A stretch of 64,000 nucleotides of DNA, from positions 23,479,105-23,543,104 of the forward strand of contig OZ020523.1 of NCBI GenBank assembly GCA_963971425.1, read 5' to 3'. The stretch's first letter is position 1. The number at the start of each line of letters is the position of its first letter. The DNA comes from Bryoerythrophyllum caledonicum (taxonomy: Eukaryota > Streptophyta > Bryopsida > Pottiales > Pottiaceae). The translations under genes and the position numbers were made by a program. The notes beneath the pieces were generated by a model. The model ran no database searches and was not told where the DNA came from. It saw only the letters and a program-made list of their open reading frames with translations. Shown here one piece after another: positions 1 to 64,000 of this stretch.

Positions 1-649
1 ACAGGAATCAGCCACCCGATGACCTCACAATCAAGTGCAACACCAGTCCCTCACCCCGCACATCCTGACACTCACTCACTGAGCGAAGTCGTTTCTCTGA
101 AGGTCGTGACCAACAAGGAACACCAAGGACGTATCTCGAGTCTTCCTTCCATCGTCTGCAGTGCCTCCTCGGCTAACCTCGTACCTCCTCGCTTTTTGCC
201 CGCTAACAAAATCTGCACTCACATTGGGACACGCTTGATTTAGAAAAACCAGTACGAATAAAATCCGACACAAGCAAATTCACGATTCAGGGTTATGCAA
301 TGTGAGGCGACACACAAAAGGAAACACTACGCGCAATATTGGAGGGCAAGAATCCAGTAGGATGCACGTCTGGAAAGAACCAGTCTACCCACCTCACGTA
401 CAGAGTGCACATATTCTTTCAAACCTTATCGCGATTCACCGGCGAAACCCAAGCTGAGTCTGAGGAGTGACTAATCCTCGCACAAGCTGTACCGCAGAAC
501 CCGAGAAGTGACACGAATCTGAAACCCTAGTTATCGGGTCCACTATGACCAGAAGTAGCTCAATGACTGTAGCTAGCCACGACGAGACAAGTTGCTCATG
601 ATCTAAGAACGGTCTTAGGGTGATGAAAGTCAATCGCATGGTGACATAC

Positions 650-1279
650 CTGTCTTGGTGGGTCCCCTTCCAGTTCTAGTAAATTATCCGCGAGGTCCTC
701 TACGCCTCTTCGAGGAGCTGTAACTCCAATACCGAATGCCTTTAATGAGGAACCGTTTCCAACCATTGTGGGGTGTGATGGATTTACACGGCTCCCATAT
801 TCTTCACTTGAGTCACTATTTTGGCAATCAGACTGGCCTTTACTGCCTTCTGATCCCTTATCTACTTGCAGCGAGGTCTCTGTGGTACTGGATCTATAAT
901 ACATTCTGACTCTCTTATCTTTTATAGAGTATGCCTCTTCAAGATGCTCATGAATACTAACGGAGGTGCAGGACTCCTAAATAGCAAACCAGGAGGTCAG
1001 AATCAGAGGGACCTACTGACATTCTGCTGTTCAGTCAAATCCGGTGAGATATATAAATTATAGAACAAAACATACCTTAATCCTTGATAGGACGGGATCC
1101 GGTCCCTGGTGGATACTTGACAAATCCCTAAATCGTTCGCCCAATTCCGATGTTTCCACTTCCTGGTTCTGCTCCGCCAACAATGACTGATGTCGTCGCC
1201 GCTCCTTTTGAGCCCGCGTCTGCTTCGGATTAAAGAAATTTGTACTTCGCTTCTTCCGTCCACCTATCTTAGTCATCAT
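650..1279 (-). CDS. Two exons of an unrecognised gene
   Basis: Two exons can be joined in phase 0 on the minus strand. The first runs 1279-1076 and begins with a double ATG (M-M-T-K-I-G-G); it ends ...SRIK at a clear GTATGT donor. The second runs 976-650, follows a TTTAG acceptor and ends ...DPPRQ at another GTATGT donor. Together they give 177 residues. The first part is basic (GRKKRSTNFFNPKQ, then QKERRRHQ); the second is acidic and Ser-rich (QNSDSSEEYG), which suggests a nuclear or regulatory protein, but I recognise no domain. The gene should continue leftwards past 650; I could not fix the next acceptor. The first exon may itself be internal, since GTGTAG precedes its ATG. Splicing is inferred from sequence only. 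Confidence 0.45.
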
Positions 1280-1751
1280 CTACACGATAGCCAAACCAGC
1301 CCACCACACTCTCTTTCAACATCAGAAACACTCTATGAACCCAAACAACCCAGTGCAATACACCTTCGTTAAGGTATAACAGCCGTTGATCTACTTTTTC
1401 TTGCTTTTATTCACACGTGAGACCTACTATATATTCTATATCGCTTTTTCAGATCTAATAATTTACACGCTGTCTCTTAGCCCTACAATAGACGTCCTAT
1501 TAAATCTTCTGATGGCGGCATCAATTACAGGGCACTATTTAAGTTATGCATCTTCATATTTGAATAATGATGGCCAGAAATGCTAAATTTCAATTGATGA
1601 CCCATTTCAACGGGACAAGCAACAGTATTGGTAACAGGTTAAACAGCTCACGACTTCTCTATTTCAAATTAAACATGTTTTTTAATTTGTCGCTTTTGTA
1701 CTCTAAAGCCGCCAAGAGACTAGGAAAGAGAAATCCTTTATTGAATTATAG
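1280..1751. other. Gene-free stretch
   Basis: No coding signal, repeat or RNA gene stands out here. The short open frames show no recognisable domain or conserved splice structure. Confidence 0.4.
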
Positions 1752-1859
1752 ATTTCCGCCATAATCTCACTCTTTCGATTATTTTAAATTTCCGCCGTAA
1801 TCTCGTCCAGGATAGAATAATATATTTCCGCCGTAATCAAATGTTTACCAGTACATTAC
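1752..1859 (+). repeat. Three 36-bp period repeats 5' of the MULE
   Basis: The core ATTTCCGCCGTAATC starts at 1752, 1788 and 1824, exactly 36 bp apart. The first copy differs by one base (CCATAA instead of CCGTAA). The rest of each 36-bp unit is diverged. It lies about 100 bp upstream of the transposase frame, so it may be a subterminal transposase-binding array or promoter element. No inverted copy was seen at the 3' side. Confidence 0.6.
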
Positions 1860-1949
1860 TTGTACGAGCTCACAAGGCTAGTCCTATCTCTCTTTCAAAA
1901 TTCCGTTGTCATTGCACATTACTAAACCTCGTAGCGCACTTGGTAGTCG

Positions 1950-4900
1950 ATGTGCATGGCGTCTCTTACTTCTCATCAAGGCGGCCCTCCACTTGTCGTG
2001 CCCATTGGCAACAATGGCACAGTTTGTATCTCCGAGTCATTGCTATGTGTATGTTTTGGTTATCGAGCTGGTACGATCCACATTGAACAAGAGGTCTATG
2101 ATAGCCTTGGTATGCACGAGCAGTCCATTTATCAAGTGAAAGATAGTGACGCGGTAGGATTTCTCTAGAACTTGGGTCCTGGTTCGTTCAGAGTATTTGG
2201 TCTTACAGATGCTCAAATGGCCGCTCATGCGTCCGTAGCCGTGATGACTCCTCCGCTCGATTCTGGTGATATCGTACTCGTACCTGGTTTAGGCACTAGG
2301 TCTATTCCTAGCGTCCATATTCTTAGCGATACAGAGGAAGATGAACTTTCTGATGTGAACCTAGGTGAGTCAAAGATTCCCTGGACCTTGTCTCATCAGT
2401 TTGTTGCTCGTAATATTTCTACCCCAGGTCCGTCATATGCTCAAGTATCTCCGTCTCATTCCTCAGGGAAGCCCCCAGTTCATCATGGCTCGAGAAATGT
2501 TCAAAGCATACTTGTTCCTGTCCGGCATACCTGTAATAGAAAAGGGTCCAGGTCTGACTTGTCCCGAGTAGATATCGACAATTTCGATTTAAAACATGTT
2601 AAGTATTTGCCTCCAAAGTATGATGGAGACATGATATTCGAACTTCCTCCTCTCCCGGAGGGTATTCCTCTTCAATTCGGGGGGGGCCTAGATGGGATGA
2701 GTAAACAGCACGATGGTCACACGTGGTGCAAGGCAATGACTACAAATATCAAGAACGATTTTGGTCTTACGTACCGAAAATCCGTATGCACGGGTCATCT
2801 ACGGTGCCCCAACATCACTTGTGACTATCAGTCTCGGAACGATGGGCGCTCGAATCAGACCGAGTGGAATGAGTTCGCGTTCACTCCATTTTCAGTGAAT
2901 GGAGCACCATCCGAGAAATCTACGCTCTCATGTAAAGTCTGCCAAACCCCTCTAATTTTGTCTTGTTCTTTGTGATGCACGTATATACTATGTGACATCT
3001 ATCGATCCCGATTGAACACGCGCTGCAATCCATTTGGGGCATCATCTTCATCCTATCTCGAAAGGCGTAGACCAAGATGCCATGGACGTCATGCACGATT
3101 GCGTAGCAAAAGAAGTCCAACGTACGCCCAAGGCTACTAATTCTGCAATTGTCATGGCTGCGAGCAAGAATTTCCTCTCCGACTACCTGATCCGTCTACA
3201 GTCCAAGTTGCCCAGCCTGGAAGAAGTATCTATGGATGTTGTCCTTGATCAATTCGAGACTCTTTCATCTCCGAATATAAGGAATCTAGTGTCCACGTGC
3301 AAGAAGTTCTACAGTGGAGGAAAGGGTGTAATGGACAACATCATGGAGCTGAAAGAGTCGTCCAGATTCGTGTTCATCCACGAAAATAAACTTCCAGGCC
3401 AATCGCAAGGTAAAGTATTCCTTTTAAAATGTCTGTCGACCAACGTGGAAGTGGTGTAGACCTCGTTAGGCGTATGCAACCCGGAAATGACCTTGAAGAT
3501 TGTTGGTTGATGTTTGATCATGTCAAACGAGTCAAGGATTGGACTACCATGGCATGTCATGTGTACGACAACAAGTATTGTAAGGTAATGACAATTGCCA
3601 TGTGGGATATGCAATCCGAGGATGCTCAAGTGCAACAGTTGTTCTGGGAGAATCTAAATGATACGATGAGACAACATGGCCTAGAAGACGTTAACTTCAA
3701 AGGCTTCATAGCTGACAGTGCTGGTGCGAATTGGCATGCCGTTCGGCGAGTATATGGCAGCGGCGACAAGGACAAGCCCATGGACTATAGAGAACGAACA
3801 TGCTTGTTTCATTGGACAAAGTGTCTTTAGCGTGCGACCTCCAGAAGTATTCTTCCTGGCTTCCAAGAGCAACATATTGCCCTCTACAAAATTTGGAAGA
3901 ATGCGAAGACCCATAACAAGGCTGAAGCTCAGTACAATGTAATTCGAGCATGGTGGTTGTCCTCTGGTGCCACCACCGAAATCGGACGTCGTGCTCTCGA
4001 GGATTGGATGGCATTCTGGCACTTTCGTTATCGACAATGGGGGGACCCAATGCAGCTTGTAAGTGGTAACCATGCTCTATGTAGTTTACATTCCATTAGA
4101 TCGTATAGACACGTAATCGTTCGCCCCTATTTATTGACGATTGTTGCGTTTCCTCAGGATCTGACGCTTGACGAGAGGGCTGACATGCCTTCCTGCAACC
4201 TTGCCAAAACTATCCACAACCGTTGGCTCCAACAATCCGGAAACACAATGACGTGTCTATACGCAGCAACCGTAGACAACCTCATTCGTGCTTTCATGCA
4301 GATTACTTCTTATCGAGCATGGTTAAAGGGCGGCGCGTCGGAAAAAGGTCCGGACAATGGTACGCTTCGGTTGCGATCCGCACAATGTTTAGGTGATCCT
4401 AAACTCATAGCTGATGCAGTTAGGAACTTCCCCGGAGCTGAGGATTTACTAACCAGGACATGCGGCTTAGAAGGTACGGAGGTTTTTGGATCCACGAAGC
4501 GCAAGCTTGACATGCCACCCGGGTCGTCTCACGATTCGCACAGGTCCGATATGGTGAACTATTCAATTCCCCGTGATGGTAAAAGGGTGACTCAGGCCCA
4601 CATCGAAGAGGCCCTTGGCGGGCACGACTCTGGTGTCCAACATACAACATCCGTTCTCGAATCGGACTGTGATCCGTCTAAGTGGCACATTGCTCAGCTC
4701 CCGAAAAAGTCAGCTCGAAAATGCCAAGCATTGCAGGCTGACACTAGTGAACCTTGCAACACCAAAGTTGCACGTGGAAGTCATGGAACCCCCGCCCCCA
4801 CCTATTCGGGTATGAAGAAGGATTATAGGTCGCCACGCAATGTTACTCCGGAGTTTTGGTTCTGTCCAGACGATGTTGGCCGCTGTGTAAAGGGGTCGAA

Positions 4901-5525
4901 GAAGGCATTTGTGATGGATTGGCCGGCAGTTCCAATATCGTGGCCTGTGAAACTTGGCACAAATTTAACTGTGCATGAGGTTTTAGCATTAGAGGAAGCA
5001 GGTCTCCAATTGCAACAGCGTGGAGCTCTTTCACCACGAAGACAATTCCAAGTGTCTATGGACATGCCTCTTCCGCGTTCTCATTTCCCCATTCCAGCAA
5101 ATCCCAATGCTCACCACAGCTTTCGGAATGGCTACGCAATTTGTAGAACAGCTGATGCTCCCACAATTGACCAACGCAACAAGTGGTCAAGCGCAGCTCT
5201 TATAAATAACTGCTACGTCTCGAATTTGTTTGCCATACCGTATCCTGGATGGGGATGCCTTATCACTCTTGACACGGGGAAGGACAAGTCCTATTGTGTC
5301 ACGTTTACGGACCTCCCAGGATGCTCATGCCCGGATTTTTTGAAGATGCAATCTGAAGCGTTAGGAAAGAAGGGGCAATGGAAGTATTGCAAACATGAGT
5401 ATTACATCTTACATTACCTATGTAAAATGGACTACAAAGAGGACCTGTTCATGCATGCTCCAAGCTATAGCTTTAACGAAGTTATGCGCATTCTCGAGCT
5501 TGCTAACATCACCAAACGAGCGTGA
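1950..5525 (+). pseudogene. Decayed Mutator-like (MULE) transposase
   Basis: This is the transposase of a Mutator-like DNA transposon. One frame runs from ATG 1950 (M-C-M-A-S-L) to 2975, broken by a TAG at 2166. It carries a Cys-containing N-terminal segment (LRCPNITC near 2810, SCKVC near 2930). The frame then slips by one near 2950, since CDARIYYV (about 2971-2994) reads in another phase, and meets a TGA at 3013. The catalytic region follows: GFIADSAGANW near 3700 and CLFHW near 3805. A TAG at 3828 interrupts it but the same frame continues to 5525. A SWIM zinc finger (CSC...CKH, about 5319-5400) closes the protein, as is usual for MULEs. GT-AG segments at 4059-4157 (99 nt, in frame) and 3410-3459 (short) could be introns. 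Terminal inverted repeats were not found. With several disabling changes it is not functional. Confidence 0.8.
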
Positions 5526-6763
5526 GGAAGGCGTTCAAGTCGTCGCGACCAGAAATATTAATATTTCTTGGCTGCGCAAGTGAATCATCTTCTATACATG
5601 CTCAGTCCGTACCTGATTTCATGACTGTAGTTGATGGTCATGAATTCAATTAATATATTATTATATTTTGTTATATTATTTTGAGCAGTAAAATCCCGTA
5701 CTTAGCGTGTTCCACAGTTTGAAGGTGACGATTTTATACATAAGTCATTAGAAATGGAGACTGCCAATATTGTGGGAAAAGTCTTCGTGATTTATGCAAA
5801 TGATATGCATGGAACGCAAAGGTGATTTTTGTGCATTTCGTAGTTAACAGTTAATACCCATGTATTTCGAATGTGGTACCGATTTAATACCAGTGAAATA
5901 TCCACTTAATACCTAGGTCATACCCATTGTATCTCAAGATCAATATTATCATAAATTAGCAAGTACTGTCCAAAGTTATCCGCTTCGTATGATATTATAC
6001 CACGACGCCAATCCCTATACCTAAGTAAATATGTGCTTTACATTCTAATGTGGCACTTTACAAATGTAGGGCCTTCAGGAAAAAAAATGGTGACACACCT
6101 TTAAACTAAAATAGGGAACTCTAAAAGACCGAAATAAAGAAAAAAAACACGCAATTTCGTAGTATACCACGGCTATATGGTATTTTCTAAAATTAGAAAT
6201 TTTTGAAAAATATGTCACCAAAATTTAATGATCTGCTGAAAAAACCACGAATTTCACTTTTTTCGCAAAAAAATGACAAAAAAATTCAAGATTTTAGGAT
6301 TTTTTATGCTCACCGCTCGCCGCTCACTACTCACCGCTTACAAGATAGCGTCGCTACCATGTGTGGTTGAGGGAGACTCATCTTTCTCAAGTTGAGTCTC
6401 ACGTGATGAGGTGAGGGTGTGTGCATGTTGCACACCATTAGCTTCATTGGTATCTTGCTTTCAACCTTGAAGAGTGACATGAACTCGATTTATTGTAATT
6501 TGTGAGTGTTTTCCACTTATTTATCAGTAAAGAGGTCCCTGTAACTAATTACTAAATGTTGTGGTCTGGATGTTTGTTTTTATTTTCCCTAGCCTAGATT
6601 GCTGAGTGGTTGATAGTTTCTGTTGTAAACTATTGTTTTTGTTATTTACGGAGGCAACAGTGATGGTTTAGTCACCATTGCTCCGAGTTTGTCTCTAATT
6701 GTGCGCTCTCACTTGTTGGCACAATGTTATCTTTGCACGATGTGTTTGTGCACAACAGGCTAC
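5526..6763. other. AT-rich gene-free stretch
   Basis: No gene is visible. It holds short repeats: TTAATACC motifs around 5850-5920, A-rich tracts at 6080-6300, and a small run of CTCACCG-like heptamers near 6309-6340. The 3' end of the MULE probably lies here but has no recognisable terminus. Confidence 0.4.
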
Positions 6764-8005
6764 AGCCCCATTAGATTTCAAGATAAATACCTCAAAAAAC
6801 AAGATCTAGTTAACAATCTGAATTTAATATCAGAAAACTTCCCCACCATAGACAAATTGATCGGGAACAACAACATTGACAAGGAACTCTTTACAAACTT
6901 TTGGAAAAATCCCACAATCAAAGATTTACAAAAAACATGTCTTATAAAATTTTGTACTGGACAATGTATGGGAAATGCCCGCAAACAATTATTCTTTGGA
7001 ATAGAACGATTTCCACATATAATTTGTCCAATATGCACTTCCACATACCCGGACACATGGCTACACATACTTCTAAAATGCCAAAACCATCACATACACT
7101 CTCTAATCATCAGTAGACACAATAAAGAAGTATAGGAAATCTGAAAACTAATTATATCCTCAAACAAATCTTGATGCTTTATACTTATGAACGCCGGAAC
7201 CTTCAACAACAATTCACTGGAAAACACGGTCCCTCCATGGCTACTTCCATCCACATGTAGAACCCAAAGATGTCATAGTAATTCGAGATTCACACATACT
7301 ATGCGTCAAAGGATTATTATACAAACCCCCATCGGACCACATAAATACAAACCTTACTATCCAATTTATGGAATTCAAATATTGTAATGATAGATTTTTC
7401 CCAAAAGCAATTGAAAAAAAAATATTTAAATACCAACCACTTATTAATGACATTGCAACTCTTGGATGGAAAGTTGATCCGCTCACTATCATTACCGCTG
7501 GAGCTAGAGCGACTACCTTTATCCCTTCTATGCAAAGTCTCAAAAAAAAATTCAATATCCCCACTAATCCAATTAAAAAGACATTCAAAGAAATTAACAC
7601 CATCGCTATCCAACCTGCAATGTCCATACTTCTACACAAACGTAAACTCAAAAACAACCAGCCTCTCCCACAATTATAAGATACCTCTTAAAACCCTCAT
7701 AAAAACACACATTCAACCTTTACATATCATCTCTTGGAATTAAGCCTTGTAGGTCCGGGTTACTCCTTACTTGTCACTTGTTATTGGCTACATAGTCTCT
7801 ACCCTCAAGAGGGGGGAATAGTTCCATACTACTAAACCTATGTCGGGTGGACATAGATTTAACGGTGGAACTAGTGAAGAGAATGAACAAACACTATATT
7901 CACGTCGGTCCCCTTCGGAGACCGGAGTTCTTCTTTTAGTGGTGGAACAAACATACACTTTATTCACTCCGGCCCTCTTTCATGGACCAAAGTTCTTCTT
8001 CTTCT
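6764..8005 (+). mobile_element. 5'-truncated non-LTR element, copy A
   Basis: The 3' third of the same retrotransposon family as copies B and C. Homology begins abruptly at GPIRFQDKYL, downstream of RNase H, and covers the CCHC knuckle (CPIC...H...C near 7030-7080) and the restriction-like nuclease region. It then runs through the conserved 3' UTR to a (TTC)n tail ending at 8005. The frame is broken by stops (7132 and 7139 region) and shifts after 7260, where the KPD motif seen in copy B is lost. Truncation at the 5' side is the usual signature of target-primed reverse transcription. It shares wording with copy C (QNHHIHS) more than with B (QNPHIHS), so A and C look like one subfamily. Flanking target-site duplications were not found. 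Confidence 0.85.
7802..7856 (+). other. Structured 3' UTR of copy A
   Basis: Three small hairpins in a row: CCCTC/GAGGG with an AA loop, a weakened AATAGT/ACTACT stem, and CTATGTC/GACATAG (7838-7856). The third stem pairs although its bases differ from those in copy B. This is the likely element-RNA recognition region for reverse transcription, by analogy with other stringent-type LINEs. Confidence 0.55.
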
Positions 8006-9926
8006 CACGGAATGTGGAACCACCGGAATTCCACCGACTAATTTCTAGACTTTTTTTTCCACATTTTGTTAATTATCTGTTTAATGTCGTTTTTGCTTAA
8101 TGAAACTAAGAGTTATAAAAACAAATGTGAATCTAAAGAAGCCTAAAAAGTAGAATCATGATACCAAAACCTACGATTCCAAATTAGTATATTCTTTTCT
8201 TATACAAGAAAGTTGCAAAAATATTATATATTGTTCATAATTGATAATATTCATGTTGAGATTTATTGAGCTAAATGGTATTTAATTGATTTGTATGGGG
8301 ATATCGTTGCTTGGTCAATTGAACTCTACATGTGACATGTTTGAATCGAGTTGGAACTTTAAATGAAGGTTTTTCTAAGCCATCTCTACATTTCAAATGA
8401 ACGTCAACAATGAAGGTCAACAATGAAAGTCAACGATGTCGACAATGAAGGTGTTATTGAGGAAGTACCGGTGCCAAACAATGGTAATGAAGGCATGAGT
8501 TTACAACTCGTTGAATGAGTTAATATGCAATTTCTCCCGTATTTGGCATTTTCATTCAACAATTCCCCACTTAATTCGGCATGCATTTTTCTAACTAATA
8601 AACGCCGAACTAGAGGTTTGCCTACGATATTCAAGCATTCTATTCAAGCATAAGGATGACAAGCAAAATACGAAGGTTTCACATCTCCGCCACTTGGAAT
8701 CGCGTCGTACGAGTGGGGCAAGTCTTTCTGTATCTTTAGTGCTGACTCATTTGTCTGTAATGTACAACATCCACTGTTTGGACAGAACTCACGCGGAATC
8801 CCACCGACATCCACTTGTTTCTGTCCAAACAGTGGAGTCTGTACACCAGCCTTGTCTGTACAGACAAGTTCCGAGCCTGTGCTGTATTTAGCGACAGAAA
8901 TTGTTCATTCGATGGGCGGGGGCAGAGGATTCGTCTCGTGGCATCGACGTTGATAGTTAGACGGCTCACTCGAGCTTGTAAGAGCGATGCAGAGGGTACA
9001 CTTGTTTGAAGCGAAGTCCTTTTCAGCTGGAACGGTACATCCTCGCTAAGAATGCTCTCAAAACCGGTATCACTTTTGAGGAGCTTCTAGCTTGTTTTAG
9101 AGTGCTCGTAGAATTGAGGGGTTGGGCTCTAGCTGTTGTTTATTGGTCATTACTGGCTCTTCTCTGTTCTTGGCGTGGGCTTCAACTGAGAGTCCGAACT
9201 TCAGGCTTGAATTACTGACATTCTGGAGATTGCTGGAGAAAGGGTTCTGTACTTGCTGCTTGAGACTCGTCCCCGGCGCTTCAAGCCTTCCGCATCTTTG
9301 TCGTAAGGTACGAAAATGAACACCGCCATTAGAATATTGTTTGTTCCTAGATGTTGAGGGCGATGGTAGCAATTATCATACGCGAAACGAATCCAGATGG
9401 CATCATAACCCTTTGTCCATCGTAGTTATCAGTCGTGACGTGAGTGGTAAAATAGAAAACTTGAGCGATTTGATAATCTGCTGCCGTTGCCGACATTTCA
9501 AAAGTTTGACTAAGCTTATTCCCTATCATCCACCTTTACTAGTTGTTATACTAGTATTGTATCTCGATCACTCTTTCGAGAGCCTTTGAGCGTTTGGTAA
9601 TAATTACAATCTTTTGAACACAGGGTCAGTAATATTGTTCTCTGTGCGGGCAGAATGAACCAGAAGAATTTCTTTTTTTGCGAGAAAACTGACCGTGATC
9701 ATAATGAGCATCGTTAAGTTATTAGGTTTACTCTGCCTGGCTTGGCTGAATGTTTACCGTTCCGGTGATGAGTTCATATTTCGAAACCACACAATCCAGA
9801 TTGATGCAGTGCAGACTGTCTTGTGGGCCTAAATTCCTCAAATTCTCTGGAAACAATTTCAACTTAGAGCCATCTTTTCGATATTGTGAATTCTATTTTA
9901 CAACAAAGTTTTTCATGCAGAAGGAG
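8006..9926. other. Intergenic DNA and kinase 5' region
   Basis: No convincing coding exon. It contains the inverted repeats at 8761-8868 and probably the promoter and non-coding 5' exon of the kinase gene. A plausible 3' splice site (TTTTTCATGCAG) ends at 9920, just before the chosen kinase start. Confidence 0.4.
8761..8868. repeat. 27-bp inverted repeat plus 18-bp palindrome
   Basis: Arms 8761-8787 and 8819-8845 are reverse complements over 27 bp with about three mismatches, separated by 31 bp. The core of the arms is CACTGTTTGGACAGAA. Immediately after comes a perfect 18-bp palindrome, CTTGTCTGTACAGACAAG (8851-8868), which shares TGTACAGA-type sequence with the arm ends. It may be a small foldback transposon or a dyad-symmetric regulatory site; the sequence alone does not decide. 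Confidence 0.65.
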
Positions 9927-12461
9927 ATGGAGGCCATGGATATGGTACTGGAGCCTATTCCTCAAGTTTCTGACGCCTTGACAACTATTCGATATGTTAC
10001 CGACATTTCCAGTAAGTTTTTGATTAACAAGCATCAGTGCGAGCGTCTGGCAGCTCGCTATGGCGCCATCGGTGAGAAACTGAAAGAGGTGTCGAAAGGA
10101 TTTGTCGGTGCCAGTGCCGAATCAGACAGCAACAAGGTGGAGTATCCTGCATTTGATTACCTCCTCACAGTTCTGAAGAAAGGGAAGGCCTTGCTGTCGA
10201 AGTACATAGAGTCAGAAGCCAGCATCGCGAGCGTGCTCACTCAGACAGAGGATCGAGAGGCATTCGAGGAGATACATGCGGATCTAGACATCATGAATTC
10301 GTTGTTTCAGTTTGAGGACTTCGAGCACACCACGGAGAAGGAGAGGAGCGTGGTTTTCACCCAGGACGCTGAGAAGGATCGCAGCGAGATGTTTGATAGT
10401 TTGGACGAGTTGGCTCCAGTTTTAAAGAACCATGTGGACGATGTGAAGTCGGTGGTTTCTGAGAAAAGCAGTACTACCAGAGATGGTGAGTTGCCGTCCT
10501 ATCTGAACATTAACCCAGTCGTTGTTGAAGTCTATGATCCGGTGCGAAACCCGGAGAGGAAGAGCAAGCATGATCCACAGGAGACCATTGGCTGGGCGCT
10601 TGTGCACAAGGGCAGCTGGCTCGGCTGCAAATGTGCTCTCAAGATCTTCAAATCGAAGGATCCGACTTGGAACAGGAACGAGCTCTTGAAGGAGGTATGC
10701 TCGCTCATGAAGCTCCACCACCCCCACGTCGTGCAGCTCATGGGGTTCGCCCAGAACGACGAGCAGTGCTTGATTTTGATGGAGCTCATGGACACTGATC
10801 TGCGCCACTTCATGAACCAGCGTTGCTGCAGTGAACCAAAACGACGCCCCTTCACTCGGGTTCAGGAGCTGGACATCATCACCCAGATAGCCAAAGGCAC
10901 GTATTACTTGCACGAACAGGGTTATGTGCACGGGGAGCTGAAATGCTCCAACATCCTCGTCCAGCAGATTGGCGGTTACATCGATGTGAAGATCTCTGAC
11001 CTCCGAAGCTCCCAGAAGCTTCAAGACGCTTGGGATCCCGTGCTGTTCAGGGAGAGGGGTCTGAGGAGGCGGCCGCGATGGACAGCGCCGGAGGTTCACC
11101 GTTATGGCGAATCACTTGAGCTGCCGACACATGAACTCTTGAAGAAAACCGATGTGTATAGTTTTGGTATGGTTTGCTTTGAGGTAGTGACAGGAAAGCT
11201 ACCGTTCCAAGATATAAGAGGGGAGGCATTGGAGAGACGGATTGCGACAGGGGAGCTGATGCAAGAGCTTCCAGGCGAGCTGGATCCCAAGTTGAGAGGA
11301 CTGATAGAGTCTTGTTGGGAGCGTGACCCGAGTAAACGGCCATCATTTGAGACCATCTGCCATGTGCTGAACGACATCAGAGCTTCACAGCTTGCCGTTG
11401 CGACCAAGTCCTCTGGGATAGAGTATGTGCAACGTCTTCTCAGGTTGATTCCGTGGTTGTTGGGCCAGTTTGGAGACAGAGTAGAGAGGAGTGGAACTTC
11501 TAGCACATGGGGGATCTCACCTGCTGAAGCTGATGGATCAATGGAAGTGGATACAGATAGCGATTTGGCATTACCCGAGTTTGTGAGGATTGATCCTAGT
11601 GACCTGAAAAAGGTGCGACTCATTGGAGAGGGCTCCTTTGCGAAGGTCTATGAGGCGACATGGCTGGGCTGCAGATATGCGGTGAAGAAGATCAAATCAC
11701 CGTCACCAGTGTCGGTGCAACAAGAAGTAAAATTTCTGGTTGAGCTTCGACATCCTTCGATTGTGCGCCTGATGGGCTTAGCAGTACACTCGGACCGCCA
11801 GTGCTCGATTGTGATGGAATACATGGGCTGCAGTTTGAGGCAGCTCATTGAGTACCGCAAGCGGAAGAGGAAACTCGGCAGTCACTCAGTGCCTTTTGAG
11901 TTTCACGAAACTGTGTTGATCATTACCAAAATTGCGTTGGGGATGGCGTTTCTGCACTCCAGGGGTGTAACCCACCGGGACTTGAAGGCGGAAAACGTTC
12001 TGGTTCCCGAGCATTCTGGCTCCATCGATGTGAAGATCGCAGACTTCGGTGTGTCGCACCTCATTGATAGCGCCCAAAAACCTTTGCTAGGTGTGGGCTC
12101 TGCCTTCTGGCGTGCGCCTGAAGTGTTTCCTCGACCATCAGACGCTGGAGGTCACCAGCCTGCAATGATCGGCTACGACCTCAAGGCCGCGGATGTCTAT
12201 AGTTTCGCCATGACATGCTACGAGGTTGTGACAGGCGCGGTGCCACTGGACGACAAAGTCAAGGAATTAGGGCCCTCAGAGGCGACGTTGAAAGTGATTG
12301 CAGGGCTTCGACCCACGCTGCCTTCGGATCTGAACTCAGACGTGAAAGTGCTCATTGAGGAGTGTTGGGATGGGAAACCTGAGAAGCGACCCACCTTCTC
12401 CAGCATTTGCAGCAGACTGCAAAAGATTCAGCAAGCACTTCGGAACTCAGCTTGTGGCTAG
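9927..12461 (+). CDS. Tandem pseudokinase-kinase protein
   Basis: An 844-residue protein in one uninterrupted exon. Residues 1-200 form a helical N-terminal region that resembles the DUF1221/MLKL-like domain of plant tandem kinases. Domain 1 (about 218-490) keeps the Lys (CALKIF, near 238) but has HGELKCSN instead of HRDLKxxN (near 333) and DLR instead of DFG (near 357), so it is probably catalytically dead. Domain 2 (about 566-836) is complete: GEGSFAKVYEA loop, YAVKK lysine (584), HRDLKAEN (682), DFG (705) and an APE motif. It should be a cytosolic Ser/Thr or dual-specificity kinase of the RAF/TKL type. The open frame extends upstream to ATG 9750, but the extra 59 residues look like UTR or intron and a 3' splice site precedes ATG 9927, so I start there. 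Substrate unknown. Confidence 0.9.
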   Translation: MEAMDMVLEPIPQVSDALTTIRYVTDISSKFLINKHQCERLAARYGAIGEKLKEVSKGFVGASAESDSNKVEYPAFDYLLTVLKKGKALLSKYIESEASIASVLTQTEDREAFEEIHADLDIMNSLFQFEDFEHTTEKERSVVFTQDAEKDRSEMFDSLDELAPVLKNHVDDVKSVVSEKSSTTRDGELPSYLNINPVVVEVYDPVRNPERKSKHDPQETIGWALVHKGSWLGCKCALKIFKSKDPTWNRNELLKEVCSLMKLHHPHVVQLMGFAQNDEQCLILMELMDTDLRHFMNQRCCSEPKRRPFTRVQELDIITQIAKGTYYLHEQGYVHGELKCSNILVQQIGGYIDVKISDLRSSQKLQDAWDPVLFRERGLRRRPRWTAPEVHRYGESLELPTHELLKKTDVYSFGMVCFEVVTGKLPFQDIRGEALERRIATGELMQELPGELDPKLRGLIESCWERDPSKRPSFETICHVLNDIRASQLAVATKSSGIEYVQRLLRLIPWLLGQFGDRVERSGTSSTWGISPAEADGSMEVDTDSDLALPEFVRIDPSDLKKVRLIGEGSFAKVYEATWLGCRYAVKKIKSPSPVSVQQEVKFLVELRHPSIVRLMGLAVHSDRQCSIVMEYMGCSLRQLIEYRKRKRKLGSHSVPFEFHETVLIITKIALGMAFLHSRGVTHRDLKAENVLVPEHSGSIDVKIADFGVSHLIDSAQKPLLGVGSAFWRAPEVFPRPSDAGGHQPAMIGYDLKAADVYSFAMTCYEVVTGAVPLDDKVKELGPSEATLKVIAGLRPTLPSDLNSDVKVLIEECWDGKPEKRPTFSSICSRLQKIQQALRNSACG

Positions 12462-13206
12462 CACTGTGTTCTGCTCATGTATCATCCGATCCCTGGAGAC
12501 TTCGTGATGTAGCATTCTGTAGGTTGGATTATTTCACAATCCAAAAGTGTGTACGAGAGTTGTAGCAAATGAGGTAGCACACCATGCTATGGAAATTTGA
12601 GGTAGAGAAAAGAAAGTTTAAAATCACATAGTTCATCAAACAAAGATTTTGCTCAGTGGCTTCCTCTTATCTTAAAAACTCAGCATTCATAGGACCTCAG
12701 CTTCGCAGAATTATTCAACTGCAAGAGAGGAATATGGCAGCTGCACAACTTCGTATGAGATCGAAGTATCGTCTCGGAATCTCCAAAATGTAGGGCTGCA
12801 CCCATCACTACTATGAAATATTACACTCACTGATAACCTTCTGCCCATTTCCACTCCACACTGCACCAAGCTGAGGGGGTGAGTAAATCAGGGATACTAC
12901 AAACGAAGGCCCCATCGTACCTAAAAAATAGGCGATTCAATGATCAATCAACGACCCAAAGAATTTTTCTGAACTCCAAAATGTGCAGCAGCCTACCTAC
13001 TTGGGCCACAGCACTATGGAGAGGAGTGTAGCAAACTATCACATGCACGACAGATATACATGAACCACGCACTCACGTCTACCTCACACGAGTTGCCCGC
13101 CTCGTCTTGTGAGCTGGAAGCGCCTCCTTGAAGCTGGTAAATTTGCTGCCGGTGCAGTTTCTAGAGAGGATTCAGCTAAGGTTTCACCAAATCCAAATGC
13201 AGGATC
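12462..13206. other. Convergent 3' untranslated regions
   Basis: The space between the stop of the kinase gene and the stop of the sugar transporter, which face each other. No additional gene is visible; it presumably holds both 3' UTRs. Confidence 0.5.
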
Positions 13207-16200
13207 TCACTTGAACGAAGCTTCAATCTGTTCCAGCGTGCGACCACGGGTTTCTGGTACAAACATGGCAACGAACACAACAGTGCCCACACATTCGGCA
13301 GCAAATATCCAGAACGAACCTGCACTCACAAAGTTTCAAACCACGATTGTTAGAAAACTCACGCTTCAAAAGTTTTGCATTTCCATCCATCAGGTTAAGA
13401 TGAGACGTTTAGTTCCATACCCTGACAATCACATAAATTCCCAGGTTTTTTTTTCTTTTTGGACGACCCTGTTATAGTACTTAGGCACTCAACATAGGTG
13501 TATTACCTGTTGAGCTCCAGAGAAGCATGAAGTTGAAAATCATGGTGACAGCATACGAGCAGAACCAATTGATCAGAGTGGCAACGCTTCCAGCAACTCC
13601 TTTCACATGCGCAGGAAAGATCTGTGCAAAGAATGACAAACCATAAGATTAATGACAGTTTTTTAAAAACTTGAGAAATGTAGCTGCGCTGCATTGAGAA
13701 GCCGCAAGTTGTCGCATTGACGGATCAAGATCAAGCACTCACCTCAGACATGATAATCCATGGAATAGCACCTATTCCCAAAGAGAACGTTGCAATATAA
13801 ACCTGCGCGAGAAACACGAATCAATGAACTGATTAACTGGCGCCATATTTCTGAAACCATGGCTAGCAAGGAATTGGCAAGTTCACGGAGAAATTGGGCT
13901 TGGACTGAGGCTCTCGAGTTTGCTCATTAGCAAGTACACAGAGTAACTGAGTATATTTCAGATGGTCAAGCACAAAATGGAATCTAAAACTTACCAGAAG
14001 GCTGACAAGTGCCAGCACGCAAATGAATGTGTTCAAAGCATCTGACATTTTCTCTGGCTGCAAAGTCTGTAGAAATTGAACATTACATATCAGAAATTCA
14101 TACAATCTTTCCACCGTAAGAAAGGTGCACATATAATCAGATATGGACTTTTCAGACGCGCCAAGATACTCAAACGCAGAGTCAAAATTAAAAATCCTGT
14201 AGAGAAGATGCTGACCCGCAAGTAGAAGGAAAATCCAACGAAGAAGAGGCTGAGGGCCATGCCACCTGCAGATACCTGCAAGCACATAGTTATGTCAGCA
14301 CGAAAATCAGAATTAGGCACCACCAGATGCCCAGATTTTTGCTCGGTATACAAACTCAAGTTGCAATCACCACCAAACACCTTACTGAGCTACAAAACTC
14401 AATATCTACGACATAAAATTCTTCGTTAGTAGATCAGGGATTGGCAGTGAGCTCAAAACTCGCGAACCGCAAGTTGCAAGTCCCATTTACAGATTCTTCT
14501 CTTTACAAGAATATTTGTGTGAACTATTCAAACTTGGTCGTTCAATTACCATGAGCAAAATACGCCGTCCTGCTTTATCCATCAGACCAGCTGCAGCAAG
14601 AGTCATAATGACCTGCAAACAGAAATCAAAACAAGTAGCATCAACAACTGGCCTTCACCACTGTCGTGAACACGAAAATTATGGGTATGCTCTTCGGCCA
14701 ACAAGGACTAGTTTGCAGACTACGAAGCATAGATTCTCACCTGTAAAGTACCCAATCCAACAGAGGCTATATCTGGATTGGTAACACCTGCGACATGTTC
14801 AAGTGGTAGTGAGAGTCATACTCAAGGCAGATACGACAGCGCCGTAAGATACGATGGCGCTTAAATGCAGCAACAACAGCATATTAGCTATGAAAAAACT
14901 AGCCATATTTAAGCTTAACTCGACCCCTTGTACCAGGTTACCACACAATGAAAGCGGATGAATTTGAAACATTTACAGGATCTACTACTGTGTTTAAGAT
15001 CTACAAAAATATTTATAGGATCTTACCAGCTGTAGCAAAGATTGATTTGGAGAAGAACATGACCGCATTAATGCCAGAGAATTGTTGAAGAACCATCAGT
15101 CCTATTCCAGCCTTCATTCAAAGGAACAAGTAGCTCAGTACCAACTAAGTATACTAAAGTAGCAAATTAATATCCTGAAGTAAAAAAAATTAGTATGGAA
15201 CTGATATTATAACATGGTCGGGCCGAGAACTTACAATGAGCGGACGAGAAAGTTTGCGGTCCTTAAGGTCGCTCAACTTGACACTCGGCAGAGCATTTGA
15301 AGCTTCCATAGTCGCCTGCACACGTGCCCACATAGATTGTCACAGTGAAATCTCAGAAAGAAAAAGAAAACGTAGGGAGTGACATTTAGCGAAGTAAAAA
15401 CGTACCTGAATGTCTGCGATCTCATTAGCAGTATTGAAATCCTCGCCTCGTAGCTTTTGCAAACACGAAGAAAGCTCCTCTTCCTTGCCCGCCTTAGCCT
15501 ATCCACAGAAAAAACCGCTTAAAGCCCCGAAATGTTTTGACCCAAATTTCAGCAACTAAGCAGGTCATCTGAATTCCGAATCATAGACATCTGCATCGAG
15601 TATGAAAGACAGAAATGCACATCATGACAAAATGACTGTTGGCTACATAACAATTTACTACATCAGTGCAATTTGCAAAATCATACCAGCCAGCGAGGAC
15701 TCTCAGGAACAAATAGGAGACCAACGATCAAAGCGATCTCGGGTACAGAACCTGCCAAAAACACTTGCTCCCTTGTCATTGTTGGACCACCGCAGAATTG
15801 CTTGACATCTATCTTCAACCTAGAGAAGACTTGCGAACTGTATATGCCCATAGTACACTACTACTGTAGTACAATTGCTCGAGATGAACCCACATACATA
15901 TACCATTGTAAGTAACTACACTGTGATCAAACCTGGAGTTCAAAAGATGACTCATTGACAAAAATAGCTAGATCTAGTGATAACTTTCATTCCCGAAAAA
16001 AAACATCTGGCTCTGGAGCCTCACTTTCGTAACAAGATAGAAGATAATTCTGAGACATACCAAGTACAGCAAGGAAGCGCCACTCGAAGAACATGCCACA
16101 TGTGTACGAAAGGGTAATGCCAATTGTTATGGCAAGCTGGACCATGACAAGGAACACAAGGACTGCAGTCAGCTCCATTGTGCTTGTGAATCCCAGGAGC

Positions 16201-17670
16201 ATTACCAGAGTACCAAGGCAAGGCATATAATGGATCATAGTAATAATAGACAAAAGCAATGAACAACTTCCGTCTCAAGCGCTTCTAATCACTTTTGTTG
16301 AAAAGAAGAAATTTTATGAAATGAAAAGTGCAAGAATCTCGTACCTGATTCATTGTTCCAAGGGTTCCCCTCAAATGCTTAGGTGAGATCTCTCCGATGT
16401 ACATTGGTACCTGACAAGAAATGGTACAAAATCTCAGCATGTAAAACACTCCAGGTTTTCTCAACCACAGGCAGCCATGACAAATGGCTACGAAACATCA
16501 AGGAGAACTGCTATTAGAAAACAAAATAGTCATTTAGCTGAGCTACCCTAGACGAACAACAAAAGCACAAAGGTCGAGGAATTACAGTAAAAGAGATAAT
16601 GCCTCCTCCAAAGCCGATAAGGGTCCTCGCTATAATCAAAGGAGTTGCAGACTGCAAGTAGATAGATTTGTGAGTACCATACTCTAAATTTCAAATCCCT
16701 TCCAAACAGGCTTAAATCGCAACAAGGAGTTGTCCCGAGATAAAAACCAGGATGGGTGCCAATGGAACCACAGACTGTCAATTATACAGGTGCTACATCA
16801 AGACACTTCTACTCAAAAACCTGTCACAAACAACGTAAATGATATACCCTGTAGGTTGTACTCACCTTGCCTAACACAATAAGACTCCATCCTGCCAGCA
16901 AGGGAATTACAGCCAGCAACAGGGCCTGTACATTCAGGGGAAGGACCAACGTCAGAAAGAGCGAAAAAAACCCAGAATGGCTAAGAGGACGATAAATAAA
17001 ACAAACAACCAACCTAAAGCTACTCATATCAGAAGCGAAAACTCTGATATGATAATACTCAAACTGCTTAGTAACGAAGAAGAAACTTACTAGTCTCCGC
17101 CCCAAGTAATCAGCTAAGCGACCACTTATAATCGCACCAACCATACAGCCCACATTGAGAATGGATCCAAATGTCGAAAACTGCATTAAAAAAATAAAAA
17201 TAAAAAAGTCACAATTCTGTATCAAATGAAGAGAACTGTAAAAAGAAATCAGGTGTGACCGATCGGTGTGAAGTATTCCCGTAAGAATTGCAATGTAGCA
17301 TTTGCTGACCTGGGCAATTGTGAAATTGAGGTCCTGGATGATGGCAGATTGAGTTGGAGACGTGTAACCCAGCTGCAAAAAACCACACAGAAAATAAATC
17401 AACCAATTCCAGTCACGGGAAAGAACTCAGTTCCACCCCCAACAGAATTGGAAACCCTATTATCCTCACCGCGAATCCCAAGGAGAGGGGCCCGAGGGCG
17501 ACCACGAGAGTCGAGAAGACGGCGTATCCCGAATTCGGCAGCACCGCGTCCCTCCGCGACCGCACCGAGTGGCGCTGGTGGTGCGAGCTTCGGGGCTTGC
17601 TCAGCAACGGCCTCTCCACGTCCCGGCTCGCGCTCCCCGCCTCCACCCCATTCAAATCCTCCTGCGCCAT
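13207..17670 (-). CDS. ERD6-like vacuolar sugar transporter
   Basis: Eighteen exons, all with GT-AG borders and compatible phases, give 488 residues, the usual family length. Exons (minus): 17670-17470, 17372-17310, 17180-17091, 16925-16866, 16651-16586, 16410-16345, 16136-16061, 15751-15687, 15498-15406, 15315-15235, 15111-15027, 14787-14741, 14612-14550, 14275-14216, 14057-13995, 13802-13743, 13621-13507, 13319-13207. Motifs of the major-facilitator sugar porters are all present: DYLGRR (about 112-117), PESPRWL (223-229), LQQFSGIN after 287, DKAGRR, IPWIIMSE (406-413) and PETRGR (474-479). Twelve membrane helices are expected. The N-terminus has a dileucine (RPLL, 20-23), consistent with tonoplast targeting as in Arabidopsis ERDL6, which exports sugar from the vacuole by proton coupling. 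Localisation and substrate are inferred from the family. Confidence 0.95.
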
Positions 17671-20006
17671 CTATCAACCCCCAAAACCCCCACTCAATCA
17701 CTCCGATCCATTGATCTCTCCCCAAAATCCTAACTCCAAAACGCAAACCCACCTCACCAAAACTCCAACTCAGTAGAGAAACATCAGCTTCCTCTCCCGT
17801 TGCTCCCAAGACGAAACTCTGATCTCTCTAGATTTGCTAGACGGTTTCGTGATGTGTAAGTTGCGCGTGACTCAATTTAAACATCCGCTACAAGCAAGGA
17901 TGGAAACCAATGGAAACAGAGACCATCAATTCTAAAGAAAATTCTAGGAGCTGGTACAATCAGGGTATTGATCACACACGATGTGGTGATCAAACTAGGT
18001 ATCTAGAGGGTCCTACACAGAGCAGAAAGGACAAAATGGCGACGGAGAATCCGAGGAGGGGACGGACAAAATGAGGGGCAGAGGAGCTGTGGACATGAAT
18101 GGGAGACGGAGGGGAACGGGGGGCGTGCGACGCTCCAGCGCGAGCCCGGCGCGAGCGCAGCGCGTGCTCGGCCAGGCTGTGAGTGTACTTGCAGTTACAG
18201 ATGTTGGGGGCCGGGGCGCTGCCGATGCTTGTCATTGTTGTTCATCCGGAATTTTCAATGGAGGGTTGCATTGTGTGCACTTGGTGTCGTGCATGAATTT
18301 GAAGCATGTGCCGCTAGGAAGTTATTCCTACTTGGATTTTCTTTTTTCACTCTTCATACACCAATCGATACTAACACCGTATTTGTGAAAAGTGCGCATG
18401 TCATATAAAATATGCACATTGAGAAAACGCAAATGTTTGAGATGGATTCACAAAGATTAATTTTTGGACATATACAACAAATAGTTGTCTCAAGAAAGCG
18501 CTTGCTTGGGAACATTAAAATGAAAATTTAGTACCTATCATAATGCAATAAGCATAAGTTTAATAATTTAAATTCCTATTGTAGATTCCACCCAAGGGAT
18601 AGAGGTTACCATAACCACATCATCTCACAATTCATAGGAGGTTGAAACTTATATTGGAAGGTACTAATTTTATTGTTTGTATATTAGTTTGTTTTTTTAT
18701 AATTCTTGGAGCTTTTAGAAGAATCTTACATTTCTTAAGAAATTAAATAAGGAATAAGTTCTAGAATAATATTCAAATAATTATTTTATTAAAATATTTG
18801 GCAAACTATAAAGCCATATATGAACATCAATATTGTTACCATAGATAATTTTTGTTAGAAAGATTCAAAAGACTTATTTTAACTACTCAAAAACTACTCT
18901 CCTAAGCTCCAAGAACTATCTACCTTCATTATAACCTGGCCATGGTGATGCCAATTGACAATCTATAGGCGGTTGTAAAGATGAAAACTTTTCTCCGTGA
19001 GGAAATTTTAAGCTTCCTTTCAATCTTCTCTTTAAACACTATCATTGTCTTTGTAACTCCTACAATACTCTTCCATGCATTGATGATTGATTCAATAAGG
19101 GATATGGTCATGTTGTACTTGAGACTGTTTTCAAGATCTTCTTTGCAAGTCCCGTATCTTTTGTGATACACTTTAGGTTCATCTTGCACACGTACATGTT
19201 TAGCTTGATACCACAATACTATTGCAATGCCATCAAAACATGCTTGGCAAGACATACTTATTACTTTAGCAAGGAAAAAATGGACTTCCATTCAATTGAT
19301 CCTCTTCACTTGTCTTCTAAGCCACAACCACGCCTATTGAGACATTCCTTTTGGGATCAAAGGATGCAAAAGCATTTTGTGTCACACATTGTTTTAATCC
19401 AACCAAGGTCTTTGCTTGCTTATGTCAAATTATATATGCAAGTTCTCTATGGACCATGGAATTTCCACAATCTCGATGCCCTTATGGTCTCAGAGGCCGG
19501 CCCAAAATAATTAGAATCCATTATTGGAGGGAGAAATTGCATCATTTTTCCAATAACAAAATTTGTTGCAATTGTTACCTCTCTTGCTTGAGTATTTTTC
19601 CTATTTCTATCTCTTCAAAAGGCCAAATTGGAATTGTGGCCTCTAAGCTTTGGTTGCAATGAAGGATATCCATGTAGGTGACGGAAGTGCCCCAAGACAA
19701 ACATATTCACTCTTTGGCATCCACAATGGTGATTAAGCATATGGTTTGTACTGAATACGTGGCTTCCCACCATCAAGGTAGAACTTAAAGTGATGTGGTT
19801 GGCTAGTACCAACAAACGCATCTTTACACAAATGCGGTGATATAAACTTATTTGAATCACAAACATGCTCAAAATGTTCACACCAAATTAATAGCTTTGA
19901 GCGCAAGAAATGTTCTTCAATGAGTTGTAACAATATTTTGAGGCTATCTATGTCCCTAACCTTCACTGCCCTGGATATAGCACTAAACCTTTCATCAATG
20001 TATTCA
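17671..20006. other. Promoter region then AT-rich gene-free DNA
   Basis: 17671-18250 is GC-rich and should hold the transporter's 5' UTR and promoter. From 18250 the sequence turns AT-rich. On the minus strand, 18929-19990 has several short open stretches that read like degraded protein (for example KILLQLIEEHFLRSKLLIW near 19910), broken by stops; I cannot name the source. It may be an old transposon or pseudogene remnant. Confidence 0.35.
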
Positions 20007-20018
20007 TGCGTATGGCCT
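20007..20018 (+). repeat. Target-site duplication, left copy
   Basis: TGCGTATGGCCT here is repeated exactly at 35594-35605, directly after the (TTC)n tail of the retrotransposon. The pair therefore marks both ends of copy B. Confidence 0.8.
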
Positions 20019-20429
20019 TACGAAAGGAAACCGTAGGGAGATGAGAGAGGAGTAGCTCCGTGAAACCTGGTGAGGAGAGGTTTAGGTGTTAGGCAGAAAC
20101 GAAGCACAAGGCATTGAGAGAAGCTGGATCTCATTGCAAATCCCGTTGTGCACCTCGTTTTGTTGCTAGAAGGTGTTTCTAGGATGTGTAAGAGTGTTGG
20201 CAGGGATTACAAGACCTTGATCTATTGTCACAAGTTTGAAAGGGCTGCAAAGGATCTAGCACTAGTATGGGAGAGTAGATCTGAAGTGGGGCTCTGTGTT
20301 GGCCCAGATCTAGCTCTAGGTCCTGCACTACCCACGTCAAACATGTACAAGTAGTTCCAGATCTGGATACCATACCACAACTAGAAACATCACACCATTC
20401 ACCTCCTCAACCAGGACACAAGCGCACAC

Positions 20430-23400
20430 ATGAAGATCAATTCCAGGCCACAATGTGCACAAGACCAACGCCAAGATACAAGATCAGCCCACGAGATTCA
20501 ACAAACCCAAGGACCAGATAAGTCTCATATGTGTATTCTGTACTTAGGAAAATTTCAATACTTCTTATGCAAACTTGATAATAAGATGCTAGGGACTGCT
20601 GATGTTGTGTTATATATGATTAACCCCTATTACAAGGAGCCACAAAGCTACCATAGATCGAGAAGAGCAGCACTCGTACGCCAGGTACAAAGCAAGGAGC
20701 AACAATACCCAAGGAAGACCACCAAGCCACCTGCAAAAGAAATGCACCGACGTCAACGCTCTGCAACCACCAAAACCAGCAACAAAACCAAGACAAACAA
20801 CAACAACGACGCAACTCCCATCATGGCCAAGGTACGTTTCCAAAACTCTAATCTAACCATTTTCTGCTTGTTGTTACATATCATCAGGAAAAACCACGAA
20901 CTCTCAAGACGGGCAGCCAACAGAAGAGGAATACACAGACAAGACAAACAGGAGGCGAATAAAAACTCAACATCGACACACATGAACCTACCGAAATCAG
21001 GAATGAAGGAAGAACAAATCCGCAGATCCCAATACTGCTTCTGCACACTTAGTGGTAAGGTCCCAAGGACTGCTGATATTGTGGTATACATGACTAACCC
21101 CTATAACAAAGTGCTACAAAGCTACCATAGATCGAGAGGAGCAACACTTGTACGCCAGGTGCAAAGCAAGGAGCAGCAGTACCTGCGGAAGGCCACCAAG
21201 ACACCTGCGACAGAAACACACCAACGTCAACGCTCTGCAATCACTGAATCCATCGCCAAACCCAAGACAAACAGCAACAACGACGCAACTCCCATCATGG
21301 CCAAGGTACGTTTCCAAAACTCTAATCTATCCATTTTCTGCTTGCTGTTACATATCATCAGGAAAAACCACGAACTCTCAAGACGGGCAGCCAACAACAG
21401 AAGAATATACAGACAAGACAAACAGATGGCGAACAAAAACTCAACATCGACACACACGAACCTACCGAAATCAGGAATGAAGGAAGAACAGATCCGCAGA
21501 TCCCAATACTGCTTCTGCAAACTGAATGGTATGGTTCTAATGACTGTTGATGTTGTGTTATGCATGACTAACCACTATAACAAAGAGCCACAAAGCTACC
21601 ACAGATCGAGAAGTGCAGCACTAGTAGGCCAGGTACGAAGCAGGGAGCAGCAGTACCCGAGGAAGACCACCAAGTCACCTGCAAAAGTAATGCACCGATG
21701 TCAACGTTCTGCAACCACCAAAACCATCGCCAAACCCAAGACAAACAGCAACAACGACGCAACTCCCATCAAGGCCAAGGTACGTTTCCAAAACACTAAT
21801 CTAACCATTTTCTGCATGTTGCTACTTATCATCAGGAAAAACCAAGAACTCTCAAGATGGGCAGCCTACAGTAAAGGAATATACAAACAAGACAAACAGG
21901 AGGCAAACAAAAACTCATCACCGAAATACGTGAACCTGCCGCAATTAGGATTAGAGGAAGAACAGATCCGAAGACTCCACAACTTAAGAAGACCTAGGCA
22001 ACACACAAAAACAAGATGCGAGCACAACCAGCTTCCACAACGACACACAAAAACAAGATCTGTGCACAACCAAGTAAGCGCCCACATAACTCTACCACCT
22101 TTATCCTCCCACTCTTGCAATTTCTTTCCAGATGATTACAGGAACAATGAGAAATCCACAAAGACATACTGCCAACTACTGTTGTTACGAAACCCTAGCC
22201 GTCATAACATTCCAAAAAATGACAAATCCATGAAGGACCAAGATCCAACATTTCATCTACAACATCAGAACCGCCCAGCTGAAGTCAAACGGCACTCTGT
22301 AGGAACAAACCCTAAACGGACACAAACTCAAGAACAACAACTTTCATCGAACACAACGACATCCACTAAACAACAATCCTCCACAAGGTATATAACACGA
22401 TACCATCTACCTCTTGAATCCTCTCACTTTGCTACACTACGCACATGCATTGTCTCTGCCTCTGCCTGCGTGAAGGATACATACCTGTGGAGAATCCAGC
22501 AGGAGAAGGAGCCACCGCCCTTGCAGCTGACAAAGACTCACCACACCCGTGAAGAACTCTCCCCTCTTGTCTTCCAGTTGTTTTCGTTGTTTTCGTTCTG
22601 CACCTCGTCTAGTCATGAATCAACTGACCCCAATTTATTGCTGATTCACTCCCTCCAGATCGACTTATGCCTATGCAGGACAGAAGAAATCTCAGAATCA
22701 GGGGAGAAGCCACTCATTCAACACACGAGGTTAGCAAGGCGGCAAACCAGATCCAAGCCCAAGCGGGAGGTATCTCACCTCATAGTTACGGAGGTGCTTG
22801 ATACACCTTCAGCAGTGAAGAGCCGTGGAACAGTCCCGGCAAACCCTGATACGATACCGAAGCTCGCAGATCTTGCAGGATCGCCCAGGCGCCCCCAACC
22901 CACCACGACCCTCGCCATCAACAATAGCTCTCGGTACTGTACCTGCATTACACGAAAAGAAGTCAGCCTGTGGTTCACTGCAATCGCGACAGCAACCAAC
23001 AAGGACGGGTGCACAAGGAATCAAGCCGTCAAGGGAAGCCAGCGACAACTACTACATATGTCCCGGCATCGACTTACTCCATCGCACCTGACCTCATTGC
23101 ACAAGAGAAGTCAAAATCGACTCCGCCAGAGCGATCTGTACGCCCTACGGCGCAATCCCAACTTGGAAGACATGTGGGCTGAACTCAAGAGTCGGAGCGC
23201 GGGCGTCGATAGCAACGCAGGAAGCCCTACCGTGGCAGGCGAGGGAGTAAGCCCGGACGCCACAAACCTTAGAGGCCGCCCGAGATCAAGAACCCCAGAA
23301 ACCGCTCCCACGAGCCGCAGTCTCCATAAGCGCCGCAGCCTCGACAGCCGCTGCCCTCACAGTCGTGTAAACGCCGCAAACTGTACAGGGAGCGCCCTTG

Positions 23401-24485
23401 GGCACCAGAGCCAGCGACAAGCTCGTCACCAAGCCAAGACAAGTTGTGCAGAGTATCAAGAGCGAGCGCCCGAAGTTAGAGTCCAGACTCAGATACGAAG
23501 CACCCTAACCTACGGGGCAGGCGAGAAGAAGCCCCAGACAGAGAACCAGAGCGGGAACCACACCAACCCCAACGGTCACCCGACGCCTACAGCAGGCTCA
23601 ATACAGTACGTATGTTATCTACCATTACTAACCAGTTCATGTTGCTCAGCCACGAATTGGCAACAAGTTAAGTTCATACTATCAAGTCATAGTTCTCTCC
23701 CACTCTACTCTCTGATTAGTAGTATTTCTTCTCATTGGGTTTATTATGCAAACCAATGGGCATGTGCACAAATCCTAATATCAAAATTGTTTACTTGGGG
23801 AGGTGACCTCTTTTATGGCACCTCTTATGTGTGTGTATGGATAATAGTCTCTAAAAGTCATAAACTCATCTCCTCCCAATTAGAACTCTTAGAAGTTAGG
23901 GGTCAAGGTGCTTGCTTGAATGACATCTACATTACTGCTCTATTCTCCTTCTTGATTACATTAACTTCACCAAGCCCTCAACGCATGTTGTGGGAAGAAG
24001 TTAAAATCAAGGTGATAAGGAGTAATACTATAGTGACCCTACACTTTACCGCTAGTGACACTATTGTGTTTGTTATTGACAAATTGGCTCAACTCCAAAC
24101 TATGGCTACCCCCTCTAAGAGATTGTTTATAGAGGCAGTTGAGGAAAATGCATGTACCGTAAATATACCTCCAAATGCATTAGCAGTTGCAAATACCTCC
24201 CAGAAAAAGGTGAAGGCAACAAGTTTGCCTCACACCGAATACTGGTTAGGGTTCAACACAATGAACACTCTTGCAAAGAAAAGTGGTAGCCCCAAAGTAC
24301 CATTGATTACCTTAGAAGAATTAGTGCAAAAAGGTTTAAGTCCTATAGAGGCAGCTGAAAATGTTGAAGCAATACCATCTTTTCCTTTCGTCCCTCAAGG
24401 GGAATGGCCCTCGAAAAGAATCGATGGGAAGTTGGGCAACCACTTCAATCTTACCCAACTTCCAAGTGAAGTTGAGGTAGATTAA
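20430..24485 (+). other. 1,351-codon open frame upstream of ORF1
   Basis: One frame stays open from ATG 20430 to TAA 24483, crossing the three 474-bp monomers and running in frame into ORF1. The product before residue about 1,225 is polar and rich in Lys, Arg, Gln, Asn and Thr and matches no domain I know. The strand is poor in G, which lowers stop frequency, and 474 being a multiple of three preserves the frame through the repeats, so openness alone does not prove translation. It could be an ORF0, an N-terminal extension of ORF1, or chance. The intron-like segments inside argue that the real transcript may be spliced differently. Confidence 0.35.
20601..22022 (+). repeat. Three 474-bp tandem monomers in the LINE 5' region
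   Basis: GATGTTGTGTTA-like starts occur at 20601, 21075 and 21549, so the period is exactly 474 bp (158 codons). Long stretches are nearly identical. Each monomer contains a 56-bp segment with a perfect donor (AAG|GTACGT), pyrimidine-rich 3' part and CAG acceptor: 20832-20887, 21306-21361 and 21780-21835. Tandem 5' monomers act as promoters in some animal L1 elements; a similar role here is inference. Confidence 0.8.
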
Positions 24486-25669
24486 GTTGGTTTTGCTTTA
24501 GATTACCAAGTTTCAATTCACTTTGAACTTGGTGATCAAACATGGGGAAAGGAGGCTGTATTAGAGAAAGTCAAAACAAGGCTAAAAAACATGGGGATTC
24601 CCTTGGGCACTCGGATTGGTGAACCAGTAGCAATATTTTGCTTTCACCAATCCGAAAAATGGAACGGGGTGGTGAAATTACACCTAGAAAACCCGGAGAA
24701 AGATGGAAAAGGGCTGCTAAATGGTTTGAGGCCCTTCATTCTGACCTTGAATGAAGGAATTCCACATCTAGGCAAAGTGTGAAAAACATACGATGCTTTG
24801 GCCTTTTCGCACCTCCTATCGGTCAAAATCTCCGGTCCCAACCTTGCCAATAGAGAGTCATGTGACCTACACAATGAGATTGTAAAGGATAGTTTTGCGA
24901 GAGGATATGATTTTGAAGTCACAGGGATAGAAAAGAAAATCATCTTTGAGTTTGCATGGGTCAAAACCCCCTCTCCCATGCAAGCGGCCAAGGTTAAGGA
25001 CTACAAAATCTCATTGCACAATGAGATCTTTGTACCAGCCTTTGCACCCCGGAAGATGGATGAGGATGAGATTGCAAAAAAGAATTGTCTAATTCTCATT
25101 GCAAAAAATCTCAACAAAACAAAAAGTGAAAAAGAGCTAGCGGATGGGATAAAATCCATACTAGGGGTGGAGAATGTGGTTGATACATTCTTCAAACTCG
25201 AACATGGTCGGCATGTAGGAACTTGCAACATTGAGTGTTTAAATGCCGCGGTATATAAAAAATACGTCAAACAAAGTAAACAACTCCACGGCAAGTACAT
25301 CATGTTTACCCCCCACCCCAAAAGTTTGGACGGGAGTACAAACCAAGTGTGGATGAATTGACAAGATTAGGGTTTTCGGATGTAAACGCTGTTGTAGCAA
25401 ATGCAGTAATTGCCATGGAAAATGGCCCAATCATAAACAATGGTGTCACCCTACAACAACTCCGAAGAAAAATGAAGACTATGAAAGGGGAAATCGTGGA
25501 AGAAGCTAGACAATACGCGGACCTAGTGCAAGCTAACACGGTAAAATCCCTTAGAGGGGAAATGTCAACCCTACGCTCTCAACTCATTGCTACCATCATG
25601 GCCGCTGAATCTCAAGCATCGGAGCGGGAGCAAAGAGCCATTGAGAACAAGATGGATATGTCAAACTAA
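24102..25669 (+). pseudogene. LINE ORF1, RRM-like and coiled-coil protein (broken)
   Basis: Start chosen at ATG 24102 (MATPSKRLFI). About 520 residues would be encoded. The frame is interrupted by TAA 24483 and TGA 24780, continues in the same frame to 25361, then shifts by one near 25330-25349 and ends at 25669. Around 25081-25320 a segment with CLILIAKNLN, a short helix, and a second strand (HVGTCNIECL) resembles an RNA-recognition fold. The C-terminal part (25440-25660) is heptad-like and charged, a probable coiled coil. This matches the general plan of LINE ORF1 proteins, which coat the element RNA and trimerise. Domain identity is by eye and should be treated as tentative. Confidence 0.65.
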
Positions 25670-25789
25670 TAGCGTCAAACAACGCTACAACTATAGTATA
25701 TATATACTAAAAAACATAGTAAAAAAACACTAAAAATATATATGAATACAAACAAAAGAAAATTAAAACATATTATAGTATACTTATAT

Positions 25790-25790
<1 letters not shown>

Positions 25791-25831
<41 letters not shown>

Positions 25832-25832
25832 C
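25791..25832 (+). repeat. (CAA)n microsatellite, about 13 units
   Basis: An uninterrupted CAA run between ORF1 and ORF2 of copy B. In the 2A frame it encodes poly-Gln; in the frame of the nearest upstream ATG (25742) it encodes poly-Thr. A length change here could have broken the ORF2 start. Confidence 0.9.
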
Positions 25833-25871
25833 TCTACACCCCTCCCTCTAAAAACCATAAACATTACTCAT

Positions 25872-25922
25872 TTGAAACTACTAATTATACTTTGTGGAGA
25901 CATAGAAACTAACCCCGGCCCA
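25872..25922 (+). other. 2A-like (StopGo) motif at the start of LINE ORF2
   Basis: The frame reads LKLLIILCGDIETNPGP. It matches the 2A consensus D-[VI]-E-x-N-P-G-P exactly, with the Gly before Asp and the Leu/Ile-rich stretch that precedes active 2A peptides. 2A causes ribosomes to skip the Gly-Pro bond, giving two proteins from one frame. The frame is open from 25779 but holds no ATG before the motif; the nearest ATG (25742) is in another frame, joined only if the CAA tract slipped. After the motif the frame continues (MPNVFLNH) to a TAA near 25953. The 2A position, N-terminal of the APE domain, is where animal and trypanosome non-LTR elements carry it. Confidence 0.8.
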
Positions 25923-27289
25923 ATGCCAAATGTCTTCCTCAACCACCCAAAAACACATAAAAGAGTATCCAAAATCTATTTCATTCCGAACACTATAAAA
26001 CTCCACCCTGAATACTAACATCTAGCATCCTCGTTTGCCCCACTTCTAAAAAATAACCACATACTCCACCATACTTATTCCACCCTCTACCCCAACATTT
26101 CCCATTACATACATCAAAAAAATGACCACCCACCCCCACATATCTTATTCGCCTTAATTACCACCCTCCACCCTTCAATAGATGAATGCAACAACATCAC
26201 CAACCAACACTCTACCAACACAAACCCTACACATTGGACAAATATATTATTAAACACCCTATCCTCCTTACACAATCCCCCTGAAAGACATATAGATATA
26301 CCCCACCCCTACACTAAATTTCTAGAAGAAAACCAACACCTTCTTGAACACAAAACTTCTTTACACAACGACCTGTATAACTTTATTCATAGCCAAACCT
26401 CACCCCCTTCTCCAGATGAACTACAACTAAAATTTCCTTATTTCCCGCACAAACTTATCCTTGAAGCCCTTAGATGCTTTGAACCTATTCATGACTACAC
26501 ACACCCACGCCAACACCCGCTTACATTTCCCCCCCACTCTACAACCACGAAAACATAGATAATAGAAACACATACATTACTACATGGAACGCCTCAACGT
26601 TAAACACTGCCCTACCATGCATCTACAACCTAATCACCCACACCAACACACCACCCGCCATCATTACCATACAAGAAACTAAAATAACCGCTACTAAATC
26701 CACAAAATACATACAAAAGTTATTCCCAAACTATAAAATTATTTTCAACAACACCCACTCCCTCACACGATGCATCCAACAACGAAGACCATATACACCG
26801 GCAAGAGGAGGTCTACTCATGCTCATACACCAATCATATGCTTTCCCCGGGAATATTACTAAAATCCCTACCCCGGCAAACATTTCACCATACACTATAA
26901 GAAACCCGTGTTTTTTGTTATGTCCTTAATCATGTCAGCGTGTTTTTTTGATGTCTTGGAGCTAGCCAGTAATGTCCCCGTGAACGTGAGGATGTCCACG
27001 CGTCAATAATGAACAGTGGAGGTGGGAGGGTCCCGAAACGCGCGTGCGAAATAGGAGACGCGATGATGTCTCCAACAACGCGCCCGTCTCCGAGGACGTC
27101 ATTGAGGACATCTTGGGTGACGCAAAACTGCCACGCTGGCAGCGAACAAGCGTTTCACCTGAGGTAAGAATGTCGAAGTTATTGTTGTGCAAGGTAGAAA
27201 GCAGCCCAACGTTAAAAAAAACAACGAAACGGGCAGCGGTCTGCAAGAGGAGGAAAAAAAAGGCACGAGCCTTATAAAACTAGAGTTTT

Positions 27290-27610
27290 TTTTTTAAAAA
27301 TAAAAAATATAAAGTATATAAAATTGAAGAATATTCTGATTATATTTATTAACTTTGATCCTCTGAAATTTTTTATTTGTCCACTTCGTATCAAAATGGT
27401 TTCCAAAATAAAATTTAATTTTAAATATTAAAAATACAAAATATTAATTAATATTATAATAATATTTTATAAAAAATGATTATTCTGTAATTAAAGCGGA
27501 CATATTAAATTCAGTACTGTATATTTAAATATTAAATAATATTTATTAATTAATATAATATTAAAATACCACTTTTCTACCAAAACCCGAATTATAAGGA
27601 ATTTAGGGTG
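27290..27610. other. AT-rich segment inside the CACTA element
   Basis: Rich in AATATT and TTAATTAATA runs. No coding signal. Confidence 0.5.
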
Positions 27611-28087
27611 ATTTTGTAAAGTCCTTGGTGGCTTACCCATGTGGACATATTATATATTTTGTAGTTTACAGCACTTCATCTACATGGCAAACACAATTCC
27701 ATGTCGGACAAGGTGACACGTCATTTTGTGTATAGGTCCACGTCACTTGAGACATCCAATTGAAGATGTCTCGAGTAACGTCTACATGTCTTTGAGGACA
27801 TCCCACAGAGACGTCTCTGAAAACATCAGCAGTGTTTGGCAAAACATTGACATGTCCTGGAAAACATCGACATGTCCAGGAAAACATCATCGTGTCTTGC
27901 AAAACATAGTAGGATGAATTTCGTCAAGTTCATTGGATGAATAGAGGCGGCGAGGGTTAGCTGCTCCAGCCATAGTTAGGTCATGAGGCGGCTAGGGTTA
28001 GCTGCTGCAGCCATAGTTAGGTCATGAGACCTTTAAGTAGAATTTGAGGTTGCACAAAGCTCACTTTGGCCTTCATTTCTCCAAGTA

Positions 28088-28283
28088 GTTAGAGTTTAGA
28101 ATGTAGAGGTTGGAGTTTTAGAGTGTAGACTGAGTTTACAAGTTAGAATGTTAGAGTTTAGAGTGTAGAGGTTAGAGTTTTGAGTGTAGAGGTGAGAGTT
28201 TAGAGTGTAGAGGTTAGAGTTTTGAGTGTAGAGGTTAGAGTTTTGAGTGTAGAGGTTAGAGTTTAGAGTGTAGAGGTTAGAGG
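28088..28283 (+). repeat. 21-bp minisatellite in the CACTA element
   Basis: About nine imperfect units of GTTAGAGTTTAGAGTGTAGAG, with T/A variants (TTTTGAGTG). It lies inside the transposon and codes for nothing recognisable. Confidence 0.85.
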
Positions 28284-28507
28284 TGCAGTGTTGGACATGC
28301 AATGTGCTGTGAGCGACATATAGACGTGACCATGTTGTAGAAGACGTATGCCGCAGCACTTAGGAAACGCAGGGACGTCTTTTGAAACATCCCCGTGTCT
28401 ATGGAGACATATTTTAAATTGCGTGTATATCATATTACCACATTTGCAAGTAGGCCACTAAGCATGAATTTGGATGAATGTACATGTTACATGTAAGATG
28501 AGGTATT

Positions 28508-28578
28508 CATGTCTTGTACTCATGTCTTGTACAACATACTCATGTCTTGTACAACGTATTCATGTCTTGTACAACATC
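28508..28578 (+). repeat. Short tandem repeat TCATGTCTTGTACAACAT
   Basis: Three to four units of about 21 bp, the first shortened. It is inside the CACTA element. Confidence 0.75.
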
Positions 28579-28924
28579 TCTTGATGTCCCTCAAAACACC
28601 ATCACATACACAGCGTCAACAATACCATGCATCAGGGGATGTCACGTCAGACACGCATAAGTTCTTTGAGACGTCTGCAATGACACCCTCAGTGCCGACG
28701 ACCATGGGTCGGCAATGTATTGGAGGACGCGATCATGTCTATCGCCACGTCCTCTAGGGCATGGCGATGTTCAACGAAATCAGCATCAAAATCCAGGTAG
28801 CGTTGGCGTAGACGTCGAGCAGGACATCTCCACGTCAACTCGGGACGTCTTAAAAAACACAGCCATGTTACCAATGACGTCCCCGCAAACACGAATCTGA
28901 AAAAAAAACCACGCAAATATCTGC

Positions 28925-29011
28925 TGACGTGGCATGCCACGTCACTCTTTCCCGGGTCCACATCAGAGGCCACGTGGGTCCACGTCACATGCCACGTCAT
29001 ATGCCACGTCA
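28925..29011. repeat. Perfect 20-bp palindrome and ACGT-core cluster
   Basis: TGACGTGGCATGCCACGTCA (28925-28944) is its own reverse complement. It is followed within 70 bp by further CCACGTG, CCACGTCA and CACGTCACC motifs. ACGT cores of this kind are bound by plant bZIP factors (G-box/ABRE types). In a CACTA element they may equally be transposase-binding subterminal repeats. Confidence 0.7.
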
Positions 29012-32000
29012 CCAATGGAGAGGATGAATTTCCTGGCCATGTGGCACTGCCCGTCATCCTGCCGCTTAGGTCACAGGTGTCGTCTACGTGGCGCCCAGTT
29101 GGCACCATTTCCAACCTCCCAAAATCTCCAAAAATCGTCCCTGTCGCAAGGATGTCCTCGCGTTTTTGGTGATGTCCCCACGCGTTACAGCGTGTTACAC
29201 GCGTTGGTACGTCAGAGGGATGTAAATTCGGATGTCTACATGTCTCCTGGGACATGATTCAGGACGTGACAAAAAACACGGGTTTCTTATAGTGATATCT
29301 TCAAATCATTGAAATAACTAATCGACCCCTCCAACCATGGCTCATCCTTCACCTATATATGCCTTCACACACAAAAGACTCTAGGCTTATTTCGATAATC
29401 CAAAATTCCATCACATCACAAGTAAACACACACACTAACCACACAATAATACTCTGCGGAGACTTTAACCGGGATATTGCCCTTATTGGACGACGAAACG
29501 GAGTGATCCTTACCCCACCACTTGACATAGACTATCAATGGCAAAGGTACACGAACGATCTAGATTTACATCTAATCCCAACAGATACACAATACTCTCG
29601 TCAAGGTGGACTTAATTACGCACACACTAGCCTAATTGATGGATTCTACATTAAAACACCTAACCATACTCAATATACATCCATTACCAATACCACAACC
29701 AACTTAAACTCCGACCACTTCCCAATCCAACTCAATATACCTCACAACACCCTTATAAGCAGACCTCCCACTACCATCAACTCAAATAACATTAAAATAC
29801 TAAACCCCATTCCAAAAGAAAACCTTGCTAACTTTAACACAATATTCTTTGAAAAAAACTCACTACTAATAGACTCCCTTACCGATACTCTTTCTAACCA
29901 TCGACACCTCACACAAATACAATGGCAGGAAGCTTGTACAACTCTTGACCAAATCATTAATGAAATCTCTAGTACACTAGAAAAGACTTGCAAAGCACCT
30001 CCACTCCCACAACTCACACCTAGAACCTCGAAACAAGGGGGATATCTCCCAAGAAAGCTAGCAAAAAAGTGGAAACATCTTGTCACATACCACACGATTC
30101 GTAAAACAATTCATATCGCTAAAACTAACCAAAATTGGCGAACCCACCCTATACTCTCCGAACTACAAAACCTCCGCCACCCTGAAATCCCACAAATACC
30201 ACTACCCAACATCCATCACGAAGATTGGTTAATAGACATTGCAAGCATTGCAAAAAACGCCAATAAAGAAGCTCGGAAAATTACCACAAAATATGCAAGA
30301 GAATGTGTCAAAAAAGCCATTTCTAAGTACCGACAACTATACGAAACTAGCCCAAAAAAGATCCATAGAAAAGTCTTTAAAAATAACACAAACCTGCCAC
30401 TAGACTGCATTACAGACCAAAACAACAACATTCTAACCAACCCAGATGACATCGCAAATGAAATACATTTCCAACAATCCAGAAACAATAGTCCAACCAC
30501 CCCCCCATGCCACTTCCAACCACAACATATACCAACATGCACGTGCGGTGTTAGGCAATACCCGTGGCATGACTTGGACGGACTTACTATTGATAAAAGA
30601 GGCGTTCCAACAACACCTCTCCACACATATTATAACAGAGACACATACAACATGTGCCTAAAAAATTTAGGAACCAACAAGGCCCCCGGCCCGGACCTTA
30701 TACCTAACTCAATCCTAAAAAACATGCCCCCAAGATTCCACGATCTCCTATCACTATTCTTCCTCCACTCCTATAAACAAAAATCCATCCCCACATCTTG
30801 GAAAACAAGTCTAACAATCTTATTATACAGAAAAGGAAACCCATCCATGCTACCTAACCACCGACCTATTGCCTTAGCTAACACCATTTATAAACTATAT
30901 ACTAGCACACTAACATCAATATTATCGGCTTACGAGGAAACACACCAAATATTACATGAAAGCCAAGAGGGGTTTAGAGCCGAGAGGAGTACCACACGGC
31001 AACTTCAAACCCTCATTGTTGCACTCGAAGATGCAAAATTCACTAATAAAGACATTTACATACTCTACATCGACTTTAAAAACGCATTTGGTTCCATTGA
31101 CCATCCTCGATTACTAGCCATAATGAGCGACCTTAGGTACCCGGAAGACGCAGTCACACTGGTTGGTAATATATACTCCCAATCTACCACTACATACACC
31201 GGAGAATTCTTCGGTAAAACACGCCCTATCCCCATCCAACGGGGTACCATCCAAGGCGATACACTGAGCCCATACCTCTTTATTATCTTTCTAGAACCTT
31301 TATTGAGATGGCTCCAAAGAGGTAATAATGGCTACACATTTGGCACCTCAAAAATTACCGTAAACTCGGCCGCATATGCCGACGATCTAGCAGCCATCTC
31401 CGGTCACCTTAAATCACTCCAAATTCAATTAGTCAAAATAGACAAATTTTGTCTTTGGACTGGGATGGAACTTGGGGTCCAGAAATGTGCCGTAACTGGT
31501 TGCCCAAACAAATCCAAAATAAATCCGACCGCCTTCAAAGCCCTCATTCAAGCCACCAATATCCAATATCGTAGCCAACCAATTCCGGTTCTTAACCAAA
31601 ACCAACCCTACATATACCTTGGATTAAATCTAGTCCCATCGTTAAAATGGAAAACTCAAATCCACGCTACTACTACAAAACTTATTAAACAATGCAAGGA
31701 ACTTACATTATGTCCGGCTACATTACAACAAAAAATAAAAATGATTGATACAGTCATACGCCCGGGTATCTCATATAGTTTCTATGCGGTCCCTTATTCC
31801 ATGCCCGCCATAAACAAACTGGATAAGAAAATCATAGCCCTACAAAAGAAAGTATGCGGACTTCCTAATTGTACTCCCAATGTCATAACACAACTCCCTC
31901 ACGAACTATTTGGATTAGAAGTTTTTTCCCTCAAAAATGCCTATCTACGGTGCATTGGAGAACAACTCCAGAATGCACTTAACGACAGAGGACGACTAGG

Positions 32001-35000
32001 ACTAATCTAAAGTGGACTCCTTCGGCACATCCTTGCCATCTATGGAGGAGCACAATACCTCCAAAGACTTAAAAGATCTGATTGCCTTCGGTCCCCTATT
32101 ACCCGCACATTTTTTTTTACTAAAAACAGAAGGCCAAACATTTCTAAAAAGCACGCTAGAAGATTTCCTACTAGGCCCCGCGCCACTCGAACAAAACTGG
32201 ACAAATGAAATACATAACCTCCCAAGACTTAACCGACAATTATCCGACAAACTCTTACAAAAACTTATTTCTGCAAACATTACCGATATAAAACAAATTA
32301 CACTACCAAATGGTACACACCTTATGGACGACAAGAGCTACAAAACATTCTACGGCACCCCCCATAAATTAATAAAAAGTGCACTAAATATTGCTAAACA
32401 ACTTTTTTGTCATCCCCCATGTCTCCCTATATGCCCCAACCCTTGCACCACTCACGCCACACCATACACACTTAAAGACTCATACATCATTGATCACAAC
32501 GACACCCACCACAACATCAACCCCCCACTAATCCCCCCAAACCCGCCACATTCACGACCATATACCCCTCCACCACATATATTAAAAAATCCTTCCATAC
32601 ACCCAATAAATAACATAACCGCGCACAAACATAGAAAGTACATTGACTCTCACAACATAAACAAACAATATACGTCATACCTATGCCATTGGACCCACAA
32701 CAACACCACCTACGCCAAATGGCTCCCACAAAGAAATCTTTTCCCTTGGCACAACCCAAATACTTCCCTACATAACACTGAAATCCTCACACAATACTAC
32801 CTCAGAACTCAAAACAATTATTACCTAAATATCACACAATTACACCACCCTCAAGCACAACCTCGAGATAGAAGATTTATCACACCACCTATTATTATAC
32901 CCCTCCTTAACATCTTTACAACCGAATGCAACCCCGAAATTGACATCCTCGCACAAACAAATACAATCAAAATACAACAAGATAATGCCGACATATACAA
33001 AGATAATGGGAGACATCTAATAACCATACCACTCGCTAAACTACAATGGTTGTGGAACCAATATCACGACGCACTACGAACCCCCATTATCATTGAACCA
33101 ATACCCCAATCATTTGAAACCGAAATTGTTTGGCTATACCAAAGATATAACTACCGAATACCCAAAAATGACCCCCTTAAAAATGCACACTATACATTAC
33201 CCAACCCTATCTTAGACTACCTTATTACATCTCTGAATATAACACATTCATACTTCTCATCCCCCGTTACATGCTCCACAAAAATCTCAAAATTCTACTC
33301 TCCATTCGAACGGGATCAGATTTTTGGATCTCTTGGAAAAGCTTTTGATTAAAGGTGGAGCGGAATAGGCCTTGCACACCCTCACAACAAAGAAGAAACC
33401 CAACAAGCAATACATTGGGCACGCCTAGCGGCAAACAATGACCCTGACCGCAACATCACCATTATTATCACTCCCGACACTCATTGGTACCACAACTCTA
33501 ATCCACACTCAGGCCCATTCCCGGACTCACACATCATAGTACTATTTGAAGCTGACACTATGACTTACAAAGAACCCACTATACCGCCGCATATACAAAC
33601 ATCCCGCCTCGAACCAGCAACCCTACGTATCCTATGTATACATCACCAAACTCAAGAAATTGGTACTCTAGAAAACCTCACTCATCTCACTCTGATAGCA
33701 AAAAATCTAAACATTAACAAAGTATACACCGCAACCGCCTCTCCCACACCCATTCTAACTCGTGTAAACCGCAACAAAAAATGGTCTAAAACCCCCCACA
33801 CAAACATCTCCGCAGCACCAATTACCGAACTAAGCCTCCCCCTCCCCTACTACCAAATTAATACAGACCTTAAATTTGACCCCAACTTTAGTTACTACAC
33901 TGACGGCTCCTTTAAAGAACCAACGGAAATAAGCCCGGGACACTGGCACCGAGAAAAAGCCGGTTATGAGATTTACAATTCAACCAAACAAATTAAATCA
34001 GGAAAAAGACTACATGGACTCCAAAATATTCTAAGAGCCGAAATGATGGCTACACATAAAACCCTTAAAATAATCACAACCAAATACCCAAACGAACCGG
34101 CTCACATTTTTACAGATTGTGTAAATGTACTATACCTCCTTAATATACACATTAAACACCCTACTTTACACAACAGCCATCCGGACAAAACTATCCTTAC
34201 ATCTATGGTTGAAATGCTCCAAAACCGTACACAGATTACTACACTCCACAAAGTCCGAGCCCATGCTAATATCGACGGTAATGAACAAGCCGACAAACTC
34301 GCAAAGGAAGGAAGAGAAAAATCCCACAAGAATGCCGAACACCCGTACAAACACGCCCATGCCACCCCATATTACTTTCATAGATATGAATGGCCCTCCA
34401 TGGGAGAAACTCCCGATAAAGGCCCCATACGATTCTTAGACAAATACCTTAAAAAACATGATCTTATAAATAACCTAGAAAAACTTACAGAAAACTTCCC
34501 CAATATTGATAAATGGACTGGCAACCCAAACATTCACAACGCACTGTCCAATAATTTTTGGAAAAATCCCTTTATAACGGACCCACAAATCACATGCCTA
34601 ATTAAATTCCGCACGGGACAATACATGGGTAATGCCCGCAAACAACTCTTTTTCGGAGTAGATAGATTTCCTACAATTACATGTCCAATTTGCAACTCCA
34701 CGGACCCAGACACATGGCTACATGTCTTACTCAAATGCCAAAACCCCCATATACACTCACTAATTGTCAAAAGACATAACAAAGCCGTATGGGCTATTCG
34801 CAAACTACTTATATCATCAACCAAATCCCGGTGTTTCATTCTTATGAATGCCGGAACCTTTAATGACAACCCACAAGAAAATACGGTCCCTCCTTGGCTG
34901 TTACCCTGCACCTGTCATACTCAAAGATGCCACTGCAGTGCAAGATTCAAACCGGACCTATTATGTGTTAGAGGACTTTCATACAAAGACCCCCCACCAC

Positions 35001-35469
35001 ACCACATAGAGCCTAGTCTTACCATCCAATTTATTGAATTCACATATTGCAATGATAGATTCTCTCCAGACACCATTTCAAATAAAACAAACAAATACCA
35101 ACCACTACTTGACGATATTCATGCACTAGGATGGAAAGTAGACCCCATTATTGTCATCCGCGGGTGCTAGAGCCACCACCTACATCCCCTCAATGACAAC
35201 CCTTGAAGAAACCTTTAAAATCCCCATCACTTCAATCAAAACCACCTTTTCAAATATTAACACTATTGCAATCCAACATGCTATGTCGATACTCCTACAT
35301 AAACGTAAACTTGAAAACAAACAACCCCTTCCGGACGCCTTAAACCCCCCTCCATAGATCTACAATTTCATTTTTTGCACTTCACCGTACTTGCCCTCCC
35401 TCTTTTAAGACTCTCTGGAACCTTGGGTCCTTTGGTATCGGTTACTTGTTACTGGGTACATAGTGTCCA

Positions 35470-35523
35470 CCCTCGAAAGGGGGAAGTAGTTCCATACTAC
35501 TAACCCATGCCCGGTAGGCATGG
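35470..35523 (+). other. Structured 3' UTR of copy B
   Basis: Consecutive hairpins: CCCT/AGGG with a CGAA-type loop; AGTAGT-TCCAT-ACTACT (35485-35501); CCATGCC-CGGTA-GGCATGG (35505-35523). A CTTCGG loop follows in the GC-rich segment near 35561-35578. The first three recur at the same place in copies A and C. Confidence 0.65.
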
Positions 35524-35593
35524 ACTTAGTGGTGGAATGAACGGACACTTTACTCACGCCCGCCCCCTTCGGAGACCGGCGTTCTTCTTCTTC

Positions 35594-35605
35594 TGCGTAT
35601 GGCCT
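35594..35605 (+). repeat. Target-site duplication, right copy
   Basis: Exact repeat of 20007-20018, abutting the (TTC)n tail of copy B. Confidence 0.8.
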
Positions 35606-36780
35606 ACAATCAAAAAAGATAGATGGACCTCCTTAAAGGAACTCATGAAAATATTAGCAATCCTTAAACAATCTTAGCATATAACTATTTTTGTTTTCTC
35701 TTCCATAGTATCTGCTTGGATGTGAAGGACCGAGGGTAATTTCTTTCATATGCATTAAATGTCTTGTAATACCTTCATAATGGAGGTTAAAACCTAGTTG
35801 CTATCATATTTGTGGTGGAAATCTATCCACACGCGGCAATATAATCCAATGTCGTAAACCAAAAGACCACATAGTTGATGCAGCTCTAAAAATTTTGGAG
35901 TACTATGAAGGAACTTTAAGTTACATTGAAGAGGGCTCAATAATACTTTGTTGCCATTACTATTCTTTTTTTTTTAAATTTTCATAATACATGCATTAAA
36001 AATAAAGAAATATGCCTCATGATTTAGAGCAATTTATTTTATTTGAAAAATATTTTAAATGCTAAAGATCTACAACTATGTTTATGGAAAAGGAACTTCA
36101 AATCTAATGTTGAGACTTCCAATATAACACATTTCTAAAGGATGATCTCATTCCACTTCTAATTATAAGATCTTGTTAATATGTACTGGTAGAAGAATAA
36201 AAGAGATATTTTATATCATTATTGACTGCACAAATGAGAAGATTATAGCGTGTAAGACATAAATAATGGTTATTTTGTGCCTTGATTTTACAAGTCAAAA
36301 CTCTAAGTTTTGTAGATAGATTATAATTTTTTTCACTATGCAAAGTTGCCATTTTTTAGCATCACAATCCATATGATACGTCCAAGAACATTTGGAGATG
36401 ATAAAGGTGTATCATATGTTTAAAAACAACCGTGTAATAAGAAGGGGTTCAAAATCACACAATATACTTTTATTTTGTGAGTCTCAACTTTTGTATAAAA
36501 TACTAGTCAAAAGTGAGAATGCTTTGGCGAGATTAAATCCCTAAATGAAAAAGGTCTCGATGTGGGCTTTTGCAAATCTTAGGCACGTTGAGTCCCATGG
36601 TTGCAATTTATATTTACAATCCTTTAAATCTTATATAATGACGCAAGAGGAAAAGAGATACGTAGGAATATAATTTGTATTCTCATCAAATGTATGAAAA
36701 AAAATATATTGCCATTTGGAAAAAAATTCTTGAAATCGGGCACGAAGGGCAACTCTTAAAATATTTGCTAAAACACTCTA

Positions 36781-36960
36781 TTAACCCCTAAAGGACCAAG
36801 TGTACTTACGGGGTACAAAATTCATCACTTTGACTTCAAAAATATTTTAATCTATATGGTTAAAATTCACAAAATGTTTCCTACATCATTTCAAATAAGT
36901 TAAGAAGAATATCCTACAATAGCATTCTCAAAAAGTTCTACTTGGCAATTATTTTCGTTA
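36781..36960 (+). repeat. Partial TTAA-bounded MITE
   Basis: Starts TTAACCCCTAAAGGACCAAG, nearly identical to the left end of the element at 46919, and stays alignable to about 36960. The right end is missing. Confidence 0.6.
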
Positions 36961-37392
36961 ATATTGTCCAATTTATTTTTTGTCGTTAATGGAAAATAGC
37001 ACTCTAATCCAAGTTAAACATTCACACATTATCACACATTGTCTGTCAGAGTACCGAAACAACTTCTAAATTTCCACTTAAAACTTAGAGATCTTCATAT
37101 TTTACTTTTGTTTTTTCCAAAACATTATGTTGTATAAACCTTCTTATTGACCATTCAAATTATCAATTTATAACATATTAATTTTACAAAAGATAAAGCA
37201 TTGATTGGTATTTTTGAACCTCCATTCCTTGCACAATTGTATTGAATATGCTACACCACTTGTAGACTACCTCTAAAAACATGTTTACAAGGAACTAGTA
37301 TCATGCTTAACCCCTTATGGTGCCAAGGGATGTGTGGCTTTCCTTCTCACTTTTACATTGCATTTTCTGAATGTTTGGCTTTTATTTTTTAA

Positions 37393-37436
37393 TCAAGCTC
37401 CAATTGATTTACCATGATTAATCAATTGGAGCTTGA
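37393..37436. repeat. Perfect 16-bp hairpin
   Basis: TCAAGCTCCAATTGAT (37393-37408) and its exact complement (37421-37436) are separated by 12 bp. It lies inside the 730-bp segment nested in a dispersed repeat. Confidence 0.8.
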
Positions 37437-38860
37437 ACCTGACACAATGCCATTGGTTCAATTGGGCTAAAAATCAAGCTTAACCCAGTAAAGCTTAATT
37501 CATTTTTATTTAAGTGTTGTGTTTTGTATTTTTTTCAATTTTGCCTTAATTTTTGCATTAATCATTTGTACTCCCCTTATGGTCTATTGGTTACGCTTTC
37601 CCTTCCCTTTGTAGACAATATTTCTACAGCTGTGCCAAACAATGAACCCCCCTTCCTTTGGAAATTCTTTCTAATCATCGACGTGATTTTTGTGTGGCGT
37701 GTTTTTTATTGTATTCTAACACTTCATGATTTTTAGAATTAATATGTTTTGTGCAATTAGACCATGCATCTATTATGGCTTGAAACGCTCATAGGATAGT
37801 ACATTTTTCAGTGTTGTTGGCAAGTCTTCGGTCCTATTTGGTATTTTAAAAGATACCAAATCACATTAGATCATTTTTTTAAAATCCAACACCACATTTG
37901 TCAAACCATCTATACTGGCAAAAAAATTTTGAATTCCTGATTTCAAATTCTCCTACAATTGTCACCAAAGCACACCGAATACACTCCAAAATTTCCACTT
38001 TCAAAAAAACACCTTGCCATCTTTAGGATTTTAACAGGATGATCATAATGGAATAAAACCTTGTGTAGTGCAAAAAATTGACCACTGTCACTACAAACAC
38101 CACTATAGTTAGCCCATCAAACTCAAACAACATTCTCACCACATTCATTGGAAGCGCACAGATCCAAGGAGCTTAACTTCAACCACAGATCAAACATCAA
38201 TGAAGTATCACTCCACCAAATTTGCAAATCACTCCAAAAGTGACCCACCCATGGGCATCTTGTCCTTAAAGGGCTAACAAGTCCTAATTGAGATTCTACA
38301 GCCAAAACTGAAAACAAAAGTTCTTGTTTTCTCCCTTATTGCACTAGAATCAACATCTTTGAAGTGTTTTTGATGTGAAATTGTCAAGGATACATACGGG
38401 CTGAATACCGTCATGCTAGAAAATGAAAATGTCAGAGTTAGTAGAGGTTAGTAGTCTAGTATACTAGACACATCCAAAAATCAAAGATGCATGATTACAA
38501 CAGATGGTTCAAGCTGGCATGCAGATTGAAAAAAAGAAGCTCCAATTTATAGAGGTAGAGAAAGGATGTAGCATATTCAAAGAAATTGTGCAAGCAGTGG
38601 AGGTTCAAAAATTGTCAATTTTCCGTTAAACTTTTTTCACTAGAGAAACAAACGTCCAAGGCCCTAACATGTGGCAATAGCTAAAACTCAAAACAGAATC
38701 ACAAAACTGAGAGGGATGAAGTAGAGTGTACCTCCGACAGTGGTACGAAGTACTGGTCAATTTGGTCAGTGTTACTCTTATTTTTCTGGAGAGATGACCA
38801 AAACTTTGAGGAGAGCACTACTGTTCACTGCTTCCAACGCTGCAAGACGAGAAAGCCCTG

Positions 38861-39238
38861 CTAAGATATGACACAACGACGAGACACAGGACTTCTCGGC
38901 ATGAGCACGCTTTCATTGCGATCTGCTCCACGTCTAACATATGAGAGCTCTAGGTTCTGAGGTGCCACTGAATTGTTGTTTATGATAATCTCCGCGTACT
39001 CATCACAATCGTCCGAAGTGATCAGAAGAGGAGCATTGCCCGCGCCAGCACTGTTACCGCTTGCTGCCTGGACTTCTATGTCAACCACAAACTCCTTGTA
39101 AGTACCATTCGGTTGGACTTTGATCTCATAACGCTCGTTTACCCGGATCGTGGTTAGCCTGAAATGTACTCCTCCGTTGCTCTCCTTCAGCACAACTTCA
39201 CGGTCACTGTTGTTGGTCACCTCCGTCACCTGGGCCAT
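38861..39238 (-). CDS. Single 'TEVxN'-domain protein (pair 1, second gene)
   Basis: A 125-residue protein starting MAQVTEVTNN at ATG 39238. It has one copy of a domain of about 95 residues: TEV-T/V-N at the start, then ...NGTYKEF in the middle, LLITSDDC, and a closing YVRRG. The paralogue at 51864-52766 has three such domains. The pattern of alternating hydrophobic residues suggests beta structure; no signal peptide or membrane helix is seen. I cannot name the family. The start codon lies 20 nt after the stop of the membrane-protein gene on the same strand, so both may be on one transcript. The open frame continues upstream of the ATG, overlapping that gene in another phase; I chose this ATG because it aligns with the paralogue's start. 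Confidence 0.7.
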   Translation of the reverse strand: MAQVTEVTNNSDREVVLKESNGGVHFRLTTIRVNERYEIKVQPNGTYKEFVVDIEVQAASGNSAGAGNAPLLITSDDCDEYAEIIINNNSVAPQNLELSYVRRGADRNESVLMPRSPVSRRCVIS

Positions 39239-39258
39239 CGTGATTCGCTTGGTGCTAT

Positions 39259-40038
39259 TTAAGAAGGTCGGATCCACAGGTCGCCGGGTGCGAAATCTAG
39301 TGAATCGTAGGCTTCCTGGGTCTTCGTCAAGCACAAGATGTGACAGAAAGACCCTACTATCAACACCGACAAGAGCAAGAGAATGATAACCACACCTCGC
39401 GTGGTGATGCTCAACGTTTCTCCCGTCTGACCGCCAGAATTCGGGGCTGGCTCCTTCACGTCGCGGCTGAAATCGAAACTTTTGTAACCCTTGAGTTTCA
39501 GTTGTTTGAGGTTTCTCAAGTGTGCCTGCAAACGCTCAACCAACAAACACACAGGATCAGTGGGCTGGCTTTGAATCTCCTGCGCACTTGAGAGGAGACC
39601 GAGCTAGTGCCTTACCCTGCGAGATCTCTCGTCGGTGGAGATTTCGCCTCGGATACGTTGGATATCTTTGAGTTTCCTGTTGATAATGAGCACGATGCTG
39701 AAGCAGGGCAGCAAGCAGAGTAGGATGGGGATCCAGATGTGCTGGCAATGCACCCGATCCGACACCACCGAACCGAACACCACGCCCACGAACACCACGT
39801 ACAGGCCCACAAGCTGGTGGATCTCGTTTGTAAGGAAGTCCACCCGCTTGCTCCTCCGCGACAGCTTCCCTTCCAACACTTTCTCTTGCTCCGTCCACTC
39901 TGTCAACGCCTCCAGAGCCACACGCTTCTTACGCCTCAGGTTGCTCTCACGCACGTATTCCAAGCTCTCATCTTCTTCCTTCAGATCCACAAGGTTGTTA
40001 ATCTCTGCCTCGCAGGTTACTCTCTTCCGAGCAGCCAT
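39259..40038 (-). CDS. Three-helix membrane protein (pair 1, first gene)
   Basis: Two exons, 40038-39616 and 39525-39259, joined in phase 0 (donor AGG|GTAAGG, acceptor TTTGCAG), encode 229 residues. Exon 1 has an acidic and basic N-terminus, the shared block SRRSKRVDFLTNEIHQLVGL, and two hydrophobic helices (YVVFVGVVFGSVV and WIPILLCLLPCFSIVLII). Exon 2 adds a third helix (VVIILLLLSVLIVGSF) ending HILCLTK. Its exon 2 has exactly the same length (267 nt) as the paralogue at 52776-53979, which supports the model. Function and family are unknown to me; it is presumably an integral membrane protein with a cytosolic coiled N-terminus. Confidence 0.75.
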
Positions 40039-41094
40039 GAACTCGACTTCGCAGATCTACCACCTCCAAGACATTGACACTAGATTCAGAGGACACCTAA
40101 AACTTTCCAGAACACCCGTCAAGAGAAGCTACTTAGGGTTGTTGACTTAGGGGGAGTTTCCATGTAATGCCCGACCCGATATGTTCACTGTAGCTGCCCA
40201 ACCCAACCCGACAAAGGCTCAAGAATAGAAAGCCCCTTCCACGTTAGTCCCTTCCATCTAATCAGGGAAGGTTGAACACCTTTAACCCCTAAAGTTCCTT
40301 GGCAATTTCGCTTAAATACTGGTCCAAAACTGCCACTGTCAAAAAGAGGCACAGAAATCATATTTTTGAGCAAGATTTTGGACTTTTAACCACAAGATCT
40401 CGAAATAGACTCCTATCTATACATGCAATACCTTTTTTGGTTGCAATCCACCACACGGATATGAAGATTATAGAGTTTGAAGTGCAAGAAATAGCTTTTT
40501 TTGCCCCTTGCCGAACCAGGTCAGCCCACTTTGACTTTGTATATCTTGTAACTTTTACACTAAAGTGTATCCGAAACCATTACCTATATGATTCATATGA
40601 TGTTGGCTAATTGTGTGCAAAATTTTAGGTTGAAACGAGGAGTGAAGCATGTTGAAAATGAAAGTTTGGTGCATGGGGGTACAAAAACGTGACAATGACT
40701 TCAAAAATGGAGTGGAAATGTTTGTTGCATACAACTTTACATATTTGAGAATCCCAACGATTCAAACTTGTCATTCCATTTTCCACTAATTTAGGGGGGA
40801 AAATTGGGTAAAACTAGTAAATTCTTTAATTTTAAACAATTTATTGAATTATCCAAGCAATTTTTGGTAGGGTAGTCTTTGAAAATGGGTCTTGTTCATC
40901 AAGTGTTGGATCATCTCACCCACTTTTGTTCACACGAGGGGGGAAAAAAAAACCCAACGTAGAGTACCTGTGCTGGTCGCTCTGCGAGTCTTACAACCTG
41001 CAGGCCAGCTAAGTCTAATTCCGTTTTTAAAAATTTATTCTTAAAGAATTTTCTTGACTTTTATGATAGGCATATTTCAAAGTTCTTCTCCCAT
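40039..41094. other. Promoter of pair 1 and dispersed repeat copy
   Basis: No gene. About 40268-40500 is a copy of the dispersed repeat that starts TTAACCCCTAAAGTTCCTTGG and contains ACTGGTCCAAAACTGCCACT; similar stretches lie at 45978, 47728, 49760 and 54200. Confidence 0.5.
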
Positions 41095-43820
41095 CCATGA
41101 TTTGGGCTGCCCCACCCTTCCTCCACCATTTGTGCCCCTATCTATTGGCCCTCTTCAACCCCAAAAAGACATTCTTACATCAAGTAATACAATCAAAGTT
41201 AATGAAGATCATGCAAACATGTACGAAGACAACGGGAGGCATCAAATCACTATTCCCGTCACTAGACTCCAATGATTATAGAACCAATATCATAACAAAT
41301 TGCAAACCTCCACAAACATAGAAACAACAATCCAACCATTCGAAACTGAAATAGTTTGGCTACACAAAAGATATAAATATTGCATCCCAAAAAATGACCC
41401 TCTTAAACTTGCACAATATACATTACCGGCGTCCATTCTAGACTCACTAGTCTCAACCTTCAACATCCAACACTCATACTTTTCAACCCCCGTCACATGC
41501 TCTACCCAACTTACTAAATTCCATTCAACATTCAACTTTCGAAAGAGACAAAAAATTTGGCTCACTAGGTAACGCGTTTGACCACAAATGGATTGGAAAT
41601 GGTATTGCACACCCCCACAATACAGAAGAAACACAACAAGCAATACATTGGGCAAGACTCGCGGCCAAAAATGATCCAATCTCTACTTCAACTCTTATCC
41701 TCACACCAGACAATAACTGGTACCAAAACTTTGACCCACACTTAGGCCCATTCCCGGATTCCCACATCATAGCTCTATTTGAGGCAGACACAATACCATA
41801 TGAAGAACTCACCCTCCCACCCAAATTATCAAATAAACCTAGGCTCGAACCATCTACCATACAAATAATATGCATTCACCACCAAAATAATAACATTGGT
41901 ACCACGGAACAACTTGCCACACTTACCTCCTTAACAAATAACCTCAATATAAGCCGAATATGTACAAAAATAACTCCACCAGCACCTCCCCAAATCCTAG
42001 TGAACCGTATCAAAAAATGGGCCCATCTTAAATATGCAAACACAACACAAACCCACCTCGCTACACCACCCCCTCTTCCCACATATCGTGACCATACCCC
42101 CTTAAAATTTATCCCTGCATATAGTTACTATACAAATGGTTCCTTCAAAGAACCAATAGAAGTCAATCTGGGACATTGGCATAGAGAAAAAACTAGATAT
42201 GGTATATACAACTCAACCACAGAAATAAAAATATCCAGAAGACCCCACGGACTTCAAAATATCCTCAGAGCAGAAATGATGGTCCTTCATAAAACCCTCC
42301 AAATTATCACTACACAATATGCTAATGAACCCACACACATCTTCACAGATTGCATAAACGTATTATACCTATTAAACACACAAATAACACATCCTACCCT
42401 CCACAATAGCCACCCTGACCAAGCCATACTAACATTTGTGGTTCAAATGTTACAAAATCGCACACAAATTACAATCCTCTATGAAGTTAGAGCACATGTC
42501 AATGTAAAAGGAAACAAACAAGCAGATAAACTAGCCAAAGAGGGACTAGATAAATCCCATAGAAATGTCAAACACCCGCATGAATACGCCCACGCTACCC
42601 CATACTACCTCCAAAGAGAAAGTTGGTCTTCTATAGAAGTCACCTTGGACAAAGGCCCCATCAGATTTCTAGATAAATACCTCAAAAAACAAGATTTAAT
42701 TAAGAACATTGATCTAATCTCAGAAAAAATTCCCTAACATAGATAACGGATTGGTATTAACAACACTGGTAATGAAATCTCTACAAACTTTTAGAAAAAT
42801 CCCACAATTACAAACTTACAAAAAACATGCATTATCGAATTTTGTATAAGACAATATATGGGAAATGCCCGCAAACAAACCTTCTTTGGTATAGAAAGAT
42901 CCCCATCCATAACATGCCCAATATGTGCATCCACAGACCCAGACACATGGCTACACGTACCCTTCAAGTGCCAAAACCATCATATACACTCTCTAATTGT
43001 CAAAAGGGACAATAAAGCGGTATGGAAAATATGTAAACTAATAATATCCTCCAATAAATCACAATGCTTTATACTTATGAATGCCGGAACCTTCAACAAC
43101 AAACCACAAGAAAATACGGTCTCGTCATGGCTACTTCCATGCACATGTAGAACCCAAAGATGTCACTGTAATGCTAGATTTAAACCACACATACTATGCG
43201 TCAAAGGACTACCAAATAAAAACCCCCCACTAGACCACATAAACTCAAACCTTACTATCCAATTTATCGAATTCAAATATTATAATGACACATTTTCCCC
43301 AGAATCAATCGATTTTTTTTTTAATAAATACCAACCACTTATTAATGACATTAGAGCCCTTGGATGGAAAGTTGACCCCCTTATAGTCAAAACGGCTAGA
43401 GCTAGAGCTACTACCTTCATCCCCTCTATGAAAAGTCTTGAAAAAACATTCAATATCCCCACTAACCCAATTAAAATACATTCACAAAAATCAACACCAT
43501 CGCTATCCAACATGCAATGTCCATACTCCTACATAAACGCAAACTAGAAAATAACCAACCCCTCCCAGATTTACACAATATTCTTTTAAACCTCTAAAAA
43601 CACATAGAAATCTACTTGGAATGTAGCCATGTGGTCTTTCGTTACTGGTTACTGGCTACTAGTTCTTAGTTACATAGTGTCTATCCTCAAGAGGGGGAAG
43701 TAGTTCCGTACTACTAAAACCTATGTCTGGTGGACATGGATTTAGTAGTGGAAGGAACAGACACTTTGTTCGCTCCAACCCCCATTTGAAGTCCGAAATT
43801 CTTTATATATATATATATAT
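41095..43820 (+). mobile_element. 5'-truncated non-LTR element, copy C
   Basis: Covers the region from just after the chromodomain-like stretch to the 3' end of the family. It contains the unnamed domain, RNase H, CCHC knuckle (CPICASTDPDTWLH), nuclease region and 3' UTR, and ends in a (TA)n run at 43804-43820. It is broken: two stops near 41275, a shift near 41535, a stop at 42735 and others. The first RNase H aspartate is changed (YTNGS instead of YTDGS, near 42130), and the nuclease KPD reads KPH. The left boundary is approximate. No target-site duplication was found. Confidence 0.85.
43684..43739 (+). other. Structured 3' UTR of copy C
   Basis: Same three hairpins as copies A and B: CCTC-AA-GAGG, AGTAGT/ACTACT, and CTATGTC/GACATGG (43721-43739, one G-U pair). 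Confidence 0.55.
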
Positions 43821-46800
43821 GCTCTAGCCCTTCTCTTAAAATTGGCGTACAAGGAACTAATATAATGCTTAACATGATGGTATAAAATTTTAACCCTATG
43901 TAGTGCAAACATTTTGACACCAAGTGAAGTCAAAGTTTGTTGATTGCCTCAACGGAAGGAAGAAAAGGAACAATTTTCTCTACTTCAAACACTATCATCT
44001 TTCAATCCATGCGGTCAACGGTTTATGAAATTTTGCGAGTATGTTCCATAATAAGTCTTAGTTGAGTTCCTACACTTAAAAGTAGAAATAAAAAAATTGG
44101 TTTCATACCTTATTCATTGCACTAGAATCAATAGTTTTCTAGTGTTTATGATGTGAAATTTTCAAAAAAATTTAGGGGTTAGAGATCATGGGCTTGCCAA
44201 CGGGGGTTGGCATCCCTAACATTTTTGGTCGAACACTCGACCATGCAATGATCGGCGAGAAGCTTTGAATATACATGTGAGTGATCCAACCCCGCAAAAT
44301 ATGACGAGTTGGGTTCGACATGAAACCATGCTCTTACTGCTATATAGCCTTTCAATACTTACCGGTTTACAACAAAGATTATTCTTATAAAAGCATCCTC
44401 AATGGGTGTCCTAGACCTGGGCCTTTCCTTTGTTTTAGGGGTGGGTACCAGTAACCCAGCCTCAATCCAATCTTTACTAGAGACATAGAGCATCTCCACC
44501 CTACCCGCCAACCCGCCTACGTTAGGTCTGCAAACAGTGGAATGGTTTTTGTTCGAGGCCTACGAAGGAGCCCCACTTTCCAAGATGCGAGTAAGAAAAA
44601 CATGAGCGCAAACCTAAATATTGGATGAAAAATGCTTAATGCCGAATGTTGAATGCCACGAGCACTAGGAACGTGAACAACCACTTCGTCGCCCTTCATT
44701 GCTCGTGGCGGGCTTATAGGGGTGACCCCCGCCCTGCCAACAACGAGCCTGATGACGGGTGGCCCTATTGCCCTGCCACCCCGCCTGACCGCGTTGTAAG
44801 GTGCGGCCAACGGGTAGGCCAACCCCCCTCCACGTCCCAAGTTGGGCTGGTAGAAATTCACAATCTTCATTATTATTGAGCTACAATATTTATAATACTA
44901 CTCAATCTTCATGCAAGCAAAGAGAAAGTACTACCATGGTAAAAGGGTGCACAAATCAAGGTTAGGGCTCATATAAAGATTAAAGGTTAAGTACAATGGC
45001 CTTTAAGTAGCCCATGATTCATTTGGGCTCACTAACCGGCCCTTTTTTTAGCGGTCTAGGGCCTTCTTTCAAGGCTTTAATTGAGGTTGCCTGAAGAAAA
45101 AATTACATCTTGGATCTTAATAGAACTACACTAAGATTGATGTTCACTGTGACCACAAATTTTGATTTATGAATGCTATAAGTTTTTACTCTTGATGACC
45201 AACAATGATTCTCCTCTTTGAATAGTGTACTGTATATAGATAGGTGTACTCTTAGTAAATATTTTCATCAAAAGTAAAAAATTATAACATTTACATATCA
45301 TATATTGTGATTACAAAAAATATAATTTTAGTGTACCAATAAATGTCCAAGTCGTATGCCACTCGTTAGGGTTCTGTGTGACAATCAAAGTGTTGGATTT
45401 ACCGACCCCAATTACGGGTTGATCGCGGCCACCACCCGCTTCAATTCCAATTGGGGTTGATTCGAGGCTGTGTGTAGTAGATAGGGCAACTCAGTTAAGT
45501 GGGTAAAAGCTTTGGGGTTGAAGTTGTGGTCTGGTGGCGCATCCTTTGTGTGGTTGCGGTTCTTATGCAAGTAAAATTTCTTTTCTTGTGCCCAAACAAA
45601 AAAAACAACAAAGTGCTGGATTTAATTCTATTTCTAATTACACTAATGTAGTTTAATTCTATTTAATTATATTTCTAAGGCACACTCATTTAGGAGCTTC
45701 ATTTGGGGCCACTTAACTCTACCGCACTCAAAAGAGAGACTTCTGATTCCACTGTAGTGACTGCACTGATTCTACAGCAGTCGTTTACTGAGTCGCAAAC
45801 CGACTAACTTTTCATTAAATATCTAATATGATACAGACAAGCCTGAATTATTGTTACAGACAAATTTGAATCTCCCACGCTTGAATTGTTACAGGCACAT
45901 TCGAACATTCCAAGTTCGCAGTGTCATTCATTAATGAATTGTGAAGAAAATTCAGCCCATGTACTGTACTGTACATCTTTAACCCCTAAAGTTCTTTGAC
46001 ATTTTAGCACCCAAACTCTCTGAAAAACTGCCAGTTTCAATTCATTCAACACAAAATGCAAGTAAACACATTATTTACATGTCTAAGTGTAGGATCTTGT
46101 CCTAGGATTGTACAAGTGTGTGTGACAAATGTCGTGTTCAGTCTGACCGCTCGCATTGAAAGATATTAGCTTGTGAAGTGAGACATAAACTCTTCTTGAG
46201 GTCATACTAAATACCTTCAACAACCTTTGACCACCTTCTATGGCAATTTTTTGCACTACGGGTCATGAATTCTTAGTTTCAACTTAAAATGGATCATGTT
46301 AGGCAAATGTGCTCCAAATTTTAGAAGTAGAAGAGGGGTGGAGATGTCCTTAAAAATCCTACAGTGCAACTATGTGCTGAGAGTTAACAATACACTAAGA
46401 AGTTTTGGTGCACATGTTCTTCTCGTATTTTTAAAATTCAATAATTGTACGGTATTTGCAAAGATTTCCATTCCCTTTTCAAGAGGGATTTTTTTTAAAA
46501 AATGGACAAAAACTCAAACCTCTATTGGATTTAGTATTTTGCTACACTATTTGTTATATGTCACACTAAACCGCTGCACTATATGCATATGTGACCAAAA
46601 AATGTTTGTATCTTTTGAACCGCAAGTCTAATTTCTACATAAATTATGTCAACAAAAAGCTATTAAATAGCCGCCCATCCAATAAAAATATCTAAAATTA
46701 TGCCAAAATTTGAGATTGAGGGACTCAATTGAAACTCAAATAGTCCCCTAAGGGGATTTTTGTCCTTCAGGGGTTAAGCGTTGCTACGACCGAAATCTTG

Positions 46801-49800
46801 TCAGTGTACATCTCGAAATATCCACATTTTCATCCAATTTTCTGTTTAGATGCAATTTACTAAGCATTTGGAGTACATGCACTTCATTTCAAGCCATACA
46901 TGATAATTTGGACTTGTTTTAACCCCTAAAGACCCAAGTGTACCTACGGGGTACAAAAAAAATCCACTTTGACTGTGATTATCTTTCAATCCATACAGTC
47001 AAATTCACAAAATTTTAACCACATCATCTCATACAAGTTTAGAAGAAGATCTTATAGTTACATTCTCAGAAAGTTAATCTTGGCAAATTATAATCAACGG
47101 AGTACAAATTCCTCTAAAATGCCTTGGGCCTTCAGGGGTTAAGGCCATAGTAGAAAAACATGTAGTGAAAACAAATCTCCATATAGTGCAGTTTTCTAGT
47201 TTATATGAATCTTCTTAGATTTTCCCTTCACAGACACAAAATAACTTGGTTCCTTTGCCTAAAACTAATTTAAAATTTTCTGTTAATAGAAACATGATGC
47301 TTTATTTAGAAAAACATGTTAAACTTTATTCTGTATAATTGGATTTGAATGAACAAACAAAAACAGTCTTCATTACAATTATGAATCTATGGTCACAGGT
47401 TGGCGTTTATGGTTGCTGGCAATGATCGAAGACAGGAAGCCAGTGGGTCAAAGCTTGGTGTGGACCCGGCTGAGACTCACGCGTTCTCCGACACCAGTCG
47501 TTTTGAATTTGGTGGTACACTTTCATTGTTGATGCACTTCACTTACCTGCATGCATGGGTCCTTGATACAATGATATATGAACTTTCAGAGAAGTGTAGT
47601 CATTTGCCGGCTATGTAATTTGCGTGCTCTCACAGAAACGATTCATTTAAAAGTCTTATTCCAGTCAAGGGAAGCATTAATGGAAATCCAGTCTGTGGGG
47701 TGGGCAAAGTATTCTAAAACTAGATTTTAACCCCCAAAGTACGGTGACAGTTTCACACCAAAAACACTTCAAAACTGTTGGATTCTAGTGCAATGAATAA
47801 AGAAGGAAACAAAACTTTTGATTTCTAGTTTTGACCGTAGGATCTCAATTTAGACTTATTAACCCCTAAACAACAATTTGTTCCTATGGGAGACAAATCA
47901 ATTTTGGGTAGGTTCCTAAAAAATTCCAAAAGAATATTCCCTCCAAAAGTGGGGAAATTATGATTTTATATCACCAAAATTTCATTGATGGCCGTTGCCA
48001 TATCGCCATATTGCTACTAATGAGCAACGGGGACTCCATCGTGTTGCCAGAAAGGGTGTACAAATCTATGTTTCTGGAGATGGATTCTCCAAAAAAATAT
48101 ATTTATGGAGAAAATCTGGTTTTGTATGGTTTCAGGAGAAACTTTGTGTTGCCAAATGTGTGGTTTCCAAAAAATTTGTATTGCCACTCTGGATATAACC
48201 GTGAAACAAAAAAAGGGTTGCTTGCTAGTATTGAAAATCTCACATGCAACAAAGTGTTCTAGCAAAAGTTTTTGGAGGTGCCCAACGTGCTCGCTCTTCC
48301 CGTTTGAAATTCAAAACCCTATAACTTATTCATTAAATGGTGGATTTAGCCTGAAATTGTTCTCCCACTAAGGTTTTAGTAATGCCCTTCTACAATAAAA
48401 ATTCCAAAAATGAATATTAGAAATTGACACCATAAGAACCTAATCAAAATTTGAAAAAGCCCATTTTTTATACTTAGTTCTTTAGGGATTAAAATTCCAT
48501 ATAGGAGCCCGGGCGTGCAAGTCAATTAAAGCGGTGGTTTAAGCTTCAATGGATGGGTTTGTCAATACCAATTGTTTTGCAAGCATAGTGTCAAGAAGTA
48601 TTAGAAAATGTGAGATGATACACAAGCACACTCCTCTACTAGCAACTAAGGTAGAGACACCCAATTCCAATCGGCCACCCAATTCCAATCAGTAGAGTAT
48701 GCATGGCATGGTGCATGAAAATGGTAAATGCATGAAATGGTGCATGGAGTGACCCAAAATCGATAACTCAAAATCTGAAAACACCAATCATTATTGGCAT
48801 TGGGTCATGAAGTGTGCAATTTTGGATTGCTCCACCTCAATTGAGCTCTCATTGGTGGCCTTGCCTCGAAAGTCGATCAAGGCCGATCGGCATTGGGTAC
48901 CCTCCATGAGTTGGTTATCCATGGCATGTCTTCTCTCTTTTACTCACTCTCATTTGTTGGCATTGGGTAAAGGAGGGCACCAAATCTCACCTACTCTAGA
49001 GTTTGATTATGGGCTCTGATGGTTTTTGGGCTTTTAAATTATGTATCAATTCCAAATCTTTGTGATTAAATTTGAAAAATTATTTGTTGACTTTCATTCC
49101 TAATTCCGCATCTTTATACATAAATGTTTTTGACATACTATGTGATTTGAGCTGCCAACTGGCTTAAGTGATCGGAATTGGGTGCCTTTACCTTATGTCG
49201 CTCCTCACTCAAGAGGGGTCGCTCATCACTTCCACAAGATGTGGAAAAGGATACTTTCTCTTGTAATTGAGACCGGATTGACTCACCCACTTTGAAATTT
49301 CTTTGAATAAGTGAGGATTGCCAAGGCTAGGTGCAGCATTTGGAAAAATGTCCTTGCATTTAAAAATCATATTGACATAGTTTTGAAAAATTATATTGGG
49401 TTCAATATTGTTAATGTATGATTCAATATGTTTATCATATGGAAAGAATTTCATGTTGCTTTTATATAAATCTTATAACACCAACACTGGACACAATTAT
49501 TATATATGTTATCTATTTTTTAAAATATTTAGAAAAAAAAAATTGCGGTTTTTTATTTGAAACATTTAGATGTTGAACGATCTGTGAAGTTAGTTTCTAG
49601 AAATATTATCAGAGGATTAAATCGTTTAATCATGTTAGCATGTGACAACAAGTGCAGTGTGTAACAATGAGTTATCATTTTTATGAAGGCAGGGCTGTTG
49701 TTTTCTTAGACTTTCACAAGTGAGTCTGATGTTAATGTTTACAAGGTTTATATTCTCCAATTTAATTCCTAAAGGCCCAAGGCATTCTTCCCTCAAGAAA

Positions 49801-50770
49801 CACTCCAAAACTACCACTATCCAAAAGTGGCAAGAAAATATATTTTAAAAGTAAAAAGTGTTGACTTTTAACCTTGCAATCTTAAAATAGACTTCTATAT
49901 AAGCAATCTCTTCTTTTTGGTTGCTTTCCACCGCAACGAGATGAAGATTATAGAGGTTGAAGTCAAGAAAATGGTACATTTTTTTCCTTTCGTGGAGTGA
50001 ATCAACAAAATTTGACTTCACTTGGTGTCAAATTTTTGCACTACACAAGAACGAAATCCTTTACCATTGTGTTAAGCATGATGTTAGTTCCTTGTACACC
50101 AATTATTAGAGGTAGTGAAGGGGTGTAGTATATTCAAAACAAGTGTGCAAGAAGTGGAGGTTCAAAAATTGCCAATCCATGTTTTATATTATTGTGAACT
50201 TAGTATGTTTATAGATGATAATCCAAACAGTCAATATGAAGGGTTTCACCACATATTCACGTCAAAAAAATGAAAATTATGAAGATCTTTAGGTTTTGTG
50301 TAGAAAAGAAGACATTTTTTTGGTACCTTGTCCGACAAATGTGTGAGCTTCTCCACCGTAGTCTAAAGCAGACCTTAGACTTTGTTCCTCTATAGAGGTT
50401 TAATTACAACAAACCCTATCATTTTTCATTTGCTATTTTTGAGGATTTTCTGAGCGGGTGAGTCAATTGGATCACAAATGACAAAAAAACATTTTCCCAC
50501 ATTTTCAATGAGTGAAGAGCAACACTTTTGAATGAAAAACGACGGAATTCCTTGTAGTGCAGAATGAAAAACAAAGTTGTGCGTAGTAGTGTATACGCAT
50601 AGTTCTTGGTTTTGAGGTAGACTTGGATCATTAGCAAGGAAGTTTTCTTCTCTTTTTATTGCACTAAGATATGCACTTGCTTCTTTTCTTTTGTTCCGAC
50701 TCGGTGGATGTAGCTGTTCTTCGCAAAATGGCATGATTTCTAGGTAGCTCGAATTGTGAACCAATAAGGT
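43821..50770. other. Repeat-filled, gene-free region
   Basis: No supported gene. Identified pieces are a dispersed repeat copy at about 43838-44180, a GC-richer stretch at 44470-44880 without coding signal, fragments of the same dispersed repeat at 45978, 46290 and 47728, the complete MITE at 46919-47142, and a reverse copy at about 49755-50170. 47400-48600 resembles 54140-56200 in parts (shared ACGCGTT-TCCGACACC and GGGAAGCATTAATGG-like segments), indicating old segmental duplication. Confidence 0.45.
46919..47142. repeat. Complete TTAA-bounded MITE (piggyBac-like ends)
   Basis: 224 bp. Ends TTAACCCCTAAAGACCCAAG and its inverted copy (two mismatches over 20 bp), each beginning with TTAA. 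The TTAA target and the CCC start are features of piggyBac-type transposons. No coding capacity. Confidence 0.75.
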
Positions 50771-51100
50771 AAGCCTCCCCATAACCAACAAAAACCCATA
50801 GCCAAAGCCTATAAAATTGGGGTATATCCAACCCTCTTCCATCCCATTACCACCAACTCAGCTCCAAATGGAGGTTTGCTATTAGTCAAGACCCTTACTT
50901 TTGGTAGTTGGTTATGGGGGTTACCTACCGCTGGCCACCCACTAAACATGGCTGAACAGTTTGAAAATTCATCACTAATTCAATTTTCACCAGATAAATA
51001 TGAAACCACTAGAATTGGAATTGCAATTCTATTGGTTATCACTGAAAAATAATAGTATAATTCTCTCCTCTCTCCAGATATGCCCATTCCTTAACTTGTC
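50771..51100 (+). repeat. About 330-bp direct repeat, copy 1
   Basis: Begins AAGCCTCCCCATAACCAAC and ends TGCCCATTCCTTAACTTGTC. Two more copies lie at 55193-55520 and 55871-56198. It contains CTATAAAATTGG in all copies. It flanks gene pair 2 on both sides. Nature unknown. Confidence 0.8.
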
Positions 51101-51599
51101 ACTTTTAGGGGGGGCTTACCTTATTATTTCTAGCTTGATTCAATTTGCATGAACCATCTGCTGTAATCATGCAACCCTGATTTTGAATGTGCCTAATTAG
51201 TATACTTTGAATTCTACCAGCGGTTTGTACAAGAAGTGGAATTTGATAGAATGCCATTGTGGTAAAATATACTAGAACTACTACTCATAAACCATAAGAT
51301 CTCATTATGAGGTTAGAACAGAATTACACGGAGTTGAACCTTCTGGATCCATTCTTCACGACAAAACTATAGACTGCATGTATGTGAACTTAGCCGGCAA
51401 TGGATCCGTTCTATCCTAAAAAAGCACACGAACTTACACAGTTACTATAGCAACTACGAAAGTATACCCAAGCATAATGGGCCAGGGCGAAATGACCCCT
51501 CGTTGGGGGTCCAGTGGATGGACAGAGGTGGACAAGGTCCATTTCCCATTCCCGTAGCGCCGTTCTCCTACCCGTTCCCCTAGCTTCATTCAAAGTTTG

Positions 51600-51680
51600 A
51601 ATCCTAAATACCACCTGTAAACCCTAAACTCTACAAGTGAACCCTAACTCCTAAACCCTGAACCCTAAAACCCTCGAGGG
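51600..51680 (+). repeat. Degenerate telomere-like repeat
   Basis: Runs of AACCCTAAA-type heptamers with variants (AACCCTGAACCCTAAAACCC). Too degenerate and internal to be a chromosome end. Confidence 0.6.
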
Positions 51681-51863
51681 TTCTTTAAGCCCTAAAACTA
51701 AGTTATAGGGGGAATGAGGGGAATGGTCCTCGTCCACCGTCCACTGACCTTCCAATGAGGGGTCAATTCGCCCTGGCCAGCATAAGGAGGATGCGGCCGA
51801 AAGAGCCATCGCCTGTGAGTTACAAGTTGCACCACCAGCCTGTCCAGGTTGCTAAACGCCCAG

Positions 51864-52766
51864 CTAAAAGCCCAATCCTGCTTTAACTTTCGACAAGAGG
51901 CTTGGCTTCCGTGAGGGTGTCGGTACACATCGAGGCTCTGCACTCTCAAGCTTGACCCCTGCGGAACATTTACTGTCAATTTTAATGTCGATTCTCTTGC
52001 CCTTGACGAAGTACTCGGGTGGAATAAGTAGCTCTCTCTTCGGAGGTTCAGCCACTAATTGTACCCAGTACTCATTCTTAGTGCCAGGGTCGTACTCGAA
52101 GGTAAAGCTTTGGCTTCCGGTTCCTTGAAGAGTCACCGTCTCCGAAGCTTCACTCTTCCTCACCTTCAAGATGGCCTTGGTTCTGTTGAATACTTCGGTC
52201 AGATATATGCCTCTCGGTATCTTACTTGTAACAGCTGGGTTGTCTCCGGAGATGGTGAGTCTCTGGTTGTTCACAAGGTCCTCAGTGGGGATCAGGATTG
52301 GAGGTTCCTCTCCTTTCACTAAGCTGTAGTTCTGGGTTTCGGATTTGGCCTTCGGGTCCCTTTGGATGAGATACTCACCTTTCGCCTCGAGCATCCCCAC
52401 ATCTTTTTCTCCGTCTTTGACGTGAAAGTCGTGTGCGGTATCGTTGACGACCTCTGTCACTGACATTCCTCTCTTTATCATGTCCAGCCGTAGCTGCCCT
52501 TGAACTGCACGATCTTTCTTGATGACAATCCTCTCATTCTCAACGCAATCGTCTGAGGATATCACAAAGGAACTACCACTAGCACTGGTGCTTGTCCCCA
52601 CCAGTTTGTACTCTGAATACGTCGCGTTCGGATCAGTCTTGATGGTGAACCTGTCACCTCTCCCGGTAAGCTGCGTCAGTATCATAAAAATTCCGGCATT
52701 GCCTTGCTTCAGCACGACCTCACCGTCACTTTCGTTGACCACTTCCGTCGTAACTCCCGAGGCCAT
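51864..52766 (-). CDS. Triple 'TEVxN'-domain protein (pair 2, second gene)
   Basis: A 300-residue protein from ATG 52766 (MASGVTTEVVNES). It has three repeats of about 90-95 residues, each starting TEV-V/F-N: near residue 7, near 101 and near 188. The first holds DPNATYSEY and ISSDDC as in the single-domain paralogue; the others have IPTEDL and IPPEYF at the matching place. The C-terminus is basic (SRKPSLLSKVKAGLGF). No signal peptide or membrane helix is visible. The start is 9 nt beyond the stop of the membrane-protein gene upstream. The family is unknown to me; the repeats look like beta domains that could bind a ligand or partner. Confidence 0.75.
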   Translation of the reverse strand: MASGVTTEVVNESDGEVVLKQGNAGIFMILTQLTGRGDRFTIKTDPNATYSEYKLVGTSTSASGSSFVISSDDCVENERIVIKKDRAVQGQLRLDMIKRGMSVTEVVNDTAHDFHVKDGEKDVGMLEAKGEYLIQRDPKAKSETQNYSLVKGEEPPILIPTEDLVNNQRLTISGDNPAVTSKIPRGIYLTEVFNRTKAILKVRKSEASETVTLQGTGSQSFTFEYDPGTKNEYWVQLVAEPPKRELLIPPEYFVKGKRIDIKIDSKCSAGVKLESAEPRCVPTPSRKPSLLSKVKAGLGF

Positions 52767-52775
52767 GATCAAAGT

Positions 52776-53979
52776 CTAGTAAAGCAGCAGATTGTGTCCA
52801 GGTGCGTAGTCGTTCCAAGTGCCAGACGCCTCACAACCGGGGTACTTCGTCAAGCAAAGTATGTGAACAAACGCAAACCCAAAAACAACCAGGGAAAGCA
52901 CGAAGGATGCTATAATGTAACGCCGAGTCCCAAAATCCTCCGTCTCCGAAGTTACCCCCGCCCTCTCCTCCTTAGCATGCTTGCTGAAATCGAATTCTGC
53001 ATATCCCTGGTCTCTCAAATGTCCAATGTACCGCAAGAGTTTCTAAACATCGAAAAACACAACATGTATATCAGAGCTATACCAAAGTTTCCTACCCAAG
53101 CTATTTTAATTTTATCATACTACAATTTGATTTCCTTAAACAGTTATTACAACTTGGTGGACCATGTCTCTAAACTCAAGTCAAAGTATTAACCACCTCT
53201 GAAAATGAAGAGTTTACAAGAGCCATGGTCAATAATGTTGGTCTTCTCTCCTTTAAACTGCCTTCTACTTATGAACCTTTAAAGGAGAATGACATTCTGA
53301 AAATTAGCTTGAAACTTCTTGAATGAAACTGATGAAACTAGTGACCATCAAGAAGAAACAAATATGTGTCATGGAAGAAAAGAACGGCCCACTGATAATA
53401 GTGATTAATTACTATTGCGTCTCCCGAGCACTACAGTCCAGGTATAAGATGTTTTAAAAAATTCCCTCATCTCACAATTATTCCAAGAGGGGATAGCTTA
53501 GATTCAACATACAAAGGGCGATTGAACCAGTGATCACCACGACCCAGGAAATTGAGCTAAGAGCTTACCCTGCGGGAAATATCGTCAGCTGCGATCTCCT
53601 TGCGGATTCGCCGAACATAGGAGAGCCGCTTGTCGATGAAGTGGATGATGACAACAGAGGGGAGCATGCACAGAACAGCGGGGATCCAGATGTGCTCGCA
53701 ACGCACCCGATCCGACACCACAGCACTGAACACCACGCCCACGAACACGCCGAACAGCCCCACCAGCTGGTAGATCTCGTTCGTCAGGCAGTCCACCCGC
53801 TTCGTCCTCCGGGAAATCTTTGCTTCCACCACTTGCAGCGACTCCTTCCACTCCGTCAACGCAAACGACACCACAGCCTTCTTCCGCTTCACAGCGTCAC
53901 TGTCGTCTAAGGGCGCCTCCGTCAGATCCACCAGATGGTTAATCTCTACCTCGCACTCTGGCAGCTTCGCGCGTTCCAT
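52776..53979 (-). CDS. Three-helix membrane protein (pair 2, first gene)
   Basis: Two exons, 53979-53569 and 53042-52776, give 225 residues (donor AGG|GTAAGC, acceptor GTTTAG). The open frame extends upstream only through a TTG, so ATG 53979 (MERAKLPECEVE) is the start. It parallels the gene at 39259-40038: N-terminal E-x-E-I-N-x-LVDL, SRRTKRVDCLTNEIYQLVGL, two helices (GVFVGVVFSAVV; IWIPAVLCMLPSVVIIHFI) and a third in exon 2 (IIASFVLSLVVFGFAFVHIL). Exon 2 is the same length as in the paralogue although only part of its sequence is conserved. The intron is longer (526 nt versus 90 nt). Function unknown. Confidence 0.75.
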
Positions 53980-55192
53980 GTAATACAATACTCAACGAAA
54001 TCGCAGCAAAGTGTTACAATTCCCAACTTGTGTGCATTGGAAGGGACCCCGGAGCTAAATTGGGAAGGCGATCCAGTCGTTTTGTAGTCCTGCACTCACC
54101 GCGTCTAACCCTTTCTTAATGCTTTTTGATCGAAGAACTGTAAGGCTGCCCACTGTGTCATCGAACCACGCGTTTTCCGACACCAGACGTCTCAATCCAA
54201 TTTTGCTCAAAAACTAGTCCAAAACTGCCACTGTCAATACGGGCCATCAAAATCATATTTTATAGTGAGATTTTGGACTTTTAACCGTAAGATCTTTAAA
54301 ATAGGCTTCTATATGAACATGCTTCATTTTTTTTGGTTGAAACCCACTGCATGGATATGAAGATTATAGCGTTTGAAGTGCAAGAGAAAGTTCCCCCCCC
54401 CCCCTTGCCCGACAATGTGTGAAGTTTTTAAACTTGGGTTGAGATGTTTATTTACACTAAAGACAAGAAATGTTTCTGACATCTTCAAAGATAGAAATAT
54501 TCTTTTTGTGTATGAAAAATATTAATCTCAATAGATACTTCTAGCAAAAATTTGGAGTTGCCCGGAGTCCTTAGTTTTGCATTAAGAATAAGATAACTTT
54601 GTTTTAAAACTCCATTGTGAAAAAAGTATGTTCATACAAAGCTACACCGTTTCTTGAATATAGTGTAGACTAGACTATTTGAAATTCCCTACACTAATGG
54701 AGAATTTACATGCAATTGTTGAGTGACACACACTTGCTTGAGAACAAATACCCAATCAGAACTTGGCATGCACATGCTTTGATGGAAATTAGTGTGGGTG
54801 ATCCACATCAATAATGAATCCACACTATATTCAGTGTTTAGTGTACTACTATGCCACATCTTCATAAAAATTCCAAAAATTCATGATAAAATTGAGGTCA
54901 CAGGAACCTGCCCGAAATGGAAAACGTCCTCCCATGGGGGAAGTGGTCGTTCAGGGATTAAATTTGGTGCTTTTCTTTCATTGTACCATACATACAGTTC
55001 AGTTCCCTGGATGAATGAGTCCTTGATATTTGAATTTACAGACAAGTAGTAAAGTCATGTACCGGCACTGTAATTCGCGTGGTCGCATAGAATTGATCCA
55101 TCCAAAATATCCTACCCCAAATCAAGGGAAGTAATGTTGGAAATCCAGTCTGTGGCGTGGGTAAAGGATTCTAGCGCTAGACAAAGTGAGTT

Positions 55193-55520
55193 AAGCCTCC
55201 CATATTCAACAAAAACCCATACCAACTCCTATAATATTGTGGTATATCCAACCCTCTTCCATCCCATTACCACCAACTCAGTTTCAAATGGAGGTTTGCT
55301 ATTAGTCAAGACCCTTACTTTTGGTCGTTGGTTATGGGGGGTACCTACTGCTGACCACCCACAAAACATGGTTGCACAGTCTGAAAAATTCATAACTAAT
55401 TCAGTTTTCATTGAAAAAATATGAAACCACTTGGGTTGGAATTGTAATTCTATTGGCTATCACTGAAAAATAATAGTATAATTATCTCTTCTCTCCAAAT
55501 ATGCACATTCCTTAACTTAC
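55193..55520 (+). repeat. About 330-bp direct repeat, copy 2
   Basis: Same unit as 50771-51100 (AAGCCTCCCATATTCAAC start), with scattered mismatches. Confidence 0.8.
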
Positions 55521-55870
55521 TGTAGCCCTGACCTGCAAGTCAATTCACGCGGTGCTTTGAGCTCCGACGGATGGGTCTGTCAATACCGACTACCTTGCAG
55601 GTACAGTGAAGAAATGTTAGAATATGTTCGATGATAGTCATGAATCGGCATGTAATCCGCGTGCTCACGTAGAAGTAATCGATCCAAAAAATCTCACCCC
55701 AAATCAAGGGAAGCATCAATGGAGACGCACTGGTCTGGCGACGCTGGCAAATGATTCTAGTGTGAGACAACGAACAATCTGACCTGCACGTCAAACCAAG
55801 CGTTGGTTGAGGTCCCATGGACGCGTTTGTCAATACCGATTGTTTTGCAGGCACAGTGAAGGACGCCACG

Positions 55871-56198
55871 AAGCCCCCCATAACCAACCAAAACCCACAG
55901 CCAACGCCTATAAAATTGGGGTATACCCAACCCTCTTCCATCCCATTACCACCAACTCACCTTCAAATGGAGGTTTGCTATTAGTCAAGACCCTTACTTT
56001 TGGTCGTTGGTTATGGGGGGTACCTAGTGACGGCCACCCTGTAAACATGGCTACACAGTTTGAAAATTCATAACTAATTCAATTTTCATCGGAAAAATAT
56101 GAAATCACTTGGGTTGGAATTTTGATTCTATTGGCTATCAGTGAAAAATTATAGTGTAATTATCTCCACTCTCCATATATGCCCATTCCTTAACTAGT
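55871..56198 (+). repeat. About 330-bp direct repeat, copy 3
   Basis: Same unit as 50771-51100 and 55193-55520; it starts 678 bp after copy 2. Both are preceded by similar sequence with GTCAATACCGA and TTGCAGG. Confidence 0.8.
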
Positions 56199-57704
56199 CG
56201 GTAATTTTTTTTTTATGTTGTATTGTACATGGACATTACTAAAAGCTTTGTGTGAGTCCAACTTTTTCCTTAATCCGATATCTAATGCAAAAGTTGTAGG
56301 GCTTTGCAGTTCAAATGGGGAAAGTGGGCACGTCAGGCAACTCCAAAAGCTTTTGCTAGGACACTCTATTTGAAGTGATATTTTTAATAATATCAAATAA
56401 TAATATATCCTTTCATATTGTCAAAAACAATTCTCTTGTCTTTTGTAGAAAATAGCATATTAATCCAAGTCAAACATTTTCACACATTGTCGGGCAAGGT
56501 ACCAAAAAAACTTCTTGCTTTCCACATTATCTTTGAGGTCTTTATATTTTTTACTTTTTTATTTTCCCCTCGGCATTATGTAGTGCAAATCTTCTTATCA
56601 ATCATTCAGATAATCAATCTAAAATATATTAAGTTTACAAAAAAATAAAACGTGATTTGACAATTTTTGAACCTCATTTCCTTGCACAAATGTTTTGAAC
56701 ATGCTACACCTTTTGTTTACCTCTAAAAATTGGTGTACAAGGAACTAATATCGTGCTTAACATGGTGGTAATAAATTTAGATCTTGTGTAGTGCAAAAAT
56801 TGGATACCAAGTGAAGTCAAAGTCTGTTGATCCACTATACGTAGGGAAGAAAATGAACCCTTTTTTGTACTTCAAACACTACAATCTTTCAATCCGTGTG
56901 GTCAAAGTTTATGAAATTTTGTGAGTATGCGACTTAATAAGTTTTAATTGAGATCCTACGGTCAAAATTGTAAAATAAAACTTTTGGTTTTCTTCCTCAC
57001 TCGTTGCACTGAGACTAGCAATTTTGAAGTGTTTTTGGTTCGAAAATGGCTTGGTAATTTAGGGGTTAACATAGTAAACATGCATATCAAGATTTAATTG
57101 GGTATTCATTTTCAGAATAGTGTGTACTAGTTAGATATTGCATGTAAATTTCAATTAATGTAGAAACTTGAACTACTCTAGCCCACACTATATAAAGTGA
57201 ATGGTGTAGTGGATTGGAGGAACAATGAAATATGATGGGAAATTTGGAAAAAAAAAAAAAAAACATATCAACAAACCTCCAACTTAACCCCCACTTTCAT
57301 GTTTACTTTATCAATATATATAAGAATTGGTTTTTGGAGTGCAGCAAGAGAGTGTATGGAGTGGCATGAACCACTAGGTGACAACATGCCTTTAGTGTAG
57401 AAATTTGAACTACTCTAGTCTACACTATATAAGCTGAACGATGTACAGTCAACTTCCTTTACACAAGCATCTGATATCATTATAATAGGTAGCTTGGGTC
57501 AAAACAAATCTTCCCTCTTTTCAACAACAACACTTGCTGTAACATACACTGCCCACTGTTCCCATTGTAATAGCCGCTCAATATAGCAGCCTCTATATAT
57601 TGCAGATAGAACACACAAGGTTGTTATAAAGGGAGTCGACTGTAACTACCATGTGGTCAAAAATCTTCTTGGACTTTACACAACCATCTTACCAATCAAG
57701 TCAT

Positions 57705-57927
57705 TTAACCCCTAAAGGACCAGAGTCTCCTTCGGGGGGATTCCTTGATTTTTAGGCAGGTTCCTAAAATTCGAAAAAAAATCAATTTCCTTTGAAATTT
57801 TTATTCTAGATTGCCTTTGATAAGAGCTTCGTGGACATATTTTTATTTTATTTTTTGGATTTGTGGTTTGAAAGTTAGTACCACTTGTAGTATTTGAGGG
57901 AAATTGTCAAGGAACTTTAGGGGTTAA
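57705..57927. repeat. Complete TTAA-bounded MITE
   Basis: 223 bp between TTAACCCCTAAAG and CTTTAGGGGTTAA. It has the same ends and nearly the same length as the element at 46919-47142, but a diverged interior. Confidence 0.75.
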
Positions 57928-58349
57928 ACAATGGAGGTAAGTATTGCACCTACATCGGTATGGATCACAATGTCCACACCAAGCGTAGATACACAACAAG
58001 CAATTGATAGTGGAGTATTTTAGCTTGTCCATACCTCCACTACTACCTTTTTAAAAAAAAATAATATTCAAGGCATGCAACAAAGTCATGGAGTGTGCCT
58101 TAATCAACAACTCACCACCTCTTTGCCATTGTAGTGCACCCTTCACATCAAGAGGTAGGCTTCAAGCACTAACAAAGCACTACACTAAAAATGATGTTAA
58201 GTGTACTATACACTAAACACAAACATATACACTAAATGTAGACTATGCATTTAGTGTAGTGACAAAATCGTACACTAAATGCCAACTACTACACTGATGT
58301 CAACTCTTGTAAACATTGCAATACAAAATAATTATGTTGTTGACATTTA

Positions 58350-59060
58350 GTGTTGAGTATTGATTGAATATATACTATAGTCTTATGGTATAAACACAAC
58401 ACATACTAAAAATAGTGGAATACATATTGAATATAATATCATAAAAATTACCATATATATTTAATATATTGTATGTGCTATAGATATTGAATACACAACA
58501 TCTGATATGATTTAATTATTCCAACTTAAGAATTAACAAATAAAAGTCTATTTTCGGTAGTACATGTGATAAATATATTATGTATGATACACACATAGTA
58601 TGTACCTTATATAGTACATAGTATATATTGTGTACAGTATATAGAATATACATGTTATATATAGTATTAACTAGATATAATAAATATTGTATAATTTTTT
58701 ATTATATATAGCATATGCTATTTATATACATGATAAAGTATATATATTTCACATACACTATATTTAGCAAGTATAACCATATATAGAGCTTATACTCTAT
58801 ATGTAACATATGTTCTATATAGCATATGAGCTATACATAGCATTGTGATATATACATAGTAATTGTACAATATACAACATATATATTATTTAGCAATTAT
58901 ACTATAAATAGAAAATATTATATACGGCACATGTACCATAAATTATATATATTAACAATACTATGAATGGTATGTGTAGTACATTATTTATGATATTGTC
59001 TATAGTAACTATTCTATAGATATAATGTAATTACTATGAATACTATATGAATCACATGTA
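58350..59060. repeat. AT-rich TATA/CATATG tract
   Basis: About 700 bp built of TATATA, AGTATAT and CATATG motifs with many short dyads. Just before it (58170-58330) are repeated ACACTAAATG motifs, some inverted. No coding. It could melt easily or attach to nuclear matrix; that is speculation. Confidence 0.6.
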
Positions 59061-59287
59061 GTATTCATATGTTTCCTAATCATTTATGTTCAACCTGGGC
59101 AGTATGTGCAATGAATTTGCCCCCGACAATCACTCAGACTAGTTAAGTTACTGTAATTTTCATTCGATCATGTTTAAAATTAGGGCGAAGATAACAGCTC
59201 TCAATGTCGTATGAATAGCTCGAGGTTGTAAAGACTATTCTCAGCTAAGGTGTCCGAGTTCCTCTAGTCATAATAGCTGACAACGTA

Positions 59288-59313
59288 CCCTAAACCCTAA
59301 ACCCTAAACCCTA
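59288..59313 (+). repeat. Interstitial telomeric repeat
   Basis: Three perfect CCCTAAA units and a partial fourth, the plant telomere type. Short and internal. Confidence 0.85.
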
Positions 59314-60381
59314 CCCAGAAGCACACAACAATAGAATGCATACCGCTACACAGACATGCCACATCTGAGATCAATCCACCTACAACGTCTCGACAAGCTA
59401 GAAAGGAAAGCAAACACTGCATAAAACACTTGGTCGGAGCCTTTCCCTGAAGAAATAGCATGTTCACATAACCAAAACTTTATAAGCAGAAAAACTGGAA
59501 CAACATTCTTCTGCTTCTCAATCCCGCAGCTACTCTAGGATAATGACACGATTGCCACCAGACAGCTATGGTTCCACTATCCAGAGCATCCTCCTGCCAC
59601 ACACCACAAATACAAGACGTCAGGCAGTGTATATACAAAGAAGAAGATATATATGACCATTGTAGCCAACTGGAACACTCAGAGTTGACCAACATGAATC
59701 ATTTCTAAGCTTCAACTTGACGTGACCTTTCAAACCTCTGAAGACTTCCTATATGAATTAAACCTGCTCCATGTTGTAGGTCCAACTCTCTTAATTCCAT
59801 TGATACACAATTCAACCCATTCATTATAGGTTTAATAACTTATGGCAATGGACGCTTAGTACTACATGCCAGTGAAATCCTACAATTTCAAATCCAACAA
59901 CAATCTTTCACGAGAAACAAACAAGTCACCATGTCACAGTTGACCTGAACCCTAAACATGAGGGCTTTCACAAAGAGGGAGCAGTACAGAACGAAGCTTT
60001 GATGTAACTTCCGCTGAATAATCGAAGCTACTTGACTTACTAAAAGCAAGAAAACCTAAAACAAAATTTGCATACACCAATGACAGTATCAACACTACCG
60101 TTAATAGTTTCTATTGCACTCAACTGAATTGATAGATGTTACTAATTAACATCCCACTCTCGCAGTCATATTCAGACCATACACCTGCTGGAAATATTTT
60201 AGACCCAAGACTTTCCAGTCAAGCTCAAACCCTAATGCCAATTCGCTTTCATGATTTTGTGAAATCAAGCCGCAAATGTCAATGTTAAGAACAATGTCCG
60301 CTCACTGGAGATAAGAATCTATGAAGAAAAGTGCACGAGAAGTTCAAATGCAATGCCGTACCATTGAGCGCGGTGGTGGTT

Positions 60382-60786
60382 CTAGGCCTTTTCTCTCCTG
60401 AGCTTGCCGAGCTCCCGGCGCAGAATGGAGCTGCGCTTCACGCGCGCCACCATCACCTTGAACCGGTCGAAGTCCGTCAGGGCAGCCCGCCGCGTGCGCA
60501 CCGCCAGCTTCTTTCCCCACGCGCTGCTCGCCCACTTCTGCTCCACCTGCGCGTCCTCGTACGCCTTCCGCAGCACCTTCTTGGGCGGCGCGCGCGGCAG
60601 CTCCGGGATGGTGATGTCCGTCAGCGACAGCCGCTTGAAGTTGATCTGCGTCCGCACCATGTCGGGCGAGTCCACCAGCGCGCGGTTCTGGTCGATGACG
60701 TCCACGATCACCACCAGCTTCCCATACTCGGGCCCATAGTTGACGAGCGCCACCCGCCCAATCTCCACAAAGCGCCGGAACACCAT
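60382..60786 (-). CDS. RPL14: Large-subunit ribosomal protein eL14
   Basis: A 134-residue protein, the same length as plant eL14, in one exon. It matches the family along its length: N-terminal [20 protein letters not shown] (KOW/SH3-like fold), [22 protein letters not shown]-like [15 protein letters not shown], and the C-terminal helix with [17 protein letters not shown]. It is a structural component of the cytosolic 60S subunit. Most codons end in G or C, unlike the surrounding AT-rich DNA. No intron interrupts it. The start ATG 60786 is followed by [10 protein letters not shown] as expected. A telo-box sits about 115 bp upstream, usual for plant ribosomal protein promoters. Confidence 0.97.
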
Positions 60787-61910
60787 GGCGACTGACTTCC
60801 CTGCAAAACGCTTGCCTGTGGCGCGGGTGTCACTGCGGAGAAGAACAACCTCGTCGCGCTCCTTCCTTCTTCACAAGCCCCAACCTCCCAAAACCCTTCC
60901 TAAACCCTACGTTCATCCATCCTCATCCAAATCCTCAACTTCATCCAATACTTCTTTTTCCAAGACCACCGGCAATAACGGATGAAAACGGAATTTCATC
61001 CACTACTGGGTCTTCCATGGTCATAGTTTTCATTTGAAACTGCCAAGTATCGGAAACACTGTCCTGAATCTTATCTGTTTTTTCTTCACGTTTCACATAT
61101 TTGGCGATTGTATGGAGTCATGTGATTGTGGCGTTTAGGGTTTCGGGTAGCTCAGATCTTGCAATCCTAACTCAGGTTTCGCAACAGGGGGTTGAAATTT
61201 GTTGGCAGTTGTTTGGGATTTTTGAGCTTTGGAGCATGCCCATCAGTCTTTGGTTTGTGGGATCATTTATGCTTGGCTGTTTGAATTGCTGTTGCGGAGT
61301 TCTGTATCTAGGGTTTCCCCAGAGTGAACTCACTTTTGCTGTTTCTCTGTCTTCTGTTTCGTTTTGAAGTCAAAGAAGTATAGAGCCTTACATTTATCAT
61401 CTGGATGGAAGGTTTTCGGTTTCGAGTAGTCTGAAAATTTACTTGTCTCTCCAGGAGAAGCTAATTGCAAGGTGGCAGTAGTTTTCCATTTGTGTGCCCC
61501 TGTCTTTTGAATAGGATTTCTGATATCTAGAGTGTGAGCCTCAGAATGAGGTAGAAGGTTTGGCAATGCTCCTTGGATTATCTGATGTTCACCTTGCTTC
61601 TGAAGGGTTGCTTTTGACTGATAATCTTGTGTGGTGGAAATCGAATGAGCATCCAGAGATTAGGTTTCGAGTTTTTTCTGCACACTGATTGAAGGCATGT
61701 GTAGGTTTGAACGATCCAGGGTGTCTGTGGCTTTGACATTTCTGTGTGTTTGGTTATTATTTCCTGAAATTGGGCAATGTTCCCTGATTTGTGTCTCCGC
61801 TTGTGCTACAGAAGGATTGCGCTTGAGTGGTAGTCACATGCGGGGGATGTGGATGGAAACGAAACTGATGAGCATCTAGAGATTGGGTTTGAGGAGTTCC
61901 GCACACAGCG
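60787..61910. promoter_or_regulatory. Divergent promoter region, eL14 and LIP2
   Basis: The two genes are transcribed away from each other from this 1.1-kb interval. A telo-box (TAAACCCTA, 60901-60909) lies 115 bp upstream of eL14, and TTTAGGGTTT at 61134-61143 faces the LIP2 side. Telo-boxes are common in plant ribosomal-protein and translation-linked promoters. 5' UTR introns are possible but were not resolved. Confidence 0.5.
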
Positions 61911-61913
61911 ATG
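61600..61913 (+). repeat. Duplicated segment upstream of LIP2
   Basis: 61600-61690 and 61805-61913 are related: both contain GAAGG-TTGC, TGGAAA-CGAA, TGAGCATC-AGAGATT-GGTTT and a final GCACAC. The LIP2 ATG lies at the end of the second unit. Confidence 0.65.
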
Positions 61914-62609
61914 GCGGGGTTGCGGAGGCTGGAGGTGTGGAGGATGCGTGGTCTGGTAGACTACACCGACGCGCTGGCACTCCAGCTCCAGCTCGTGGAG
62001 CGCCGGCGGCGCGGGGGCGCGGACGCGCTGCTGTCGCTGCAGCACCCGCCCACGTTCACAGTGGGCAAGCGGCGCACGGTGCACAACCTGCTGGCGTCGC
62101 CACACGAGCTCCACGCGATCGGCGCGGAGCTGCACACGACGGAGCGCGGCGGCGACATCACGTACCACGGGCCAGGGCAGCCCGTGCTGTACCCGATCCT
62201 GGGCCTACGCGAGCTCCGCGTGGGGGTGCGCGCGTACGTCGAGGGCCTGGAGGACGTGATGGTGGAGGTTTGCAAGGCGCACGGCGTGGACGCGCGCGGG
62301 CGCATGGAGAAGGAGACGGGCGTGTGGGTGCAGGGCCTGCGCAAGATTGGGGCCATTGGAGTCAGAGTTTCGTCCGGGAGCATCACCTCGCATGGACTCG
62401 CCTTCAATGTCGATCCTGATCTCGCCCACTTCGACCTCATTGTGCCGTGCGGGATCCGTGACAAAGAGGTCACGTCGCTGCGCAAGGAGGTGTCGCCGGC
62501 TGTGCCGGATGTTGACGAGGTCACCGAGCACCTCATTCAGCGCCTGGCGAATCAGTTCGGATTTGCAACTGTTGTGGACATGGAAACCTCTGAGATTGCT
62601 GTGAGGTGA
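61911..62609 (+). CDS. LIP2: Octanoyltransferase (LipB/LIP2)
   Basis: A 232-residue protein. It moves octanoate from acyl carrier protein to the lipoyl domains of the pyruvate, 2-oxoglutarate and glycine-cleavage complexes, the first step of lipoate assembly; in plants LIP2 works in mitochondria. The family signature RGGDITYHGPGQ is at 79-90, the catalytic lysine in RKIGAIG at 145, HGLAFNV at 161-167 and the catalytic cysteine in VPCGI at 180; the 35-residue Lys-Cys spacing fits E. coli LipB. The N-terminus is short and Arg-containing (MAGLRRLEVWRMRG), so any targeting signal is minimal, as reported for plant LIP2. One exon, very rich in G and C at third positions. It is divergent from eL14. 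Confidence 0.95.
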   Translation: MAGLRRLEVWRMRGLVDYTDALALQLQLVERRRRGGADALLSLQHPPTFTVGKRRTVHNLLASPHELHAIGAELHTTERGGDITYHGPGQPVLYPILGLRELRVGVRAYVEGLEDVMVEVCKAHGVDARGRMEKETGVWVQGLRKIGAIGVRVSSGSITSHGLAFNVDPDLAHFDLIVPCGIRDKEVTSLRKEVSPAVPDVDEVTEHLIQRLANQFGFATVVDMETSEIAVR

Positions 62610-64000
62610 TGATCGGAGAAGTGGAGATTTTGTCTTACAAGCAACCGAGGTTTGTAGTGATGCATCCGCCTTCTTTCGGTGTGGGATGGGAAAAGTAATC
62701 TTACTCTTCGATGCAAGGTTTATATGTTTCTTCTGAAGTTACTGAACTAGTATGTGTAAAAGGTTTTACACAAATGCAAATAACCCTGATTCAACATCAT
62801 TGATTGTCATATTGTAATCCTTTTCATCCTATTCAAACAAGACAGAGCTGACAACATTTTTTTAATATCAAAATTTCAGGTTTATCTATTCAATCTATTG
62901 TTTTTCGACTTTCAAGGATTTTCCTGAGAAAGTTATGGAGTGGGTGAGGAGCTGCAAGGAGGTTATCTGGTTCAGAACTGACTTAAAGTTTTGCTGTGGT
63001 TCAGTTTTGAGTTGAACGAGGAGGATGCAGTTATTGGCACTGAAAGCTACCATAACTTGCCAAAGCTGTGGTCTTCACCCACAGTTCGTCGGCAACTATT
63101 CCTGCTACTCCTGCAACAGGCCGAAGATGCTGAGACTCATGGGCTCATCCGAGTTACCGGTATGTGCGTTTTCATGGCATGTTTTTTGATGCTGAATTCT
63201 TCTTTCCGGGGTCCTCAACATGGTACTTTTGAGAATTCTGCCGCTCATTTTATGTCATGAAGAGTTGATTGTGTAACATTCTTATCTTTTTTAGTCTTTT
63301 GTAACAGCGGCTATCGAAATGTTGGTTTTGCAACCATCAGTTTTGCTTCATCTGATCGAGGGAATTAGATGTGCAAGCATGAGAAGAGGATTGAAGCAAG
63401 GAAGAGGCTCGAGCTAAGATATCAATGGTCTGATCCTCATCTTTCAACTTTCAAGGTCTGTCTTTGATAATGTACGTTGGTTGGGTTTATACATAATTAA
63501 TTCAAAATGGAGGCTCGTTCAAATACAGTTTTACTACATGTGGAATACTGTGGCCACCAACGGCACCTTTTGATGTTTAAGCCTTTAACACCGGGTTGGC
63601 TATGGCACGACCATCAGTCGACGAGAATAGTAGAAAATACTCTCCAAAATCTGATTCACTTGTAGATGATAGTCGCGCCATAGCCAGTACGGAGTTCAAG
63701 GGTTCAGCTGAAAAGAAGTTTCTTCGACTGGGCTCATTCTTCGACATTTTTTCACAATATTATACTTCACGGATTTCATGTGAATTGAGATTCAAAACAT
63801 TCAAAGTAAAAATTGGTCAATAAAGAGTCAAGGGCACTGCCCATGTTTGTCCCTTGATTACCAAGATTCCAAGTAGGCTGAGCGAATTGGGAGACCAGAT
63901 TCACACATTTGAGTCACATAATACGGATCTCAAAACTCAGTGTCGCATGTTCAGATTGGTTGAAGCTAGGTTGACATTCCTACATATTATCCAACGCTTA
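62610..64000. other. LIP2 3' region and unresolved downstream DNA
   Basis: No gene is established. 62991-63161 (plus) could be an exon: it reads ...GTESYHNLPKLWSSPTVRRQ and ends at a plausible donor (ACCG|GTATGT), but I recognise no family and found no matching acceptor. It may belong to a gene continuing beyond the window, or to LIP2 3' UTR. Confidence 0.3.

Follow-up and report, generated by a model that had tools for sequence, protein, structure and literature searches.

StopGo, or 2A, motifs have been described mainly in animal viruses and in animal and trypanosome elements. APE-type elements attributed to Odon 2013 reportedly carry a D[VI]ExNPGP motif upstream of the APE endonuclease and the reverse transcriptase (RT). 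The element described here, from the moss Bryoerythrophyllum caledonicum, is like those elements in being APE-type and in having D[VI]ExNPGP upstream of both APE and RT, but it differs from them in its moss host, in the ~215 residues that lie between motif and APE, in a PCIF1-like domain and RNase H that follow RT, and in the presence of two motifs in some frames. Trypanosomes and sea urchin are the retrotransposon cases of 2A named in PMC5972666, and Heras et al. (2006) reportedly described a functional 2A in frame with the non-LTR retrotransposon proteins of Trypanosoma cruzi L1Tc, in a different host. The 2A of sea-urchin NLR proteins is likewise N-terminal and likewise accompanied by a hydrophobic run, but according to PMC4981915 it belongs to cellular immune genes rather than to a retrotransposon; the same paper states that an N-terminal 2A works in plant cells. 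For plants themselves, a 2026 survey (PMC12846837) finds almost no StopGo in plant viruses, with six cases that are attributed to host misassignment. Among the literature matches listed, whose titles and abstract openings were covered, none reported a 2A occurring naturally in a retrotransposon of plants. The original prediction had suggested that the motif might extend the known range of 2A to the green lineage; the host is a moss and no plant case appeared among the literature matches listed, though an earlier plant report may exist.

The window, by which we mean the whole stretch of 64,000 nucleotides analysed (C11:23479105-23543104), contains on its forward strand, at positions 25872-25922, a segment that translates as LKLLIILCGDIETNPGP. 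Its core, DIETNPGP, fits the octapeptide (D/G/C/N)(V/I)ExNPGP, and a degenerate DNA pattern with at most one mismatch matched the window only once, against 0.01 matches expected from shuffles. When the genome was searched (437,360,962 bases in 894 contigs), the pattern GD[VI]ExNPGP matched exactly at 825 + 796 = 1,621 places, against 0 for the reversed-pattern control. By both comparisons the predicted 2A motif at this position is real, and the family that carries it is a very abundant non-LTR retrotransposon family of the moss.

The window copy, all of whose element features are on the forward strand, begins with a degenerate ORF1 at 24102-25669, recognized by six-frame reading, which ends in KMDMSN followed by its stop and is interrupted by two in-frame stops and a frameshift near 25349-25361. 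An A/C-rich spacer of 202 bases (25670-25871), which includes (ACA)14 at 25790-25831, leads from the ORF1 stop to the StopGo motif near the ORF2 N-terminus; in the motif frame there are 39 open codons before GD, with no ATG seen among them. An ATG follows directly after NPGP and opens a degenerate ORF2 N-terminal domain (25923-26566), the counterpart of which in another copy, L010, is modelled as all-helical. The first part of the APE endonuclease (26567-26901, its right end approximate) was recognized by comparison with copies L011 and L016, and is separated from the remainder by an insertion of ~2.4 kb (26902-29294, boundaries approximate) after which similarity to other loci resumes at 29295, the position where each of the 14 longest matches of a 26850-29400 query to other loci begins. 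Several short tandem repeats lie inside this insertion.

The rest of APE and the reverse transcriptase occupy 29295-32010, with the Pfam match to RVT_1 (1.7e-28) at 30853-31629 and a match to Exo_endo_phos_2 (4.6e-05) that falls under its cut-off. They are followed by a PCIF1-like domain at 33107-33661 (PF12237, Pfam 5.7e-08), which contains a stop at 33350-33352, by the RNase H domain at 33890-34315 (Pfam RNase_H, 1.9e-12), and by a 3' region beyond the ORF2 stop (35171-35594) that runs to ~35594-35600, the 3' end common to the copies, where matches to L032, L029, L043, L010 and L009 terminate. Besides the ~2.4 kb insertion, the window ORF2 has a stop at ~26016, a frameshift near 26505, and a further frameshift and stop, and its RT, PCIF1-like domain and RNase H lie in broken frames; this copy is dead. 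Elsewhere in the window are two more 3' fragments of the same family (41156-43803 and 6765-7935) that end at the common 3' end, a 474-base unit present three times in tandem upstream of ORF1 (20556-21974), possibly representing repeated 5' monomers of the element, and a 903-codon open frame at 9750-12461 with what appear by eye to be two protein-kinase domains.

The intact layout can be seen in L010, which is continued by L029: starting at the motif, and in frame with ORF2, 2,349 codons are open. The order is motif, ~215-residue helical domain, APE, RT, PCIF1-like domain and RNase H. An AlphaFold2 model of the ~215 N-terminal residues of L010 is all-helical with a mean pLDDT of 86.9, and the match to Exo_endo_phos (2.8e-06, above its cut-off) begins at residue 217 after NPGP. 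The motif had been placed just N-terminal of the APE domain, and this proved wrong, as the intervening ~215 residues mean that it is not directly beside APE. The RT of L010 was read by eye, the Pfam RT match coming from the window copy, and the PCIF1-like domain and RNase H were matched at 1.9e-12 and 4.3e-13, respectively. An APE-like endonuclease thus lies N-terminal of RT, as defines an APE-type non-LTR element, and the predicted location of the motif within such an element of a green-lineage host is borne out. Among solved structures the RT of R2 ranked best (1.6e-30) and that of L1 lower (8e-17), a ranking that is not a clade placement. A chromodomain was matched weakly (E 0.021, below cut-off) in the stretch that separates RT from the PCIF1-like domain (L010:8165-9997), and a Pfam search of the ORF1 region of L011 returned no match.

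The assignment of the PCIF1-like domain (L010:9263-9820 in the intact copy) comes from PF12237 (PCIF1_WW), which was matched in all eight of the stop-free copies picked for alignment, each at 0.01 or better and the first of them with 49.6 bits against a cut-off of 31.1. PCIF1 was also the only match of the domain profile among solved structures in the PDB (E 0.52). The catalytic motif of PCIF1 is NPPF. Where PCIF1 has ANPPF, the eight copies have AHP followed by HN, NN or HT, so that NPPF itself is not present, and with HPH or HPN in its place the methyltransferase activity of the domain looks, from sequence, to have been lost. No title among the literature matches listed links PCIF1 with a domain encoded by a retrotransposon.

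To place the motif among related proteins, we used an RT query without the motif (120 of 157 matches listed) and a query that included it (120 of 125 listed), which together yielded 182 proteins. The motif is present in 50 of these 182 listed proteins, one of which (P0120) is a distant element; in this distant retrotransposon protein the 2A-like SSDVQLNPGP lies a short way ahead of the APE domain. Of the listed proteins, 134 align with the motif-including query, 76 beginning after the motif site and 58 reaching it, and 49 of these 58 listed relatives have the motif, with E (39), H (6) or Q (4) at the E position. The other nine depart from it as NLGP (5), NPDP (2), NPRP (1) or SEVNPGP (1). Among the listed matches of the RT query, from which the motif was absent, 20 of the 23 that reach the site have it (15 E, 2 H and 3 Q). 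The case had been said to fall if other copies lacked the motif or never translated it, and this did not happen: many genomic copies keep it, as do relatives at the same site. At least 100 residues precede the motif in 30 listed proteins, and a conserved stretch of ~85 residues (around YRPRHK to GYYFINKL) is shared by 15 of these 30, which suggests, at the level of sequence, that in those 15 relatives it may represent a real leader protein.

The hydrophobic lead-in that had been noted before the motif is also confirmed: in the window copy, KLLIILCG precedes D, which by-eye comparison with PMC12846837 places as an L-rich lead-in ending in CG. That survey describes L-rich lead-ins that end in (A/S/C)G before D, of which motif 6 is active in reticulocyte lysate, and the window copy and 22 of the 48 moss copies resemble this class (motifs 2 and 6, from RNA viruses) in having C or S, then G, before D. 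Across the 48 moss copies the residues before D are GG in 26, CG in 14 and SG in 8, whereas the 50 motif-bearing listed proteins, P0120 included, have CG in 34 and SG in 9. The GG of the 26 moss copies is unlike the L-rich class, since it does not appear among the D-type lead-ins listed in the survey, and so is the T found in 41 of the 48 moss copies at position 15, where S is favoured in that class. With respect to the E position, the survey gives H as >95% active in its native context and cites earlier tests in which Q was 26 or 56% active.

Selection around the motif was assessed with 48 distinct motif-bearing copies out of the 1,621, all selected by motif and, apart from the window copy, drawn from contig C1. 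They gave 31 nearest-neighbour pairs, in which codons with a single change were counted; any pair that diverged by >35% in a given stretch was left out of the count there. Upstream, codons -60 to -31 gave 14 synonymous vs 46 other changes (23%, expected 25%; 14 pairs kept) and codons -30 to -14 gave 16 vs 58 (22%, expected 24%; 24 pairs kept), so that no purifying selection was seen at codons -60 to -14 in the nearest-neighbour pairs. Immediately before the motif, at codons -13 to -1, there were 36 synonymous vs 43 other changes (46%, expected 27%; 31 pairs) with a p-value of 4e-4, which like all p-values here is rough because divergent pairs were dropped and pairs share sequences. Codons downstream of the motif gave 79 vs 49 (62%, expected 22%; 31 pairs). 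A count over all pairs fell in the same order, with 356 synonymous vs 324 other at -13 to -1 and 74 vs 240 at -30 to -13; the contrast between upstream codons and lead-in is itself rough, as the -30 and -60 windows lost the pairs that were >35% divergent. Within the motif codons the count was 34 synonymous vs 1 other, which we do not treat as evidence because the copies were collected by motif and are therefore biased. Judged by these counts, the lead-in to the motif looks like translated sequence under constraint, and the spacer does not.

We think it probable that the motif is a translated, working StopGo at the ORF2 N-terminus of a large moss APE-type non-LTR family, with skipping, the release of a leader and any benefit of that release being what we infer. 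Ribosomes translating ORF2 would leave the Gly-Pro bond at NPG|P unformed, let go of a short and poorly conserved leader peptide, and then make a separate ORF2 protein consisting of the helical domain, APE, RT, PCIF1-like domain and RNase H. The best-supported reading of the data is that such a StopGo would both release the leader and give the ORF2 protein its Pro-Met-Pro start, and the release of a short peptide from ORF2, which had been raised as a possibility in the original prediction, is plausible. Counting against this reading are the GG lead-in of 26 of the 48 moss copies, the partial activity of Q at the E position, the nine relatives that depart from the motif, and the shortage of open codons or in-frame AUGs ahead of the motif in a number of copies.

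How ribosomes reach ORF2 bears on this reading. The ORF1 tail was matched by 18 of the 52 upstream stretches examined, representing 16 distinct copies, and the ORF1 stop is kept in 15 of these 16; L011 is without the tail. The distance from ORF1 to the motif ranges from 229 to 1,184 nt, with all three phases found and the spacer differing in length between copies; with the ORF1 stop kept and the phase variable, ORF2 is not normally reached in these copies by reading on from ORF1. At least 30 open codons precede the motif in 42 of 49 copies and fewer than 20 in 5 of 49. An upstream in-frame AUG is found in 22 of the 49, and in 4 of the 10 copies with at least 400 open codons downstream, with none that is conserved among the 49 copies; in 24 of the 49 there is no AUG in any frame within the 200 nt before the motif. 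The ATG directly after NPGP, in contrast, is present in 49 of 49 moss copies, and could start ORF2 without the motif.

A tentative elaboration, to which we give perhaps a minority chance, is that a land-plant retrotransposon lineage uses StopGo and the adjoining AUG jointly. Ribosomes that enter upstream within the A/C-rich spacer, either internally or at a non-AUG start, would drop the leader at StopGo, and scanning or reinitiating ribosomes would start at the AUG after NPGP, so that the products, PMPN or MPN, would have nearly the same ORF2 N-terminus by either route. Tandem duplication of a leader bearing StopGo would in addition provide some copies with two skip sites. Two motifs in one frame are found in the listed relatives P0052, P0067 and P0269, and in one moss copy, where a single open frame contains both C1:6319947 and C1:6320457 at a distance of 170 codons; in six other moss copies the upstream motif has decayed to METNPRP or close to it.

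The invariant ATG also invites the simpler explanation that ORF2 starts there, by scanning or reinitiation through an AUG-poor spacer, and that the 2A-like stretch survives as a relic without being translated, or for some different reason. The 24 of 49 copies that are AUG-free in the preceding 200 nt agree with such a start, as do the retained ORF1 stop and the varying phase from ORF1 to motif, but we regard it as unlikely: codons -13 to -1 are under purifying selection, 17 of the 50 motif-bearing listed proteins (P0120 included) have L, R, K, I or V instead of M after NPGP, and the Pro codon before this ATG forces C at -3, with CC mostly following, which would make a poor start context.

It is quite doubtful that the main role of the translated peptide is that of a hydrophobic signal at the N-terminus, with StopGo directing the ORF2 protein to two destinations. 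A hydrophobic run does precede the motif, and such a dual role is shown for the sea-urchin N-terminal 2A in PMC4981915, but the run is short, at ~7 residues, and we see no obvious use of secretion for a retrotransposon replicase. A chance match or a non-moss contig is barely credible given the 1,621 matches vs 0 in the control, the spread of the listed motif places, all of them on the 65-Mb contig C1, over ~36 Mb (0.18 to 36.2 Mb), which makes contamination unlikely, and the moss-like lipoyl(octanoyl) transferase gene in the same window (61911-62606). The identity of this gene is 89% with Ceratodon purpureus, 81% with Physcomitrium patens and 66% with Sphagnum compactum, which points to a moss host, probably one of the Bryopsida.

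If active, the motif would represent a natural use of StopGo in a land plant, within a very abundant family of moss elements. The 2A use by retrotransposons would then become testable in moss, a group with laboratory models, and the family would offer a large natural set of motif sequence variants. It also raises the question of how ORF2 starts when the motif must be translated without a conserved upstream AUG.
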